Assembly (NCBI GenBank): GCA_024579835.1
Contig: CP102060.1
Span: forward strand, 3,361,043-3,425,042
Source: Clostridiaceae bacterium HFYG-1003
GTDB lineage: Bacteria; Bacillota; Clostridia; Clostridiales; Clostridiaceae
Direction of reading: 5' to 3'
Length of the DNA: 64,000 nucleotides
Both the position numbers and the translations under genes were made by a program. Positions 1 through 64,000 of this stretch are shown piece by piece. How positions within the stretch are numbered: the first letter of the stretch is position 1; each line of letters begins with the position of its first letter. The notes beneath the pieces were generated by a model, which searched no databases, was not told where the DNA came from, and saw nothing but the letters and a program-made list of their open reading frames with translations.

Positions 1-1
1 C

Positions 2-1027
2 GTGGTGGCACTGCATCATGCCGGTGTGCCGGATCCGGAGGACCCGTCGAAATGGATTGCCAATGAGGGGGTAAGGATCAGTTCCATCTTCCAGCGGCTG
101 GCGGCCGGAGCCGATGAACTCGGCCTTGATGCCAGAGCCTTATTGCAGGAACTTTTAGGGGGAACCCTGCCTGAATCGCCTCGGGATGATTTCATGCAGA
201 TTGGCGAACTGGGCCAGGAGTGGTATGAGAAGGCAACAGGCTATGATCCCGTTTTTCTGGGGGAGGGCTTTGAGGTGCCGCTGCCCGTACTGTCGGAGGA
301 ACTCCAGCCTGACATTGCCCGGACCCAGGAGGGGCAGGAAGTGCTCCATTACACGCATTTCTCCATTGTCATGAGTCAGTCCAGAAAACTGGCGTTCTAC
401 ACCGCTTCGAATATCGACGGGGAACTTCGGCAGAATCTGAAGCGCAGCGGCGACAAATGGTATTATGATCCGAGAATCTCTCAGGAGTTCCAGTGCGGAC
501 CGGCCCTCTACAGCAAAAATGAGCTGGACCGCGGCCATCTGGTGCGGCGGCTGGATCCGGTCTGGGGCAGTGATGCGGCCAGCGCCAATGAGGATACCTT
601 CCATTTTACGAACTGCTCGCCGCAGCATAAGAATCTGAATCAGAAAACCTGGCTCAATCTGGAGGACTACATTCTGAACAACGCGGCGACTCACCGGCTG
701 AAAGTGGTGGTGTTCACCGGACCGGTTTTCCGGTCCGATGACATGGTTTATCGCAGAGAATACCGGATTCCGGCTGAGTTCTGGAAAGTCGCTGTCATTG
801 TGCGGGAAGGCCAGGCCCTGTCGGCCACGGCTTACCTGCAGACTCAGAAGAATCTGATCACCGATCTGGAATTTGCCTATGGCGAGTATGAAACGTACCA
901 GGTTCCCATTACCCAGATCGAATCCCTGACCGGCCTTGATTTCGGCACGCTGCGGGACCATGATCCCATCCAGGGACTCGAGGCCAGTGCGTTCCGGGTG
1001 GAAGGTCCGGGAAGTCTGCATCTATAG
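2..1027 (+). CDS. DNA/RNA non-specific endonuclease, 5'-truncated (probable protease-nuclease fusion)
   Basis: The reading frame is open from the left edge, so the true start lies outside the window. The C-terminal half is a NUC1/EndoG-type non-specific endonuclease: DRGH (about residues 176-179 of the visible part) is the catalytic His motif, followed by FTNCSPQHKNLNQ, which carries the metal-binding Asn. The first visible residues, VVALHHAGVP, look like the end of a trypsin-like serine peptidase domain, where this motif follows the catalytic Ser. This suggests a peptidase-nuclease fusion; the protease half is inferred from that short stretch only. Such nucleases cleave DNA and RNA without sequence specificity. 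Confidence 0.82.
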   Translation: MVALHHAGVPDPEDPSKWIANEGVRISSIFQRLAAGADELGLDARALLQELLGGTLPESPRDDFMQIGELGQEWYEKATGYDPVFLGEGFEVPLPVLSEELQPDIARTQEGQEVLHYTHFSIVMSQSRKLAFYTASNIDGELRQNLKRSGDKWYYDPRISQEFQCGPALYSKNELDRGHLVRRLDPVWGSDAASANEDTFHFTNCSPQHKNLNQKTWLNLEDYILNNAATHRLKVVVFTGPVFRSDDMVYRREYRIPAEFWKVAVIVREGQALSATAYLQTQKNLITDLEFAYGEYETYQVPITQIESLTGLDFGTLRDHDPIQGLEASAFRVEGPGSLHL

Positions 1028-1057
1028 GAAAGAATTGAAGATCGCTCATACCGGCAG

Positions 1058-1100
1058 ATCCCCCAGCCTGAAGCTCGATTCAGGCTGGGGGATTCGCTTT
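1058..1100 (+). terminator. Hairpin terminator after nuclease gene
   Basis: Perfect 15-bp inverted repeat (1058-1072 with 1079-1093, loop of 6) about 30 nt after the nuclease stop. The following T-tract is weak. Confidence 0.6.
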
Positions 1101-1263
1101 GGGGTCAGATCCCGGAAGGGGAGAAACGACTGGAGCATCGGATCAGAGGACATTCATGTGACTCGGGATTTAATGCAGGGGAGAGAAAACCTTAAAAAAG
1201 TGAGAGGAAGATTTGCTCCTTTGGGTCCAGCTGCGTACTTATTGAGTGAAAGGAGTTGATGAT

Positions 1264-1485
1264 ATGTCAGTACTTAAACCCAAAAACCAATCACTGGAGC
1301 TGATTTTTCTCAAAACAGTCAGCGACACCGGAAAGCAGGCTCTTGAAACCCGTCGGTTCAAGAACCTGAAGGGGGATGCCGCCCCGGATGCCATTATGTC
1401 GGTGGCCAAGGCCATCGCGGGGATTTCCCTGGGCAGTTTTTCTCAGTATCAGGTCACTGTTTCATCCGAACTGGCGGAAGCCTAG
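1264..1485 (+). CDS. DUF1659 family protein, copy 1
   Basis: Small protein of 73 residues, start ATG at 1264 behind the ribosome site AAAGGAG. The sequence (LKPKNQSLELIF...ETRRFKNLK...VAKAI) fits the DUF1659 family, whose function is unknown. It lies 10 nt before a DUF2922 gene, the usual pairing of these two families in Bacillota. The pair is repeated just downstream (1825-2260) with high similarity, so this is a recent tandem duplication. No signal peptide or membrane segment is visible. Confidence 0.8.
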   Translation: MSVLKPKNQSLELIFLKTVSDTGKQALETRRFKNLKGDAAPDAIMSVAKAIAGISLGSFSQYQVTVSSELAEA

Positions 1486-1495
1486 GAGGTAGCCA

Positions 1496-1699
1496 ATGAA
1501 CACTCTTGTCTGCAAATTTAAGAACAAAGCGGGGAAAGCAGTCAGTCTGCGGGTTCCCAATGTGAAGGACGGCCTCACGGCGGAAGAAGTCAACGGTCTG
1601 ATGGCTCTCATCATTTCCTCCAATATCTTCTTTGTGGGGGATCAGGAACTGGCTTCGGCTGTGTCCAATGAGTTCAATACTTCTACAGTGCTGGGCTAA
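1496..1699 (+). CDS. DUF2922 family protein, copy 1
   Basis: 67-residue protein translated from ATG 1496, with its ribosome site TAGGAGGT overlapping the stop of the DUF1659 gene, so the two are probably translationally coupled. The pattern LVCKFKNKAGK...VPNVKDGLTAEEVNGLM...SSNIF matches DUF2922. Function is unknown. The downstream paralogue (2057-2260) differs by about a dozen residues. Confidence 0.8.
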   Translation: MNTLVCKFKNKAGKAVSLRVPNVKDGLTAEEVNGLMALIISSNIFFVGDQELASAVSNEFNTSTVLG

Positions 1700-1824
1700 C
1701 CGGCATCCGTCCTGTTAAGAACCGCATCAGGCAACAGGAGCTGCCAGAATCGAAAGGTTTTGGTTGCTCTGCCTGGCAAAATGTATGATATCCCAGATCC
1801 AATTAAAAAAGAGGAGTTGATGTT

Positions 1825-2046
1825 ATGTCTATTTTAAAACCGAAAAACCAGTCTCTGGAACTTATTTTCCTCAAATCCGTGAGTGAAACCGGCAAGCAGG
1901 TTCTCGAAACCCGCCGGTTCAAGAACCTGAAGGGAGAAGCCACCCCTGATGCCATCCTGACCGTGGCCAAGGCCATTGCCGCCATCTCGCTGGGCAGCTT
2001 CACCCAGTATCAGGTCACTGTTTCATCTGAACTGGCACAAGCCTAG
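1825..2046 (+). CDS. DUF1659 family protein, copy 2
   Basis: Paralogue of the gene at 1264-1485, 73 residues, start ATG 1825 with ribosome site GAGGAG. It keeps the SLELIFLK..S.TGKQ.LETRRFKNLKG core and differs mainly in the middle (EATPDAILTV against DAAPDAIMSV). The intergenic DNA between the two pairs (1700-1824) shows no terminator, so all four genes may be one transcript ending at the 2264 terminator. Confidence 0.8.
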   Translation: MSILKPKNQSLELIFLKSVSETGKQVLETRRFKNLKGEATPDAILTVAKAIAAISLGSFTQYQVTVSSELAQA

Positions 2047-2056
2047 GAGGTAACCC

Positions 2057-2260
2057 ATGAATACACTTGTCTGCAAATTCAAGAATAAAGCGGGAAAGTC
2101 CGTCAGCATGCGGATTCCCAATGTAAAGGCCGGCCTGACGGCCGAAGAGGTCAACGGACTGATGGATCTGATGATTTCCTCCAACATCTTCTATGTGGGG
2201 GATCAGGAGCTGGCATCGATTCAGTCCAATGAATTCAACACATCCACAGTTCTCGCATAA
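2057..2260 (+). CDS. DUF2922 family protein, copy 2
   Basis: 67-residue paralogue of the gene at 1496-1699, again 10 nt after its DUF1659 partner, with ribosome site TAGGAGGT. Conserved NEFNTSTVL tail. Last gene before a strong terminator. Function unknown. Confidence 0.8.
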   Translation: MNTLVCKFKNKAGKSVSMRIPNVKAGLTAEEVNGLMDLMISSNIFYVGDQELASIQSNEFNTSTVLA

Positions 2261-2263
2261 CAA

Positions 2264-2299
2264 ACAGGACCGGGCTTGCCCGGTCCTGTCCTATTTTTT
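2264..2299 (+). terminator. Rho-independent terminator
   Basis: GC-rich hairpin CAGGACCGGGC/TTGCCCGGTCCTG followed by a run of six T, directly after the duplicated DUF pair. Confidence 0.9.
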
Positions 2300-2449
2300 G
2301 TGGAATTTTTTGTTTTGGGCTAGGCTTTGGGGTAAGCAGAAGCTCGGAAGGTGAGCCAGCAATTCCTCACCGGAGTTTCGGCCGTTGGAGTCTTCGCCAT
2401 TGGAGGGACACATGCTGATCCGTCTTGTCACAGAGCATTACAATATGTC

Positions 2450-2923
2450 CTATTCGTAGTACTTTCCGGTGATCTCGCGGCAGCTGACTTGAAGGACGGC
2501 GGTTCCTTTGACCATCCCCTCCGGCAGAGGCTTGTCTGCCAGGTGAGGGGTGTACTTTTGAATGATCTTGCTCAGAATCAGACGTTTAACTTCCAGATCT
2601 GTGATCAGGGAAGCGTCACCCTGGATCAGGACGCTTTGGTACTGGGTGTTTGTGTCACAGGGATTTTCAGCCGGGTCAAGCAGTAACTTTTCCATGTTGT
2701 AAGCCGCAAAACAGACCGCGGAAGTGTTCTTGATGTTCTCGATCTTTTGCCCCAGAGGCAATCCGTGGAAATACAGCTGGTCATCAAAGAAGACAAAATG
2801 AATCGGTGTTACATAAGGAGTACCATCCGGCCGTATGGTAGCCAGGGTACCGGTCTGGACATTGTTTAAGAGGTTCTCAATTTGATCCTGGTTCAGCTGA
2901 TGGGTTTTCATACGAAATTGCAT
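2450..2923 (-). CDS. Pyridoxamine 5'-phosphate oxidase (PPOX)-like flavin-binding protein
   Basis: 157 residues, start ATG 2923 behind GGAGG with 7-nt spacing. The N-terminal split-barrel signature GTLATIRPDGTPYVTPIHFVF, then LYFHGLPLGQKIENI and VCFAAY, is typical of the PPOX-like FMN-binding family that includes NimA-type nitroimidazole-resistance proteins. The likely role is an FMN- or F420/heme-binding reductase; the substrate cannot be told. It stands alone, transcribed towards the preceding DUF operon. Confidence 0.82.
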   Translation of the reverse strand: MQFRMKTHQLNQDQIENLLNNVQTGTLATIRPDGTPYVTPIHFVFFDDQLYFHGLPLGQKIENIKNTSAVCFAAYNMEKLLLDPAENPCDTNTQYQSVLIQGDASLITDLEVKRLILSKIIQKYTPHLADKPLPEGMVKGTAVLQVSCREITGKYYE

Positions 2924-3378
2924 GATTGTTCCTCCGCGACTTAATATTCCGGGCGTAATGGAATTTTTAAATTCATGTTGGTTTTATCATAGCATAGAAC
3001 TAAGAGGGTTCTGTAAATCATTGATATTCAATGATTGCAGAACCTTCCTAGTTATTACTTTCTGTTTAACCGTAATTCTTTGGAATTCTGCGGATTGTTC
3101 TTTTACCGAAACTTTCACGGAGGAATGTCATCAAAAATTGTGGAGATCGATGATGACAATTTTGATGCTCGTGCTCGTGCTCGCAGTCAAGACTCAGCAA
3201 ATATTGAATTTATCTATATTGAACCTGTAACCCTTTTCACCCCTATGGTTCCATCAGTTAAAAGTTTATGCTAAGATAGAATTATCGTATAAATCATATA
3301 AAAAATAAAAATATAATTTATTAAAACCTGAGTGTTTTTTATAGAATGTTTTGGAAATAATAAGGGGGGGCAAGATTT
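2924..3378. other. 455-bp intergenic region with a hairpin and a possible gene remnant
   Basis: No convincing intact gene. It holds the PPOX promoter side, an imperfect 17-bp inverted repeat (3007-3044) and a short stretch (3125-3167) that translates like a thioredoxin N-terminus (SKIVEIDDDNFD) before losing similarity. AT-rich DNA from 3270 to 3360 probably holds the promoter of the downstream secreted protein. Confidence 0.5.
3007..3044. repeat. Imperfect inverted repeat
   Basis: GGTTCTGTAAATCATTGA pairs with TCAATGATTGCAGAACC across a 3-nt loop. It could be a terminator or the remnant of a small mobile element. Confidence 0.5.
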
Positions 3379-4740
3379 TTGAAAAAAAGGAATTTTTTGG
3401 TGCGTCGAATCATTCCGGCTTTATTTGGATTGGGTATTGTGGGACAACTTTTTTCGCCATCTCCATTGGAAGCGGAAAATAACAAAGCATCATTGACGAA
3501 AGCCAACCAGGTTTCTTCAATAACAACGGGTGCTGCTACTTCCACTCAAGCTCTTCAGACAAGGCTAACTGCGCCAATCGCAACAAAACTTCCATCTACC
3601 GTACCACCATCAACTACCGTACCACCATCAACCATTGCGCCTGTAACTACGACTCCATCCACGACGGCAGCCATCACAACGACTCCATCAACCAGTCCAC
3701 CTGTAACCAGTGTCTCGTCTGCTCCCACTACCCCAGTTATTGCGGAAAATACCAGCAAAGACAGTGGCACCATGAAGGTTCACTTCCTCGATGTTGGACA
3801 GGGCGATGCGATTTTCATCGAGCTGCCGAATGATCAGACGATGCTGATTGACGCGGGGCCATCTTCAGCCGGAACTGAAGTTGCAAAGTATGTTCGTGGT
3901 AAGACATCTAAATTAACATATGCGGTTGCGACTCATCCACATGCTGATCATATAGGAGGAATGACTTCTGTCATTCATTCAATCGACATTGAACGGTTTA
4001 TCATGCCTCGAAAACAGCATACAACCAAAACGTTTGAGGCAATGCTCGATGCACTGATTTCCAACCGGATTAAGGTAACGGAAGCCAAAGCCGGTGTTTC
4101 TCTCCTAGATACCGCAGATCTGGATATTGACATACTGGGTCCTTCAAGTTCAGTGAGTGGGACGAACCTGAATAATTACTCTGCGATTATACGAATCAAA
4201 TATAAAGAAGCGGATTTTCTATTTGTTGGAGACGCAGAGACATCTGCATTATCCAAGGTAACGTCAATGGACATGGATGTTCTTAAGGTGGGTCATCACG
4301 GATCGGACACATCCTCCCCTTTGACATTTCTAAAAAGAATTGATCCTGAATATTCCGTGATTTCGGTGGGTTCTAATGGATATGGACATCCCACACGGAG
4401 TGCTTTAGGGAATTTGAATTCAGTTGGATCAAAAGTTTATCGGACAGATCAATCCGGAACTATAATTATTACGACAGACGGAAGTAAAATTGCAGTAAAC
4501 AAGTCTCCGGCTAAGATTGTGGCAAGCAGTCCGGTAACAACGACACCATCAACAAAACCCAGCTCAACAAAACCACCGGAAAGTAAACCGACAACGACGA
4601 AAGACCGGATAGTCTATGGTACGAAAACCGGTTCCAAGTACCACGAAGCTGGATGCCGATACCTATCAAAAAGTAAGATAGCAATGACCCTGTCAAAGGC
4701 CAAGTCGTCAGGACTTACCCCTTGCAGTGTATGTCATTGA
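3379..4740 (+). CDS. Secreted metallo-beta-lactamase-fold hydrolase (ComEC C-terminal-like) with Cys-rich tail
   Basis: 453 residues from a TTG start at 3379 behind AAGGGGGGG. Order: signal peptide (KKRNFLVRRIIPALFGLG..., about residues 1-33), a Thr/Pro/Ser-rich linker (about 60-120), then a metallo-beta-lactamase domain of the ComEC/Rec2 type (FLDVGQGDAIFIELP, THPHADHIGG metal motif, LFVGDAE, VGHHGSDTSSP), a second Thr/Pro linker and a short C-terminal Ada-like metal-binding motif (YHEAGCRYL...TPCSVCH). It is probably an exported phosphodiesterase or nuclease-like enzyme; substrate unknown. It is followed by a DUF3006 gene, a common partner of this architecture. Confidence 0.85.
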   Translation: MKKRNFLVRRIIPALFGLGIVGQLFSPSPLEAENNKASLTKANQVSSITTGAATSTQALQTRLTAPIATKLPSTVPPSTTVPPSTIAPVTTTPSTTAAITTTPSTSPPVTSVSSAPTTPVIAENTSKDSGTMKVHFLDVGQGDAIFIELPNDQTMLIDAGPSSAGTEVAKYVRGKTSKLTYAVATHPHADHIGGMTSVIHSIDIERFIMPRKQHTTKTFEAMLDALISNRIKVTEAKAGVSLLDTADLDIDILGPSSSVSGTNLNNYSAIIRIKYKEADFLFVGDAETSALSKVTSMDMDVLKVGHHGSDTSSPLTFLKRIDPEYSVISVGSNGYGHPTRSALGNLNSVGSKVYRTDQSGTIIITTDGSKIAVNKSPAKIVASSPVTTTPSTKPSSTKPPESKPTTTKDRIVYGTKTGSKYHEAGCRYLSKSKIAMTLSKAKSSGLTPCSVCH

Positions 4741-4765
4741 TTATAAATTAAGAAGGAGTGACATT

Positions 4766-4966
4766 ATGGTAGTAACAATTGATCGGTTTGAAGGGGATTA
4801 TGCAGTCTGCGAAATGGAAGACATGACTTTTGCAAACCTCCCCAAAGCATTTCTTCCCGCAGGTGCGCAGGAAGGATCGAAGCTTAGTATAAATTTAGAC
4901 GCAGCATCTCAGGCTGCTGATGAAGCCAGAATTGAAGGAAAGATGAATCAACTTTTCAATGATTAG
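4766..4966 (+). CDS. DUF3006 family protein
   Basis: 66 residues from ATG 4766, ribosome site AAGGAGTG. The N-terminus MVVTIDRFEGDYAVCE is the DUF3006 hallmark. The upstream extension to 4727 overlaps the previous gene and lacks a ribosome site, so the internal ATG is preferred. It sits 25 nt after the secreted hydrolase and before a terminator, so the two form an operon. Function is unknown; the family often accompanies secreted MBL-fold proteins. Confidence 0.82.
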   Translation: MVVTIDRFEGDYAVCEMEDMTFANLPKAFLPAGAQEGSKLSINLDAASQAADEARIEGKMNQLFND

Positions 4967-4978
4967 AAAGGAAATCGA

Positions 4979-5006
4979 AAGAGCGCTTTAGGGCGCTCTT
5001 TTGGTT
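4979..5006 (+). terminator. Rho-independent terminator
   Basis: Stem AAGAGCGC/GCGCTCTT with a T-rich tail right after the DUF3006 gene. Confidence 0.88.
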
Positions 5007-5109
5007 TTATTGGTGCACTATTAGTGCGTTTCAATTGTTCCAATTGAAACAAATAAACCCCCTGCTATGCAGGGGGAGGAAAATATAGCTTTAGCTTTAA
5101 GATAATAAA

Positions 5110-5165
5110 CCTGTGATAAAATATTGTCAGGCTGTCAACCGAACTCTAAATTATCACAGGAGGTG
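5110..5165 (+). promoter_or_regulatory. Hairpin sequestering the tnpA ribosome site (element 1)
   Basis: CCTGTGATAA (5110-5119) pairs with TTATCACAGG (5151-5160); the second arm overlaps the ribosome site AGGAGGTG just before the GTG start at 5173. IS200-family elements are known to repress transposase translation in this way. Confidence 0.65.
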
Positions 5166-5172
5166 TCCAAAA

Positions 5173-5302
5173 GTGGACAAAAATAGTTTAGCACATACCA
5201 GTTGGAACTGTAAGTATCACATTGTGTTCGCACCAAAATATCGGAGAAGAGTTATATATGGGCAACTCAAGATCGAAATCGGGCAGATATTAAGAGATTT
5301 AT
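5173..5302 (+). pseudogene. tnpA: IS200 TnpA transposase, 5' part
   Basis: Encodes DKNSLAHTSWNCKYHIVFAPKYRRR...IGQILRDL, the start of a Y1 HuH transposase, from a GTG at 5173. The frame then runs into foreign DNA at 5303. The rest of the protein (CQRKGVIIHEAEACPDHIHML) resumes at 10011 in register: AGA GAT TTA joins TGC CAA AGG. The gene was therefore intact before the insertion and is now dead. Confidence 0.88.
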
Positions 5303-5366
5303 TGTTACTGCTATTGTTCCTTGTCCAGAAGTTGATGGTATTTCTTGTCCGGGAATTGCTGGAAAG

Positions 5367-5406
5367 AATGGCAAGTTGAGAGAAATTTCAACTTGCCATT
5401 TTGTTT
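5367..5406 (-). terminator. Terminator after the transposon operon
   Basis: AATGGCAAGTTGA pairs with TCAACTTGCCATT; it overlaps the stop of the ATPase gene. The symmetric design can work on both strands. Confidence 0.75.
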
Positions 5407-6205
5407 AGCTCAGTTCCCCATTGATGACCAGTTTGACCATGTGGTCGTCAATGATTCGCTTTCCACTTTGGTAACCAAAAATCAGGGTGCTGGTACACAC
5501 TTGGTTGACTAGCCTGGCGGATCCACCGGAGTATCGATAGATTGCCTCAGTAGCCTCATCTGAGAAGAGCTCATGGTCGATCCCGGCATATTCCAGGTGG
5601 CGTTTCATGTATCCCTTCACCTGTGAGTGGTCCATCAATTGCATTTTGCACTGGATGTCGATCCGTTGCCGGATCGCCGTATAGGACTGCATCTGGAGCT
5701 TCTCCCATAGCTCGACCTGGCCCACCAGTACCAGTGCCATGGGACTGACGGCATCCATCCGGAAGTTGAGGAGAAAACGTACCTCTTCAAGCATTTCTCG
5801 ATCCAGCAGATGCGCCTCATCGACAACGACCACCGGACGCTTATTGTGGAGTCCTTTCATCAGCTCGATCTCTTTATGCAGCTGGCGTTTGGCATCCCCT
5901 CGATAGAATCTTGATTCGGCCCCCAGCTGATCCAGCATCCCTTTGTAGAAATTTCTCGGCGTCATTTTCGAGTCTGCCAGATAGATCAGGGTATATCTGC
6001 TGTCATCCAGTTGATCGCGGAATCGGCGAATGGTGGTCGTCTTACCAGTGCCGCACTCTCCGGTGAGTACACAGAAGAGTTGCCGTTCGGCGACATAGGA
6101 TAATCTGCTCAGAGACTCCTCCAGCGTATTGGAGGGGAATAGTTCCGTCGTCGGCAGATCCCGACAGAATGGAGTTTTCTTGAAGCCATAAAACTCTTCA
6201 AACAT
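5405..6205 (-). CDS. ExeA/TnsC-like AAA ATPase, transposition regulator
   Basis: About 266 residues. Starts FEEFYGFKKTPF, typical of ExeA-like ATPases. The Walker A motif is GECGTGKTT, and Walker B with the following His is VVVVDEAH; a sensor-type SGGSARLVNQVC lies near the C-terminus. In Tn7, Mu and IS21-like systems such ATPases choose the target and activate the DDE transposase. The ATG at 6205 follows GGGGGTGG and overlaps the transposase stop by 8 nt; a GTG at 6214 is an alternative start. Confidence 0.85.
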   Translation of the reverse strand: MFEEFYGFKKTPFCRDLPTTELFPSNTLEESLSRLSYVAERQLFCVLTGECGTGKTTTIRRFRDQLDDSRYTLIYLADSKMTPRNFYKGMLDQLGAESRFYRGDAKRQLHKEIELMKGLHNKRPVVVVDEAHLLDREMLEEVRFLLNFRMDAVSPMALVLVGQVELWEKLQMQSYTAIRQRIDIQCKMQLMDHSQVKGYMKRHLEYAGIDHELFSDEATEAIYRYSGGSARLVNQVCTSTLIFGYQSGKRIIDDHMVKLVINGELS

Positions 6206-7613
6206 CACTGCCACCCCCTTTTCTTATGTCTTTGAAAGAGATGGCCGTAGACTGCTGTTTGTCTTTTCGCTTCTGATTCTGCTTTTGGGCACCATCGAGT
6301 AACCGGGAAGAGGTTGGCTTGACTGGAGTCAGGAACTCCGGCAGCTGAGGCTTGGGCGCCACCCGCTCCCCAATGACCAGCTTTCTCACCACAAAGGGTT
6401 TGTCATCCTGATACTCAATGCTCAATTCCTCGGTGTTACTGGGGTCATAGACCACTTCCACGCTGCGAGCCACATAGGGTAGCCCAACTTCATACTTCGC
6501 GCCGCCAAAGCTGATGCAGCCACTCTTATCGACTTTTCTGGTCTCAGCGTGCAAAAAGGCGTTGGCGACCTTCTCCGCTGGCAGATATTTCAAGGGCCTG
6601 GGATCCAGATTATACGCCTGATGCGGGGTCGTTCCATTGAGTGCGGTATGCGGTTTGTTCTGGTAGCATTCTTCCAACCAGATCCAGAACCGCTCATTCA
6701 TAACCTCGAGGGATCGTTCCGAGTTATCGAATTTATACTCATCGAGAAACCGATCGATATTCTGATTGAATTTTTCTATTTTTCCGGTGCCTTCCGGAGA
6801 GTAGGGCTTTGCGAAGATCAGCCGGATGCCAAGCTTTGCGCAGGCTCTGGACATCCACTTATTTTTAAACTGGCGGCCGTTATCGAAGTATGCCTGCTCT
6901 GGAATTCCCCACTTGAGGATGGCTTTGCGGAAGCAATCCTCAACGATGCTCTGCTCCAGGTTCGAGTAGAACTGGGCATGGAGGATCATCCGGGTAGCGT
7001 CGTCCAAAAACGCCACCAGATAGACCTGCTGCGGCTTGTTTCCAGGACCGATCGGCAGGTAACAGCCATACTTGATATCCGAATGCCACAGTTTGTTGCG
7101 GGTGCGTTTTTGAAATCGGCGGGTAGCTACCCCGCCAGCGGCATAGATGGCCATATGCTTCCCGCTGTAGCCCTTCTCCTGCAATTTCTCCTGCAGGCTG
7201 CTTCGCTTGATCGAGCCAGCTTCGGTGAGGCCTTCCCATTCCATGATTCGAATGATCTCAGCCACACTTCTGGACGGGATCTCTTTGCGCAGCCGCACGG
7301 CTTCGTCCAACACCAGCGCCGGGATGGCTCTTGAATCCTGCGATACCCTCGCCTGCGGTATCAGTCCGGAAAATCCCTTCTGCTGATAACTATTCAGATA
7401 TCGCCGTAAGGTCCGCTCGGAAATCCCAGCCTCGCGGCAGATCTGCTCCTTAAGCACCCGGATCTGCCCCTTGTCCAAGTCATGGGAAAGAAGGGGCGCC
7501 AGTAGAATCGCCCGTTGCGTCGCTATTTCCTGTGCTTTTTCCTTGTCCTTCATGTCATGCCTCCATTCAATTTCGAGTGATGACATGATTTTAGAGGACT
7601 CCTCGGTGGACAC
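6198..7613 (-). CDS. DDE transposase with integrase core (Mu/TniA-like)
   Basis: 471 residues. Order: N-terminal helix-turn-helix (ICREAGISERTLRRYL, with a second HTH region to about residue 130), an rve integrase core with the catalytic triad in LWHSDIKYG, AYFDNGRQF and GKIEKF (35 residues between the second Asp and the Glu, so DD35E), then a Mu-type beta-barrel C-terminal region. It catalyses strand transfer of the transposon. The GTG start at 7613 abuts the DUF6431 stop; ATG 7586 is an alternative. Confidence 0.87.
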   Translation of the reverse strand: MSTEESSKIMSSLEIEWRHDMKDKEKAQEIATQRAILLAPLLSHDLDKGQIRVLKEQICREAGISERTLRRYLNSYQQKGFSGLIPQARVSQDSRAIPALVLDEAVRLRKEIPSRSVAEIIRIMEWEGLTEAGSIKRSSLQEKLQEKGYSGKHMAIYAAGGVATRRFQKRTRNKLWHSDIKYGCYLPIGPGNKPQQVYLVAFLDDATRMILHAQFYSNLEQSIVEDCFRKAILKWGIPEQAYFDNGRQFKNKWMSRACAKLGIRLIFAKPYSPEGTGKIEKFNQNIDRFLDEYKFDNSERSLEVMNERFWIWLEECYQNKPHTALNGTTPHQAYNLDPRPLKYLPAEKVANAFLHAETRKVDKSGCISFGGAKYEVGLPYVARSVEVVYDPSNTEELSIEYQDDKPFVVRKLVIGERVAPKPQLPEFLTPVKPTSSRLLDGAQKQNQKRKDKQQSTAISFKDIRKGGGSDV

Positions 7614-8111
7614 CTATGCCAACTGGGTATGTGGCCATCGGTGATTGTTGACTAAAATCCGGACAACCTTTTTCAGCCAGCCCGCAGGCTCGCCTACAAA
7701 GAAGAAAATCCTCTCGAGTATGGACTGAGGCAGATCGGAAAAGTCGACCCCATAGTCCTGAGTGACTGTAGCATATGTACTGAGCAGAGCACCGACTAAA
7801 GCGTGGGCTCTGGAGTTGAACCAGGCTCGGACCCGCCGAATGGTCGAATTCTCAACGGGCACCGCTTCATGTTGACCGGTGATGATCTGCTCCAGGATCG
7901 TTGTGGTCTGCCGCTTATAGGGAGTTAAGAGATCCGGAAGTTCGTGATGGATCTTCCCGCAACCGGGGTTGGTACAGCGCAGGCGACGAAGCACCAGGAT
8001 CATGACATCCCCATTCTCGTTGATCACTGATCTCCTGCGGGAGCCAATGACCTTAAGCGACTGATGACAGATGGGACATATGCTTTTCTCCATACTCCGA
8101 ACAAAAAACAC
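7614..8111 (-). CDS. DUF6431 family zinc-finger protein
   Basis: About 165 residues, first gene of the transposon operon. Two Cys pairs (CPICH near the N-terminus and CTNPGCGKIHHELPDLLTPYKR) form a probable zinc ribbon; the middle contains a short HTH-like region. The family is found beside DDE/ExeA transposon gene pairs, so a role in end or target recognition is plausible but not shown. The start is uncertain: GTG 8111 or ATG 8093. Confidence 0.75.
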   Translation of the reverse strand: MFFVRSMEKSICPICHQSLKVIGSRRRSVINENGDVMILVLRRLRCTNPGCGKIHHELPDLLTPYKRQTTTILEQIITGQHEAVPVENSTIRRVRAWFNSRAHALVGALLSTYATVTQDYGVDFSDLPQSILERIFFFVGEPAGWLKKVVRILVNNHRWPHTQLA

Positions 8112-8174
8112 CCTGATCGGGATTCCATTCTAAAATGTATTTTGATATACTGATCATGCTAATAACTTAGTAAG

Positions 8175-8228
8175 GATCCTCCCTGATGACTCGGCGCGAA
8201 CCATAGAGTCAGGGAGGATCTCTTTTTG
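8175..8228 (+). terminator. Strong hairpin upstream of the transposon operon
   Basis: GATCCTCCCTGATGACTC pairs with GAGTCAGGGAGGATC and is followed by TCTTTTT on the plus strand. It would stop transcription entering from the other direction. Confidence 0.7.
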
Positions 8229-8292
8229 TCCTCCACAATATTATTAGGGACATTATATCCGTCTATTTACGGACAGGCAAGGCTGGCTACTA

Positions 8293-9975
8293 GGGCATGC
8301 GGACAAAAACTTGGACTATAAATAATATCCAAGGAGGCCCGCATGTATTCATATGAGCAACGGTTAAAAGCAGTAGAGTTATTGATAAAGTACGACATGA
8401 GTTATGCTGCCGTTATTAGAGAATTAGGATACCCCAATAGTCGTAGCTTACGGAGGTGGTATTACGAGTATAGGGATAAGGGTAACTTAAGCAAAGAGTT
8501 TCCTATAAGGGAACAGTTCTCTCCTGATCAGAAGCAGGCAGCAGTTGACTACTATCTTCAACATGGAAAGAATTTAAGTAGAACATGTCGGATACTAGGG
8601 TATCCCCATCGCGAAACATTAGACAAATGGCTCAGGGAACTTGCTCCCGAAGAGAAAAAACTTTGTAGGGCCAGCCGGCCTGGTGTAAGATATACCCAAG
8701 ATTATAAGGAGCAAGCCGTAATAGCCCTATGTAGCCGTGAAAAGACCGCTAAAGAGGTTGCGGCAGATTATGGGACAACCAGGGAGAACCTGTACAACTG
8801 GCATAATCAGCTCCTAATCAAGGAGCCGACGGTTGAAATGAAGCTTTCAAAAGCAAGGGCAAAGAAAAAGGATAAAGAAAATCTTAAGGCTAATAATGCA
8901 GAAGTAGACGAGCTGCAAAGCTCCGTATTGGCACTTACACAGGAACGTGATGATCTGAAGAAGGAGGTCCACCGCTTAAAAATAGAGCGTGATATCTATG
9001 AAAAGGCTGCTGAAATAATAAAAAAAGACGAGGGCATTAGTATTGAATCACTATCAAACCGTGAAAAGGTTATCGTTATTAATGCCCTTCGAAAAACATA
9101 CAGCCTGGCTGAGCTGCTGGGTGTTATGCAGATGGCCAAGAGCAGTTACTGTTATCAAGCAGCGGCAATCCGCTATGACAAGTATCAAGAGGTCCGTGTT
9201 CAGGTAAGAGAGAGTTTTGAGGCATCTGGGCACTCCTATGGGTACCGGCGAATCCACGCAGAGTTAAGAGCCTGGGGCGTGGTTCTTTCCGAGAAGGTAG
9301 TTCGGCGCATCATGAAAGAAGAAAAGCTCATCGTTCCAATTGTTCGGCACTCAAAGTACAACTCTTACAAGGGCGAAATAACCCCAGCTGTAGATAATGT
9401 CATTAATCGCGACTTCCATTCGGAGAAACCAAATGAAAAATGGCTAACTGATATTACTGAGTTTGGTATTCCAGCCGGAAAGGTCTATCTATCTCCAATC
9501 ATTGACTGCTATGATGGCATGCCTGTTACCTGGACCATAGGAACATCGCCCAATGCTGACCTCGTAAATACCATGTTAGATGACGCCATAGAAACATTGC
9601 AGGATGATGAAAAGCCCATTGTTCACAGTGACAGAGGCTCACACTATCGCTGGCAAGGCTGGATCGAGCGAATGGAACAGCATGGACTTATAAGATCTAT
9701 GTCAAAAAAAGGATGCTCCCCCGATAATTCTGCTTGCGAAGGCTTCTTCGGTCGTCTTAAGAATGAAATGTTCTATGGTCGATCATGGAAAAATGTATCG
9801 ATTGAGCAGTTCATCCATGAGGTTAACAAATATCTTTGCTGGTATAAAGACAAACGAATTAAGCTATCTCTCGGTGGTTTGAGCCCAATACAATATCGAA
9901 AAAGCTTAGGGTTAAGTGTTCCCCGAATATCGGTGGACGAATGCTAATATGGTCCAAAAAAATATCCGCACCCCC
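8293..9975 (+). mobile_element. IS3-family insertion sequence nested in the transposon end
   Basis: 24-bp imperfect terminal inverted repeats (8293-8316 and 9952-9975; both contain TGCGGA and TTGGAC) with a 3-bp target duplication CTA at 8290-8292 and 9976-9978. Length 1683 bp, one transposase gene. It disrupts only the non-coding right end of the DUF6431 transposon, so that transposon may have lost mobility. Confidence 0.85.
8343..9947 (+). CDS. IS3-family transposase, single ORF
   Basis: 534 residues, ATG 8343 behind AAGGAGG. Three HTH-like segments at the N-terminus (YEQRLKAVELLIKY, SPDQKQAAVDYYLQHG, TQDYKEQAVIALCSREK), a coiled-coil stretch around residues 175-225 (LTQERDDLKKEVHRLKIERD), then an HTH_21 region and an rve core with D370 (WLTDITEF), D430 (VHSDRGSHY) and E466 (NSACEGFFGRLK), a DD35E triad. 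Most IS3 elements need frameshifting between OrfA and OrfB; here both parts are one continuous frame. Confidence 0.9.
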   Translation: MYSYEQRLKAVELLIKYDMSYAAVIRELGYPNSRSLRRWYYEYRDKGNLSKEFPIREQFSPDQKQAAVDYYLQHGKNLSRTCRILGYPHRETLDKWLRELAPEEKKLCRASRPGVRYTQDYKEQAVIALCSREKTAKEVAADYGTTRENLYNWHNQLLIKEPTVEMKLSKARAKKKDKENLKANNAEVDELQSSVLALTQERDDLKKEVHRLKIERDIYEKAAEIIKKDEGISIESLSNREKVIVINALRKTYSLAELLGVMQMAKSSYCYQAAAIRYDKYQEVRVQVRESFEASGHSYGYRRIHAELRAWGVVLSEKVVRRIMKEEKLIVPIVRHSKYNSYKGEITPAVDNVINRDFHSEKPNEKWLTDITEFGIPAGKVYLSPIIDCYDGMPVTWTIGTSPNADLVNTMLDDAIETLQDDEKPIVHSDRGSHYRWQGWIERMEQHGLIRSMSKKGCSPDNSACEGFFGRLKNEMFYGRSWKNVSIEQFIHEVNKYLCWYKDKRIKLSLGGLSPIQYRKSLGLSVPRISVDEC

Positions 9976-10010
9976 CTATAGGACGATTGGTTCCGGCATA
10001 AACAATTTAT

Positions 10011-10354
10011 GCCAAAGGAAAGGTGTAATAATTCATGAAGCAGAAGCCTGTCCAGATCACATTCATATGTTGATCAGTATTCCACCCAAATTCAGCGTTT
10101 CTCATGTGATGGGATACTTAAAAGGTAAGAGTTCGCTCATAATCTTTGAAAGACACGCAAACTTAAAATATAAGTTTGGGTCGAGGCACTTTTGGTGCAG
10201 GGGCTACTTTGTCGATACTGTCGGAAAAAATGCGAAGAGGATTGAGGAATACATTAAGAATCAATTACAGGAAGATATGGTAGCAGATCAAATCAGCATC
10301 AAAGAATACATTGACCCGTTTACGGGTGAGCCGGTAGAAAGATCCAAAAAATAA
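10011..10354 (+). pseudogene. tnpA: IS200 TnpA transposase, 3' part
   Basis: Continues the frame broken at 5302: CQRKGVIIHEAEACPDHIHMLISIPPKFSV carries the HuH motif (HIH), and GRHFW...GYFVDTVGKNAKRIEEYIKNQ carries the catalytic Tyr region. It is not translated as a transposase in its present position. Confidence 0.88.
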
Positions 10355-10480
10355 GCTGCTTTAGCAGCAGGAGGGAAAAGAGGGCGGCTGACAGCCGCTT
10401 CATGCGCTCTCACGAGCGCGGCCGGTAAAATGCCCTTATAGGGCATAGTCAAACCGCCGGCTAAGCCGGCGGTATTGATT
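10355..10480 (+). repeat. Array of five adjacent hairpins at the IS200 right end
   Basis: After the tnpA stop come GCTGCTTTAGCAGC, GGCGGCTGACAGCCGC, GCGCTCTCACGAGCGC, ATGCCCTTATAGGGCAT and ACCGCCGGCTAAGCCGGCGGT, five nearly perfect palindromes in about 120 nt. The last is the probable right-end recognition hairpin of the element; the role of the others is unknown. Confidence 0.7.
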
Positions 10481-10563
10481 ATGGACTTTAGTTGGTTGAG
10501 CTCGGAACGAGCGAAACAATAAACCTCCCGCTATGCGGGAGCGCGTCAGCTAGTTCTACAAAA

Positions 10564-10629
10564 ATGTCACCCTCCATATTAGAATAGTGAGTGTTCAAGC
10601 CACTAATTCAATAATAAGGAGGGTGACAT
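10564..10629 (+). promoter_or_regulatory. Hairpin sequestering the tnpA ribosome site (element 2)
   Basis: ATGTCACCCTCC (10564-10575) pairs perfectly with GGAGGGTGACAT (10618-10629), burying the ribosome site immediately before ATG 10632. It has the same design as element 1 with unrelated stem sequence. Confidence 0.7.
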
Positions 10630-10631
10630 CA

Positions 10632-11093
10632 ATGGCCACCAAAGAGTATAGCCTTTCTCATACGAAGTGGATGTGTAAATACCACATCATCTTCACTCCA
10701 AAGTATAGAAGAAAAATTATTTATAATCAACTCAGAACGAACATGATCGATATTTTCAAGCGGTTATGTAAGTACAAAGGGGTTGAGATACTGGAAGGGC
10801 ACATGATGCCAGATCATGTGCATCTTCTGGTGGCGATACCCCCAAAAATCTCTGTAGCGGCATTCATGGGGTACTTATAAGGGAAAAGCGCTATGATGAT
10901 TTTTGAACAACATTCCAATCTGAAGTACAAATTTGGGAATCGGAACTTCTGGGCGCAGGGTTACTACGTGTCGACGGTCGGGCTCAATGAAGCAACGATC
11001 CGAAAGTATATCCAGGAACAGGAGAAAGAGGATATGCTGTCCGATAAGCTGAGTCTGAAGGAATATAAAGACCCGTTTACGGGTAAAGCGTAG
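10632..11093 (+). pseudogene. tnpA: IS200 TnpA transposase with in-frame stop
   Basis: ATKEYSLSHTKWMCKYHIIFTPKYRR...MPDHVHLLVAIPPKISVAAFMGYL, then TAA at 10878, then GKSAMMIFEQHSNLKYKFGNRNFWAQGYYVSTVGLNEATI in the same frame. Element 1 has Lys (AAA) at this position, so a single A-to-T change made the stop. The HuH motif (HVH) is before the stop and the catalytic Tyr is after it, so a truncated product would be inactive. Confidence 0.88.
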
Positions 11094-11206
11094 TCAGTGC
11101 CTCGGTGGCTTGAACGAAGTGAAAGCCAGCGTCTTGAGGCGCTGGCTAGTTTCACACGGCATATTGCCGTGGAGCAAACCACCCGTTGTACGGGTGGTTA
11201 TGATTG

Positions 11207-11455
11207 GCTCTTTGAATGATTTTTGCAAATAACATAAATTCCAGTGATTTATCTGTCCATACTATAGGCCTGATCCATCAAGTGAAGCCACGATCGAGAA
11301 GAATGAGATTGGATGCTCAATCCAACAAGGAGACCATCCAGGGAAAAATCGAATATAAGTTTATTGTTCAGCGTTATGATAAAGATCATCTAGATGAATC
11401 GTGGATCTGATGGTGGAGACGCTAGTAGTAACGATTCCGCCATTTTGTTTCAGGA
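11207..11455. other. Remnant DNA with an AbiEi-derived fragment
   Basis: No intact gene. At about 11424-11455 the DNA (AGTAGTAACGATTCCGCC...) closely matches the reverse of the AbiEi remnant at 34158-34190. It is then fused directly to the DUF4406-like gene end, so this is a deletion junction. The open frame 11216-11410 has no recognisable similarity. Confidence 0.55.
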
Positions 11456-11709
11456 CTGGCTATAATCCCATCTGTCCGATCCTGATGCTCTCAAACTTCA
11501 TAAATGACGGCATACCTCAGGTACATATGGACAGACAGGACATTGAGCTTGATTACCTCAGACGCTTCAATGTCCTCGTAGTCTGGGGCTCTCGGATCGA
11601 CGAAGCCATGAAAAACGACATTGCCATCGCTGAGCCCTATCGAATCCCGGCAACAACCTTAAGCGGCATCCTTACGGTTAAAAGCCACGGTCAGAAGACC
11701 CCCAAATAG
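11456..11709 (+). pseudogene. DUF4406-like gene, 3' part (copy A)
   Basis: Encodes GYNPICPILMLSNF.NDGIPQ..MDRQDIELDYLRR.NVLVVWGSRIDEAMKND, nearly the same as the complete gene at 34370-34789 but lacking its first 33 residues or so, replaced by AbiEi-derived DNA. The end is also altered (SHGQKTPK stop). A broken copy at the start of conjugative-element fragment A. Confidence 0.8.
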
Positions 11710-11724
11710 CATAATTCCTGAATA

Positions 11725-11760
11725 TGCACAAAACATTGGAAAAAAGGAATGTTTCGTGTA
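11725..11760 (+). promoter_or_regulatory. Conserved hairpin, copy A
   Basis: TGCACAAAACATT, a 10-nt loop GGAAAAAAGG, then AATGTTTCGTGTA. The same hairpin occurs at 34807-34846 and 39992-40029, with a degenerate form at 34748-34782, always between the DUF4406-like gene end and the next gene. Confidence 0.7.
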
Positions 11761-11789
11761 ATTTCAGAAAAAAAAGGGAGAAGAAATCT

Positions 11790-12194
11790 ATGGACGTATT
11801 GATTGTTGAACCTGAAAAAGCGCTGCGTATGGCCAGTATCACCGGCGACCTGAACTCTCTGCAGCAGGTTGTCGGCGGCTACATCGAAGCCGTCTATCCC
11901 TATGATGACCCGGTTGCCATCGTCTGCCATGAAGAAGGCAAGCTCATCGGACTCCCACTTAACCGAAAACTTGAGGACTACGACATCATCGCCGGAACCT
12001 TTATCGTCTGCGGGCTTGGCGAAGAGGATTTCGATTCCCTCACCCCAGAGCTGGCAGAAAAGTATCGGGAGAAATTTGCCGACCCGGAGATCTTCATGAA
12101 GATGGGCAGCCGTATAGTTGCCATTCCTATCAAGCCCAAGGACGAGCTGCATATGGCCAAACCGAAGCAGAAGTCCACGGAACCTGAGATTTAG
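11790..12194 (+). CDS. DUF3846 family protein (conjugative element), copy A
   Basis: 134 residues from ATG 11790, ribosome site AAGGGAGAAG. The sequence MDVLIVEPEKALRMASITGDLNSLQQVVGGYIEAVYP...GLPLNRKLEDYDIIAGTFIVCG fits DUF3846, a family common in conjugative elements and phages of Bacillota, function unknown. The copy at 40059 is nearly identical but has a stop codon, so this is the only intact copy in the window. In-frame upstream codons to 11724 lie in the hairpin and are not a likely start. Confidence 0.82.
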   Translation: MDVLIVEPEKALRMASITGDLNSLQQVVGGYIEAVYPYDDPVAIVCHEEGKLIGLPLNRKLEDYDIIAGTFIVCGLGEEDFDSLTPELAEKYREKFADPEIFMKMGSRIVAIPIKPKDELHMAKPKQKSTEPEI

Positions 12195-12251
12195 CAAACT
12201 TGAATTGAAGAAGCCTTCTCAAGAGATTGTTATTGAGAAGGCGACTTTCAA

Positions 12252-12296
12252 TTACAAGTATACTTACTTTACTCGACTGATACGTATTTTTGTAAA
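12252..12296. promoter_or_regulatory. AbiE operator-like inverted repeat, downstream copy
   Basis: TTACAAGTATACTTA and TACGTATTTTTGTAAA, close to the perfect operator upstream of the abiE genes (13745-13790). The toxin-antitoxin genes thus lie between two operator-like sequences. Confidence 0.55.
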
Positions 12297-12309
12297 TACG
12301 TCAAATTAA

Positions 12310-13140
12310 TCAGAGAGTCTGAACCAATCCCCTAATGGCCTCCATGACATCCTCATATGTGATCCCATCCGCGTACCGATAATCTTTTGTGTACTTACTC
12401 CATCTGGATCTCAATGTGTCGCTTCCACTGATTTCATCCAGTCGACTGCTGATGTTCGTAAAGATGTGAGTCGTTTCCCTATGTGCAGACGTTGATTTCA
12501 GGGCGTCTACAAATATCGAATGTTCAAAACGCTGGGTCTTCGCCAAGATATAAACATCGTAAAAATCCCTTGGGCGCGTATTCAGCTCACCTCTTCTCAG
12601 AATAGTTTCCATTTTTTCAGCCAAGACGGTTTCAATGTTATAAGCCCAAATTCCGAAGCTGCCTTCTTCAAAAATCATTTTGAACAAATAGAGGACTTCC
12701 TTTGGTGTGATGGCGTCACCCGTTGTGATATCAATCTGCATGGGGGTAGTGATGGTATCATATTCAGCCATAATGCTCACTCGATAACCGCCATACGCAT
12801 CATCGTCCCGTATGGCATCGATCCCGGAAAATGAGAAGGACACATCATCATCAATGACAACGCTGCAGATGTCATTGATCGCTTTGGTCAGGGCTTCAAC
12901 GTTGATAGGATAATTCTTAATCGTTGCGTCCATATCCATTGTCGATCGGTTATCGATGCCGACAAGTGCCGCAATCAGCATTCCGCCTTTCAGGATGAAT
13001 TTATCCTGATACTTTGATTGAGAAAGCCTTTCCAGGAACCGTTCAAACATGTAGTTTTGAAGCACGACTTGGGCGGACATATCTTTCTTCCTGGCCAAGT
13101 TTCTGATTTTCGCTTTTAAGCTCATGGCTTTCCCGCTCAT
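12310..13140 (-). CDS. abiEii: AbiEii family nucleotidyltransferase toxin
   Basis: 276 residues. KGGMLIAALVGI followed by STMDMDAT gives the GG...DxD nucleotidyltransferase signature; EKMETILRRGELNTRPRDFYDVYIL is the second conserved block of the AbiEii/AbiGii family. These toxins modify tRNA or another target by adding nucleotides, arrest growth, and can abort phage infection (type IV toxin-antitoxin). It overlaps the antitoxin stop by 4 nt (ATGA), so it is translationally coupled. It lies opposite to the conjugation genes and is absent from the equivalent place in copy B. Confidence 0.88.
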   Translation of the reverse strand: MSGKAMSLKAKIRNLARKKDMSAQVVLQNYMFERFLERLSQSKYQDKFILKGGMLIAALVGIDNRSTMDMDATIKNYPINVEALTKAINDICSVVIDDDVSFSFSGIDAIRDDDAYGGYRVSIMAEYDTITTPMQIDITTGDAITPKEVLYLFKMIFEEGSFGIWAYNIETVLAEKMETILRRGELNTRPRDFYDVYILAKTQRFEHSIFVDALKSTSAHRETTHIFTNISSRLDEISGSDTLRSRWSKYTKDYRYADGITYEDVMEAIRGLVQTL

Positions 13141-13733
13141 ATCAGCACCTCCAGATAGCTTTTTAGTACTGCTTCAACTTTCAGTTTCCTGGCATATTCC
13201 AAGAGAATTGAATGATCCGCAGATTTCAATTTCACAAATCGTTTCAACGCATCGTTTAGAATCTGGACATCAATCCGACTTCTGCTTCTGATCAAATCAC
13301 AGACAGTTCTCTCGACATCGTAAGTCCTGATCGGATTGCCATGTGAACTCTTCACCGTTTCAACGCCAAGCTCGTGCAGCTCTTTTTTGATGTAGTAGAT
13401 TTTGAATCGATCTGCGACTGATCCCACCACTTTGTAACCACTTGGAACAGAGGCTGAATACTCAAAAGGAGTCCTGTCAGAAAGACCATGCAAATAGAGC
13501 GCAGTCTCATGAGAATAAATCAATTTTTGATATTTCGTTTGCATGGCATACATTTCATCTTCAATGGCATCGATTGAAACATAAACACCACGATCCACTC
13601 TTTCCAGTTTCCCTTCGGCTACCATCATTTGAAGATAGGTTCTAGGAATTTCATATATATCCAGGTCAGCACTTAAAACTGTGCCGTGTTGCTTCTGAAT
13701 GAGCTTTTCAAGTTTTTCCAAGTAATTCATCAT
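13137..13733 (-). CDS. abiEi: AbiEi family antitoxin
   Basis: About 198 residues. An N-terminal winged-helix region (LEKLIQKQHGTVLSADLDIYEIPRTYLQMMVAEGKLERVDRGVYV) and a C-terminal domain with HETALYLHGLSDRTPFEY and the TYDVERTVCDLIR block characterise AbiEi. The protein neutralises the toxin without direct binding in studied type IV systems, and its N-terminal domain represses the operon by binding inverted repeats, such as the perfect one at 13745-13790. Four tandem start codons (GTG 13739, ATG 13736, 13733, 13730) leave the exact start uncertain. Confidence 0.87.
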   Translation of the reverse strand: MMNYLEKLEKLIQKQHGTVLSADLDIYEIPRTYLQMMVAEGKLERVDRGVYVSIDAIEDEMYAMQTKYQKLIYSHETALYLHGLSDRTPFEYSASVPSGYKVVGSVADRFKIYYIKKELHELGVETVKSSHGNPIRTYDVERTVCDLIRSRSRIDVQILNDALKRFVKLKSADHSILLEYARKLKVEAVLKSYLEVLI

Positions 13734-13744
13734 CATCACCCCTT

Positions 13745-13790
13745 TTTACAAATATACTTATATTGTAGTTCGTTTAAGTATATTTGTAAA
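13745..13790 (-). promoter_or_regulatory. AbiEi operator
   Basis: Perfect 16-bp inverted repeat TTTACAAATATACTTA / TAAGTATATTTGTAAA directly upstream of the antitoxin, in the position where AbiEi autoregulators bind. It probably overlaps the promoter. Confidence 0.75.
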
Positions 13791-13906
13791 TAAATTTATC
13801 AAGACACGGCAATACGATCAAAAACTACTTTCTCGCTAACACTCTAAGTTCAGTTGTTAGAAACTGAGCTTTTCCATAATCAGTACTTGTAAAGGAGGAA
13901 TTTTTC

Positions 13907-14386
13907 ATGCAGGAAGAAGTGGAAAAAAGGACCGTCGCCCTGGCCGTCAGTACCGCCCGAATGACCGGACGTGTTCTGAAGGCTGCACTCATCAAGCTTT
14001 TGGCTGAAATGAAGAAGAGCCGGGACAGTCCGCCGCAGATCCACCATGGCAAGCAGACCGTGAAGGAACTCATCGGTCAGAATGCCGGAGTCTCAAACAT
14101 CGAGATCACGGATAAAAACATCAAGTCCTTTGAGCAGGTCGCCAGAAAATACGGCGTGGACTATGCCCTCAAAAAGGACATCACCGGAGAGAAACTCAAA
14201 TATCTGGTCTTCTTCAAAGCCCGGGATGCTGATGCCCTCACTGCTGCCTTCGCAGAATACACAGCGAAGGTCCTTAAAAAGGACAAGCAGCCTTCTATCC
14301 TGGAGCAGCTTGCCAAATTCAAGGCACTGTTTCGAACCAAGGTTATGGACAAGGTAAAAAACAAAGATAAGGAGCTGACGCGATGA
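13907..14386 (+). CDS. pcfB: PcfB family protein (DUF3801), copy A
   Basis: 159 residues from ATG 13907, ribosome site AAAGGAGG. QEEVEKRTVALAVSTARMTGRVLKAALIKLLAE opens the protein, the rest is charged and ends KVKNKDKELTR. PcfB-like proteins (DUF3801) are accessory factors of the conjugative relaxosome or coupling complex and lie directly before the VirD4 coupling gene, as here (4-nt overlap ATGA). The copy at 40556 is about 93% identical. Confidence 0.82.
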   Translation: MQEEVEKRTVALAVSTARMTGRVLKAALIKLLAEMKKSRDSPPQIHHGKQTVKELIGQNAGVSNIEITDKNIKSFEQVARKYGVDYALKKDITGEKLKYLVFFKARDADALTAAFAEYTAKVLKKDKQPSILEQLAKFKALFRTKVMDKVKNKDKELTR

Positions 14387-16078
14387 CCGAAAAAATCAAG
14401 CGGATGCTCCTTTTAAACCTCCCCTACGTTCTGATTGCTCTACTTGTCACGAAGCTCGGTGAAGCCTGGCGATATTCTCCAGGACTGGATATCTCCCCAA
14501 AAGTGCTGCATCTCATGGACGGCTTTGCTTTAGCTTTCCGGTCCCCCTGGCCGAGCCTGCTTCCGCAGGACCTGATCCTGGGCATTGTGATCGCTGCCAC
14601 CATCAAGCTCGCAGTCTATGTGAAAGGCAGAAACGCCAAGAAGTACCGTAAAAACATCGAATAAGGCTCAGCCCGCTGGGGCAGACCTGAGGACATCAAG
14701 CCCTTTATTGATCCAACCTTTCGCAACAATGTCATCCTAACGGAGACGGAGCGCCTGACCATGAACAATCGGTCAAAGGACCCCAGGCTGGCACGAAACA
14801 AAAACTTCATGGTGGTGGGTGGTTCTGGATCTGGTAAAACACGGTTTTGGCTCAAGCCAAATCTCATGCAGTGCCATTCCAGCTATGTGGTCACCGATCC
14901 AAAAGTCAGCGTCCTGGTGGAATGCGGACATCTTCTCTTGCGGGAAGGCTATAAGATCAAGATCCTCAATACCATAAACTTCAATAAATCCATGCACTAC
15001 AATCCCTTTGCCTACATCAAGAGTGAAAAAAACATCCTGAAGCTGATGACGGCACTTATTGCCAACACCAAGGGTGAAGGCAATGCCGGAGATGATTTCT
15101 GGGTGAAGGCGGAGACCCTGTTCTATACCGCCCTCATGGGCTTCATCCACTATGAAGCGCCGGAAAGCGAACGAAATTTTACGACCCTCATCGAGCTCAT
15201 CAATGCCTCAGAGGTCCGGGAGGACGACGAGGATTTCCAGAACCCGGTGGATCTCATGTTCGCCGCTCTGGAAGAACGTGACTCTCAGCATTTTGCAGTC
15301 CGGCAGTACAAGAAATACAAGCTGGCTGCCGGAAAGACCGCCAAATCCATCCTCATCAGCTGTGGGGCCCTTCTGGCACCCTTTGACATCAAGGAGCTCA
15401 GAGACCTGACGGCCTATGACGAAATGGAACTGGATGCCCAGGATGATCGGAAAACGGCGCTATTTATCATCGTCAGCGACACCGTCGACACCTTCAACTT
15501 CCTGGTTTCAATGGCTTACACGCAGTTCTTCAATCTGCTGTGCGACAAGGCAGATGACGTCTATGGTGGACGTCTGTCTGTGCATATGCGCTGTCTCATT
15601 GATGAGGCGGCGAATATCGGTCAAATTCCCAAGCTGGAAAAGCTGGTGGCCACCATCCGAAGCCGGGAGATCTCGGCCTGTCTGGTGCTGCAAGCCCAAT
15701 CCCAGCTGAAGGCTCTTTATAAAGATCACTGTGACACCATCATCGGCAATATGGACAGCACGATCTTTCTGGGCGGCAAGGAACGCACCACATTAAAGGA
15801 GCTTTCAGAAACCCTTGGGAAGGAGACCATCGACACCTTTAACACCGGGGAAAGCCGAGGCCGTGAGGTTTCCCAAAGTCTGAACTACCAGAAACTCGGA
15901 AAGGAGCTGATGAGCATTGATGAACTGGCCGTGCTGGACGGCGGCAAGTGTATTTTGCAGCTGCGCGGGGTGCGGCCTTTTCTCTCGAACAAGTACGACA
16001 TCACCAAACATACCAACTACAAGTACCTCTCCGATGCGGACCCGCGCAACGCCTTCAACATCGAGAAATACCTGTCCA
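14383..16078 (+). pseudogene. VirD4/TraG-type coupling ATPase, copy A, broken twice
   Basis: The start (TEKIKRMLLLNLPYVLIALL, two membrane segments in the first 80 residues) is followed by TAA at 14662, where copy B has TAC (Tyr), so this is a nonsense mutation. The frame continues with Walker A VGGSGSGKTRFW, LIDEAANIGQIPKLEKL (Walker B) and the conserved LVLQAQSQLK block to NIEKYLS at about 16078, where IS1634-like sequence replaces the last 40 residues or so. In intact elements it couples the relaxosome to the type IV channel; this copy cannot. Confidence 0.85.
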
Positions 16079-17219
16079 TCTGTTGGATCAGATCGGGGAC
16101 TCTCTCGGGCTCACAGAGGACCTCAAGGCTTGCTTTCCTTCTCTCTACAAGCAGATTCAATCCATTGCCTACTATCTGATTTTGGAGAGCGATTCCCCCT
16201 TGTTTCGATTTGAAAAATGGAGTACGCTCCAAAGGCATCCCTATGGGGCCAATATCCCATCTAAGCGAAGCAGCGAGCTGTTAGCGGGCATCTCGGAAGA
16301 GTCCAAACAACGTTTTTTCAGCTGTCTTGCCAAGCGCCATCAGCCCGATGAGTATTGGGCCTATGACACCACCTAGGTGTCGAGTTATTCCCCAACCCTT
16401 CGTCAGGTCCAGTACGTTAAAAACAAAGAAAATGACCCCCTGGCGCAACTGAACCTGGCCTTGGTCTTTGGACAAGACTCAGGGCTGCCGTTTTATTACA
16501 GAAAGCTCTCTGGCAACATTCCAGATGTCAGCACGATCAAAAATTTGCTGGCTGATTTCAAAGTGCTGGGCTTCGATAAGGTGAAACTGGTCATGGACCG
16601 GGGATTTTACAGTGAAGCCAATATCAATGCGCTTCTTGGGGAGCGACTCAAGTTCATCATCGCCGCTGGCACGCATCTGGCCTATATCCGAAGACATATC
16701 GACGGGATCTATGACAGCATCCGATCCTTTGAAAACCTGGATGAGCAATATGGCTTATACTCCTCAACCATTCTGACTGACTGGGAGTTTCAAAAAGAAC
16801 GCCCCAACAAGAAAGATGTCATCCGAGAAAAACGCCGGGTCTACCTGCACGCTTACTTCAACATTGAGAAATACGCGGATGAAGAAGCTCATTTTGATCG
16901 ACGACTGCTGTCGATGAAGGGGGAAATCCTAAGCGGAAAACGTAATCCCGATCATGAGACGTTCTACAAGAAATACTTTGAAGTGACAGATACCCCGGTG
17001 AGGGGGATCAAGGTTACCGTGAAAGAAGATGTGGTCAATCAGACGAAGCGCTATTTTGGATTCTTTGCGCTGATGACCAATGAGAAGATGGATGCCATCA
17101 CGGCGCTGACCCTGTATCGGAATAAGGATCTGCTGGAAAAGGCCTTCGGCAACATCAAGCAACGGTTGAATTTAAGCCGGCTTTTGATTTCCTCCGAAAA
17201 AAGCATTTTCAGCTTATGA
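16079..17219 (+). pseudogene. IS1634-type transposase remnant
   Basis: Starts abruptly inside virD4 (HLLDQIGDSLGLTEDLKACFP), has an in-frame TAG at 16374 and continues with VSSYSPTLRQVQYVKNKENDP...LVMDRGFYSEANI...GNIKQRLNLSRLLISSEKS, the core of an IS4/IS1634-like DDE transposase. Both the N-terminus and the C-terminus are missing, and no inverted repeats are seen. It is distinct from the intact IS1634 element at 19801. It marks the right end of conjugative fragment A. Confidence 0.82.
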
Positions 17220-18006
17220 TAAATAATCTTTTACCCTTGTTTAAAGTGTATTCATTACGTTCTACCGTTTCAGGTTTGATCAATAAGCTGTAAAAAAAAG
17301 GGTCAATCACAAATTCTGTGGGATGGACCGACTAGTACCTTGTAACATCTTAATTTGTAATAATCATCGGGTATAAATGCTTTAGCTACACCGTGCATCG
17401 CTAAGGGTGAATTGCCAGTCCACTGACTTCTGATTGTGATTTCGCCTTGTAGCCCAGGACATCACTTCTTGATCCATCATTTCAATTGATGGGATTCTTC
17501 GATTAAGACATTGGGTGGTTAACATACAAGAGGTGAGATGACGATGATAAAAAATTGGAAGTTTTGAGTTGACCCCTAAAATACTGAAAAAACTTCACCC
17601 TGGATGATTGTTGTACAGGATTTTTTTATATGCTCGTATGGTGATCATCTACGCAAATTTCTGCAATCAAGATAAACTCTGGAGAGTATGATACAATAAA
17701 TAGTACCTGATTGCATTCAAAAAATGGATGCTGATTTTCAGTCTATACTCAATCAGATTAATGTTGTACTATGGCTATATAATTATAAAATTACATGATT
17801 TTATAAATAATTTTTAAAATTTTTCGATTTTTTAAAAGGTTGCAGTGTACTTTTACTTATAAGCAGACACTCAGTTTTTCACTACTTGCATGCTATACGA
17901 AAAACATGGGGAGCTAGAAGATAGATGTTCATGTCACACAATGTAATTACGGACTTAAGTCAGCTCTTATAAGAACAATCATATAGTGAACTAAAGGGGA
18001 TACAAA
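17220..18006. other. 787-bp region without a recognisable gene
   Basis: AT-rich, particularly after 17570. Short stretches near 17380-17480 look like decayed coding DNA but match no family I can name. The last 60 nt contain the ribosome site AAAGGGGA of the next gene. Confidence 0.4.
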
Positions 18007-19710
18007 GTGGAAGGTGAAGAAAACTTAATTTCAAAATTATCAAAATCTAAAGCAGGAACGGAAGTAAGAAAAACATTAAATGTTTGTTTGTTGAGTGCTA
18101 CTGTGTTTGGATTTTTGGCACATTCCTTTATGCTCTTTAATAAAATAAGTTGGCACGATGATTTCAGACATACTTTTGATGTAGGTGCAACTTATAAGTC
18201 TGGTAGATGGGCGTTAGGTCTATTGGGCTCTTTAGTAAAAAATGTTTTCGGAATGAACATTAGCATTCCGGTGATTAATGGTGTTGTTTCCCTGTTGTTT
18301 ATCGCACTATCCGCTTTTTTGATAATTTATAGATTTGAGGTGAAACAAAGATTACCCCAAATGATTATTACTTCAATAATGATATGCTTTCCAGTGGTTA
18401 CTGCGACATTTGGATACATGTTTACGGCACCATATTATTTTTTCGCGTTGCTTACGTCGATTCTAGGTGGGTATCTTATTACAGAAGCATTGAACGTTTT
18501 TTTAGATGGACAGAGACAAAAACATACTTCCGGAGAAAGTGATAAAAATACGCGGAGCTTTGTTTTTCATGAGAATTCTGCCTTGATCAAGGCAATCATC
18601 AATGCATCGAGTGGTATTCTATTAATTGCATTAACGATGGGTATTTATCAGCCTTATTTGGTTTGTGCAATCTGTTTTATATTCTTCTTTTTTTTCTACA
18701 GGTTAATGGACGATAATACCGATTGTTATTTGTGGATACGAACATGTGTGATCTCAGTAGCTGCAGTTGGAATAGCATTAGTGCTATACTTGCTGCTTAA
18801 TAAAATTTTCTTATTTTTAAATGCTGAAGAAATGGGCACATATCAAGGACTAAATTCCATGACGCAATTCAGTATCCATAACATTAAAATTGGGATTATT
18901 CGTTCCTATAATTCATTTTATTTTATGTTCGTAAATGGGTATAAAGGCCTGTTTTATTTAAAGAGTACTCAAATCGTTTTGTTAATAATGTGTTTGGCTT
19001 CTACCACTTATATTGTTCTATTCATCTTGAAAACAAAGTCATTATTGAGAAAATTTCTGCTTATATTATTAATCCTGGCAAGTCCGCTGGTGATACAGTT
19101 AATCGAGTTGTTTTCTTCTAATGGAAGTGGCGAATCAATAGTCCATACACTGATGACATATAGTCTCGTCTATCTATTTGTCTTTCCCCTGTGCTTTTTG
19201 CAAAACAATAACATTAAGCTATCCGGACACCTGTTTTCTGGAATCAAGATTCTTGTTACCTGCTGTTCAATTTTTTTTGTTATTTATTTTTGTATTTATA
19301 ACAATGCTGCTTATTTTAAATCTTGGATATATAGAGAGCAAGCTGAGCAATTTTATAATAGGCTAATTACTCGAGTTGAGTCTGAGGACGGTTATAGACC
19401 AGGAATGACGATTGCTTTGGTCGGCAAATTTGATGCGTCAACATATGTACAGTATAGAGAATTGGAAAAAATAAATATCAAAAATTATCCAGTAAATTCC
19501 CTCATAAATAATAATGATCCAGTTACTAGAAATCTAAGAGCTTTTTTTTATTATTATAATGATTTTCCCGCTGTAGTGATGACGTCTTCTGAAAGTGAAA
19601 AATACGGTGAACTTCAGGAGGTCAAGTTAATGTCTTGTTATCCATCGGATGGTTCGATAGAAATTATTGATAACGTACTTGTGGTTAAACTATCAGATAT
19701 ATCGAAATAA
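18007..19710 (+). CDS. GtrII-like membrane glucosyltransferase-domain protein
   Basis: 567 residues from a GTG at 18007. About 10-12 hydrophobic segments; the first loop contains WHDDFRHTFDVGATYKSGRWALGLL, the HDDF...GRW signature of the glucosyltransferase domain family (Glucos_trans_II) found in GtrII-like proteins that modify surface polysaccharide with glucose from a lipid carrier. The C-terminal 130 residues are outside the membrane. It stands alone between two IS1634-type sequences and is much richer in A+T than the operon that follows, which suggests horizontal transfer. The acceptor is unknown. Confidence 0.75.
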   Translation: MEGEENLISKLSKSKAGTEVRKTLNVCLLSATVFGFLAHSFMLFNKISWHDDFRHTFDVGATYKSGRWALGLLGSLVKNVFGMNISIPVINGVVSLLFIALSAFLIIYRFEVKQRLPQMIITSIMICFPVVTATFGYMFTAPYYFFALLTSILGGYLITEALNVFLDGQRQKHTSGESDKNTRSFVFHENSALIKAIINASSGILLIALTMGIYQPYLVCAICFIFFFFFYRLMDDNTDCYLWIRTCVISVAAVGIALVLYLLLNKIFLFLNAEEMGTYQGLNSMTQFSIHNIKIGIIRSYNSFYFMFVNGYKGLFYLKSTQIVLLIMCLASTTYIVLFILKTKSLLRKFLLILLILASPLVIQLIELFSSNGSGESIVHTLMTYSLVYLFVFPLCFLQNNNIKLSGHLFSGIKILVTCCSIFFVIYFCIYNNAAYFKSWIYREQAEQFYNRLITRVESEDGYRPGMTIALVGKFDASTYVQYRELEKINIKNYPVNSLINNNDPVTRNLRAFFYYYNDFPAVVMTSSESEKYGELQEVKLMSCYPSDGSIEIIDNVLVVKLSDISK

Positions 19711-19972
19711 AAGAGAATGACTAGGAGATGACTCATAGTTGTGCCCCATAATGTTTGTTTAGTCACCGACATTATAACGCATAACTATGGGTTAATTTTT
19801 CCTGAGTTTGGGAGTTAGCGTCAACAAAATCATGTTTTCAAGTCTGCAAAACGTTCAACAGAGCGGATTGCAGACTTTTTTAAGTTCTCAAATTGTTTAT
19901 ATATATGTCCTGTTATATCCTGTTACATTGTGGTACAATGATAGTAAGAAAAACTCTGCACGGAGGTGTCCC

Positions 19973-21742
19973 ATGTACGTGGCAATTACCGGTTCCGGCA
20001 AGTACCGAGTCATCCAATTTCGGGAAGATAAACGGATTCCCGGCACCGATCAAAAAAAGACTAATGTCATTGAGACCCTGGGCAACTACGACCAGATGTT
20101 GGCTCAAGACCCCGATATCATTGCCAAATTAAAAGAAGAAGCGCGCAGGCGCACGCTCGAAAAAAAAGAGTCCAATCGCCCACTGACGGCATCTTTGTCC
20201 AATCAGGAATTAGGGGATGAATCGGAAGTCACCCAAAGCTACCACTTCGGCCATAGCTTGATTCGGAGACTTTGGGACACGTTGAAACTGGACCAGCTGT
20301 TTGCGAAAACCGTCGGTAAACGGGATCAGCAGGAGGTCCTGGATATGATTTTCTATCTGCTGATTCACCGCTTGATGGATCCATCCAGTATCCTTGCCTG
20401 TTCAAAGGATCAGGTAAACTTTGCCGGAATCGCTGAGATGAAACTTGACCGTCTCTATGACGTGCTGGATGTCCTGGATGAATCCAAGGATGAGCTCATC
20501 TCGCATTTGGCCAAGTTCTTTGAGAAGAACACCTCTCGGGAAAGCAACCGTGGTTATTACGATGTTACGACCTACGCCTTTGAGAGTACGCGCTGGGGCG
20601 AACTGAAGATGTTTGGATTTTCCAAGGATCACAAAAACAACGAAGTTCAAGTCGTCATGGGACTCCTGATCGACAACAACGGGATCCCTGTGACCTATGA
20701 GCTGTTCCCTGGCAACACCATGGACCAGAGCACTCTGATCACATCGGTTGAGCGCCTTCGCAAGCTCTATGGGATGGAGAAGATCACCATCATCGCTGAT
20801 CGCGGACTCAACGGGGGACCGAATCTGGAATACCTGTGCAAAGCAGGCCATGACTTTGTTATCAGCTACACCCTGAAACGATCTTCCAAGGAATTCAAGC
20901 AGCTGGTGTGGGATGAGGTTGGCTGGACCCAAATCGTGGATCCAAAGACGGGTGAACTTGTGCGGAGAGAAAAGGTCGTGACGCAGGAATTCAAGTATAA
21001 AGTGCCTCTGACTGAGGAAGAATTGGAAAGTGCCAAGAGCAAGCCGGACAGGCCACGCAAGACGAGAGAGGAGAGTATTTCGGTCAAGATCCACTTGACC
21101 TGGACCGCCAGCCGAGCGAGCAAAGATTACGCGGATCGGCAGCGAATGCTGGAGAAGCTGCACAAGAAAATGGATAAACCCTACCAGATGAAAGCCTCGC
21201 TCAAACGAGGCGTCAACCAGTTTCTGGAGATGGAACTGGATACTTCCGGCTGGAAGATCAGTGAAGAAAAGGTCAAAGAAGCTGAGCAATATGACGGCTA
21301 CTACGCCGTCATAACGAACAACCTGGCCTTGACCACCGAAGAGGTCACAACGTGCTACCACGGCTTGTGGAAGATCGAAGAGAGCTTTCGGGTGCTCAAG
21401 TCCGACTTGGAGGCAAGACCGGCGTACGTGTACACTGACAAGCACATCAGAGGCCATTTCGTCCTGTGCTTTCTTGCCTTGTGTATGGTCCGCTACACCC
21501 AGTATCTGGTGGTGGACCATGAGATGCCCCCGATCTCAGCCGGAGTGCTGATGGATACCCTTGAGGAGCCCCGGGTCGTGGTTCTGGGCACATTTCCTGA
21601 CATCATCCTGACGCCCATCCAGGTATCAAATATCTACCTGGACTTGCATCGGATCCTGGGACTGAAACCCTTGAGAAAGAACATGACCCTGACCCAGTTT
21701 CGAAGTATAACGAAGGTCGATTTGATGAGGAACTTAAAATAA
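19973..21742 (+). CDS. IS1634-family transposase
   Basis: 589 residues from ATG 19973, ribosome site CGGAGGTG; an upstream in-frame extension to 19808 lies in the terminal repeat region and is discarded. N-terminal region YVAITGSGKYRVIQFREDKRIPG, then the DDE fold: YYDVTTYAFES (first Asp), IIADRGLNGGPNLEYL (second Asp) and HGLWKIEESFRVLKSDLEARP with the Y-(2)-R-(3)-E-(6)-K-like signature of IS4-superfamily enzymes. Length is usual for the family. Confidence 0.9.
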   Translation: MYVAITGSGKYRVIQFREDKRIPGTDQKKTNVIETLGNYDQMLAQDPDIIAKLKEEARRRTLEKKESNRPLTASLSNQELGDESEVTQSYHFGHSLIRRLWDTLKLDQLFAKTVGKRDQQEVLDMIFYLLIHRLMDPSSILACSKDQVNFAGIAEMKLDRLYDVLDVLDESKDELISHLAKFFEKNTSRESNRGYYDVTTYAFESTRWGELKMFGFSKDHKNNEVQVVMGLLIDNNGIPVTYELFPGNTMDQSTLITSVERLRKLYGMEKITIIADRGLNGGPNLEYLCKAGHDFVISYTLKRSSKEFKQLVWDEVGWTQIVDPKTGELVRREKVVTQEFKYKVPLTEEELESAKSKPDRPRKTREESISVKIHLTWTASRASKDYADRQRMLEKLHKKMDKPYQMKASLKRGVNQFLEMELDTSGWKISEEKVKEAEQYDGYYAVITNNLALTTEEVTTCYHGLWKIEESFRVLKSDLEARPAYVYTDKHIRGHFVLCFLALCMVRYTQYLVVDHEMPPISAGVLMDTLEEPRVVVLGTFPDIILTPIQVSNIYLDLHRILGLKPLRKNMTLTQFRSITKVDLMRNLK

Positions 21743-21755
21743 CAGGACAAAAAAA

Positions 21756-21797
21756 CGCCCTTGAAATCGCTCAAATTGAGTGATTTCAAGGGTTTTA
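21756..21797 (+). terminator. Terminator after IS1634 transposase
   Basis: CCCTTGAAATC pairs with GATTTCAAGGG and is followed by TTTT, inside the element. Confidence 0.75.
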
Positions 21798-21859
21798 ACA
21801 TTCTCAACTCCCAAACTCAGGGACCGGATACGGGATTTTATGGTCCGAGCGGATTCTTC

Positions 21860-23479
21860 TTATTGGATGATGTTTGTCAAGTTGACCATCATCTGCAGGA
21901 TGAAGAGACCTTCGGAGGAAGCGGTGGAGCAACCGGTTAATGCCTGAATCTTATTGAGCCGGTAGCGGAGGGTTTCGACGTGGATGTGCATGGCATCCGC
22001 CGTTTCTTTTTTATTGAGGTTGTGCTGGAAGTACTGGAGCAGAGTCTCCATCAGGACGCCGCCATTCTGATCATCGTAGGTCTCGATGCGGACCATAATG
22101 TCTGAGTACATCTTAAGGACATTGGGATCATCCTTCAGGGAATGCAGCAGGCGAATAATGCCCAGAGACTCATAGGTCAGGATCTTTCCCGGCTTATTGA
22201 TCAGGGCTGCAAAAATGCATTCATCCTGCACTTTGGGCAATTCTGACAGACCGCAGAACGGAGCGGACACACTGATCGACACGGTAAGTGCTTTGTTTCG
22301 GACATTGGATTTCCGCTGGATCAGATCAATGAACTCATAAAGTTTGTTTTGCGTGAGGTTGTTTAAGTAGATCACGACGATCCCGTTGCTCTCACTGAGC
22401 AGGTAGGTGATCTTTTTTCCATAGCTGTTGAGGATCGTATTGAGCTCAGTTTGGATATACTGTCCTGGTACGGGCTGCCCGTCCGTCGGATAGAACTTGA
22501 GCGCGATGCCATAGGAGGGATGGGAGGAATCCCAGCCGATATTGGAGGCGACGTTCCGGATAAAGTCCTCGGTGAGATTCCGGTCCTGGAGGATGATGCT
22601 GGTGATCATCTGTTTATTACGAAGTTCATTATAGATGTCCTGGTCCGCTTTGGACAGATTCAACTGGATGCTTTTGGTGCTGTGTTCCAGCATATTTCGA
22701 ATCAGGGGCAGGAATGGCGTCAGGGAAAAGACATGGAGACGCCCTGATTGACCATCTTCAAATCGGATGGGGAGCCTCAGGTGGGAATAAGCCGATCCGT
22801 CGAACATTACTGAGAGGTCGTCCTCTTCTACCGGGTGGCCGCTGATATCGTGGAACAGGAAACTAGTGCGGATCAGTTTTTCTGGACCGGTCAGGAACAG
22901 GGACAGGCGCCCTAAGTTGCCAAGGGCTTCCAGGATACCGGTATTATCCATCTTGTCAAAGACGAGATCCAAGAGTTCTTCATGGGTCTTTTTTGATTCC
23001 AGAAGATAAGCGTTGGATTTATAGAAGAGCGCTTCATAAAACGCGGAGACGATCTCGGTGTAGACCATCCGGCGCGGCAGGATGATAAGAGGAATGCCCA
23101 AGGCATCTGCCCGCTCCAGCATTCTGGGAGGAATCGCCTCCAAGAAGCGCTGCTCCTTGATGGCGATGCCGGCACAACCCCGCTCATGGATCTTATCGAT
23201 GAGGCTGTCCAGCATGGCCGGATCATTTTTGAAGGCATAGCCGGCCGTGAGGATGAATTCCCCTCCTATAAGCCAGTCCAGGCCATCCGGTGTCTCCCAG
23301 ACGACGATGGAGGTGCACTGCCGGCCTAGGCCTTTACTTCCGGCAATGAGCCGGGTGGACTGCATTGCTCCAAGGCCCAGGTATTCCCTGACGGTGATGG
23401 AGTTATTTTGGGGTGTCGTCAAAGGGCCATTGGCGGGCTCCTCAAAAAGCTTCTTATAGCGATCGGTGATGGATTCCAT
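21860..23479 (-). CDS. PucR family transcriptional regulator
   Basis: 539 residues, ATG 23479 behind AGGGAGA. The N-terminal PucR domain (about residues 25-160: TVREYLGLGAMQSTRLIAGSKGL...IGGEFILTAGYAF) senses a ligand; the middle is a GGDEF-like region; the C-terminus has the PucR-type HTH (NLNKKETADAMHIHVETLRYRLNKIQALTG). Family members control purine, amino-acid or peptide catabolism. It is divergent from the transporter operon starting at 23797, so it most likely regulates that operon from the shared 317-bp region. Confidence 0.9.
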   Translation of the reverse strand: MESITDRYKKLFEEPANGPLTTPQNNSITVREYLGLGAMQSTRLIAGSKGLGRQCTSIVVWETPDGLDWLIGGEFILTAGYAFKNDPAMLDSLIDKIHERGCAGIAIKEQRFLEAIPPRMLERADALGIPLIILPRRMVYTEIVSAFYEALFYKSNAYLLESKKTHEELLDLVFDKMDNTGILEALGNLGRLSLFLTGPEKLIRTSFLFHDISGHPVEEDDLSVMFDGSAYSHLRLPIRFEDGQSGRLHVFSLTPFLPLIRNMLEHSTKSIQLNLSKADQDIYNELRNKQMITSIILQDRNLTEDFIRNVASNIGWDSSHPSYGIALKFYPTDGQPVPGQYIQTELNTILNSYGKKITYLLSESNGIVVIYLNNLTQNKLYEFIDLIQRKSNVRNKALTVSISVSAPFCGLSELPKVQDECIFAALINKPGKILTYESLGIIRLLHSLKDDPNVLKMYSDIMVRIETYDDQNGGVLMETLLQYFQHNLNKKETADAMHIHVETLRYRLNKIQALTGCSTASSEGLFILQMMVNLTNIIQ

Positions 23480-23796
23480 GGCGTCTCCCTGTTTTGGTCT
23501 TGATTTAAATCTGTTTCAATTCGTGCGGATTTTCTGAAAGTTTCATGCTGAATCGGCGCATATATTTGGCTGTCTTTTAAATTCTACTACAGGTCTTTAT
23601 GGATTGCCATAAAAAGAAGCTCGTTCGTTTCATGAGTTAAGCGCATAGGAAAATGGATTTCATTCCACTATACTTAATAAAAATGCGAAGGGTAGTGAAT
23701 ATCGAAAAACAGATCGGTACGGTGAACGCACGAACAATCATTGAGGATAACCTACAGGATTCTACGAACATAACATATCATGAGGGGGAACTAAGA
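23480..23796. promoter_or_regulatory. Divergent promoter region of pucR and the opp operon
   Basis: 317 bp without a gene. It must hold both divergent promoters and the probable PucR binding site; I could not single out one operator repeat by eye. The opp side ends with the ribosome site GAGGGGG. Confidence 0.5.
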
Positions 23797-25419
23797 ATGA
23801 AGAAAAAGATCTTGTCTCTGGTTGGAATGACCCTTGGCTTGAGTCTCAGCCTGTCAGCCTGCTCCACCACGACACCAGCCACTACGGCGGTGGGGACGAA
23901 GACAACGACCACAGCAGGCGCTACGGTGCCGGTGGGGGAACCAAAGGATGGAGGAACACTGACCGTCGCGCTGACGGCCTCGCCCAAGAACCTTGATCCG
24001 GTCACTTATACCGGCACCTATGAATCACAGATCATCCAGAATGTCGGCGACACGCTGGTGGCCTACAGCATGGACTTATCCAAGATCGTTCCGGCCATAG
24101 CCTCTTCCTGGACCGTGTCCAGCGACGCCAAGGCCTATACGTTTAAGCTCCGTCAGGATGTGTATTTCCATCCGGGAACTTACCAGAACGGCCGCCAGAT
24201 GAAGGCAGAAGATGTTAAATATTCATTGGAACGCTCTGCCCAAAAATCAGCCATGAAACGGCTCGATATGATCACTTCGGTTGAAGTCGTCAACGATTTT
24301 GAGATCATCGTGCACTTACCGGAGCCCAGCGCAGTCTTCTTAACGGCGCTGACGAATTCCGGCAACATCATCGTGCCCAAGGAAGAAGTCGAAGGCTGGG
24401 GGGATGCCTTTGGCAATCACCTCATCGGAACAGGCCCCTTCATGATGAAGGACTTCAAGCTGGATCAGGCCACCACCCTGGTGCGCAACGAAAAATACTG
24501 GGCCGCCAAGCCCCACCTGGACAGTGTCGTCTTCAAAGTCATCACAGACATGAACCAGAATGCCAATGCCCTGCGCACCGGTGAAATCGACTTCGCCTCG
24601 AACCTGACCGGCGAATCCGTCAAGCTCATCCGCGACGACCAGTCCATCAAGCTCCTGGAAATGCCGGGACTGCACTTTGCCTATATCTACTTCAACATGG
24701 TCAAAGGTCCCACTGCGGACATCAAAGTCCGTGAAGCCCTGATCCGCGCCCTGGATACCAAGGAACTGGTAAAGGGAGTCTACCAGTACGGCGAAGCTCA
24801 GCCGGCCAGCCTCCCCCTGCCTCCCGGATCCTGGGGATACGATAAGACCCTGGAAGCCGATGTCCCGACGTATGACCCAGCCGCTGCCAAGGAATTGCTT
24901 GCCGAAGCCGGCTTCCCCAATGGTTTTAAAACCAAGCTTTATATTTCCAATACTCCGGCCCGGGTCCGTATGGCGACCATCGTCCAGCAGTACTGGAAAA
25001 TGAACCTCAATATCGATGTGGAGATCATGACCTCCGAGTGGGGCACCTTCAGTGAAATCGCGTCCAAGAACAATGCCGATATCTTCGCCATGTCCTGGAC
25101 CTGGTATCCCGATCCCTACTTCTTCCTTAATAAGATTTTCCATTCCACCGCCATCGGTTCATTAGGCAATGGCCAGGGATTCAATGATCCGGAAGTCGAT
25201 CGCCTCCTCAACGAAGCGCTGGTGATCACGGATCAGGCCGCACGGGCCAAGCTGTACAGTCAGGCGGTGAAAGCGATCATTGCCAAGCGGCCGGGTGTTT
25301 TCTACTCCAATGAAAATGTGACCTGGGGTGTTTCACCGAAAGTCCAGGATCTGATACAGCGCGCCGATGGCAGCATTTTCCTCGTCAATGAAGAAGTAAA
25401 CGTCTGGATCGCTCAGTAG
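23797..25419 (+). CDS. Peptide ABC transporter substrate-binding lipoprotein (SBP family 5)
   Basis: 540 residues from ATG 23797. Lipobox LSLSAC with the lipidated Cys at residue 22, then a Thr-rich tether, then the family 5 fold (GGTLTVALTASPKNLDP near the mature N-terminus, VREALIRALDTKELV, DIFAMSWTWYPDP). It delivers peptides or related solutes to the permease pair downstream. The in-frame extension to 23653 has no ribosome site and would hide the signal peptide, so the internal start is chosen. It is first in the operon and followed by an internal terminator. Confidence 0.92.
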   Translation: MKKKILSLVGMTLGLSLSLSACSTTTPATTAVGTKTTTTAGATVPVGEPKDGGTLTVALTASPKNLDPVTYTGTYESQIIQNVGDTLVAYSMDLSKIVPAIASSWTVSSDAKAYTFKLRQDVYFHPGTYQNGRQMKAEDVKYSLERSAQKSAMKRLDMITSVEVVNDFEIIVHLPEPSAVFLTALTNSGNIIVPKEEVEGWGDAFGNHLIGTGPFMMKDFKLDQATTLVRNEKYWAAKPHLDSVVFKVITDMNQNANALRTGEIDFASNLTGESVKLIRDDQSIKLLEMPGLHFAYIYFNMVKGPTADIKVREALIRALDTKELVKGVYQYGEAQPASLPLPPGSWGYDKTLEADVPTYDPAAAKELLAEAGFPNGFKTKLYISNTPARVRMATIVQQYWKMNLNIDVEIMTSEWGTFSEIASKNNADIFAMSWTWYPDPYFFLNKIFHSTAIGSLGNGQGFNDPEVDRLLNEALVITDQAARAKLYSQAVKAIIAKRPGVFYSNENVTWGVSPKVQDLIQRADGSIFLVNEEVNVWIAQ

Positions 25420-25432
25420 TATTTGCAACGGT

Positions 25433-25480
25433 GAAAGGCCCCAAAAGTGTGCGGATGCCATTTTAAGGCCTTTCCTTTTT
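25433..25480 (+). terminator. Intra-operon terminator
   Basis: GAAAGGCC pairs with GGCCTTTC and is followed by CTTTTT, between the binding-protein gene and the permeases. It would lower transcription of the downstream genes relative to the abundant lipoprotein. Confidence 0.7.
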
Positions 25481-25514
25481 ATATCGCATCCCTTGGACTG
25501 CAAAGGAGGAGACT

Positions 25515-26477
25515 ATGTTAAAAACTGTTCTGCAGCGACTGCTACAGATCATCCCGACGCTGCTAATCGTCGTATCCATCACGTTTGTCCTGACGCGGAT
25601 GATCCCCGGCGACCCGGCGGCGGCTATGCTCGGCCCGCAGGCTTCGCTGGATGAGATTACAAAACTGCGCACCGAGATGGGTTTAAATGCCAGCCTGGGT
25701 CAGCAGTATCTGAATTACCTGGGGGACATCGTCAGGGGAAACTTTGGCCATTCTTATTCCTACAGCGAATCGGTCTTGAACCTTATCCTGGAGAGGCTGC
25801 CCAATACCCTGGTCCTGTCCATCACCAGCCTGATCCTGTCGATCCTGGTATCCATTCCCCTGGGGATTGTGTCGGCCGTCAAGCAGTATTCCGTGTTTGA
25901 CTACACGGCCATGGTCCTTGCCCTGGTGGGCGTATCCATGCCCATATTCTGGCTTGGACTCATGCTTGTCCTGATTTTCAGCGTCGGTCTGGGCTGGCTG
26001 CCCACCATGGGGATGGGGTCTATTAGCAACGGTCTGGGGGACGTGATCCGTCACATGATCCTGCCGGTGATCTGTCTGTCGACTATCCCGACGGCGACCT
26101 TTACCCGCATAACGCGCTCCAGCATGCTCGAGACCATCAACAGCGACTACATCAAAGCACTGCGCTCTCGGGGCTTAAGCGAACGGATCATCATCTTCCG
26201 GCATGCCCTTAAAAATGCCCTGCCCCCCATCGTGACGGTGGTGGGCATTCAGCTGGCCGGTGCCTTTACCGGAGCCATCCTCACCGAAACGATTTTCGCC
26301 TGGCCGGGTATGGGCACCCTGATCACCGGTGCGATTGAAAACCGGGATTACATGCTCGTCCAGGGCGCCGTCCTGATCACAGCCATGGCCTTCGTGTTTG
26401 TTAACCTATTTGTGGATCTCATCTTCATGGTCGTCAATCCCAAGGTCAGCTATGAAGGCAAAGGAGGGAAAAGCTGA
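25515..26477 (+). CDS. Opp/Dpp-type ABC permease (DppB-like)
   Basis: 320 residues, ribosome site AAAGGAGGAG. N-terminal membrane anchor LLQIIPTLLIVVSITFVLTRMIPGDPA, six predicted membrane segments, and the cytoplasmic EAA-like loop YIKALRSRGLSERIIIFRHALKNALPP that contacts the ATPases. One half of the membrane channel; it overlaps the start of the partner permease by 1 nt (TGATGG). Confidence 0.92.
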   Translation: MLKTVLQRLLQIIPTLLIVVSITFVLTRMIPGDPAAAMLGPQASLDEITKLRTEMGLNASLGQQYLNYLGDIVRGNFGHSYSYSESVLNLILERLPNTLVLSITSLILSILVSIPLGIVSAVKQYSVFDYTAMVLALVGVSMPIFWLGLMLVLIFSVGLGWLPTMGMGSISNGLGDVIRHMILPVICLSTIPTATFTRITRSSMLETINSDYIKALRSRGLSERIIIFRHALKNALPPIVTVVGIQLAGAFTGAILTETIFAWPGMGTLITGAIENRDYMLVQGAVLITAMAFVFVNLFVDLIFMVVNPKVSYEGKGGKS

Positions 26478-27376
26478 TGGAACAGAAAACTGATCTCCTG
26501 GGCAGTGAAGCACACAGCCGCATGCTGGAAAAGGAACGACGGGCCAACAGTGCCTGGAGCAAGATCAAGCGCAATAAAACCGCCATGGTTGGTCTGGTCA
26601 TTGTCTCTTTCATGATGATCCTGGTCATTTTTGCCGGAGTCCTTGCGCCCTACGATCCCAATGCCCTGAAACTGGGTAGTGCCTTTTTAAAGCCCGGCAG
26701 CCCCGGGCACCTCTTTGGCACCGATGAGTTCGGCCGCGATCTCTTATCGCGGATCATCTTTGGCTCCCGCATCTCCCTGTTTGTCGCCGTAGGCGCCACC
26801 TTTGTCGGCGCGGCCATCGGGATCCTTTTGGGGCTCCTGTCGGGTTATGTCGGGGGGACCACTGACACCCTAATCATGCGCGTCATGGACGGCATGATGG
26901 CCTTTCCCTTCATCCTGTTGTCCATCATCCTCATGACCATCCTGGGTCCCGGGGTCTTCAACGTCATTCTTGCTGTCGGCATCGCCAACATCCCTAATTT
27001 TGCCCGAGTCGTGCGCGGCCAGGTCCACGTCGTCAAAAACGAAGAATACTGCAACGCCGTGAAGGGGATCGGCGCATCCCACGCCCGCATCGTCTTTTCA
27101 CACATCCTGCCCAACATCGTTTCACCGATCATCGTGTATGCCACGCTCAATACGGCCGGATCCATCATCTCGGAGGCGGCGCTTAGCTTTCTGGGCTTGG
27201 GGATCATGCCGCCTGACGCCTCTTGGGGCAATATCCTGCGGGCCGGTAAGGAAACGCTCAATACGGCGCCCCACGTAGCCACGATCTCGGGGCTGTTCAT
27301 CCTGTTCACTGTACTTGGCTTCAATCTTCTGGGGGACGGCATCCGTGATGTCCTGGACCCGAAAATGAAAAAGTAG
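26477..27376 (+). CDS. Opp/Dpp-type ABC permease (DppC-like)
   Basis: 299 residues from ATG 26477, ribosome site GGAGGGAAAAG. WSKIKRNKTAMVGLVIVSFM opens the OppC-type N-terminus; HLFGTDEFGRDLLSRIIFGSR is the strong family motif, and ILPNIVSPIIVYATLN lies in the C-terminal half. Second half of the channel with the preceding gene. Confidence 0.92.
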   Translation: MEQKTDLLGSEAHSRMLEKERRANSAWSKIKRNKTAMVGLVIVSFMMILVIFAGVLAPYDPNALKLGSAFLKPGSPGHLFGTDEFGRDLLSRIIFGSRISLFVAVGATFVGAAIGILLGLLSGYVGGTTDTLIMRVMDGMMAFPFILLSIILMTILGPGVFNVILAVGIANIPNFARVVRGQVHVVKNEEYCNAVKGIGASHARIVFSHILPNIVSPIIVYATLNTAGSIISEAALSFLGLGIMPPDASWGNILRAGKETLNTAPHVATISGLFILFTVLGFNLLGDGIRDVLDPKMKK

Positions 27377-27385
27377 GTAAATGCA

Positions 27386-28579
27386 ATGGCTCAAATGGCT
27401 GATCAAAAGAAAATCCAAAAAACCGTCGATGCGCTCATGCCTGAGCTCATCGCACTCTCCGACTACATCTGGCAGCATCCGGAATATAACTTCAAGGAAG
27501 TCAAATCCAGCGCCGCTTTTGCCGGGATCCTGACCCGTCTGGGCTTCCAAGTGGAACAGGGCGTGGGCGGGCTTGACACAGCCGTCCGGGCGGTCTTTGA
27601 TTCAGGCCGGCCGGGCCTCCACATCGGTTTTTTAGGCGAATATGACGCCGTTCCCGGAATGGGCCATGCCTGTGGCCACAATCTTATGGCCGCCATGGCG
27701 GTGGGGGCGGGTGCCGCTCTAAAAAGCGTGATTCAGGAGCTGGGCGGGAAGGTCAGCGTCATCGGAACACCGGGCGAGGAAGGCGGCGGCGGCAAAGTCA
27801 TCATGCTGGAACACGGCGTCTTCGATGAGTACGACGCGTTATTGATCCTTCATCCGGCCAATGAAACGGTGGTAAATGACATCAGTTATTCCAAGACTGA
27901 CCTCCTCGTTGACTTCTTTGGAAAAAAAGCACATGCAGCCACCTGGCCCGAGGAGGGGATCAGCGCTCTGACCCCGATCCTTGCGCTGTTTAACCTCATC
28001 GCAGCCCAACGGCTGGAAGTGGCCGACCGGGGCAAGATCCTGGGGGTCATCACCAAAGGGGGCGAGGAAGCCATCATGATCCCCGATCACTGTCAGGCGT
28101 CCTTCACCGTCCGTTCCTATGACAATCAGTATCGCATCCAGCTGGTAGACCAGCTCATTAAAATGGGCGAAGGCCTGGCGGCCTTGACGGGGACCCGCTT
28201 TGAATACCGGTTCACCGGACCGACCTATGAGGAGATCCGCAATAATCCCGTGCTGGAGAAGATACTTGAAGAGAAATTTACCGCCCTGGGCGAAGTCGTG
28301 GGACCCCGGCGCAAGGAGCTGGGCATTGGCACAACCGATGTGGGCAATGTGACCCATCGGGTGCCGGCTCTGCAGTCCTATATTCTGGTGGCCCAGGGGA
28401 TGCGGGGACACACCCCAGAATTTGAAGAGACCGTGGGCGGTCCCCTGGGTCACCAGGTGATCCGGACCGGGGCTCAGGCTATGGCGCTGACAGCTCTGGA
28501 GCTGATGAGCGATCCCGGGTTGCAGACCGAATTAAAAGAGTCATTTCAACGCATGAAGACTCAGTACGGATGGGAGTGA
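27386..28579 (+). CDS. M20D-type amidohydrolase (AbgB-like)
   Basis: 397 residues. The active-site stretch GEYDAVPGMGHACGHNLMAA and GTPGEEGGGGKV follow the M20 aminoacylase / p-aminobenzoyl-glutamate hydrolase pattern of metal-binding His, Asp and Glu; a dimerisation insert (about 170-290) is present. It would hydrolyse an amide bond in the imported substrate. No signal peptide, so cytoplasmic. Placement between permease and ATPase genes of one transport operon suggests that it acts on the transported compound. Confidence 0.88.
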   Translation: MAQMADQKKIQKTVDALMPELIALSDYIWQHPEYNFKEVKSSAAFAGILTRLGFQVEQGVGGLDTAVRAVFDSGRPGLHIGFLGEYDAVPGMGHACGHNLMAAMAVGAGAALKSVIQELGGKVSVIGTPGEEGGGGKVIMLEHGVFDEYDALLILHPANETVVNDISYSKTDLLVDFFGKKAHAATWPEEGISALTPILALFNLIAAQRLEVADRGKILGVITKGGEEAIMIPDHCQASFTVRSYDNQYRIQLVDQLIKMGEGLAALTGTRFEYRFTGPTYEEIRNNPVLEKILEEKFTALGEVVGPRRKELGIGTTDVGNVTHRVPALQSYILVAQGMRGHTPEFEETVGGPLGHQVIRTGAQAMALTALELMSDPGLQTELKESFQRMKTQYGWE

Positions 28580-28584
28580 TCAAA

Positions 28585-29610
28585 ATGGCAGAAGTGATTC
28601 TGGAAGCAAAAAATCTACAGACTTATTTATACCTGGCCAGCGGTGTCGTCAAGGCCGTCGATGGGGTCAGTTTTGATCTGAAGCGAGGGAAGACCTTAGG
28701 CGTTGTCGGTGAATCCGGCTCGGGAAAAAGCATGACGGCTTCGTCGATCCTGCGCCTGCTTCCCAAAAACACCGGAAAAATCGTCGGCGGCGAGATCCAC
28801 TTTGAAGGCAGGGACATTTTAGGGTTTAACCAGGCCCAGCTCCTGGATTACCGCGGAAAAGACGTCGTCCTGATTTCACAGGATCCCATGACCTCGCTGG
28901 ATCCGGTTTTCAAAGTGGGTTATCAGATGGTGGAAATGCTGCGGACCCACAGCTCGATGACGGCAGCCGAAGCCCGGGCGCTATCCATCGAATCGCTCAA
29001 AAAAGTCGGGATCCCCAACCCGGAAAGCCGCATGGAGTCCTACCCGTATGAATTATCGGGCGGCATGTGTCAGCGGGTGATCATCGCCATGGCCATCAGT
29101 GCCAAGCCCAAGCTCGTCATTGCCGATGAACCCACCACGGCCCTGGATGTCACCGTTCAGGCCCAGGTCCTGGATCTGTTAAAAGAAATGCAGAAAAAGT
29201 CCGAGACAGCGATCCTGCTCATCACCCATAATCTGGGCATCGTCTGGGATATGTGCGATGAAGTCATGGTCATGTATGCCGGGAAGACCGTGGAGCATTG
29301 TTCGGCAAAGACGCTTTACAGTGCAGCCCGGCATCCCTATACCTGGGGCCTTTTGGATTCCATGCCGAAACTGTCACAGGCCTCCAAATCTGAGCTCGTG
29401 ACCATACCCGGCGCCCCGCCGGACCTCCGGCTGACGGGGGGCTGCTGTAATTTCTACAAGCGCTGCCCCTACGCCCTGCCCATCTGCTCCGAGGTCGTCC
29501 CAGAGCTCATGGAAGTGGGGGAGAATCACTTTGTCGCCTGCCATCGGCAGACGAAGACTGAAACACTGAAACGAAAGGAGGCGGCATCCCATGGCAGAAC
29601 CGATTCTTAG
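28585..29610 (+). CDS. Opp/Dpp-type ABC ATPase (DppD-like)
   Basis: 341 residues from ATG 28585 (ribosome site GGGAGTGA; an alternative ATG at 28570 overlaps the peptidase). Walker A GESGSGKS, signature LSGGMCQRV (Cys in place of the usual Arg), Walker B LVIADEPTTALDV, and the C-terminal oligopeptide-transporter extension with Cys-rich CCNFYKRCPYALPIC. It hydrolyses ATP to drive import together with the next gene. Confidence 0.92.
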   Translation: MAEVILEAKNLQTYLYLASGVVKAVDGVSFDLKRGKTLGVVGESGSGKSMTASSILRLLPKNTGKIVGGEIHFEGRDILGFNQAQLLDYRGKDVVLISQDPMTSLDPVFKVGYQMVEMLRTHSSMTAAEARALSIESLKKVGIPNPESRMESYPYELSGGMCQRVIIAMAISAKPKLVIADEPTTALDVTVQAQVLDLLKEMQKKSETAILLITHNLGIVWDMCDEVMVMYAGKTVEHCSAKTLYSAARHPYTWGLLDSMPKLSQASKSELVTIPGAPPDLRLTGGCCNFYKRCPYALPICSEVVPELMEVGENHFVACHRQTKTETLKRKEAASHGRTDS

Positions 29611-30586
29611 AGTCGTCGGACTCAACAAAGAGTTTAAGCTTAGAAAATCAAAATTTCGGGAGCCGCATAAGATCCTGCATGCCGTCAACCAAGTGAACCT
29701 GGAACTCTATAAGGGGGAGACCCTGGGGATCATCGGCGAGTCCGGCTGTGGCAAGTCCACGCTGGGCCGCTGCCTGGTACGCCTTCATCAGGCGACTTCC
29801 GGTCAGATCCTCCTCCATGGTCAGGATATCAATGAATTGACCGGGAAGGATTTAAAGGGGCTGCGCCGGGAGATTCAAATGATCTTCCAGGATCCCTACT
29901 CCTCCCTGAACCCGCGAAAAACAGCGGGGGAGACCATCGAGGAGCCCATGATCGTGCACGGCCTCCTGTCCAAACCCGAACGCAAGGCCAGGGTCCGTTC
30001 GCTGATGAACGAAGTAGGCTTAAGTGAATCCCACATCCATCGCTTTCCTCATGAATTTTCCGGCGGTCAGCGGCAGCGCATCAATATCGCGCGGGCCCTG
30101 GCCCTGGATCCCGAGATCCTCGTCTGTGACGAGCCGGTGTCCGCTCTGGATGTATCGGTTCAAGCGCAGGTGCTGAACCTTCTCAACAGCCTACAGAAGC
30201 AGCATGAACTGACGATGATCTTCATCTCCCATGACTTAAGTGTCATCAAGCACGTCAGCGACCGCATCGCCATCATGTACCTTGGGCGGGTGGTGGAACA
30301 GTGCAATGCCGAGGAGATTTATACCGATGCCAGGCATCCCTATACGAAGGCCCTCTTGTCAGCCATCCCGCCGGAGAGCCCGTTTGAAAAAAACAGCCAG
30401 ATCAAGCTGACCGGAGAGATCCCAAGTCCCATCGGCGAACAGATCGGCTGTCCCTTTGCCAGCCGCTGTCCCTATGTCATGGAGAAGTGCCGCAGGGTGA
30501 CCCCGAAACTGACGGAAGTCGCCAAGGATCATCTGGTCGCCTGTTACCTCTATGACAGCCAGAGCGCCAGGGAAAGCGGATCCTAA
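29591..30586 (+). CDS. Opp/Dpp-type ABC ATPase (DppF-like)
   Basis: 331 residues from ATG 29591, overlapping the previous gene by 20 nt, ribosome site AAAGGAGGCGG. Walker A GESGCGKST, signature FSGGQRQRINIARAL, Walker B ILVCDEPVSALDVS, and the C-terminal extension ending in CPFASRCPYVMEKC. Completes a five-part importer. Confidence 0.92.
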   Translation: MAEPILRVVGLNKEFKLRKSKFREPHKILHAVNQVNLELYKGETLGIIGESGCGKSTLGRCLVRLHQATSGQILLHGQDINELTGKDLKGLRREIQMIFQDPYSSLNPRKTAGETIEEPMIVHGLLSKPERKARVRSLMNEVGLSESHIHRFPHEFSGGQRQRINIARALALDPEILVCDEPVSALDVSVQAQVLNLLNSLQKQHELTMIFISHDLSVIKHVSDRIAIMYLGRVVEQCNAEEIYTDARHPYTKALLSAIPPESPFEKNSQIKLTGEIPSPIGEQIGCPFASRCPYVMEKCRRVTPKLTEVAKDHLVACYLYDSQSARESGS

Positions 30587-30677
30587 CGATTTAAGAATCA
30601 AACCAACTTTAACAGCTTGAATCACTCATCAAATAAACTCGAATGAAAATTCCAGGAAAAAATCTAGGAGGAACATC

Positions 30678-31937
30678 GTGAGTATAACTAAAACTGAAAT
30701 CATGGAACAAGCCAGCCGAAGGAGCAGCGAACTCATCGAATTGACATCGCAGCTCATCCGGATCAACAGTGAGAACCCAACGGGATCTCAGCGGCCGGTC
30801 ATTGACTTTGTCAAACAATATCTGGAAGACTCCGGCATCGCGGCCACCGAGATCGCTGCCAATGATGAATTCCCCTGTATCCTTGCGAAAATTGGTTCGG
30901 ACGAGGGCTACAGCATTATTTTAAACGGTCATGTCGATGTGGTCCCCGCCGGGGATTTATCGAAGTGGGAGTTTGATCCCTTCGGCGGTGAAGTCACGGA
31001 GAAGCGGATCCTTGGCCGGGGGACGTCGGATATGAAAGCCGGGGTAGCCGGGATCCTCTTTGCCATGCGTCTCTTGAATGAATCGGGGGCCGAGCTGACC
31101 GGGAACGTCCGTCTGCACATCGTCTCCGATGAAGAGTCGGGCGGGCAGTATGGTACGAAATGGCTCCTGACCGAGGGTCATGCCGATGGCGCTGATGCCT
31201 GTATCGTGGCGGAGCCCACATCGAATTACACCATTGAGATCGGCCAGAAGGGATCCAATGAACTGATCTTAAAAGCTCACGGCACACCGGCCCACGGCAG
31301 CCTGGGCAACTATAAGGGGGACAATGCCATCCTGAAACTGGGGAAGGTTCTCTCTCACATCGGCGAACTCCATGAGATTCAGGGTAAATTCCCCCAGGAA
31401 GAAGCCCAGGCCCTCAAAAACTCGCGATTGATTGCCGCCGACAAACTGGAAACCCCGGGGATCGAAAATGTCATCGACCATGTCACAGCCAGTGTCGGCC
31501 TTATCAGCGGCGGCACTAAATTAAACGTCGTGCCGGATTACTGTGAAGCCCGGGTTGATATCCGGCTCCCCATCGGGGCCGATGAGGCCGAGGTCGAAGC
31601 GAAGATCCAAAGCATCATCGCCCAGAGCGGAGCGCTGGATGTGGAGTATGAGATCACCTGGAAGGCCACGGGCAACTATACGCCAATCAACGCCCCCATT
31701 GTCCAGACGGTCAAAAAACATGCCGAGGCACTCTGGCACATCGATGTTCTGCCAGCTTATCAGTGGGCGTCCAGTGATGCGCGCTATTATCGTGAAATGG
31801 GGATCCAGACCATCCAGTACGGACCGTCCAACACGGAAGGGATCCATTCCTACAACGAGACAGTGGATATCGAAGACGTTCTGAACGCCAGTCAAATCTA
31901 CTTAATGTCCTTATGTGACCTGTTAGGTGTGAATTAA
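30678..31937 (+). CDS. M20 peptidase, ArgE/DapE type
   Basis: 419 residues from GTG 30678, ribosome site AGGAGG. LNGHVDVVPAGD, GRGTSDMKAGVAG and SDEESGG carry the two-zinc ligands and catalytic Glu of the ArgE/DapE/CPG2 branch. It is distinct from the AbgB-like M20 enzyme at 27386, so the operon has two amide hydrolases of different subfamilies, perhaps acting in sequence or on different substrates. A 91-nt gap separates it from the ATPase gene. Confidence 0.9.
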   Translation: MSITKTEIMEQASRRSSELIELTSQLIRINSENPTGSQRPVIDFVKQYLEDSGIAATEIAANDEFPCILAKIGSDEGYSIILNGHVDVVPAGDLSKWEFDPFGGEVTEKRILGRGTSDMKAGVAGILFAMRLLNESGAELTGNVRLHIVSDEESGGQYGTKWLLTEGHADGADACIVAEPTSNYTIEIGQKGSNELILKAHGTPAHGSLGNYKGDNAILKLGKVLSHIGELHEIQGKFPQEEAQALKNSRLIAADKLETPGIENVIDHVTASVGLISGGTKLNVVPDYCEARVDIRLPIGADEAEVEAKIQSIIAQSGALDVEYEITWKATGNYTPINAPIVQTVKKHAEALWHIDVLPAYQWASSDARYYREMGIQTIQYGPSNTEGIHSYNETVDIEDVLNASQIYLMSLCDLLGVN

Positions 31938-31968
31938 TTTTTGAGAATAAAAATTTGTGAGGTTATCG

Positions 31969-32916
31969 ATGATTATTAAGCAGATCATGGAAGTATATGA
32001 GCTGGTGGACACGGCAACGGCCAGCGGCAACGATTTAAAAAAATATCTGGAGAGTTACGGTGCGAAGAATGTGGTCGTTAAGACCATCACGGGGGATAAA
32101 GGCAAGACCGATTTTATCCGGGTGGCGATCCCCGGGAAAAACGGCCGGTCCAAGGGCGGCTCCGCCCCGACCTTAGGCGTACTGGGACGGCTAGGCGGCA
32201 TCGGTGCCCGCCCGGAGCGCATCGGCATGGTCTCTGATGGTGACGGGGCCCTGGTTGCCCTGGCTGTTGCGGCAAAGCTCCTGGATATGCAGAATAAAGG
32301 GGATCACCTGGACGGGGATGTCGTGGTTTCAACCCACATTTGCCCGGATGCACCGACGCAGCCCCATAAACCGGTTGCGTTCATGGATTCTCCGGTGGAT
32401 ATGGCCACGGTAAACCAGGAAGAAGTCAACGGCGATCTGGATGCCATTCTGTCGGTGGATACGACCAAGGGCAACCGGGTCATCAATCACTGCGGCTTTG
32501 CCATCTCCCCCACGGTGAAAGAGGGGTATATCTTAAAAGTCAGTGACCAGCTCTTAGACATCATGCAGACGACGACGGGAAAGTTCCCGGTGGTTTTCCC
32601 GCTGAGCATCCAGGACATCACCCCCTACGGCAATGGGGTGTATCACCTGAACAGCATCCTCCAGCCGGCGACGGCGACCAAAGCCCCGGTAGTGGGGATC
32701 GCCATCACCACGGAATCGGCCGTGCCGGGATGTGCCACCGGTGCCAGCAATCCGTTTGACCTGGAGCAGGCCGGACGCTTTGTCCTGGAAGTCGCCAAAG
32801 AATTCGGCCGGCACAATTGCAATTTCTACGACGAGGCTGAGTTTGGCCATTTACTGGAACTGTACGGCGAATTGCACCAGTTTCAGACGCTAGGCCGGAG
32901 TCTCGTCCGGGCTTGA
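31969..32916 (+). CDS. DUF1177 family protein
   Basis: 315 residues from ATG 31969 (ribosome site GTGAGG); a GTG at 31957 is an alternative. IMEVYELVDTATASG, VVSTHICPDAPTQPHKPVAFMDSPVDM and VGIAITTESAVPGCATGASN match DUF1177. No biochemical role is established. Its last codons overlap the AroM-like gene, so the two are tightly coupled and likely act on the same metabolite. Confidence 0.82.
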   Translation: MIIKQIMEVYELVDTATASGNDLKKYLESYGAKNVVVKTITGDKGKTDFIRVAIPGKNGRSKGGSAPTLGVLGRLGGIGARPERIGMVSDGDGALVALAVAAKLLDMQNKGDHLDGDVVVSTHICPDAPTQPHKPVAFMDSPVDMATVNQEEVNGDLDAILSVDTTKGNRVINHCGFAISPTVKEGYILKVSDQLLDIMQTTTGKFPVVFPLSIQDITPYGNGVYHLNSILQPATATKAPVVGIAITTESAVPGCATGASNPFDLEQAGRFVLEVAKEFGRHNCNFYDEAEFGHLLELYGELHQFQTLGRSLVRA

Positions 32917-33593
32917 GCTTCCGGCTGGGCACCATTACCATCGGTCAGTCTCCCCGGCAGGACGTGATCCCGGAAATGCTTCCGTATCTCGGAACGTGGG
33001 TTGAAATCCTGGAGGCTGGCGCACTGGATGGGCTGTCCTATGAGGAAATTCAAACACTTAAGCCAGAACAGGGAGACTATGTGCTGGTGTCGACCCTGCG
33101 GGATGGACGTGAAGTCAAATTTGCGGAAAAGCATATTCTAGGACGGCTACAGGACTGTATCGATCGATTGGAAGAGAAAAAAGTCCAAGCCATTGCTTTT
33201 ATCTGTACCGGGAAATTCCCGGATATCTTCCGGGCCAGCGTTCCCTTGATTTACCCCCAGGTGATCCTGCACCGGATCGTTCCGGAACTCTCCGGCACGA
33301 AAAAAATCGGGGTGGTGATTCCTGATCCCGAGCAGATCGAGCAGACCCGAATAAAATGGAAGGACGCAGGACTGGAAGCCCGTGTGATCCCCTGGTCACC
33401 CTACGATAAAAAAGTGACTGGCACTCTGCCGGATCTCACCGGGTTCAGTGATCCCTCCCTTGATCTCATCATCATGGACTGCATCGGCTATACAGCAGGG
33501 ATGAAGCAACTGGTCTTACAGGAAACCCATAAACCAGTGATCCTGGCCAGGACACTGGTTGCCCGGATATTAGGTGAACTCGGGGATAGCTAA
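32913..33593 (+). CDS. AroM family protein
   Basis: 226 residues from a TTG at 32913 that overlaps the DUF1177 stop (TTGA). FRLGTITIGQSPRQDVIPEM is the AroM opening, and the C-terminal half (LDLIIMDCIGYTAGMKQLV) resembles the Cys-containing motif of Asp/Glu racemase-like proteins. The function of the AroM family is not established. It is the last gene of the operon. Confidence 0.82.
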   Translation: MSFRLGTITIGQSPRQDVIPEMLPYLGTWVEILEAGALDGLSYEEIQTLKPEQGDYVLVSTLRDGREVKFAEKHILGRLQDCIDRLEEKKVQAIAFICTGKFPDIFRASVPLIYPQVILHRIVPELSGTKKIGVVIPDPEQIEQTRIKWKDAGLEARVIPWSPYDKKVTGTLPDLTGFSDPSLDLIIMDCIGYTAGMKQLVLQETHKPVILARTLVARILGELGDS

Positions 33594-33685
33594 AGCCGGC
33601 TAGCGATTAATTTCTGAGCGATTAAACGTCGGATTGAATCATCAAATGGTCATTATGCAGGTAAATGATCGATCCAAGCAAAACT

Positions 33686-33740
33686 ATCTACGCTGAAATA
33701 GCCAGGTTCGCCCATCGAACCTGGCTATTTCAGCGTAGAT
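33686..33740. terminator. Long perfect palindromic terminator
   Basis: A 24-bp stem (33687-33710 with 33716-33739, sequence TCTACGCTGAAATAGCCAGG...) with a 5-nt loop, followed by T-rich DNA. It closes the opp operon on the plus strand; its right arm also forms the last codons of the AbiEii remnant on the other strand. Confidence 0.8.
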
Positions 33741-34218
33741 TTTAGTCGGTCCCAGAGAGAGAAATGAGTTTGGTCAGTTGTGATGTCTATCTTCAGCATC
33801 TGTCGCGTTTTATCAAAGACGACTCCGATCGATACACGATACCCCGGATAGTCCGCTTCCTCTCGGATCTCTTCAATCCCTTGAAATGAAAATACAGCAT
33901 CGTCGTCAATCTGAGTTTTTAAGATGTTCTCAATGATCACCGTTAATTCTGTCTTAGATTGAGCCTGCCCTTTGATCGTTGCATCCATATCCATTGTGGT
34001 GCGCGCATCAATGCCAACCATCGCAGCGGCCTTAACATTCGATTGTCAGTAAGTTCATCAGGCAAAACATTAATCCCGGTAGTCACTCGTTCCAAATCGC
34101 CTGAGTGAGCAAGCAGGCGCAATCCTTCGTTTGAGACCCCGACTTCGTTTGCTTGGGCAGTAGTAACGATTCCGCCAGTTTGCTTCAGGACTGATTGAAG
34201 TTCATCGGGCATAGTCAT
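33725..34218 (-). pseudogene. AbiE toxin-antitoxin remnant (fused antitoxin start and toxin middle)
   Basis: ATG 34218 begins an AbiEi-type antitoxin (TMPDELQSVLKQTGGIVTTAQANEVGVSNEGLRLLAHSGDLERV) that stops matching after about 58 residues. In another frame the DNA then gives the AbiEii core MVGIDARTTMDMDATIKG...YPGYRVSIGV...IDITT. A deletion removed the antitoxin C-terminus and the toxin N-terminus; the toxin end is also lost. A third AbiE locus in the window, inactive. Confidence 0.8.
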
Positions 34219-34265
34219 GCTACCACCTTCAATTTGATTTCTGTGCTAATATCGTATGCCAAACT

Positions 34266-34299
34266 TGCACTGAAATCAAAATAATATGATTTCAGTGCA
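34266..34299. promoter_or_regulatory. Operator-like inverted repeat
   Basis: TGCACTGAAATCA pairs perfectly with TGATTTCAGTGCA over an 8-nt spacer, between the AbiEi remnant (leftward) and the DUF4406-like gene (rightward). Probably the operator of the lost AbiE operon; the sequence is unlike that of the 13745 operator. Confidence 0.6.
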
Positions 34300-34369
34300 C
34301 ATCTCATCAGCGAAACCAGCATTATCATCAAATTTTCTTCAAGTCGTTTTTTTAAAGGAGTTCCTTCAA

Positions 34370-34789
34370 ATGAAGAGACCTCTCTCCTATATCACCGCTT
34401 CCTGGGGCGTTGATCCAACTGAGAATACAGAGATTGCAACCAAATACAGCCGGAAGGTTTTCGACGCTGGCTACAATCCCATCTGTCCCATCCTGATGCT
34501 TTCAAACTTCATGGATGACGGCATCCCCCAGGAGCATAAGGACAGACAGGACATCGAGCTCGATTACCTCAGACGCTCCAACGTCCTCGTAGTCTGGGGC
34601 TCTCGGATCGACGAAGTCGTGAAAAACGACCTTGCCATCGCTGAACGCTATCGAATCCCGGCAACCACCTTAAGCGGTATCCTGACCGTTAAAACACCAC
34701 GGTCAGAAAAACCCTACAAGATAACAGAAGAATCCATTCCTGATTTTGCGCGTAACATTGGGAAAAAGGAATGTTTCGTGCATATTTAA
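34370..34789 (+). CDS. DUF4406/nucleoside deoxyribosyltransferase-like protein
   Basis: 139 residues from ATG 34370, ribosome site AAAGGAGTT. RPLSYITASWGVDPTENTEIATKYSRKVFDAGYNPICPI and VLVVWGSRID..VKNDLAIAERYRIPATTL resemble the Rossmann-like DUF4406 fold related to nucleoside 2-deoxyribosyltransferases. This is the only complete copy; the 3' part recurs at 11456, 36619 and 39918. The gene end contains a degenerate form of the conserved hairpin (34748-34782). The enzymatic role is not established. Confidence 0.7.
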   Translation: MKRPLSYITASWGVDPTENTEIATKYSRKVFDAGYNPICPILMLSNFMDDGIPQEHKDRQDIELDYLRRSNVLVVWGSRIDEVVKNDLAIAERYRIPATTLSGILTVKTPRSEKPYKITEESIPDFARNIGKKECFVHI

Positions 34790-34806
34790 AAATGGACGTT
34801 TCTGAA

Positions 34807-34846
34807 ATTGCACAAAACATTGGAAAAAAGGAATGTTTTGTGCAAT
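34807..34846 (+). promoter_or_regulatory. Conserved hairpin, perfect copy
   Basis: ATTGCACAAAACATT, loop GGAAAAAAGG, AATGTTTTGTGCAAT: a perfect 15-bp stem 22 nt before the AbiEi start. The best of the copies. It could be an operator, an RNA switch or a recombination site. Confidence 0.75.
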
Positions 34847-34867
34847 AATAGAAACGGAGGTGTTGTA

Positions 34868-35638
34868 ATGAAATATTTAGACAAACTAATTGAGTTGGGT
34901 TGTTTTTCACGGCAAGAAGTTGTTGACCTAATCGGAACCGAAAAAGCAGCACACTCAATACTAAACGATTATGTCAAAAACGGATATATTGATCGAATTC
35001 GAAGAGATCTATATACAGCAATCAGCCTTGAAACGAAGCAGCCTGTCGCAAACCGATTTTTAATAGCAACTCATATTGCTGAGGATGCTTATATTTCGCA
35101 TCACAGTGCATTTGAATACTATGGTTATGCTAATCAAGTTTTTCATGAGGTCTATGTATCGACAACCAGCAGATTCACTGAGTTTTCTTTTGATGGTATT
35201 ACCTTTACCAGGGTTTCTCCGAAAATTGATTCTGGAGTAATTACAACCAATACAGAAATCAGAGTCACGGATCTTGAAAGGACTGTCATCGATAGTATCT
35301 ATTCTTTTCAGAAAATTGGCGGTTTGGAAGAACTACTCCGTTGTCTGTTGCTGGTCCCTGCACTACAAGCTGATAAGCTGATAACCTATCTTGATGAATA
35401 TGGGCAGGTGAATTTGTATCAGAAATCCGGCTTCTTACTCAAGGAATTTGCTGAACAGTTGGGTCTTACAAAACTATTTTTTGATTACTGCAGGAGTAAA
35501 ATCTCCAAATCAAAAAGTTATCTGTATTCAGAAAAAGATGCCCTTTCCAAGCACTTTGTCCTACATAAAGATTGGATGATTTTTGCCCCTGAGAATATTA
35601 AATCAATCCTCAGTAAGGGGGTTGATCTCAATGCCTGA
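34868..35638 (+). CDS. abiEi: AbiEi-like antitoxin (second AbiE system)
   Basis: 256 residues from ATG 34868, ribosome site GGAGGTG. N-terminal winged helix (MKYLDKLIELGCFSRQEVVDLIGTEKAAHSILNDYVKNGYIDRIRRDLYT), then the type IV antitoxin region (ISHHSAFEYYGYANQVFHEVYV, RVTDLERTVIDSI). Only distantly like the antitoxin at 13137. It overlaps the toxin gene by 8 nt. In-frame codons upstream to 34808 fall in the conserved hairpin and are not a plausible start. Confidence 0.85.
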   Translation: MKYLDKLIELGCFSRQEVVDLIGTEKAAHSILNDYVKNGYIDRIRRDLYTAISLETKQPVANRFLIATHIAEDAYISHHSAFEYYGYANQVFHEVYVSTTSRFTEFSFDGITFTRVSPKIDSGVITTNTEIRVTDLERTVIDSIYSFQKIGGLEELLRCLLLVPALQADKLITYLDEYGQVNLYQKSGFLLKEFAEQLGLTKLFFDYCRSKISKSKSYLYSEKDALSKHFVLHKDWMIFAPENIKSILSKGVDLNA

Positions 35639-36578
35639 GTGGAACAAGTTATTGTCGGGGAAACAAGCTAAGGAACTTGGTTTTGTGCGAGATACATATG
35701 AGAAAGTTTGCAGATTGACTGATATACTGAAGTTTTTCGAAAATGACGCTTTGCTAGGGAACTCTTTGGCTCTAAAGGGCGGAACGGCCATCAACCTGAC
35801 AATTTTCAATTTGCCAAGGTTGTCTGTTGATATTGATCTGAATTTTTCAAAAAACGTCACTCGGGATGAAATGATGGCGACAAGATCAATCATCAATGAC
35901 CGAATCGAAAAATTTATGAAAGCTAACGGCTATTTGTTAAGTCCCAAATCGAAGCAATATCATGCTCTTGATTCTTTTGTTTATGAATACTCAAATTCAG
36001 GAGGCATGAAGGATAACATTAAGGTTGAAATCAACTATATGCTTCGCTGTCATGTTCTTGAAACTGGACAAAGACATTTTGTATCTTCCTGGGAACCAAC
36101 CGGCGTTTCTGTTTTTAGTGTGGCCCCCATTGAAATATTTGCAAGCAAAATCGTTGCTTTGATCAATCGAACGGCACCCCGAGATCTTTATGACATTTAT
36201 AACCTGGTGAAATTTGGGTTGATTGATGAATCAGAGGAGCCCATGCTCAGAAAGTGTGTTGTTTTTTACAGCGCGATAGGCGCGGAATCTCCGCCTTTTG
36301 AGTTCCAATTTAACACGATCGATCAAGTCACTCAGAATCGTATCAAGACAGACCTTTATCCTGTATTACGAAACAAGGACAAATTTGATCTTAAGACTGC
36401 TCAGATGCAAGTCAAGGCCTGGCTTGAATCGCTTCTAAAGCTTGAGGACAACGAACAGGAATTCCTGGATGCCTTTAGGAATAAGACATATCAGCCGGAG
36501 CTGCTTTTTGAATCAACCGAAATCGTAGAACGTATTCGGAACCACCCTATGGCACTCTGGAAGTGCTCACAAAAATAA
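35631..36578 (+). CDS. abiEii: AbiEii/AbiGii nucleotidyltransferase toxin (second AbiE system)
   Basis: 315 residues from ATG 35631 (ribosome site AAGGGGG), overlapping the antitoxin end. LALKGGTAINLTIFNLPRLSVDIDLNFS is the GG...DxD nucleotidyltransferase core; IFASKIVALINRTAPRDLYDIYNL is the second family block. The predicted action is nucleotide addition to an RNA target, with growth arrest when not countered by the antitoxin. It is followed within 45 nt by a DUF4406-like gene fragment. Confidence 0.87.
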   Translation: MPEWNKLLSGKQAKELGFVRDTYEKVCRLTDILKFFENDALLGNSLALKGGTAINLTIFNLPRLSVDIDLNFSKNVTRDEMMATRSIINDRIEKFMKANGYLLSPKSKQYHALDSFVYEYSNSGGMKDNIKVEINYMLRCHVLETGQRHFVSSWEPTGVSVFSVAPIEIFASKIVALINRTAPRDLYDIYNLVKFGLIDESEEPMLRKCVVFYSAIGAESPPFEFQFNTIDQVTQNRIKTDLYPVLRNKDKFDLKTAQMQVKAWLESLLKLEDNEQEFLDAFRNKTYQPELLFESTEIVERIRNHPMALWKCSQK

Positions 36579-36618
36579 ATACTGACTCAGGAATTCAAAT
36601 ATTGAAGCATCTTCATTC

Positions 36619-36716
36619 GAAGTTGCTGTGAAGAATGACATTGCCATCGCATCCCGGCAACCACCCTAAGCGGCATTCTTACCTTTAAGAGACACGGTCA
36701 AAATACCGCAAAATAG
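36619..36716 (+). pseudogene. DUF4406-like gene, short 3' fragment (after AbiE)
   Basis: About 98 nt match the end of the gene at 34370-34789 (GTGAAGAATGACATTGCCAT, CATCCCGGCAACCACC, AAGCGGCATTCTTACC), ending near its stop. The conserved hairpin does not follow here. It separates the AbiE block from the sigma-factor block. Confidence 0.75.
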
Positions 36717-36870
36717 CTCTGCGTTTAGTCTTTGTGACATCTCCAGCTTGCCTGTCATGAGTCTATTTGTAACTATATTAACCTATACCTTAATGGGTGT
36801 AATATAATACTTATAAATACGGAAGAATATGTTGCCGTGAGGTGAACAAATTAGAAAGGAGCGCTGAAAT

Positions 36871-37500
36871 ATGAAAAAGAGATCGAAGCGAATAATTATT
36901 GGTGTTATTGGATTTCTTCTCCTAACGGTGCTTGCCTTTGCGCTCTATTTCTATATGACTTTTTCAGGTAACATCATTGAGCGATTCAGCCAGCAAAGAG
37001 CAATCATTAAGGCATATGAAACAAGTTATGATGAAGATTTTAAGATTGTAAGTTCAAGCTACGACTATAAGCGCAAGGAATTTTCATTCAGGATATCTTC
37101 GCAGAGTCAGCCTGAAATAATATTCACTTCGACTCTGGATGAAGCGGACCGTATCGATCGATATGCGGCTGCCCGCAGTATAGATTATTTTCGTAAAGTC
37201 ATATCTGAAGCATTTGGTAATGACTTTGATGATCTGCAATACAAAGTCAACATCTTTGAGGAGTACAATTCACCGGATCTTCTCGAACGTGACATGACCA
37301 CTCGCCTAAGCCAGAACCAATATGTTGTTGATTTATCATGGGATCCGCCTGTCCTTGATACTTTGCAGGTTGATACCATTTTTAATGATATGACGCAGCG
37401 GATCTCAGCGCGTCTGGATACATCCATTGGCGGGCTGAAAATCCGCGCTGGAGTGTATGACGGAAAAGATTACTATATCACTGAGGTTGATCTAAGGTAA
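36871..37500 (+). CDS. Membrane-anchored protein of unknown function
   Basis: 209 residues, ATG 36871, ribosome site AAAGGAG. One N-terminal membrane segment (RIIIGVIGFLLLTVLAFALYF) after a basic KKRSKR start, then an extracellular domain with no family I can name. A terminator follows, so it is a single transcription unit next to the sigma-factor module; both may have arrived together as cargo. Confidence 0.7.
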   Translation: MKKRSKRIIIGVIGFLLLTVLAFALYFYMTFSGNIIERFSQQRAIIKAYETSYDEDFKIVSSSYDYKRKEFSFRISSQSQPEIIFTSTLDEADRIDRYAAARSIDYFRKVISEAFGNDFDDLQYKVNIFEEYNSPDLLERDMTTRLSQNQYVVDLSWDPPVLDTLQVDTIFNDMTQRISARLDTSIGGLKIRAGVYDGKDYYITEVDLR

Positions 37501-37539
37501 TCATCAATGATTAAGACGGAAGGGCTAATGCATCTTAAG

Positions 37540-37573
37540 GAACTGCCGCAAAGAGGCCGGCAGTTCTTTTTTA
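37540..37573 (+). terminator. Rho-independent terminator
   Basis: GAACTGCCG pairs with CGGCAGTTC, followed by TTTTTT. Confidence 0.88.
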
Positions 37574-37675
37574 TCCTGATACCCATCTTCTGAACAAAAA
37601 ATATAAACAAAAAATCAAAAATGAATGAACCGTTTGGTGTCGGCATTCGTATATGTTAGTAAGGGAGGTGGTAAA

Positions 37676-38167
37676 GTGCTCGATGATTACATAGAAAAAC
37701 ATGGAAGGCGCCTTTATGGTCTATGTCGGACACTGTGCCAAAACCCTGATGATGCCGATGATTTGTACCAGGAGACCTGGCTGAAGGTCCATCAAAAATT
37801 TGACCACTACAACCCTGAGTATGAATTTGAAGGTTGGCTGACACGGATCTGCGTTAACACCTACAAGGATCAGTTGCGAAAGAAAAAGCTCAGCCTGATC
37901 TTCGACCTGTTTGACTCTCAGGAGGCGAAGGACGCAGTACTTGAAAAAGCTGCCACAGAAGAAAAAGAGGACTTAAGTGACCTTCATGCTGCGGTGAAAA
38001 GACTTCCTGAAAAACTTCGACTGACAGTAGTCTTGTACTATTTCAGAGAGCTCGACATCGGTGAAACCGCAGCGATTTTAAATATTCCCCCGGGTACCGT
38101 CAAGTCCAGATTGAGTAAGTCCAGACTGCTGTTGAAGGAGATGATCAACGATGAAATTGAGCTATGA
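37676..38167 (+). CDS. ECF-type RNA polymerase sigma factor
   Basis: 163 residues from GTG 37676, ribosome site GGGAGGTGG. Region 2 (YGLCRTLCQNPDDADDLYQETWLKVHQKFDHYNPEYEFEGWLTRICVNTYKD) and region 4 (LPEKLRLTVVLYYFRELDIGETAAILNIPPGTVKSRLSKSR) are complete; a short linker joins them, as in ECF sigma factors. The next gene overlaps by 17 nt and encodes a small membrane protein, the usual place for an anti-sigma factor. It likely controls its own operon in response to an envelope signal. Confidence 0.9.
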   Translation: MLDDYIEKHGRRLYGLCRTLCQNPDDADDLYQETWLKVHQKFDHYNPEYEFEGWLTRICVNTYKDQLRKKKLSLIFDLFDSQEAKDAVLEKAATEEKEDLSDLHAAVKRLPEKLRLTVVLYYFRELDIGETAAILNIPPGTVKSRLSKSRLLLKEMINDEIEL

Positions 38168-38462
38168 TTTTGAACAATACCAGCCACCAAGACTCACTGA
38201 ACAGATGCTCAATGCTGTTTTTCAAAAACGCCGTGAAGTTCGGCGCATGTTCCTTTTTGCCGCGGCGTCCAATCTATTTCTGATCAGCCTTGCTCTTCTG
38301 GCGCTTGCGCTGGCCCCATACTCCATGCTAGCCAGTGTTATCTGTCTCGTATTCCTGGGAATTTACCTGTCGGTAAGTGGATTATTGACTGTCCTGCTTA
38401 CCAGAAAACTCATTGACCGTTACGGCAAAGCCTCTGCCGTACCCTTTGCACTCAATGCCTAA
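38151..38462 (+). CDS. Small membrane protein, possible anti-sigma factor
   Basis: 103 residues, overlapping the sigma gene. A short cytoplasmic N-terminus (MKLSYDFEQYQPPRLTEQM), then two membrane segments (about 35-58 and 62-85) and a basic tail. The position and topology suggest a partner or anti-sigma factor, but no zinc-binding anti-sigma motif is seen. Function inferred from context only. Confidence 0.55.
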   Translation: MKLSYDFEQYQPPRLTEQMLNAVFQKRREVRRMFLFAAASNLFLISLALLALALAPYSMLASVICLVFLGIYLSVSGLLTVLLTRKLIDRYGKASAVPFALNA

Positions 38463-38483
38463 ATCAGAAAGGAAGATGGATAA

Positions 38484-39776
38484 ATGGATGCAGCATATTT
38501 TTACCTAATTTTTGTCCTAGCACTGTTTCTGGTGCTCCCCATCCTCATCGGAGTCTATGTATATCGGGATGCTAACAGCCGTGGGATGAATGCAGCTCTT
38601 TGGACTTTGATTGCGGCTCTGGCCCCATCCGGTATTGGCTTGATCATCTACCTGGTGGTTAGATCAGATTATAATAGTTTGGAATGTCCCAATTGCAAGG
38701 CCCCAATCCTTGAAGAATACTCCTCTTGCCCTAAATGCGGAACGAGCTTAAAGGCTAAGTGTACTAATTGCGGTAAAGCGATCGCTTCCGGTTGGCAAAA
38801 CTGTGCTCATTGCGGAGAACCCGTTCCTGCAGATGCAATGATCCCTACCCTCCCAAAGCGTAAAGACAATGGGCTGGGCAAGATATTGGTGGCCGTCATA
38901 CTTATTCCCGTTCTAATCATATCCACTCTTGTTTTCGGGCTTGCCAGCTTCCGCAGCGGCCATCCGACCAGCGTTGGTTCAGTTGACGGGATGAGAGTCG
39001 AGGACTTCGGAAACAACAAAACAGTTTCGGATTGGTTTAAAAATTGCGATGCTTCCGGCAGAGGAATTTATGTTCTTGAATACCAGTATCCAAAAGATAA
39101 TTTAAATAATCTCAATCGGTCGAACTATATCGTCTATCGAACCGGTCTGACGAAGGATGTCAGTGTGGCAGCTGTTGGATACCAAAATTTCTTTAAGGAA
39201 TCTTTACGAATTGAGTACAATGATTCTGAAACCCCTGGAGTAAAAGACTATCATATTTATCAGGTAGACTACTCTACCACAGCAAAGGTTCAGCTTGAAG
39301 TCATTGTAAATGGCAAGAAAGCGGATTACAAATTGACCAGGTCCACTGAGCCCCTTATGTTCATCGAGTCGATCCCTTGGAGAAACGAAGCAGCGAATTT
39401 GTATAAGCTTCGCCTGGATTATCTTGGTGATAACTCAGGAGTTAGTCGACTGGTCAAAGAAACTGGGCTTGAATTCGCAGGGGACTATACCCTCGAGCTG
39501 AAAACTTCGGAAAAACCTTATGGTTTAAGAGTTATTTATACTGACGCGATCATGGATTTTGAAACGAATATCTACTCACCTTACGCCACAGAGCTACTTG
39601 GCTTAATCAAGAATCTGGACTATGTTGAAATCACCGACGGTGAAAGTACATTTCGGCTGACAGCAGATGAAGCTTCTCAAACTCTGGGTCATGATGTGAA
39701 GGACTTTGGAACAGATCCATCCAAGCTTGAAGCGTATCTTAAGTCAATCTACGGTGATAACCAGTTCGACCAGTAG
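38484..39776 (+). CDS. Zinc-ribbon membrane protein
   Basis: 430 residues from ATG 38484, ribosome site AAAGGAAG. Two N-terminal membrane segments, then a double zinc ribbon (CPNCKAPI...CPKCGTSL...CTNCGKAI...CAHCGEPV, about residues 68-115), a third membrane segment (about 133-155) and a large C-terminal extracellular domain. Last gene of the sigma-factor operon; a plausible sensor or effector of the envelope response, not assignable to a named family. Confidence 0.7.
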   Translation: MDAAYFYLIFVLALFLVLPILIGVYVYRDANSRGMNAALWTLIAALAPSGIGLIIYLVVRSDYNSLECPNCKAPILEEYSSCPKCGTSLKAKCTNCGKAIASGWQNCAHCGEPVPADAMIPTLPKRKDNGLGKILVAVILIPVLIISTLVFGLASFRSGHPTSVGSVDGMRVEDFGNNKTVSDWFKNCDASGRGIYVLEYQYPKDNLNNLNRSNYIVYRTGLTKDVSVAAVGYQNFFKESLRIEYNDSETPGVKDYHIYQVDYSTTAKVQLEVIVNGKKADYKLTRSTEPLMFIESIPWRNEAANLYKLRLDYLGDNSGVSRLVKETGLEFAGDYTLELKTSEKPYGLRVIYTDAIMDFETNIYSPYATELLGLIKNLDYVEITDGESTFRLTADEASQTLGHDVKDFGTDPSKLEAYLKSIYGDNQFDQ

Positions 39777-39890
39777 GTCAAATGACAACAGCTAAGCTTC
39801 AATTAATTATCCACCATGAAAGCAGATTTTGGTTTTCAACCTTGAGTATTATTAGTGAATAAAGCTATCAGAAACATGACGTCTATTCCA

Positions 39891-39915
39891 AACCACCTGA
39901 AAAGGTGGTTTTTTC
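39891..39915 (+). terminator. Rho-independent terminator
   Basis: AACCACCT pairs with AGGTGGTT, followed by TTTT, at the end of the sigma-factor module and immediately before the next backbone fragment. Confidence 0.85.
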
Positions 39916-39917
39916 AT

Positions 39918-39990
39918 TAAGTGGCATCCTGACCGTTAAAAGCGACGGTCAGAAAAACCCTACCAGACAACAGAAAAATCCATTCCTACT
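39918..39990 (+). pseudogene. DUF4406-like gene, short 3' fragment (copy B)
   Basis: TAAGTGGCATCCTGACCGTT, then CGGTCAGAAAAACCCTAC and AACAGAAAAATCCATTCCT match the last 75 nt or so of the gene at 34370-34789. It is directly followed by the conserved hairpin and DUF3846, as in copy A. Confidence 0.78.
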
Positions 39991-39991
39991 T

Positions 39992-40029
39992 TTGCACAAA
40001 ACATTGGAAAAAAGGAATGTTTCGTGCAA
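39992..40029 (+). promoter_or_regulatory. Conserved hairpin, copy B
   Basis: TTGCACAAAACATT, loop GGAAAAAAGG, AATGTTTCGTGCAA, one G-T mismatch in the stem; 29 nt upstream of the DUF3846 start. Confidence 0.72.
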
Positions 40030-40058
40030 TTTCAAAAACAGAAAAGGAGAAGAAATCC

Positions 40059-40463
40059 ATGGACGTATTGATTGTTGAACATGAAAAAGTGCCGCGTATG
40101 GCTAGTATCACCGGTGACCTGAACTCCCTGCAGCAGGTTGTCGGCGGCTACATCGAAGCCGTCTATCCCTATGATGACCCGGTTGCCATTGTCTGTCATG
40201 AGGAAGGCAAGCTCATCGGCCTCCCGCTTAACCGAAAACTTGAGGACTACGACATCATCGCCGGGACCTTCATCGTCTGAGGGCTTGGTGAAGAGGATTT
40301 TGATTCCTTGACGCCTGAGCTTGCCGAGAAGTATCGGGAGAAATTTGCTGATCCTGAGATCTTCATGAAGATGGGCAGCCGCATCGTCGCCATACCTATA
40401 AAGCCCAAGGGCGAACTGCATGTGGGCAAACCGAAACAGAAGTCCACAGAACCTGAGCTCTAA
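40059..40463 (+). pseudogene. DUF3846 gene, copy B, with nonsense mutation
   Basis: Nearly identical to 11790-12194 but TGC (Cys) has become TGA at 40278, removing the C-terminal 61 residues; the frame is otherwise open to 40463. Copy B is thus probably inactive for this gene. Confidence 0.85.
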
Positions 40464-40481
40464 ATCTCACAGAGCTTACGA

Positions 40482-40520
40482 GTTTACTTAATTCAAATGT
40501 GAGATACGTACTTTTGTAAA
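40482..40520. promoter_or_regulatory. AbiE operator-like sequence without an AbiE operon
   Basis: TTTACTTA and TACGTACTTTTGTAAA match the repeats flanking abiE in copy A (12252-12296). Here they lie in the short gap between DUF3846 and PcfB, exactly where copy A carries abiE. Confidence 0.55.
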
Positions 40521-40555
40521 TTGAATTCACCTAACCACGAAAGGAGGAATTTTTC

Positions 40556-41035
40556 ATGCAGGAAGAAGTGGAAAACAGGACCGTCGCCCTGGCCGTCAGT
40601 ACCACCCGAATGACCGGACGTGTTCTGAAGGCTGCGCTCATCAAGGTTTTGGCTGAAATGAAGAAGAGCCGGGACAGTCCGCCGCAGATCCCCCATGGCA
40701 AGCAGACCGTGAAGGAACTCATCGGTCAGAATGCTGGAGTCTCTAATATTGAGATCACAGATAAAAACATCAAATCCTTTGAGCAGGTCGCTAGAAAGTA
40801 CGGTGTAGACTATGCCCTCAAGAAAGACACCACCGGAGAGAAACCCAAATATCTGGTCTTCTTCAAGGCCCGGGACGCTGATGCCCTCACCGCTGCCTTC
40901 ACAGAATACACGGCGAAGGTCCTCAAAAAGGACAAGCAGCCTTCCATCCTGGAACAGCTTGCCAAATTCAAGCTCCTGGTTCATGCCAAGGTCATGGACA
41001 GGGTGAAAAACAAAGACAAGGAGCTGACGCGATGA
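40556..41035 (+). CDS. pcfB: PcfB family protein (DUF3801), copy B
   Basis: 159 residues from ATG 40556 behind GAAAGGAGG. About 93% identical to the protein at 13907 (differences such as T/A at the ARMTG region and KLLVHAKVMDR near the end). Overlaps the VirD4 gene by 4 nt. Expected role in the relaxosome or coupling step of conjugation. Confidence 0.83.
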   Translation: MQEEVENRTVALAVSTTRMTGRVLKAALIKVLAEMKKSRDSPPQIPHGKQTVKELIGQNAGVSNIEITDKNIKSFEQVARKYGVDYALKKDTTGEKPKYLVFFKARDADALTAAFTEYTAKVLKKDKQPSILEQLAKFKLLVHAKVMDRVKNKDKELTR

Positions 41036-42806
41036 CAGGAAAAATCAAGGGGATGCTCCTTTTAAACCTTCCCTATGTTCTCATTGCTCTGGCTGCCACG
41101 AAGCTGGGTGAGGCCTGGCGATACTCTCCCGGACTGGATATCTCCCAAAAAATCCTACATCTCATCGACGGATTCACTTTAGCTTTCCAATCACAATGGC
41201 CAAGCCTGCTTCCACAGGATCTGATCCTGGGCATTGGGATCTCAGTCGCCATCAAGCTGGCAGTTTATGTCAAAGGCCGGAACGCCAAGAAATACCGTAA
41301 AAACATCGAATACGGCTCAGCTCGCTGGGGCAGATCTGAGGACATCAAGCCTTTTATCGATCAAACCTTTCGAAACAACGTCATCCTCACGGAGACGGAG
41401 CGCCTGACCATGAACAACCGGCCCAAGGACCCCAGGCTCGCACGCAACAAAAACGTCATGGTGGTGGGAGGTTCCGGATCTGGCAAGACGCGGTTTTGGC
41501 TCAAGCCAAATCTCATGCAGTGCCATTCCAGCTATGTGGTCACCGATCCCAAGGGTAGCGTCGTAGTGGAATGCGGACAGCTTCTCCTGAGGGAAGGCTA
41601 CAGGATCAAGATCCTCAATACCATCAACTTCAACAAATCCATGCACTACAATCCCTTTGCCTACATCAAGAGCGAAAAGGACATCCTCAAGCTGGTGACG
41701 GCCCTCATCGCCAACACCAAGGGTGAAGGCAAAGCCGGAGATGATTTCTGGGTCAAGGCGGAGACCCTTCTTTATACCGCGCTCATGGGCTACATCCACT
41801 ATGAGGCTCCAGAAAGCGAGCGAAACTTTACAACCCTTATCGAGCTCATCAATGCCTCAGAGGTCCGCGAGGATGACGAGGACTTTCAGAACCCGGTGGA
41901 TTTGATGTTCGCCGCTCTGGAAGAGCGTGACTCGGAGCATTTTGCAGTCCGGCAGTATAAGAAATACAAACTGGCTGCCGGAAAGACCGCCAAATCAATC
42001 CTTATCAACTGCGGGGCCCGTCTGGCGCCCTTTGACATCAAGGAGCTCAGAGACCTGACGGCCTATGACGAAATGGAACTGGATGCCCTGGGTGATCGGA
42101 AAACGGCGCTGTTCATCATCATCAGCGACACCGACGACACCTTCAACTTCCTGGTTTCCATGGCCTACACGCAGCTCTTTAATCTGCTGTGCGACAAGGC
42201 AGATGACGTCTATGGCGGACGTCTGCCTGTGCATGTGCGCTGTCTCATTGATGAGGCGGCGAATATCGGTCAAATTCCCAAGTTGGAAAAGCTCGTAGCC
42301 ACCATCCGAAGCCGGGAGATCTCGGCCTGTCTGGTGCTGCAGGCCCAATCCCAGCTGAAGGCTCTGTATAAAGATCACTGCGACACCATCATCGGCAATA
42401 TGGACTGCACGATCTTTCTGGGCGGTAAGGAGCGCACCACATTAAAGGAGCTTTCAGAAACCCTTGGGAAAGAGACCATCGACACTTTCAACACCGGGGA
42501 AAGCCGAGGCCGTGAGGTTTCCCACAGTCTGAACTACCAGAAACTCGGAAAGAAGCTGATGAGCATCGACGAACTGGCCGTGCTGGATGGCGGCAAATGC
42601 ATCCTCCAGCTGCGTGGGGTACGGCCTTTTCTCTCCAACAAGTATGACATCACCAAACACCCCAACTACAGTACCTCTCCGATGCGGACCCGCGAAACGC
42701 CTTCAATATTGAGAAGTACCTGTCCACCCGTCTTAAGTCCAAGCCGGATGACATCTATGAGGTCTACCACATGGATCTGTTTGCCGAACCCGAAGCCGCT
42801 GAATGA
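41032..42806 (+). pseudogene. VirD4/TraG-type coupling ATPase, copy B, frameshifted near its end
   Basis: Reads through both N-terminal membrane segments (no stop at the Tyr that is mutated in copy A), Walker A VGGSGSGKTRFWLKPN, SVVVECG and LIDEAANIGQIPKLEKLVATIRS. At about 42669 one A is missing relative to copies A and C (AACTACAGTACC against AACTACAAGTACC), so the last 46 codons or so are read in a wrong frame ending at 42837; the original stop is 42804-42806. The ATPase core is intact and partial function is possible. Confidence 0.85.
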
Positions 42807-42850
42807 GCGGCTTTTTTCAACTCAAAATTTAAAATAATGGAGGTCAATCA

Positions 42851-42975
42851 ATGGAATTCTTTAACAGTGCAGTAGATGTACTTCAAACCCTCGTCGTCGC
42901 TCTCGGTGCAGGCCTTGCCATCTGGGGCGTCATCAACCTTCTCGAAGGCTACGGCAATGACAACCCCGGTGCCAA
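42851..42975 (+). pseudogene. maff2 gene, 5' part (interrupted)
   Basis: ATG 42851 starts EFFNSAVDVLQTLVVALGAGLAIWGVINLLEGYGNDNPGA and is then cut at 42975 by the tet transposon. The remaining 91 nt lie at 54596-54686. Joining the two gives exactly 216 nt, the length of the intact gene at 57115-57330. Confidence 0.9.
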
Positions 42976-43062
42976 TGCTCATGTACGGTAAGGAAGCAAG
43001 CAACCGAAAACAAGAGATAGACCGCCAGCACTACACTATTCCGAACCAAAGACCAAAAGATA

Positions 43063-43105
43063 AGCATTGTGGGAAAATCTAAACTTTTGGATTTTCCTAC
43101 AATGC
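43063..43105. repeat. Inverted repeat near the left end of the tet transposon
   Basis: GCATTGTGGGAAAATC pairs with GATTTTCCTACAATGC with one mismatch. It may be a recombinase-binding site or terminator; the 230 bp from 42992 to 43221 hold no gene. Confidence 0.5.
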
Positions 43106-43221
43106 CGACTACGGCGGAATCCTTCCCACTCCTTATATCTTTATTTCCGTATACATTGAATTTGTATTTAGTAAATGCTATAATGTCCCTATTCAAATTA
43201 TAAATGTGTTGAATTAGTTAC

Positions 43222-43464
43222 ATGTACATATTTTTTGTGCCGCATAAATACCCTGTTGAGGTTGTCGTTCTTTGTCCAGATGTGGAAACAATAAAAGGAA
43301 GGGAACGATACAGGGAGAAAACAGGCTATTCCGGCTTTACGGTTGAAACCTTATACGATACATTTATGCAGACAACACCACGGATCGGCTTTTGGCTGGA
43401 CAATTCCAACCAAACACCACAGCAGACAGCAGAAACCATTCTGAACGCCAGAAAGTCGGTATGA
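43222..43464 (+). pseudogene. P-loop kinase/AAA ATPase fragment
   Basis: 80 codons of which VVVLCPDVETIKGRERYREKTGYSGFTVETLYDTF resembles the C-terminal half of small P-loop kinases. There is no Walker A motif, so the N-terminal half is missing. It is a leftover beside the resistance gene. Confidence 0.5.
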
Positions 43465-43503
43465 TTGTTACATATAAGGGGAAGAAAAATTTCTTTTAGG
43501 TAC

Positions 43504-43532
43504 TTTCTTTCCTAAAACTAATGTGATATAAT
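43504..43532 (+). promoter_or_regulatory. Promoter of the tet gene
   Basis: Extended -10 box TGATATAAT (TATAAT at 43527-43532) with a weak -35 TTTCTT 17 bp upstream, before the leader ORF. Confidence 0.6.
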
Positions 43533-43561
43533 AGCATCATTCCAAAAAAGGAGTAAAAAAT

Positions 43562-43585
43562 ATGCGGCAAGGTATTCTTAAATAA
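43562..43585 (+). CDS. Tet leader peptide
   Basis: ATG CGG CAA GGT ATT CTT AAA TAA encodes MRQGILK behind AAAAAAGGAG. A matching sequence lies upstream of tet(M) in Tn916-type elements, where leader translation controls transcription attenuation. Confidence 0.6.
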   Translation: MRQGILK

Positions 43586-43752
43586 AACTATAATCAAATA
43601 GTGGGAACAAAGGATTATGATAGTCCCTTTTGTGGGGGCTTGGTTTTTTGTACCCAATTTAAGAATACTTTTGCCTTATCAATTTTGACATATCCGAAAA
43701 ACAGCAATCACAAACAGGTGTATGCTGTATATGTGTATGTCCGCAAATTATA

Positions 43753-43792
43753 ATCCCCAGTGGTAAAAGTATTTTACTGCTGGGGATTTTTA
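43753..43792 (+). terminator. Attenuator before tet gene
   Basis: ATCCCCAGTGGTAAAA pairs with TTTTACTGCTGGGGAT, followed by TTTTTAT, 35 nt before the Tet start. With the upstream leader it forms a transcription attenuator; ribosome stalling by tetracycline should allow read-through. Confidence 0.75.
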
Positions 43793-43826
43793 TGCCCTTT
43801 TGGGGCTGTAAAAGGAGGACAATCAC

Positions 43827-45746
43827 ATGAAAATAATCAATATTGGAATTCTCGCCCATGTAGACGCAGGAAAAACAACATTGACGGAAAGCCTGCTGTA
43901 CACCAGTGGAGCGATTGCGGAACAAGGAAACGTGGATAAAGGAACTACAAGAACAGACACTATGATTTTGGAACGGCAGCGCGGAATTACCATTCAGACA
44001 GCGGTTACTTCTTTTTGCTGGAATGATTATAAAATCAATATCGTGGACACTCCCGGTCATATGGATTTTTTAACCGAAGCATACCGCTCTTTATCTGTCC
44101 TTGACGGAGCTGTTTTAGTCATTTCGGCAAAAGACGGCGTACAGGCACAAACCCGTATATTATTCCATGCGCTTCAGAAAATGGACATTCCGACAATTAT
44201 CTTTATAAATAAGATAGACCAAAATGGGATCGACCTGCGGCGTGTTTACCAAAGCATTAAAGATAAACTTACCAGTGATATGATTGTCATGCAGGAGGTT
44301 TCCCTGTCGCCAAAGATAACCATGACCGATATTTCTGATTTGGACAAATGGGATATGATTATTTCCGGAAGCGATGAACTATTAGAACGATATGTTGCAG
44401 AGGATTCTTTGGATATACAGGAATTACAATATGAAAAGTGCAAAAGAACCAGATGCTGCTCTTTGTTTCCTGTTTATCATGGGAGTGCAAAAGACAATTT
44501 AGGAACAGAAAAACTGATTGAAGCGATTACAGAAACTTTCATTACAGAAACAGACGATATTCAGTCTGAATTATGTGGATATGTTTTTAAGGTTGAGTAT
44601 ACAGAGCGGAAAAAACGGCTTTCTTATTTACGCCTGTATCATGGGACGCTCCATTTACGGGATACCCTGCTGCTGTCAAAAAAGGAAAAAATAAAGATTA
44701 CAGAAATGTGTATTCCGTCAAATGGTGAAATCGTCCCGGTTGACCATGCCTGTCCGGGAGAAATTGTTATTTTAGCTGATGATACTTTGAAACTGAACGA
44801 CATTCTGGGAAATGAAAAACTCCTGCCTCACAAAACACGGATTGATAATCCCATGCCATTACTTCGGACAACGGTAGAGCCGCAAAAGCCGGAGCAAAGG
44901 GAAGCCCTGTTAAATGCCCTCACAGAGATTGCTGATACAGACCCTCTTTTGCATTTTGACATTGATACTGTTACACATGAGATTATATTATCTTTTTTGG
45001 GAAAAGTACAGTTAGAAGTTATTTGTTCGCTATTAGAAGAAAAATATCATGTGGGCGTGGCTATGAAAGAGCCTTCGGTTATTTATCTGGAAAGACCGCA
45101 AAAAAAAGCGAGCTACACGATTCATATTGAAGTGCCGCCGAATCCGTTTTGGGCATCTATTGGTTTGACTGTAACACCGCTTCCTGTTGGAAGCGGAACA
45201 CAATATAAAAGCGAGGTATCTCTCGGCTATTTAAACCAAAGTTTTCAAAATGCCGTCATGGAGGGTGTGCGTTATGGAATGGAGCAGGGCTTATATGGCT
45301 GGGGAGTGACAGACTGCCAAATTTGTTTTGATTATGGAGTTTATTACAGCCCGGTCAGCACCCCCGCTGATTTTCGTTTTCTTGCGCCTGTCGTGTTGGA
45401 GCAGGCATTGAAAAAAGCAGGAACACAACTGTTGGAACCATACCTTTCCTTTACCCTTTTTGCACCGCAGGAATATCTTTCACGGGCTTATAATGACGCA
45501 CCAAAGTATTGCGCAATCATTGAATCAACCAGACTTGAAAAAGATGAAGTTATTTTTAAGGGGGAAATCCCTGCCCGTTGTATTGGTGAATATAGAAATG
45601 ATTTGAATTTTTATACAAATGGAAGAAGTGTCTGCATTACAGAATTAAAAGGGTATCAGGAAACTTCCGGCGAGCCTGTGTTTCAGCCACGCCGCCCGAA
45701 CAGCCGTTTAGACAAGATCCGGCATATGTTTCAGAAGATAATGTAA
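43827..45746 (+). CDS. Tetracycline resistance ribosomal protection protein
   Basis: 639 residues, ATG 43827 behind AAAGGAGG. EF-G-like GTPase that releases tetracycline from the ribosome. G1 AHVDAGKTT (about 10-18), G2 RGITIQT, G3 DTPGHMDF, G4 NKID; the C-terminal half ([49 protein letters not shown]) carries the loops that reach the decoding site. Full length for the Tet(M)/Tet(W) family. The sequence does not agree residue by residue with my memory of Tet(M), Tet(O) or Tet(W) and seems closest to Tet(44)-like members, so no class is assigned. Confidence 0.93.
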
Positions 45747-45827
45747 CATCTTGCGCAATGCAAACGTTCATTGCTGGCTATTGCGAAATATCATTGATAA
45801 AATCAGCATCAGAGAGGAGGAACCATT

Positions 45828-46282
45828 TTGAACCAGAAACAGACGGATATTACAACAGGAAAGCAAATACGTCATCTGCGAACACAATCGGGAATGACAC
45901 AGGAAGAACTGGCTGGGAAATTGAATGTTACCCGGCAGGCGCTATCGAATTGGGAGAGAGATGTTAATGAACCCGATTTAAATACGTTGAAAAAAATTTG
46001 TTTTCTTTTTGGAGTCCACATGGACGATTTTGCGAAGGAGGTAATAACAAAAATGGAAACATGTGAAAAAAAGAGAAACGACAATTTAATAAGTATGATA
46101 TGGCAATTGGACTTTTTTATGGTGTCGGGATATTTCTTGGCATTGGTATTTTCTTTGTTGGCGGTTTTATGACAATGTCGGGTGCAGGGTGGGGAGCATC
46201 ACTATTTGGCGGTGGCTGTTTTTCTCTTGTATTTGGCTTGATATGCCATGCAGTTATTACATTGAGAAGAAATGACAAATGA
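45828..46282 (+). pseudogene. HTH regulator with membrane tail, frameshifted
   Basis: TTG 45828 (ribosome site GAGGAGG) begins QKQTDITTGKQIRHLRTQSGMTQEELAGKLNVTRQALSNWERDVNEPDLNTLKKI, a Cro/CI-type HTH. At about 46090 the frame shifts: the hydrophobic tail MAIGLFYGVGIFLGIGIFFVGGFMTMSGAGW continues in another frame to 46282, as in full-length relatives with two C-terminal membrane segments. As it stands the first frame ends at 46172. A truncated but DNA-binding product is still possible. Confidence 0.65.
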
Positions 46283-46495
46283 TGACATATCCTGCTTTCT
46301 AGTCTTTTCGGTCATATCGCGTAAAAAAGCCGCTGCTTTTGGCTTTCCAATAGCGGCGGCAAAGGGAAATATCCTTTGAATACCTTACAGAAGAAAAGTT
46401 TTGCAGCATTATAAAAATAAAAGCCTATACCATTTTGGAAAGAAAAGATACATAATAGTCAAGACGGCAACAATCAGAAGTTATGGAGGGTAACA

Positions 46496-47263
46496 ATGGA
46501 ATATAGTAAGGAAGATTTAATGGAAGCAAAAAGGCAAATTTTGGGAGTGGGAGAGAACATGGGAACAGAGGAAAGCAAAAAGATCTGGGAGAAAAACGCA
46601 CAATTTTGGGATGATGCAATGGGTGACGAATCCAATGAATTTCACAGAGAGGTAGTACGTCCCAAAGTAACGGAACTTCTCTCTCCTGATCCTTCGGATT
46701 ACATTTTGGATATTGCGTGCGGCAATGGAAATTATTCTTCGTATCTTGCACAGAGAGGCGCTTCGGTCGTCGCTTTTGATTACAGCAAAAAAATGATAGA
46801 ATTGGCTAAAAGACGGCGATCACAATATGCAAAACAAATTGAGTTTTGCGTAGCGGATGCGACCAATAGAGAAAGCTTATTAGGATTAAAAAGAAATCGA
46901 GCCTTTACGAAAGCAGTTTCTAATATGGCAATTATGGATATTACGGATATTGAACCGCTTTTTATGGCTGTTTATGAACTATTGGAGGAAAACGGGATTT
47001 TTGTCTTTGCAACGCAGCACCCTTGTTTTATCACATTGACTGAAAAATATATGACACCGCACAGTTACTATGATATAGCGATCGAAGGGCAGCCGGAGGA
47101 GCAGATTTATTATCATCGTTCCATACAAGATATTTTTAACCTTTGTTTCAGAGCTGGATTTGTCATTGATGGATTTTATGAAGAATGTTTCAAAAACAAT
47201 AAAGAAATTCCTATGGTAATGATAGTAAGGCTTAAAAAGGTAAAACGTGATAGCTTAAAATAA
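46496..47263 (+). CDS. Class I SAM-dependent methyltransferase
   Basis: 255 residues from ATG 46496 (ribosome site GGAGGG). Motif I DYILDIACGNGNYSSYLAQRG, then VVAFDYSKKMIELAKRR and FCVADATNRE form the SAM-binding fold; an acidic loop and a substrate domain follow (TQHPCFITLTEKYM). Substrate unknown. It lies in the resistance part of the tet transposon; a role in modifying a drug or ribosome is possible but not indicated by any motif. Confidence 0.82.
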   Translation: MEYSKEDLMEAKRQILGVGENMGTEESKKIWEKNAQFWDDAMGDESNEFHREVVRPKVTELLSPDPSDYILDIACGNGNYSSYLAQRGASVVAFDYSKKMIELAKRRRSQYAKQIEFCVADATNRESLLGLKRNRAFTKAVSNMAIMDITDIEPLFMAVYELLEENGIFVFATQHPCFITLTEKYMTPHSYYDIAIEGQPEEQIYYHRSIQDIFNLCFRAGFVIDGFYEECFKNNKEIPMVMIVRLKKVKRDSLK

Positions 47264-47467
47264 ATTCAAGTTTGCCGGATAAATAGCAAACCCGGCCGAG
47301 CCAGTCAACGGTCAAGATGAACGGGCTTCGCCCGCCGTTGACAGCCCCGCCCGGTTTTGCAGTTAGGCAGTCAAGGAGCGACAGCCTAAAGTGCTGCCGC
47401 CCCTTACTATCATAAAAAGCAACTACTAACCAGCCACAGCCCTTTTGGGAGGAAAGGGGGATTTTCC

Positions 47468-47914
47468 ATGACCTGTACAGAAGAATATCGGGAACATATC
47501 GAGTACACTTTCCATGCCTTTTGCAAAGTCGTTATCCGAAATGCAACGATCAACGCAGCGAGGACACGGAGCAGGAAGCACAAAAGAGAAATATCCCTTG
47601 AATACCTCACAGACGAAAAGCACTACCCTTTAGGCACGACAGATGAATATTTCCAAGCCCCGGAGCCGGACGAGGAATACATACTTACCCTTTGCGGCGA
47701 TACGGTCATTTTCAGCAGCGGTTTACTTGCGGAAGCCCTGTCACGGCTGGACGAACGGGAGCGGGAAATGATTTACCTGTCCTTTTTCAAGCGTATTCCA
47801 CAGCACGAAATTGGCAGACAGTACGGGCGCAGCCGCAGCACAGCGGGCTACCATATCCGAAAAGCCCTACGGCAGCTCCAAGCGGAAATGGAGGGAATGG
47901 CATATGAGAAATAA
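47468..47914 (+). CDS. Sigma-70-like regulator of the mobilizable transposon
   Basis: 148 residues from ATG 47468, ribosome site GAAAGGGGG. The C-terminal region LSRLDEREREMIYLSFFKRIPQHEIGRQYGRSRSTAGYHIRKALRQLQ is a sigma region-4-like HTH, as in Tn916 Orf7-type regulators. The N-terminal part (EEYREHIEYTFHAFCKVVIRNATINAARTRSRKHKRE) resembles the degenerate region 2. Expected to control element genes. It overlaps the next small gene by 11 nt. Confidence 0.78.
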   Translation: MTCTEEYREHIEYTFHAFCKVVIRNATINAARTRSRKHKREISLEYLTDEKHYPLGTTDEYFQAPEPDEEYILTLCGDTVIFSSGLLAEALSRLDEREREMIYLSFFKRIPQHEIGRQYGRSRSTAGYHIRKALRQLQAEMEGMAYEK

Positions 47915-48107
47915 TAGGCTTCTCCCCTATGAAACAATCGTCCAAGCCGCCAGCGGGGAGCCGGAAGCGGTGGGAACTGTATTGCAGTATTACCGCCGCC
48001 GCATACAATGTGCCGCCCGTGTGAATGGACGGGTAGACCAAGATACAGAGGACTACATCACCCAGACGCTTCTCACAGCTATTTTCAAGTTCCGCTTTGG
48101 GAGATAG
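47904..48107 (+). CDS. Helix-turn-helix conjugative-transposon protein (Orf8-like)
   Basis: 67 residues from ATG 47904. RLLPYETIVQAASGEPEAVGTVLQYYRRRIQCAAR matches the small HTH proteins that accompany the sigma-like gene in conjugative and mobilizable transposons. It overlaps the preceding gene and ends before a terminator. Confidence 0.75.
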   Translation: MRNNRLLPYETIVQAASGEPEAVGTVLQYYRRRIQCAARVNGRVDQDTEDYITQTLLTAIFKFRFGR

Positions 48108-48154
48108 CCCTACCGCCTACAACTGAATAACCGCCGCTTCGCCGGCAACCAGAA

Positions 48155-48192
48155 AGCAGTAAATCTATTCAACAGATTTGCTGCTTTTTTTC
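48155..48192 (+). terminator. Rho-independent terminator
   Basis: AGCAGTAAATCT pairs with AGATTTGCTGCT, followed by seven T. Confidence 0.88.
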
Positions 48193-48320
48193 GTTCCTGT
48201 TTGGCATTTTTGAAAATCCCCAGTATGAAAAAACAAAAGGGAAAATAGCCGCCGCAGTTGGCAAAATCCCTTACTTATCCGTAGAGGGTATCAAAGAAAA
48301 AAATACTGCCATTGTCCGCC

Positions 48321-48438
48321 TATTCCGGCTTGCGTGGTGTTGTAGGGAATAGAGGGGAAATTCTAAAAATCTCCGTCCATTTTGCTTTGCGTGGTGTTGT
48401 AGGTAGTGAAAGGAAAATTTTCAAGATAAGCCGGAATA
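48321..48438. other. Candidate origin of transfer (oriT)
   Basis: Two exact 17-bp direct repeats TTGCGTGGTGTTGTAGG (48330-48346 and 48387-48403) flanked by an inverted repeat TATTCCGGCTT / AAGCCGGAATA (48321-48331 and 48428-48438), in the 530-bp gene-free stretch just before mobC and the relaxase. Position and structure fit an oriT; the nick site is not identified. Confidence 0.5.
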
Positions 48439-48640
48439 GCGGGTAGCAAAGCCCTTTTGAAACGTTTTGTTAGCGGAAAGGACGGGAGCCGGGGAACGCC
48501 GGAGTTTTTCAGAGCAAGATTCTACCGAGGTGCCAAAATTCGCTCTCCGCTTATTTTTGCCCCTGCGGGAATCTTGTTGGGGAGTGCCTTCCCCAAACCC
48601 TGCTATGCGCCCTGTCGGGCGAGAAAGGAGGTCACAGACC

Positions 48641-49039
48641 ATGCGAAAGAAATACAATACGCCCCACCGCCGTCATGTGGTAAAGACCCGCATGACCGAT
48701 GAAGAATACGCCGACTTCACCGGGCGGCTGGCGGCTTATGAAATCAGCCAGTCCGAGTTTATCCGGCAAGCCATACGGAAAGCGACCATACGCCCCATTG
48801 TCACCGTTTCCCCGGTCAATGACGGGCTGCTTGCCGCCCTCTCCAAGCTCACGGCAGAGTACGGGAAAATCGGCGGCAACTTAAACCAGATTGCCCGGAG
48901 CCTGAACGAATACGGAAGCCCCTACCGGGGGCTGGAAAAGGAAGTGCGGGGAGCCGCCGCCGACCTTGCCGCCTTGAAGTTTGAAGTCTTGCAGAAAGTA
49001 GGTGAAGCCGTTGGCGATACTCAAACATATCAGCTCTAA
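48641..49039 (+). CDS. mobC: MobC-type relaxosome protein
   Basis: 132 residues from ATG 48641, ribosome site AAAGGAGG. RKKYNTPHRRHVVKTRMTDEEYADFTGRL is a ribbon-helix-helix-like start, and GGNLNQIARSLNEYG is the MobC signature. It binds near oriT and helps the relaxase open the strands. The relaxase gene overlaps its end. An upstream open frame to 48467 has no ribosome site. Confidence 0.87.
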   Translation: MRKKYNTPHRRHVVKTRMTDEEYADFTGRLAAYEISQSEFIRQAIRKATIRPIVTVSPVNDGLLAALSKLTAEYGKIGGNLNQIARSLNEYGSPYRGLEKEVRGAAADLAALKFEVLQKVGEAVGDTQTYQL

Positions 49040-50633
49040 AAATGCCAACTACGGGGACGCTGAAAAATACCTCACATTCGAGCATGACGAGTTTACCATG
49101 AAGCCCACCCTTGACGCAGACGGGCGGCTCATACCGAGGGTAGACTACCGCATATCCTCTCTGAATTGTGGCGGGGAGGATTTTGCCGTTGCCTGTATGC
49201 GCTCCAATCTCCGCTACGGCAAGAACCAGAAACGGGAGGACGTAAAGAGCCACCACTACATCATCAGCTTTGACCCACGGGACGGCCCGGACAACGGCTT
49301 GACCGTTGATCGGGCGCAGGAGCTGGGCGAGAAGTTCTGCGCCGAGCATTTCCCCGGACACCAGGCCCTTGTCTGCACCCACCCGGACGGACACAGCCAC
49401 ACCGAAAATATCCATGTGCATATCGTCATTAACAGTCTGCGGATTGCGGAGGTTCCCATGCTGCCCCACATGGACAGGCCAGCGGACAGGAAAGCAGGCT
49501 GCAAGCACCGCTGTACGGACGCAGCTATGAACTATCTGAAAGCCGAAGTCATGGAGATGTGCCACAGCGAGGGGCTTTACCAGATAGACCTTTTGAACGG
49601 CAGCAAAGAACGCATTACCGAGCGTGAGTATTGGGCGCAGAAGAAAGGACAGGCTGCCCTTGACAGAGCCAACGCCCCTATTGCTGCGGACGGTATCGCG
49701 CCCCGGCAGACCAAGTTTGAAACGGATAAGGCGAAGCTGCGCCGGACTATCCGGGAAGCCCTTGCCGCTGCTTCCGGCTTTGATGAGTTTGCCGCCCTGC
49801 TTCTCCGGCATGGTGTGACCGTCAAGGAGAGCCGGGGGCGGCTAAGTTACCTCACGCCGGACAGGACGAAGCCAATTACCGCCCGGAAGCTGGGGGACGA
49901 TTTTGACCGGGCTGCTGTCCTCTCCGTTTTGGAGCAGAACGCCGCCAGAGCCGCCGAAAAACCCGCAGCCATAGCGGAATACCCCGGCAGTATCAAAGAC
50001 CGCTTACGGACGAAAAAAGAAGCGAAAAACGCCCCGAACAATGACGCTGTACAGCGCATGGTAGACATAGCCGCCAAGCGAGCCGAGGGGAAAGGACGGG
50101 GCTATGAGAAGTGGGCGACCATGCACAACCTCAAACAGATGTCGGCTACCCTCATGCTCTACCAGCAGTATGGCTTTTCTTCCCCGGACGAGCTGGACGC
50201 TGCCATTTCCGCAGCCAACACCGCCACGCAGGAGAGCCTTGCCGGACTGAAAGGGCTGGAAGCCGCTATCCGGGAGAAAAAGGAATTGCAGCGCAACCTT
50301 TTGGGCTATATCGGCACGAAGCCCGCCCGTGACGGTCTGAAAGCGCAGAAATCGGAGAAAGCCCGGAGAGCCTACCGGGAACAGCACGAAAGCGATTTTA
50401 TCATAGCGGACACAGCCGCCCGTTATTTCCGGGAGCATGGAATAACCAAGCTGCCAGCCAGCAAAGCCCTGCAAAGGGAGATTGAGCAGCTTACCGTCCA
50501 GAAGAACGCCGGATATAACGACTACCGGGAGAAACGCCAGCGGGCGCAGGAGCTTCAGACAGTCAGACGCAATATCGACCAGATTTTAAGGGGCGCACCG
50601 AGCCAGCAGAAAAAGCGTGAACAGGAGCGTTAA
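49011..50633 (+). CDS. Relaxase/mobilization nuclease (MobP type)
   Basis: About 540 residues. AILKHISSKNANYGDAEKYLTFEHDE is the typical opening of relaxases in Tn4451-like elements; HHYIISFDPRDG and HPDGHSHTENIHVHIVINS carry the HxH metal-binding triad. It nicks at oriT and pilots the strand. The TTG at 49011 (ribosome site AGGTGA) gives the usual N-terminus; GTG 49002 is an alternative. The C-terminal half is rich in Lys/Arg and coiled coil. Confidence 0.88.
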   Translation: MAILKHISSKNANYGDAEKYLTFEHDEFTMKPTLDADGRLIPRVDYRISSLNCGGEDFAVACMRSNLRYGKNQKREDVKSHHYIISFDPRDGPDNGLTVDRAQELGEKFCAEHFPGHQALVCTHPDGHSHTENIHVHIVINSLRIAEVPMLPHMDRPADRKAGCKHRCTDAAMNYLKAEVMEMCHSEGLYQIDLLNGSKERITEREYWAQKKGQAALDRANAPIAADGIAPRQTKFETDKAKLRRTIREALAAASGFDEFAALLLRHGVTVKESRGRLSYLTPDRTKPITARKLGDDFDRAAVLSVLEQNAARAAEKPAAIAEYPGSIKDRLRTKKEAKNAPNNDAVQRMVDIAAKRAEGKGRGYEKWATMHNLKQMSATLMLYQQYGFSSPDELDAAISAANTATQESLAGLKGLEAAIREKKELQRNLLGYIGTKPARDGLKAQKSEKARRAYREQHESDFIIADTAARYFREHGITKLPASKALQREIEQLTVQKNAGYNDYREKRQRAQELQTVRRNIDQILRGAPSQQKKREQER

Positions 50634-50819
50634 AGACCGCCCCGAAATGATACCGAAACCCTACAAAAATACAGGTATGATATGAACCCTTACCGCAATA
50701 CTCCCCGACTTCCAAACGGGGCTTACAGGGCAGAAAAAGCCCGAAAATGATACCGAGAACATACAGAAAATGCCCCCTATCCCGCTACACCGATAGGAAC
50801 GGCAGAAAGGAGCTTACCA
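50634..50819. other. Short intergenic region with hairpin
   Basis: 186 bp. Contains the pair CCCCG/CGGGG around 50702-50717, the repeated phrase AAATGATACCGA (near 50645 and 50746), and the ribosome site AAAGGAG of the next gene. No gene seen. Confidence 0.4.
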
Positions 50820-51011
50820 TTGCCGAGAATGAGCAAGAAGCGGCGGCTGGAATGGTCTTTCTTCCTCAACCACCGCAACCGTATCACTTACAACGACCTA
50901 TGCCGGGGCTGCACCCGTGACTGCAAACAGAGCTTCCGGGCGGTTATCATACTATGCCCTCGCTATTATTCCAAACGCTGGAAAAAGGAGGACGCAGCCT
51001 ATGGCAGATAA
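50820..51011 (+). CDS. Small conserved protein of mobilizable elements
   Basis: 63 residues from TTG 50820, ribosome site AAAGGAG. PRMSKKRRLEWSFFLNHRNRITYNDLCRGCTRDCKQS contains a Cys pair (CRGCTRDC) and is basic. Known to me only as a conserved hypothetical before the RepA-like gene in such transposons. It overlaps the next start by 11 nt. Confidence 0.65.
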   Translation: MPRMSKKRRLEWSFFLNHRNRITYNDLCRGCTRDCKQSFRAVIILCPRYYSKRWKKEDAAYGR

Positions 51012-51759
51012 CCGCAAATATTACTACCTCAAGCTGAAAGAGAGCTATTTTGACGATGATGCAATCGTTCTGCTGGAAAGTATGCAGGACGGCGTTATCT
51101 ATTCCAACATTCTCTTGAAGCTGTACTTGAAATCGCTGAAAAACGGCGGGAAATTGCAGCTTGACGAGAATATCCCCTACACCGCCCAGATGATTGCGAC
51201 CATTACCCGCCAGCAGGTAGGTACCGTAGAGAGAGCTTTGAAAATCTTTATGAAGCTGGGGCTTGTGGAGCCTTTGCCAAGCGGCGCACTCTACATGAGC
51301 AACATTGAGCTTTTAATCGGCCAGTCCTCTACCGAGGGGGAGCGCAAGCGCAGGGCGCGGCTGGCTTTGCAGGAACAAAAAGCCCTGCCGCAGACAGGGG
51401 CGGACAAATGTCCACCATATCGAGCGGACATTTGTCCACCAGAGATAGAGATAGAGAAAGAGATAGATATAGAAATAGAAAAAGAGAGAGAGTTAGAAAC
51501 GGGACACCCCGCCCCCGCCGCCTATGGCAGATACCACAATGTCATTCTTTCCGATACGGAGCTTGACGGGCTGAAAACAGAGCTTCCCGGCAAGTGGGAG
51601 TATTACATTGACCGCCTATCCTGCCATATCGCTTCCAGCGGGAGGAAATACAAGAGCCATGCAGCCACGATTTTCAAGTGGGCGCAGGAGGACGCAGCCA
51701 AGAAAGCCCCGAAAAAGGGCATACCCGATTATACCTGTAAGGAGGGCGAGAGCTTATGA
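51001..51759 (+). CDS. Phage replisome organiser-like / RepA N-terminal domain protein
   Basis: 252 residues from ATG 51001, ribosome site AAGGAGG. ADNRKYYYLKLKESYFDDDAIVLLESMQDGVIYSNILLKLYLKSL is the N-terminal replisome-organiser domain. A run of Glu/Ile/Lys (around 165-185) coded by an AGAGATAGA-type microrepeat links to a C-terminal domain. With the DnaC-like gene it would start replication of the excised circle. Confidence 0.83.
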   Translation: MADNRKYYYLKLKESYFDDDAIVLLESMQDGVIYSNILLKLYLKSLKNGGKLQLDENIPYTAQMIATITRQQVGTVERALKIFMKLGLVEPLPSGALYMSNIELLIGQSSTEGERKRRARLALQEQKALPQTGADKCPPYRADICPPEIEIEKEIDIEIEKERELETGHPAPAAYGRYHNVILSDTELDGLKTELPGKWEYYIDRLSCHIASSGRKYKSHAATIFKWAQEDAAKKAPKKGIPDYTCKEGESL

Positions 51760-52613
51760 CGAATGGATTTGATGAAATGATTTTGAATATGACCGACACC
51801 ACGCCGGAGCCGGAGGACTACACCGGCGAGGACGGGCTTTTATACTGCGGGAAGTGCCACAAGCCCAAAGAGGGCTATTTCCCCAAAGAAACCGCCGCAT
51901 GGCTGGGGCGTGACCGCCACCCGGCAGAATGTGACTGCCAGCGGGCAGAGCGTGAGGAACGGGAAGCCGCAGAGAAACAGCGCAGTCACCTTGAAACTGT
52001 CGAGCGGTTGAAGCGGCGGGGCTTTACAGACCCGGCTATGCAGGGCTGGACGTTTGAGAACGACAACGGCAAGTGCCCGCAAATGGAACACGCCCATTTC
52101 TATGTGGAGAACTGGGAAACCATGAAAGAGCGCAACATTGGCTATCTGCTATGGGGCGGCGTTGGCACAGGCAAGAGCTATTTTGCGGGCTGTATCGCAA
52201 ATGCCCTTATGGAGCGTGAAATCCCCGTGTGCATGACAAACTTTGCATTGATATTGGGTGACCTTGCCGCCAGCTTTGAGGGCAGGAATGAATATATCTC
52301 CCGACTTTGCAGCTTCCCGCTGCTTATCCTTGACGATTTTGGAATGGAACGGGGAACGGAATACGGCTTAGAGCAGGTCTACAACGTGATTGACAGCCGT
52401 TACCGCAGCGGCAGGCCGCTGATCGTCACGACTAATCTCACGCTGGAGGACTTGCAGCACCCGGAGGACACCGCCCACGCCCGCATTTATGACCGTCTGA
52501 TTGAAATGTGTTCTCCTGTCCGCTTTACCGGGAGCAACTTCCGAAAAGCCACGGCGCAGGAGAAAATGGGACAACTGAAAAAGCTGATGAACAGAAAGGA
52601 GAGCCGCCTATGA
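51756..52613 (+). CDS. DnaC/IstB-like helicase-loading ATPase
   Basis: 285 residues, 4-nt overlap with the previous gene (ATGA). An N-terminal Cys cluster (CGKCHKPKE...CDCQ) is followed by an AAA core: Walker A GGVGTGKSYFAG, Walker B LLILDDFGMERGTEYG, and the TTNLTLEDL sensor. Probably loads the replicative helicase at the element's origin. Confidence 0.87.
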   Translation: MTNGFDEMILNMTDTTPEPEDYTGEDGLLYCGKCHKPKEGYFPKETAAWLGRDRHPAECDCQRAEREEREAAEKQRSHLETVERLKRRGFTDPAMQGWTFENDNGKCPQMEHAHFYVENWETMKERNIGYLLWGGVGTGKSYFAGCIANALMEREIPVCMTNFALILGDLAASFEGRNEYISRLCSFPLLILDDFGMERGTEYGLEQVYNVIDSRYRSGRPLIVTTNLTLEDLQHPEDTAHARIYDRLIEMCSPVRFTGSNFRKATAQEKMGQLKKLMNRKESRL

Positions 52614-52792
52614 CCAACACCCCAAAGAATGACCGCAGCACCCGCCGCCCGGATTGCGTGACGGAAATCCGCATAGGTAATTCTGTCCTTGTCGTTTCCG
52701 GCTATTTCAAGCAGGACACCACCGCCACCGCCGCCGATAAAATGCTGAAAGTGCTGGAAGCGGAAGCTGCTACACAAAAATCGGCAATTTGA
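52610..52792 (+). CDS. tnpW: TnpW family transposon-encoded protein
   Basis: 60 residues from ATG 52610 (ribosome site AAAGGAGAG), overlapping the previous stop. TEIRIGNSVLVVSGYFKQDTTATAADKMLKVLEAE matches the small TnpW family found just upstream of the recombinase in Tn4451-like elements. Role unknown, possibly in excision. Confidence 0.78.
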   Translation: MTNTPKNDRSTRRPDCVTEIRIGNSVLVVSGYFKQDTTATAADKMLKVLEAEAATQKSAI

Positions 52793-52892
52793 CGGGACGT
52801 AAAGAAGCAGAAAGGACTGTACAGCCAGCCCCGGCGTGTGGTATGATAGTCATACGGAATAGTGGGGCTGGCTGTCGGAAATGGAGGACACT

Positions 52893-54503
52893 ATGTTAAG
52901 ACAGACCACCCGAAACCTTATTACCGCCCTTTATCCGAGATTATCCCACGAGGACGAGCTGCAAGGTGAGAGCAATTCTATTTCAAACCAGAAGCGTATT
53001 CTTGAAACCTATGCGAAGCAGAACGGCTTTTCCAATCTGCAATGGTACACAGATGACGGTTATTCTGGGGCGAACTTCCAAAGACCCGGTTTTCAAGCCA
53101 TGCTTGCGGACATTGAAGCCGGAAAAGTCGGCACCGTTATCGTCAAGGATATGTCACGGTTAGGGCGAAACTATCTGCAAGTGGGAATGTATACGGAAAT
53201 GATTTTCCCACAGAAAGGCGTCCGCTTTATCGCTATCAATGACGGAGTGGACAGCGCACAGGGCGACAATGATTTTGCCCCTCTGCGGAACATTTTTAAC
53301 GAATGGCTGGTGAGAGATACGAGCAAGAAAATCAAAGCAGTAAAACGGTCTAAGGGTATGAGCGGGAAGCCCGTCACGAGCAAACCCGTATACGGCTACT
53401 TTATGGACGAGGACGAAAATTTTATCATTGACGGGGAAGCCGCCCCTGTTGTGCGGCAGATTTACAGCTTGTGCCTTGCCGGGAACGGGCCGACCAAGAT
53501 AGCCCGTATGCTCACAGAGCAGGAGATCCCCACGCCGGGAACGCTGGAATACCGTCGGACGGGAAGCACCCGCCGCTACCACCCCGGCTATGAGTGCAAG
53601 TGGGCGACCAATACCGTGGTACATATCCTTGAAAACAGGGAGTACACGGGCTGTCTGGTAAACTTCAAGACGGAGAAGCCGTCCTACAAGACCAAGCACA
53701 GCGTAGAGAACCCCATTGAGAAACAGGCGATTTTCGAGAACCACCATGAGCCTATCATTGACACCCAGATGTGGGAGCGTGTGCAGGAGTTACGCAAGCA
53801 GCGCAAACGCCCGAACCGCTATGATGAAGTGGGCTTATTCTCCGGCATACTCTTTTGTGCCGACTGCGGCAGCGTCCTTTACCAGCAGCGTTACCAGAAC
53901 GCCACCCGCAAGCAGGATTGTTATATCTGCGGGAGCTACAAGAAGCGTACCCGTGACTGTACGGCGCACTTTATCCGCACCGACCTGTTGACCGCCGGAG
54001 TGACCGACAATCTGCGGAAAGTCACCAGCTATGCAGCGAAGCACGAAGCCCGGTTTATGAAGCTGCTGATCGAGCAGAACGAGGACGGGGGCAAGCGCAG
54101 GAACGCCGCAAGGAAAAAGGAGCTGGAAGCCGCCGAGAAGCGTATCAGCGAGTTATCCGCTATCTTCAAGCGGCTGTATGAGGACAGCGTGACCGGGCGC
54201 ATTTCAGACGAGCGTTTCACGGAGCTGTCGGCAGACTATGAAGCCGAGCAGAAAGAACTGAAAGAGAGAGCCGCCGCTATCCGGGCAGAGCTTTCCAAAG
54301 CGCAGGAAGCCACGGTAAACGCAGAAAAGTTTATGAATGTTGTCCGCAAGTACACCAGCTTTGAAGAACTTACCCCTACCCTTTTGCGTGAGTTTGTGGA
54401 GAAAATCGTTGTGCATGAGTGCAGCTATGACGAGAACGGCACACGCAGACAGGACATTGATATTTATTACTCTTTCGTTGGCAAGGTAGACCTGCCCGAA
54501 TGA
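52893..54503 (+). CDS. Large serine recombinase (TnpX/TndX type)
   Basis: 536 residues from ATG 52893 (ribosome site GGAGG; ATG 52881 contains that site and is less likely). Resolvase domain with TALYPRLSHEDEL (catalytic Ser), VKDMSRLGRNYL; recombinase domain (VYGYFMDEDENFIIDGEAAPVVRQIYSL); zinc ribbon (CADCGSVL...CGSYKKRTRDC) and a long coiled coil (about 390-470). It excises and inserts the element at a 2-bp core, in agreement with the AA at both junctions. Confidence 0.93.
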   Translation: MLRQTTRNLITALYPRLSHEDELQGESNSISNQKRILETYAKQNGFSNLQWYTDDGYSGANFQRPGFQAMLADIEAGKVGTVIVKDMSRLGRNYLQVGMYTEMIFPQKGVRFIAINDGVDSAQGDNDFAPLRNIFNEWLVRDTSKKIKAVKRSKGMSGKPVTSKPVYGYFMDEDENFIIDGEAAPVVRQIYSLCLAGNGPTKIARMLTEQEIPTPGTLEYRRTGSTRRYHPGYECKWATNTVVHILENREYTGCLVNFKTEKPSYKTKHSVENPIEKQAIFENHHEPIIDTQMWERVQELRKQRKRPNRYDEVGLFSGILFCADCGSVLYQQRYQNATRKQDCYICGSYKKRTRDCTAHFIRTDLLTAGVTDNLRKVTSYAAKHEARFMKLLIEQNEDGGKRRNAARKKELEAAEKRISELSAIFKRLYEDSVTGRISDERFTELSADYEAEQKELKERAAAIRAELSKAQEATVNAEKFMNVVRKYTSFEELTPTLLREFVEKIVVHECSYDENGTRRQDIDIYYSFVGKVDLPE

Positions 54504-54511
54504 CCGCCCGA

Positions 54512-54544
54512 CCTATCCGGCGCAATGCGCAAACGCCGGATAGG
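54512..54544 (+). terminator. Hairpin after the recombinase
   Basis: CCTATCCGGCG pairs with CGCCGGATAGG; the T-rich stretch after it makes a terminator likely. It lies near the right end of the element. Confidence 0.65.
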
Positions 54545-54595
54545 AACGGCAAAATTTTTTACACTTCTACTACTTCTTTATCACACATCAGCAAA

Positions 54596-54686
54596 GTCCC
54601 AGGGCATGAAGCAGCTCATGGCGGGCGGCGGTGTCGCACTGATCGGCATCGTACTGGTGCCGCTGCTTTCCGGTTTGTTTGGATAA
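54596..54686 (+). pseudogene. maff2 gene, 3' part (interrupted)
   Basis: GTCCCAGGGCATGAAGCAGC... encodes SQGMKQLMAGGGVALIGIVLVPLLSGLFG and the stop, in register with the 5' part at 42851-42975. Confidence 0.9.
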
Positions 54687-54704
54687 ATTATGAATTGAAT
54701 TTAA

Positions 54705-54735
54705 AAGACGCCTGCTTTATTTAAGCTGGCGTCTT
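54705..54735. terminator. Bidirectional terminator
   Basis: AAGACGCC pairs with GGCGTCTT between maff2 (rightward) and the membrane protein gene (leftward). Confidence 0.7.
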
Positions 54736-54740
54736 CAAAA

Positions 54741-55298
54741 TTAGTTCATACTATCAACAAAATATTGTAGTTCACTTATTAGTTGTTTTTCCTTAGTATT
54801 ATTCATGGGTCCTAGTGAATATCCAGTTATTTCATACAGATTATTACCACGTTGAAATGTTCCAATTACTCGAGTGTACTCACCTTCCGGATAGTTTTCA
54901 CCTGGTTGAAAATCAGAATTAGCATTACTTACCGTCCACTTAACATCTTCATTCTTTTCATTAATCACTTTTGATGATGAAATAAATATTTGAAAAAATG
55001 AAGAATCCGATAGTTTCGTTGGTGTAATTACAATATTGTAACCATCCCAAGCGCCATATTGTTTACTTCTTTCTATTGATACACTCTCTTTTGAAGTGTG
55101 TAGATGTGGATTGTCTTTATTCGTTGAATAACTAGGTATAAGGATGCTGGAGTCTTTTAGAAATACATCAATCTCCTCAATCGTCGACAAATCTTTTGTA
55201 TTTACGAGATATTCATTAAAAATAAATGGTCGAGCTAAGAAGATTAAACTTGCTAATATAGCTATACCAATAAGCAGCAAAATAATTTTATTTTTCAA
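54741..55298 (-). CDS. Membrane-anchored protein of unknown function
   Basis: 185 residues, ATG 55298, with GGGGGC upstream. One N-terminal membrane segment (KIILLLIGIAILASLIFLA), then a 160-residue extracellular domain (WDGYNIVITPTKLSDSSFFQIFISS, GTFQRGNNLYEITGYSLGP). No family recognised. Leftward, AT-rich, downstream of the secreted cysteine protease-like gene; the two form a cargo module set against the conjugation genes. Confidence 0.68.
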   Translation of the reverse strand: MKNKIILLLIGIAILASLIFLARPFIFNEYLVNTKDLSTIEEIDVFLKDSSILIPSYSTNKDNPHLHTSKESVSIERSKQYGAWDGYNIVITPTKLSDSSFFQIFISSSKVINEKNEDVKWTVSNANSDFQPGENYPEGEYTRVIGTFQRGNNLYEITGYSLGPMNNTKEKQLISELQYFVDSMN

Positions 55299-55453
55299 GA
55301 TATGTTGCCCCCTTTATTTAACATTAAGTTAAGCAAGAAATCCAATATGGTAATTTCAAATGATTGGTTAATTAAATCGCTACACACAAAATCAATAATA
55401 GTTATTTTATGTTACCATAATTTTCAGTTTTTGTGTATAAGCTTTAATTACAT

Positions 55454-56563
55454 CTAAATATTGAATTTGTACATATAGGTTTCATAATTAGAGGGGACAT
55501 AAATTTTTGGCATAATATATCCTGATGTGCTGTTAACAACACTAGAATACCAACCGGTATGTATAAGAAAATCATAAGACCCATCGCTGGAGTACTTATA
55601 ACCATATACAGTCATCGTATGCCAGTCATACACGCCAGTAAATAGAGTTGTGGTTATCATACCAGGAATATTATTATCGATCTGATTCGTGATATAAGTT
55701 GGATTACTTCTGAATAATCGCCAGTCAACCGAAACAGTTGTGTTCGGTAAATGCTGAGATTTATATCTATTTACAGGGTTTCTTATGCCATCTGCATAGC
55801 TCATAGTCCCCATGCCGCAAGATATAAGGAGTAGGTGCAGTTTTTGTGCTTTTGCATAGGAGGTAGAAGAATAAGTTGTCCCAATGAGGTTTTCTGACAT
55901 ATATGTGCTATCTGGTACATACCAAGCTGAGCGAGTCCTATTAAGGTAAGTTAAAACAATACTCGTAGCGACGGCAGAGCAAGTCCCATTAACATTGTTA
56001 CCGAATGCCTGCCGTTGGATGCTTAGTGGCGATGATACAGAGACCGTTCTTATTAGACTTGCAGCACTTGCGTAAACTTGATCAGTTTGATAATTTAAAT
56101 TATTTTGTAAGACGCTCTCACCACTCGTTTCAGTAAGAATTACTCCTTTTATCTTTGGAGATTTAGTGTAATATTTATCTTCATTAATGCTAAAGTATTT
56201 ATCTTCTGTTTTTATATAGTAGCAGAGAGGCCCTCCATAATAAGGTTTTTCGTCTTTAAAGTTTGAAAATGGAACAATACAATCAAAACCATATTCCATA
56301 ACCTCCCCATTACTTATATCCAAGATGAGGTATGATGAACTATCAAAATACATGCGCCATTGGATTACTTCATTTTCGTTATAAAGATCCAGTGTTTGAT
56401 ATGTTCCATTGAAACCTTTGCTCTCAAGAACTGTATGATAAAAAGAATCAACATTGGGTGCAGCAAGAGGGGATTCATTGGCATTGTTCGCATATACCTG
56501 AATCGATGAAAATGCTAATAAAACTATCAACATGGTACAAATGGTTTGTTTTACAAAATTCAT
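55454..56563 (-). CDS. Secreted papain-like cysteine protease (putative)
   Basis: 369 residues, ATG 56563 behind TAGGAGG. Signal peptide to about residue 25 (TMLIVLLAFSSIQVYA). A propeptide-like region is followed by GNNVNGTCSAVATSIVLTYLNR with the probable catalytic Cys195, and VYDWHTMTVYGYKY with the probable catalytic His315, then DFLIHTGW. This is the layout of C39/C10 (streptopain-like) papain-fold peptidases, in which Cys-Gly-Pro is common; here it is Cys-Ser-Ala. Likely exported and processed. Activity is inferred from the motifs only. Confidence 0.7.
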   Translation of the reverse strand: MNFVKQTICTMLIVLLAFSSIQVYANNANESPLAAPNVDSFYHTVLESKGFNGTYQTLDLYNENEVIQWRMYFDSSSYLILDISNGEVMEYGFDCIVPFSNFKDEKPYYGGPLCYYIKTEDKYFSINEDKYYTKSPKIKGVILTETSGESVLQNNLNYQTDQVYASAASLIRTVSVSSPLSIQRQAFGNNVNGTCSAVATSIVLTYLNRTRSAWYVPDSTYMSENLIGTTYSSTSYAKAQKLHLLLISCGMGTMSYADGIRNPVNRYKSQHLPNTTVSVDWRLFRSNPTYITNQIDNNIPGMITTTLFTGVYDWHTMTVYGYKYSSDGSYDFLIHTGWYSSVVNSTSGYIMPKIYVPSNYETYMYKFNI

Positions 56564-56747
56564 ATTATCCTCCTAAGTCGCTACTCATATAATCACTAAT
56601 TACTAACTACCTCCTTTGATCATAGGGTACTATTATTGCTTAATTATTTGTGAAGTTTGAGATAAACTTCACGCAACATTAACATGTCTGGTTAAATATT
56701 TATCTAAGTAAAGTTGGTCTTTGAGACAAGTGAGAAAATTGTTGTAC

Positions 56748-57070
56748 CCTTCAACACCGGGGAAAGCCGAGGCCGTGAGGTTTCCCACAGTCTGAACTAC
56801 CAGAAACTCGGAAAGGAGCTGATGAGCATCGATGAACTGGCCGTGCTGGACGGCGGAAAATGCATTTTGCAGCTGCGCGGGGTACGGCCTTTTCTCTCCA
56901 ACAAGTATGACATCACGAAACACCCCAACTACAAGTACCTCTCCGATGCGGACCCGCGAAACGCCTTCAACATCGAGAAGTATCTGTCCACCCGTCTCAA
57001 GCCCAAGCCGGATGAAATCTATGAGGTCTACCACATGGATCTGTCCGCCGAACCCGAAGTCGCTGAATGA
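56748..57070 (+). pseudogene. VirD4 coupling protein, 3' fragment (copy C)
   Basis: Begins in mid-gene at TTCAACACCGGGG and encodes NTGESRGREVSHSLNYQKLGKELMSIDELAVLDGG...NIEKYLSTRLKPKPDEIYEVYHMDL to a normal stop. The only copy with the undamaged C-terminus, but it has no start or ATPase core. It is fused to AT-rich cargo DNA on its left. Confidence 0.88.
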
Positions 57071-57114
57071 GCGGCTTTTTTCATCTCAAAATTTAAAATA
57101 ATGGAGGTCAATCA

Positions 57115-57330
57115 ATGGAATTCTTTAACAGTGCAGTAGATGTACTTCAAACCCTCGTCGTCGCTCTCGGTGCAGGCCTTGCCATCTGGGGCGTCATCAA
57201 CCTTCTTGAAGGCTACGGTAACCATAACCCCGGTGCCAAGTCCCAGGGCATGAAGCAGCTCATGGCGGGCGGCGGTGTCGCCCTGATCGGCATCGTACTG
57301 GTGCCGCTGCTTTCCGGTCTGTTCGGTTAA
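57115..57330 (+). CDS. Maff2 family membrane protein
   Basis: 71 residues from ATG 57115, ribosome site ATGGAGG. EFFNSAVDVLQTLVVALGAGLAIWGVINLLEGYG and GGVALIGIVLVPLLSGLFG give two membrane helices, the size and topology of VirB2-like/Maff2 proteins of Tn1549-type conjugation systems. Intact version of the gene interrupted at 42975/54596. Confidence 0.83.
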   Translation: MEFFNSAVDVLQTLVVALGAGLAIWGVINLLEGYGNHNPGAKSQGMKQLMAGGGVALIGIVLVPLLSGLFG

Positions 57331-57344
57331 TCGGGTAGAAAGCG

Positions 57345-58213
57345 ATGGAAAGCATACTCGACAAAATCACCGAATGGCTGAAGACGATGCTTGTAGAAGG
57401 CATCATCACAAATTTGTCGGGGATGTTTGATAACGTCAACCAGCAGGTTGGCGAAATCGCAGGTCAAGTGGGATTGACGCCGGCGGCATGGAATGCCGGC
57501 GTCTTTTCCATGATCCGCAGCCTCTCCGAAAGCGTCATCATCCCCATCGCGGGCGTGATCCTTGCCTTTGTGATGACCTACGAGCTCATCCAAATGGTCA
57601 TCGACCGGAATAATCTTCATGACATCGATACCTGGATCTTTTTCAAATGGATCTTTATAACCTTTGTGGCCGTTCTTCTGGTTACCCATACCTTTGATAT
57701 CGTCATGGGCATCTTCGATATGGCGCAATCGGTAGTCAACAGCGCTTCCGGCGTCATTTCAGCGGACGCATCGGTGGATCTGGCCACCACAGTGGCAGAT
57801 CTTCAGACTCGTTTGACCTCCATGGAACTGGGTCCGCTCTTCGGACTCTGGTTTCAAAGCCTGTTTATCGGATTTACCATGCAAGCCCTGAGTATCTGTA
57901 TCTTCCTGGTCATCTATGGCCGCATGATCGAGATCTATCTGGTCACGTCGGTGGGGCCCATCCCCATGGCCACCATGGTCAACCGGGAATGGGGCGGAAT
58001 GGGACAGAATTATCTTCGCTCCCTTTTGGCCCTGGCATTCCAGGCCTTTCTCATTATGGTCTGTGTCGGCATTTATGCCGTCCTGGTGCAGAACATCGCC
58101 ACGGAAACTGACATCATCAAGCTGTATGGACCACCCTGGGCTATACCGTTCTGCTCTGTTTCACCCTGTTCAAGACCGGAAGTCTTGCCAAATCCATCTT
58201 CAATGCCCATTAA
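57345..58213 (+). pseudogene. TrbL/VirB6-like conjugation membrane protein, frameshifted near the end
   Basis: From ATG 57345: amphipathic start, then five or six membrane segments (VIIPIAGVILAFVMTYELIQMV, WIFITFVAVLLVTHTFDIVMG, LFIGFTMQALSICIFLVIYG, SLLALAFQAFLIMVCVGIYA). At about 58121 a base is missing: another frame gives GYTVLLCFTLFKTGSLAKSIFNAH with stop at 58211-58213, the expected last membrane segment. The current frame ends at 58232 with an unrelated tail. Part of the type IV channel; function after the shift is uncertain. Confidence 0.78.
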
Positions 58214-58219
58214 GCGAAA
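58188..58219. repeat. 32-nt direct repeat of the trbL end, copy 1
   Basis: CCAAATCCATCTTCAATGCC plus the following 12 nt. It recurs at 58793-58824 with three mismatches, flanking the small leftward gene. Confidence 0.8.
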
Positions 58220-58333
58220 AGAGGAATTCTGATAATTCCATCTTAAAATACGCACATGAAAAAACGGCCAATGTACTTTGGCCGCAATGCTTGTGTAGTT
58301 TAGTAGGGACTCTTGGACAAAATCTTGTGGGAT

Positions 58334-58645
58334 TTACTCATTGAGAACGTAGAAAAATCCTTCCCAGTCCCAAAAAGCATAGATGTACTTGTCCTCTGTA
58401 TCGCCCTTTACTGAATAGAGACGAACGGCTGATTCATTGTACTTTGCCTTGCCTAAATACTTACCCTTATCAGCAATTGTAAAGTCCAGGCCATTGATCT
58501 GCCGATATTCTGTTTCTCCGATTGTGAGGATGTTCCACTCTGCGCCGGTAATTTCACCGATGACTCGACTCTCCCTAGAAACGTACAAAGCTGTAACTAG
58601 AACTAGGATACCCAAAACAACTATAAGCACAGTCTTTTTTCTCAA
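58334..58645 (-). CDS. Small membrane-anchored protein
   Basis: 103 residues from TTG 58645, ribosome site GGGAGGTG. RKKTVLIVVLGILVLVTALYV is a membrane anchor; a small extracellular domain follows (EYRQINGLDFTIADKGKYLGKAKYNESAVRLY). No family recognised. It lies opposite to the conjugation genes between two copies of a 32-nt repeat, so it is cargo rather than a backbone gene. Confidence 0.62.
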   Translation of the reverse strand: MRKKTVLIVVLGILVLVTALYVSRESRVIGEITGAEWNILTIGETEYRQINGLDFTIADKGKYLGKAKYNESAVRLYSVKGDTEDKYIYAFWDWEGFFYVLNE

Positions 58646-58792
58646 TGGCACACCTCCCAACCAAATTTATTAAATATCAGGATAAAAATCATGGAAAAAT
58701 TCATTGATATCAAATCAATTATATCATTTGCGCATTGCTCATCGTGAGCAGTTTTTCTCGAATCTAAATCACTCGACAGAAGTGTATTCTCA

Positions 58793-58824
58793 CCAAATCC
58801 ATATTCAATGCCCACTTAGCGAAA
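58793..58824. repeat. 32-nt direct repeat of the trbL end, copy 2
   Basis: CCAAATCCATATTCAATGCC plus 12 nt, 29 of 32 identical to 58188-58219, immediately before the prgI ribosome site. Confidence 0.8.
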
Positions 58825-58836
58825 GGAGAAAAGCCT

Positions 58837-59247
58837 GTGGCCTATGTCCCTGTACCCAAGGATCTGACCAAGATCAAGACCAAGGTGATGCTCAATCTCA
58901 CCAAGCGTCAACTGATTTCATTTGGCAGCGGTGCTCTTCTGGGCGTTCCGCTGTTTTTTCTTGCCAAGCCCCACATGAGTGTCAGCACGGCAGCGCTACT
59001 CATGGTGCTGTCCATGCTGCCGTTTTTCCTGCTGGCCATGTATGAACGAAACGGTCAGCCCCTGGAAAAGATCCTCTATCAGCTCATTCAGAGCCGTTTC
59101 ATCCGACCGAAGAAGCGGCCCTACCGGACCGACAACTTCTATGCCGCCGTAGAGCGGCAAACCAATCTGGACAAGGAGGTAAAAGCGATTGTCCACCAAG
59201 AAAACCATCCAACGAAACCTCAGCCGCGAGGAAAGAAATCGCATTGA
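58837..59247 (+). CDS. prgI: PrgI family conjugation protein
   Basis: 136 residues from GTG 58837, ribosome site AAAGGAGAA. AYVPVPKDLTKIKTKVMLNLTKRQLISFGSGALLGVPLFFLAK is the PrgI opening, with two membrane helices (about 32-48 and 55-72) and a basic cytoplasmic tail. VirB3-like position between TrbL and the VirB4 ATPase, which it overlaps by 59 nt. Confidence 0.88.
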   Translation: MAYVPVPKDLTKIKTKVMLNLTKRQLISFGSGALLGVPLFFLAKPHMSVSTAALLMVLSMLPFFLLAMYERNGQPLEKILYQLIQSRFIRPKKRPYRTDNFYAAVERQTNLDKEVKAIVHQENHPTKPQPRGKKSH

Positions 59248-61585
59248 AAGCGCCATCGCCAGAGCCAAGCGTGACAGCAAGGTTCCGGCAACGGCCCAGC
59301 AGACGATCCCTTACCTGCGCATGCATCCCGACGGCATCTGCCAGGCAACGGATGCCTTATATACCAAGACTATTCAGTTTCAGGACATCAACTACCAGCT
59401 GGCTCAGAACGAGGACAAGACGGCCATTTTTGACGGCTGGTGTGATTTCCTCAACTACTTTGACAGCTCCATCCGCTTTCAGTTCTCTTTCTTGAATCTT
59501 AGTGCCAGCATCGAGGAATTCGAGCAGTCCATCCTGATCCCGGATCAGAACGATGACTTTGATGACATCCGCGAAGAATATGCAAATATGCTCCGAGGTC
59601 AGCTGGCCAAAGGCAACAACGGCCTGTCCAAGACCAAGTTCATCACCTTCGGCATCGAAGCGGAGAATCTTCGTACGGCCAAGCCCCGGCTGGAACGTAT
59701 CGAGAATGATCTGCTAAATAGCTTCAAGCGCCTTGGCGTCGCAGCAGATCCTTTGAGCGGCAAAGACCGCCTGAAGCTCCTGCACAGCATCTACCACCTG
59801 GATGGACAGGAGCGCTTTCTCTTTGACTGGGACTGGCTGCCCCTATCGGGCCTTTCCACCAAAGACTACATTGCACCTTCATCCTTTGATTTTTCCGAGA
59901 GCAGGAACTTTCGGATGGGCAGAAAGCATTGCTCCGTTTCCTTCCTGCAGATCCTGGCCCCCGAGCTCAACGACCGCATGCTGGCGGATTTTCTGTCCAT
60001 GGACAACAGCCTGGTTGTGACGCTCCATATCCAGTCCATCGATCAAACCTCAGCCATCAAGACCATCAAGCGCAAGATCACGGATCTGGACCGGATGAAG
60101 ATCGAAGAGCAGAAGAAGGCCGTCCGTTCCGGCTACGACATGGACATCATCCCGTCGGATCTAGCTACCTACGGCGGTGAAGCCAAGAAGCTGCTGCAGG
60201 ATCTGCAGAGCCACAATGAGCGTATGTTCCTCATGACCTTTCTGATCATGAATACCGCCGATGGTAAACAGACGCTGGACAACAACATCTTTCAGGCCCA
60301 GGGCATTGCCCAGAAATACAACTGTCAGCTGGTCCGGCTGGACTTCCAGCAGGAATCCGGTCTCAACTCATCCCTGCCCCTTGGACACAATCAGATTGAG
60401 ATCCAGCGTGGCCTGACCACATCCAGCACGGCCATCTTTGTGCCTTTCACCACCCAGGAACTGTTTCAGCGCGAAGGTGAACCTCTCTATTACGGGCTTA
60501 ATTCATTGTCCAACAACCTGATCATGGTGGACCGGAAAGCCCTGAAGAATCCCAACGGACTGATCCTGGGCACCCCGGGCAGCGGCAAGTCCTTCTCCGC
60601 CAAGCGTGAGATCGCCAATGCCTTTCTCATCACCCAGGACGACATTACCATCTGCGATCCTGAGGGTGAGTATTACCCCCTGGTGGAGCGTCTGCAGGGC
60701 CAGGTCATCAAGATCTCACCCACCAGCGGACATTACATCAATCCCATGGACATCAACTTGAACTACTCCGAGGATGAGAGCCCGCTGTCCCTGAAATCCG
60801 ACTTCATCCTGTCCCTGTGCGAGCTCATCGTCGGCGGCAGAGATGGCCTTCAGCCCATCGAAAAGACCGTCATTGATCGTTGTGTCCGCATGGTGTATCA
60901 GGCCTATCTCAATGAACCCAAGCCGGAGAATGTTCCCATTCTGGGAGATCTGCACCAAATCCTTCTGGAGCAGCCGGAAAAGGAAGCAAGGCTCATTGCG
61001 ACAGCGCTGGAGATCTATGTCAGCGGCTCGCTCAATGTCTTTAACCACCGAACCAATGTGAATATCCAGAACCGCCTGGTCTGCTTTGACATCAAGGAAC
61101 TGGGCAAGCAGCTGAAGAAGCTGGGCATGCTCATCGTCCAGGACCAGGTCTGGGGCCGCGTGACCACCAACCGGGCGGAAGGCCGAAGCACCCGTTACTA
61201 CATTGATGAATTCCATCTGCTGCTTAAGGAGGAACAGACTGCTGCCTACTCCGTGGAGATCTGGAAGCGATTCAGAAAGTGGGGCGGCATTCCGACGGGC
61301 ATCACCCAGAACGTCAAGGACCTGCTGTCTTCGCGCGAAATCGAAAACATCTTTGAAAACAGCGACTTCGTCTACATGCTGAACCAGGCAGGCGGTGACC
61401 GGCAGATCCTGGCCAAGCAGCTCAACATCTCTCCCCACCAGCTGTCCTATGTCACCCATTCCGGTGAAGGTGAAGGCCTGTTGTTCTACGGGAATGTGAT
61501 CCTGCCCTTTGCAGACCGTTTCCCGAAGGATACCGAGCTTTACCGAATCATGACGACGAAGCCAGCTGAGGTCAAGGGGGTGTGA
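59189..61585 (+). CDS. VirB4-like conjugation ATPase
   Basis: 798 residues from TTG 59189 behind AAGGAGGT. N-terminal domain (FQDINYQLAQNEDKTAIFDGWCDFLNYFDSSIRFQFSFLN) and RecA-like core: Walker A LGTPGSGKSFSAKRE (about residue 454), ICDPEGEY, Walker B RYYIDEFHLLL, and TGITQNVKDLLSS. It powers channel assembly and DNA transfer. Intact, unlike its VirD4 partner in this window. Confidence 0.92.
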   Translation: MSTKKTIQRNLSREERNRIESAIARAKRDSKVPATAQQTIPYLRMHPDGICQATDALYTKTIQFQDINYQLAQNEDKTAIFDGWCDFLNYFDSSIRFQFSFLNLSASIEEFEQSILIPDQNDDFDDIREEYANMLRGQLAKGNNGLSKTKFITFGIEAENLRTAKPRLERIENDLLNSFKRLGVAADPLSGKDRLKLLHSIYHLDGQERFLFDWDWLPLSGLSTKDYIAPSSFDFSESRNFRMGRKHCSVSFLQILAPELNDRMLADFLSMDNSLVVTLHIQSIDQTSAIKTIKRKITDLDRMKIEEQKKAVRSGYDMDIIPSDLATYGGEAKKLLQDLQSHNERMFLMTFLIMNTADGKQTLDNNIFQAQGIAQKYNCQLVRLDFQQESGLNSSLPLGHNQIEIQRGLTTSSTAIFVPFTTQELFQREGEPLYYGLNSLSNNLIMVDRKALKNPNGLILGTPGSGKSFSAKREIANAFLITQDDITICDPEGEYYPLVERLQGQVIKISPTSGHYINPMDINLNYSEDESPLSLKSDFILSLCELIVGGRDGLQPIEKTVIDRCVRMVYQAYLNEPKPENVPILGDLHQILLEQPEKEARLIATALEIYVSGSLNVFNHRTNVNIQNRLVCFDIKELGKQLKKLGMLIVQDQVWGRVTTNRAEGRSTRYYIDEFHLLLKEEQTAAYSVEIWKRFRKWGGIPTGITQNVKDLLSSREIENIFENSDFVYMLNQAGGDRQILAKQLNISPHQLSYVTHSGEGEGLLFYGNVILPFADRFPKDTELYRIMTTKPAEVKGV

Positions 61586-61586
61586 C

Positions 61587-63740
61587 ATGAGCGCCAGGAA
61601 AGCCAACCGCACCGTCACCCGGCTTCAGTTCACCGAGGAGGAACGCAGCAGCCCGGAGCTTCAAAAAGCCACTCAGAAGGTGGACAAGGCTGCGAATAAG
61701 CTGGAGAAAGCAGCAAAAAAAGGCAAGGCAGAATCGCTGGGAACCCACGAGACGAGCGTTTCCTTTAGCCCCATGAAAAAGCCTGTGAAGCTGCAGTTTG
61801 AAGAGCTTCAGGTGAAAAAAACACCCTCAACTTTGAAGTCTGCAGCGGCCGCCTTGCCCGCTGCGGAGATCCACCGGCAGATTACCAGATCCGAAGATGA
61901 CAATGTCGGCGTGGAGGCTGCCCACCGCCTGGAAAGAACCGCTGAAGGCACCGTCCGGACTGCGCAGAATGCCCATCGTTCCCATGCACTGAAAGCGGCG
62001 CGTAAATCCCTGAAAGTGGAGAAGAATCTGGACCAGGCCAACGTCAGCCTGCTTCAAAAACAGGCAGCCAGGGAGCAGCCGCTTTTCTCGACCAATCCCT
62101 TATCCCGCTGGCAGCAAAGGCAGGCCATCAAGAAGGAATACGCTGCAGCCAAAGCCGGAAGAGGTGCGGAAACCGTTCAGAAGACTGCCCAAACCACCGT
62201 GAAGACCGCGAAGAAAGCGAAGGAGGCGCTGGAGAAGGCTGCCGCTTTCGTTGCCCGGCACAGCAAGGTTTTTCTGGGCATTATCGGCATCTTCTTTGTT
62301 GTCATGCTGATCCTCAATACCTTTGTCAGCTGCTCCCAGATGGCCGTGGGCGGACTCAATGCCTTTCTCACGACTTCCTACACCGCATCCGACGAGGACA
62401 TCACTGCCGCTGATCTGGAGTACACCAGGCTGGAGGCAGAGCTGCAGTATGACCTGCTCAACATCGAACGGGATTATCCCGGCTTTGATGAATACCGCTA
62501 CACCGTTGATCCCATCGGCCATGATCCTCATGAGCTGATCGCCTATCTGACGGCAAGATTCGAAGATTTCACCTACGCGGAGGTCGAAGCTGAGCTGCGA
62601 TCTCTCTTTTCCTCCATGTACAATTTAAGCATCACAGAGACTGTCGAGGTGCGATACCGCACCGAAACCCGTTACCGGACCTATACCGTGACCGATCCGG
62701 AAACCGGAGATGTCCAGATCATTCGCGAAAGCTATGAGGTGGAGGTCCCCTATAGTTTCTACATCCTGAATATCAACTTAGGCAGCCAATCCTTGTACTC
62801 CGTCGTCTATCCGCGCATGAATGCGGATCAGCGGGAAATGTATCTCGTGTACATGGATACCAAGGGCAACAAGCAGTATTTCGGCAATCCCTTTAGCTTC
62901 AATTGGCCAAGCCATGTCACCAGCCTTTATGGCTGGCGTGTCCATCCCATCTCAGATCGGCTGCAGATCCACCGTGGATTGGATTTGGGCGTGGCTTTGG
63001 GAACTCCGATCCAGTCCATTCATGACGGCGAAGTGGTCCGAGTTGGCTACGATGCCAGCGGCTATGGCAACTATGTGGTCATCGAGGGCAAGGACGGCTA
63101 CCGCAGCACCTATGCCCACTGCTTCAGCATTCTGGTAACAGAAGGACAGAGCGTTCTGCGGGGACAGGCCATCGCCAAGGCCGGAAGCACCGGTGCCAGT
63201 ACGGGCAGCCATCTGCACCTGGAACTGACCTTAAACGGCCAGCATCTCAATCCTTATTTCTTTATCGAGGGGACTGACCCCTACACCCCGCCAGCCGTCG
63301 GCGGCACAAATGGCGCTTATACCGACTACGACATCCCGCCGGAAGCGCTGTCAGATCCCACCTTCGCTGCCCTGATCAAGGAAGCAGAAAAGTATCTGGG
63401 TTATCCCTATGTTTGGGGAGGCTCCACACCATCGACGTCCTTTGACTGCTCCGGCTTTGTCTGCTGGGTATTCAAAAATTCGGGCGTCTATCCATTATCA
63501 AGGACCACTGCCCAAGGGATCTTTGACCAGTGCGCCATCATCCAACCCTTGGAGGCCAAGCCAGGCGACATTGTGTTTTTCACCGGCACTTACGACAGTA
63601 TCGGTCCGGTTTCCCATGTGGCCATCTACGTGGGCGACGGCATGATGATCCACGCCGGAAACCCCATCCAGTACGCCTCCATGAACACCTCATATTTCCA
63701 ATCCCATTTTTACGCCTTCGGGCGTTTACCAAGGAGGTAA
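61587..63740 (+). CDS. Conjugative-transfer cell-wall hydrolase (M23 + NlpC/P60)
   Basis: 717 residues from ATG 61587. A long basic, Ala/Lys-rich cytoplasmic part (1-230), a membrane anchor (VFLGIIGIFFVVMLILNTFVSC), a middle domain, an M23 peptidase domain (HRGLDLGVALGTPIQSIHDGEVV...HLHLEL; about 465-560) and a C-terminal NlpC/P60 domain (YLGYPYVWGGSTPSTSFDCSGFVCW with the catalytic Cys, SHVAIYVGDG with the His). It opens the peptidoglycan for the channel, like Tn916 Orf14 or CD1107-type proteins. Confidence 0.92.
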   Translation: MSARKANRTVTRLQFTEEERSSPELQKATQKVDKAANKLEKAAKKGKAESLGTHETSVSFSPMKKPVKLQFEELQVKKTPSTLKSAAAALPAAEIHRQITRSEDDNVGVEAAHRLERTAEGTVRTAQNAHRSHALKAARKSLKVEKNLDQANVSLLQKQAAREQPLFSTNPLSRWQQRQAIKKEYAAAKAGRGAETVQKTAQTTVKTAKKAKEALEKAAAFVARHSKVFLGIIGIFFVVMLILNTFVSCSQMAVGGLNAFLTTSYTASDEDITAADLEYTRLEAELQYDLLNIERDYPGFDEYRYTVDPIGHDPHELIAYLTARFEDFTYAEVEAELRSLFSSMYNLSITETVEVRYRTETRYRTYTVTDPETGDVQIIRESYEVEVPYSFYILNINLGSQSLYSVVYPRMNADQREMYLVYMDTKGNKQYFGNPFSFNWPSHVTSLYGWRVHPISDRLQIHRGLDLGVALGTPIQSIHDGEVVRVGYDASGYGNYVVIEGKDGYRSTYAHCFSILVTEGQSVLRGQAIAKAGSTGASTGSHLHLELTLNGQHLNPYFFIEGTDPYTPPAVGGTNGAYTDYDIPPEALSDPTFAALIKEAEKYLGYPYVWGGSTPSTSFDCSGFVCWVFKNSGVYPLSRTTAQGIFDQCAIIQPLEAKPGDIVFFTGTYDSIGPVSHVAIYVGDGMMIHAGNPIQYASMNTSYFQSHFYAFGRLPRR

Positions 63741-63742
63741 TC

Positions 63743-63994
63743 ATGAATCCAAAGATACAAAAACTGACGGAGGAGATCGACAAGATCACCCATCGAATCA
63801 AAAGCCTCGAGGCCAGACTCATCGAGCTTAAGGCACAGAAGGACGAGCTGGAGAAGACCGAGATCGTGGAAATGGTCCGCAGTGTCTCAGCAACTCCGGA
63901 AGAGCTGGCCGCATTCATCAAGGCGTTTCGCGAAACAGGCGGAGCGCCCGATTATTTCAAAACACAGGAGGATAACGTCAATGAAAATGAGTAA
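63743..63994 (+). CDS. DUF4315 family protein
   Basis: 83 residues from ATG 63743, ribosome site AAGGAGG. NPKIQKLTEEIDKITHRIKSLEARLIELKAQKDELEKTEIVEMVRSVSATPEEL is a coiled-coil protein of DUF4315, a standard gene after the wall hydrolase in Tn1549/CTn-type elements. Function unknown. Confidence 0.85.
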   Translation: MNPKIQKLTEEIDKITHRIKSLEARLIELKAQKDELEKTEIVEMVRSVSATPEELAAFIKAFRETGGAPDYFKTQEDNVNENE

Positions 63995-64000
63995 GAAATG
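63981..64000 (+). CDS. Next conjugation gene, 3'-truncated by the window (DUF4366-like expected)
   Basis: ATG 63981 with ribosome site CAGGAGG overlaps the end of the DUF4315 gene and starts MKMSKK. Only six codons are visible; in related elements a DUF4366 gene follows DUF4315. Confidence 0.45.

Follow-up and report, generated by a model that had tools for sequence, protein, structure and literature searches.

In the SXT/R391 family, the passages of PMC2791158 and PMC2786100 that deal with the hotspots HS1-HS5 and with hybrid ICEs describe cargo between genes, mosaic elements and homologous recombination between ICEs as a likely source, and the latter paper attributes the formation of hybrid ICEs mostly to recA. 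The elements analysed here share the cargo between genes and may share the mosaicism and its likely source, although they belong to an unrelated ICE family and have repeated gene tails as their hallmark, while the main text of PMC2791158 nowhere uses the word "duplication". Stacked blocks with gene-end repeats between them are also known from CIME accretion of the ICESt1 type, as outlined in part of PMC5704250; here, by contrast, no integrase was found in the DUF7768-DUF3846 block of the window, several genes serve as targets, no clear core is shared and the borders vary. Finally, in pneumococcal merodiploids (PMC3784515), a donor fragment with one repeat leaves a duplicated sequence at a hybrid repeat, although in that case alternative repeat pairing takes place during transformation and on a scale of ~100-900 kb, whereas the tails described here measure 39 to ~580 bp and lie in a mobile element.

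The window is a stretch of 64,000 nucleotides from Clostridiaceae bacterium HFYG-1003. The family to which its elements belong carries conjugation genes (VirD4 of the CD1115 family, Maff2, TrbL, PrgI and VirB4), and we take its backbone to be that of a Tn1549/CTn-type ICE, with which it shares the transfer order VirD4-Maff2-TrbL-PrgI-VirB4 (CD1115 VirD4, CD1112 TrbL, CD1110 VirB4). In contrast to this shared order, the DUF7768-leader-DUF3846 neighbourhood is found only in a small sub-family here.

Gene ends and cargo between DUF7768 and DUF3846

Repeated gene tails bound cargo, as a scar, in some members of this element family. In the window, an AbiE operon is followed by a membrane/ECF-sigma module, with copies of the DUF7768 3′ end flanking and separating them, and the pieces of this array lie where the initial annotation had placed them. 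The name of the repeated gene changes from DUF4406-like to DUF7768, which is what Pfam gives for 34370-34789. The block and its empty counterpart, copy A, comprise:

11456..11709, + strand: copy A, 5′-truncated DUF7768, empty site
11790..12194, + strand: copy A DUF3846, intact (Pfam DUF3846, E 1e-34)
34370..34789, + strand: complete DUF7768 gene (Pfam PF24963, E 3.5e-13)
34736..34797, + strand: leader unit 1 (hp1), palindromic, overlapping the DUF7768 gene end
34798..34859, + strand: leader unit 2 (hp2), 62-nt tandem copy of unit 1, directly 5′ of AbiE
34868..35638, + strand: AbiEi-type antitoxin/regulator, cargo (Pfam AbiEi_1, barely above the cut-off)
35631..36578, + strand: AbiEii-type nucleotidyltransferase toxin, cargo (Pfam AbiEii, E 4.6e-24)
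36617..36717, + strand: DUF7768 gene-end fragment 2 (frag2), A-type allele, without leader (alignment, self-comparison)
36871..37500, + strand: membrane protein, 209 aa, cargo (weak YfjL_N match under its cut-off)
37676..38167, + strand: ECF sigma factor, cargo (Pfam Sigma70_r2, Sigma70_r4_2)
38151..38462, + strand: small ORF of the ECF module, cargo (no NCBIfam or Pfam match)
38484..39776, + strand: double zinc ribbon/DUF4825 protein, cargo (Pfam DUF4825, DZR)
39917..39990, + strand: DUF7768 gene-end fragment 3 (frag3), B-type allele (alignment, self-comparison)
39992..40029, + strand: leader 3 (hp3), palindromic, between frag3 and DUF3846
40059..40463, + strand: DUF3846 gene, copy B, broken by an in-frame stop

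When the window is compared with itself, 34670-34792 matches 39917-40037 at 87% (E 2e-34), while frag2, which has an internal gap of ~13 nt relative to the complete DUF7768 copies, gives hits to copy A (83% over 72 nt, E 3e-14) as well as to the complete gene (82% over 67 nt, E 2e-9). Of the three DUF7768 ends in the block, only the last (frag3) adjoins DUF3846, whose copy B frame stops early, near 40280 (ORF 40017-40280), where copy A reads through. As previously claimed, no recombinase was recognised in the block: its five main ORFs have no recombinase family match and the sixth (38151-38462) matches nothing. Additionally, none of the 12 tyrosine recombinase matches of the genome falls within the window.

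DUF7768 homologues or pieces were found at 10 loci, and empty DUF7768-DUF3846 sites do exist. Copy A runs from the DUF7768 end straight into an intact DUF3846, and six relatives also lack cargo at this place. Moreover, the gaps DUF7768-DUF3846, DUF3846-DUF3801, Maff2-TrbL and TrbL-PrgI are empty in some elements and occupied in others and, thus, there is variable DNA between the genes of a conserved backbone at four places. Two strains of Proteiniclasticum ruminis have one chromosomal flank in common, with the site empty in one and loaded in the other. P. ruminis DSM 24773 (locus L014) has frag2 together with the sequence on either side of it and frag3 together with the junction upstream, while the left AbiE border (hp1-hp2-AbiE, that is, leader-leader-AbiE) recurs in the MAG STD2_205 (L013). 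As the same junctions are seen in these two genomes, an assembly error, which had been considered as their source, is unlikely. No complete DUF7768 gene was found in P. ruminis DSM 24773 (G193), where a 341-bp probe hit frag3 and frag2 only, and a piece of the DUF4825/DZR gene sits there on the opposite side of AbiE.

Gene-tail scars at other backbone sites

Repeated gene tails surround cargo at four backbone sites, namely DUF7768 (in the window and in P. ruminis DSM 24773), DUF3846 (in Sinanaerobacter, L008; 105 bp, 83%), TrbL (39-42 bp, in the window and in Sinanaerobacter) and VirD4/Maff2 (in the window; ~580 bp, 95%, the repeat taking in the whole maff2 gene). In the window, the last two sites consist of:

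42487..42975, + strand: VirD4 3′ end and 5′ part of maff2, proximal copy
54591..54686, + strand: 3′ part of maff2, proximal copy
54741..56563, - strand: cargo between the VirD4/Maff2 copies, two ORFs without a Pfam match
56748..57330, + strand: repeated VirD4 3′ end and complete maff2, distal copy
58188..58226, + strand: TrbL 3′ end, proximal copy
58334..58660, - strand: cargo ORF of 108 aa, flanked by the TrbL end copies (matches neither NCBIfam nor Pfam)
58793..58831, + strand: repeated TrbL 3′ end, then PrgI, distal copy

The proximal maff2 copy is split by an inserted element (~42976-54590) with a tetracycline RPP gene, a methyltransferase, a relaxase and a serine recombinase. By gene content and site, and by comparison with PMC12904643, this is an IME_Rho_tet-like element.

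In a hand tally of nine cargo insertions, the cargo is followed by a repeat of the upstream gene's tail in five, and this repeat is missing in four (AbiE-2, AbiE-1, the TIR gene and the ECF module), where "missing" means no repeat of roughly at least 40 bp at ~80% identity, so that short or diverged repeats may escape; in the self-comparison itself, the leader tandem of L013 and both gene-end fragments (frag2 and frag3) of L014 went unnoticed. In none of the nine was the head of the downstream gene seen to be repeated. About five events are independent. The repeats are 39 to ~580 bp long and their start points vary, frag2 and frag3 themselves starting at different bases of DUF7768. No clear common core was detected among repeats of different genes, the best shared 14-mer being at shuffle level in five of six end pairs; the pair DUF3846/TrbL has a 12-of-14 match that exceeds all 20 shuffles. 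Because the DUF7768 copies overlap, a core inside that one gene is still conceivable. A hot spot in a single gene with a common breakpoint, as considered in the initial annotation, is not supported, given the differing start points, the three further sites and the lack of a clear shared core.

The DUF7768-DUF3846 neighbourhood has few relatives in the samples searched, and the sub-family sample is small. A wider DNA search matched 5/206, 5/225, 10/391 and 4/398 genomes, in overlapping samples that count the genome of the window itself, and in the class and phylum samples the matches outside that genome were just 25-63 query bases long. Three of 80 genomes in the family of the Sinanaerobacter genome (G983) were matched, namely G983, G985 and G1048, the last by a 332-base stretch of the DUF7768 region at 65%. 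The DUF7768-DUF3846 pair had no relative in searches of phages, plasmids and viral contigs, where plasmids and phages gave one short match each to the DUF3846 region. In seven of 20 distant T4SS regions, TrbL and PrgI are ~400 bp or more apart, without a repeated TrbL end in any of the seven; for one further region, L080, the piece analysed was without PrgI. Viral loci found with DUF3801 (L143-L147) are 49-60% identical, with self-repeats of 49 bp in L143, within a short GC-rich repeat run, and of 33 bp in L146.

Origin of the repeated tails

DUF7768 tails that lie side by side differ in allele type, as the gene end and frag3 are B and frag2 is A. In Sinanaerobacter, the distal DUF3846 end is 92.9% identical to copy A of the window (92/99 aligned, of 105), against 82.9% to its own proximal end. 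Between the window and L014, identity is 98.0% in frag2, 93.6% in the DNA of the membrane gene (36718-37500), 97.1% in hp3 and, for DUF3846, 93.1%. In the frag3 tract, by contrast, only 46 of 78 columns (59.0%) agree, and this tract is 85.9% identical to L006. This deficit has a binomial P of 2e-10 against the pooled membrane/hp3/DUF3846 rate and a less extreme P of 0.0012 against the rate of the 65 columns upstream, a piece that is itself 81.5% identical. From these identities, the 78-column tract looks exchanged between elements. As to ancestry on the two sides of the cargo, only the DUF3846 3′ half is clearly closest to L014 (91.9% against 87.4%), in which the left side of the cargo is absent, and the 5′ half of the copy B DUF7768 has no clear nearest relative (L005, L007, L008 and L006 at 90.5-89.6%).

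Of the two mechanisms initially suggested, homologous capture is the better fit, since differing allele types adjoin and one tail tract looks exchanged, and repeated site-specific integration becomes the weaker rival. With about even confidence, we would read the repeated tails as scars of homologous recombination between related elements. Such elements would meet in one cell and recombine by homology anchored in gene ends. The donor would carry cargo, the 3′ end of a truncated gene X and the next gene, in the arrangement seen in P. ruminis DSM 24773, and a crossover in the homologous X end and the downstream backbone would bring the cargo into the resident, while the other end of the incoming DNA would be joined immediately after the complete X of the resident. 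With selection for intact backbone genes, the surviving joins would lie between genes, and the incoming X tail would remain behind the cargo as a remnant. If the DUF7768-DUF3846 gap went through a second round, the three stacked ends of the window could have resulted, and the repeated ends may offer homology for RecA to delete or move the block later. Against this model, the left joins have no proven homology, so that half of each event is assumed, the TrbL repeat of 39-42 bp is short for RecA and every tail is a 3′ end, although no such polarity is expected from plain recombination. The four insertions without a repeated tail, the seven distant T4SS regions without a repeated TrbL end, the lack of a clear nearest relative on both sides of the cargo, the milder P of the frag3 tract against its upstream columns, the DUF3846/TrbL match and the small number of independent events also speak against it.

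Site-specific accretion of the CIME type at gene 3′ ends is possible, though unlikely. It would give the same geometry of complete gene, cargo and repeated gene end, stacked (as sketched in part of PMC5704250), and IMEs with serine recombinases do target ICE genes, one of them in maff2 here. However, the block has no recombinase family and the window no tyrosine recombinase match, four sites would demand several specificities, the common core is missing for five of the six end pairs, the VirD4/Maff2 repeat covers an entire gene and frag2 does not start at the same base as frag3.

Distinctly unlikely is a local tandem duplication or illegitimate joining, in which the gene end would be duplicated on the spot during repair or replication, with cargo landing between the copies without any donor element. 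The variable repeat length (39 to ~580 bp) would suit it, and the 62-nt leader tandem before AbiE has that look, but it is at odds with tails of differing allele types, with a distal tail in L008 that resembles other elements more than its local counterpart and with an AbiEii-frag2-membrane block that is 94-98% identical in another species.

The leader unit has 62 nt with a palindrome of 14-bp arms, and the tandem pair spans 34736-34859. As single strands, the hairpins have stability z scores of -6.5 (hp2) and -1.9 (hp3). A structured RNA leader was rejected: over 14 leader sequences (13 distinct), stem covariation was 0.085 against 0.083 when shuffled, with 217 of 500 shuffles reaching the score and no compensatory stem changes, and Rfam, at E up to 1, gave nothing at the leader and one match elsewhere (MIR1886, 23.8 bits, gathering 62). 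A dyad DNA operator would be more likely than an RNA element. Counted on both strands, the leader has 30 matches in 11 genomes, which are known element copies and one chromosomal place, and a genome-wide repeat was therefore also discarded; the leader occurs in 4/200 genomes of the family, four times in the window, only at DUF3846 and AbiE, and once in L008. The core of integron attC sites is GTTRRRY. It is present in none of the 14 leader copies on either strand and, as the window contains no tyrosine recombinase match, an integron cassette array was rejected. It is very improbable that the leader serves as a recombination site, either integron-like or used by a single-strand transposase, and moves the genes joined to it. 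In favour of this, it stands 5′ of two different genes, DUF3846 and AbiE, a related palindrome lies alone between convergent genes in the genome of L007 (Youngiibacter) and the distant element L080 has a different palindrome at four places. Against it, frag2 has no leader, a pattern search did not find the leader at the scars of TrbL, VirD4/Maff2 or distal DUF3846, it is rare in the family, its sole match outside known element loci is the chromosomal copy and it lacks the attC core.

Implications for cargo loading

These results bear on the route by which conjugative elements acquire defence genes and other cargo that holds no recombinase, and the authors of the SXT/R391 work, in the relevant passage of PMC2791158, were unable to separate recombination mechanism from selection. 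A broader version of recombination between elements, which we regard as improbable, would make the tail-bounded block a mobile cassette that circles out via its repeated tails and enters the same gene end in any related element, integrase-free. Together with it, and just as doubtfully, Tn1549/CTn-type elements in general would load cargo by gene-tail capture, as a polar route, and the 3′-tail bias (5/5 repeat-bearing insertions) might, on the same slender chance, reflect selection or the direction of conjugative transfer. Gene-tail scars would serve as a record of the insertion path, telling the side entered by homology and the allele type of the source, and they can be searched for automatically. 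They also lead to the prediction that recA-dependent circles would form and that cargo would be lost precisely between tails.

Loaded and empty forms of the DUF7768-DUF3846 site

The window, which is the final 64 kb of a single-contig genome of 3,425,042 bases, carries this site twice. The initial annotation described cargo inserted at the end of one gene, and its pieces proved real on re-reading and self-comparison of the window; the gene it called DUF4406-like is assigned by Pfam to DUF7768. DUF3846 is a small gene 3′ of DUF7768 and is followed by DUF3801, VirD4 (CD1115 family), Maff2 and TrbL.

Features of the two copies, in order (window coordinates)
11456-12194, copy A, the same site, cargo-free
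34370-40463, copy B, cargo-loaded, opening with a complete DUF7768
34736-34797, hp1, palindromic leader
34798-34859, hp2, palindromic leader, followed by AbiEi-AbiEii
36617-36717, frag2, second DUF7768 gene end, followed by a membrane protein and an ECF sigma module
39917-39990, frag3, third gene end
39992-40029, hp3, palindromic leader, followed by DUF3846 with an early stop

Upstream of DUF7768, both copies retain residual pieces of a third AbiE pair (33725-34218 and 11424-11458). An insertion sequence cluster at 5113-10880, made up of an IS3-like element, a Mu/TniB-type pair and three ORFs for IS200-like Y1 transposases, adjoins the truncated copy A and may explain its missing 5′ part.

Relatives and the ancestry of the repeated ends

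Pattern-based scanning of the 84,980 species genomes in the genome_contigs collection returned 10 loci. Six have DUF7768, leader and DUF3846 without cargo (Papillibacter L005, UBA12138 L006, Youngiibacter L007, Sinanaerobacter L008, L009 and L010). In P. ruminis ML2 (L011) no cargo separates DUF7768 from DUF3846, which breaks off, and in L012 DUF7768 is reduced to its first 25 codons; behind the latter, two large minus-strand ORFs (8214-13025) appear hsdR- and hsdS-like by eye alone. L013, a MAG, has a broken DUF7768 followed by hp1, hp2 and AbiE. P. ruminis DSM 24773 (L014) carries a partial AbiEii, frag2, the membrane gene, frag3, the leader and DUF3846. The two P. ruminis strains have the neighbouring chromosome in common and differ in the length of this stretch, 0.9 kb versus 4.8 kb.

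L014 has no ECF module between the membrane gene and frag3, and part of the module's final gene is found across AbiE; the block, whose frag3 border is common to L014 and the window, thus either gained the module by insertion or lost it. P. ruminis genomes also hold an ECF module homologue (69% DNA identity over ~565 bp; L133 16110-17823, L135 3489-5193), ~16-22 kb from an element remnant, which is a possible source of the ECF cargo. Weaker homologues (65-67%) occur in genomes G982 and G985.

Piece-by-piece identity to each relative shows that the tails need not be copies made locally. The distal DUF3846 tail of L008 is 92.9% identical to window copy A and 91.7% to L006, versus 82.9% to its own proximal copy. 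In the window, the gene end and frag3 are of a long B type, and frag2 is of a short A type. Identity to L014 is 94-98% from AbiEii through frag2 to the membrane gene, falls to 81.5% over the 65 columns preceding frag3 and to 59.0% in the 78-column frag3 tract (where L006 reaches 85.9%), and beyond it is 97.1% in hp3 and 93.1% in DUF3846. The chance of such divergence in the frag3 tract is 2e-10 under the pooled mismatch rate of the membrane gene, hp3 and DUF3846, and 0.0012 under that of the 65 columns directly upstream. We read this tract as a probable short exchange at a repeated end. The cargo's two sides could derive from different elements; the left one is absent from L014, and the copy B DUF7768 has no clear nearest relative.

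Repeated ends at other backbone sites and their origin

When 14 sequences were each compared with themselves (L035-L037 among them overlap L014, L011 and L007), L008 and the window were the two that gave repeated ends. A sequence without a hit may still contain such a repeat, since this screen overlooked both frag2/frag3 in L014 and the tandem leaders of L013. L008 has a second copy of the final 105 bp of DUF3846 beyond ~1.6 kb of cargo, and one of the final 42 bp of TrbL beyond ~0.56 kb. The window repeats 39 bp of TrbL, behind cargo related to that of L008, and the VirD4 end with Maff2, behind two ORFs at 54741-56563. The TrbL site is cargo-free in L005, as is the DUF3846 site in L006, L009, L010 and copy B.

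A hand tally of the close family gives nine cargo insertions, five of them followed by the tail of the upstream gene.

Tail-bearing insertions (cargo, then repeated tail)
AbiE, frag2
Membrane block, frag3
L008 XRE-like block, DUF3846 tail
54741-56563 cargo, VirD4/Maff2
TrbL cargo, TrbL tail

No repeated tail was found at the other four, namely AbiE-2 upstream of DUF7768, the ECF module and, both downstream of DUF3846, AbiE-1 and the TIR gene; the downstream gene's head was not seen repeated at any of the nine.

The DUF3846-DUF3801 gap holds a TIR/SEFIR gene in L005 (9286-10230), a weakly XRE-like gene in L008 (8899-9723) and a second, minus-strand AbiE pair in copy A (12310-13739). The final residues of the window's proximal VirD4 (42670-42837) follow a reading frame that differs from that of L005 and L008, whose frame is retained by the distal repeat. 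Additionally, maff2 is interrupted (~42976-54590) by an 11.6-kb element that encodes a tetracycline ribosomal-protection protein (TetM/W/O/S family), a methyltransferase, a relaxase and a serine recombinase, very like IME_Rho_tet (PMC12904643).

We give an even chance to the cargo having come through homologous recombination of related elements with one another, with the ends of backbone genes as anchors; the outer join would be an unproven step, possibly illegitimate. Repeats, allele types and empty sites are observed, and it is the exchange, the donor structure, the order of events and the role of RecA that we infer. Site-specific accretion, which we consider rather unlikely, would produce the same geometry, but no integrase was found in the window block, nor a clear core common to the repeats (one of six pairs has a 12-of-14 match).

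Among the self-repeats found in 20 distant T4SS regions there is no TrbL-end repeat, which argues that the scar, the repeated tail behind cargo, is not universal. The TrbL-PrgI distance is ~400 bp or more in seven of these regions and not in 12; in the remaining one, L080, PrgI lies outside the piece examined. The self-repeats are tandem Maff2 pieces in L082 and a palindrome at four places in L080. In searches of the open PubMed Central set, none of the papers listed mentions gene-tail scars in this family in its title or the opening of its abstract.

The palindromic leader

The palindromic leader (~62 nt) stands 5′ of DUF3846 and AbiE (window 11726-11760, 34748-34844 and 39994-40028). In 14 aligned copies AACAT and AATGT, one in each arm, are invariant, and no stem covariation was found. 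The L007 genome has a match between convergent chromosomal genes (L100, ~1508-1567), a palindrome of the same kind but longer. The L080 palindrome (genome G450; ~26 bp; 471-496, 900-942, 1421-1462 and 2619-2647), with one copy before Maff2 and one directly behind TrbL, is a possible parallel. We read the leader as a putative DNA operator common to AbiE and DUF3846; if so, captured AbiE would be controlled in the same way as the resident gene.
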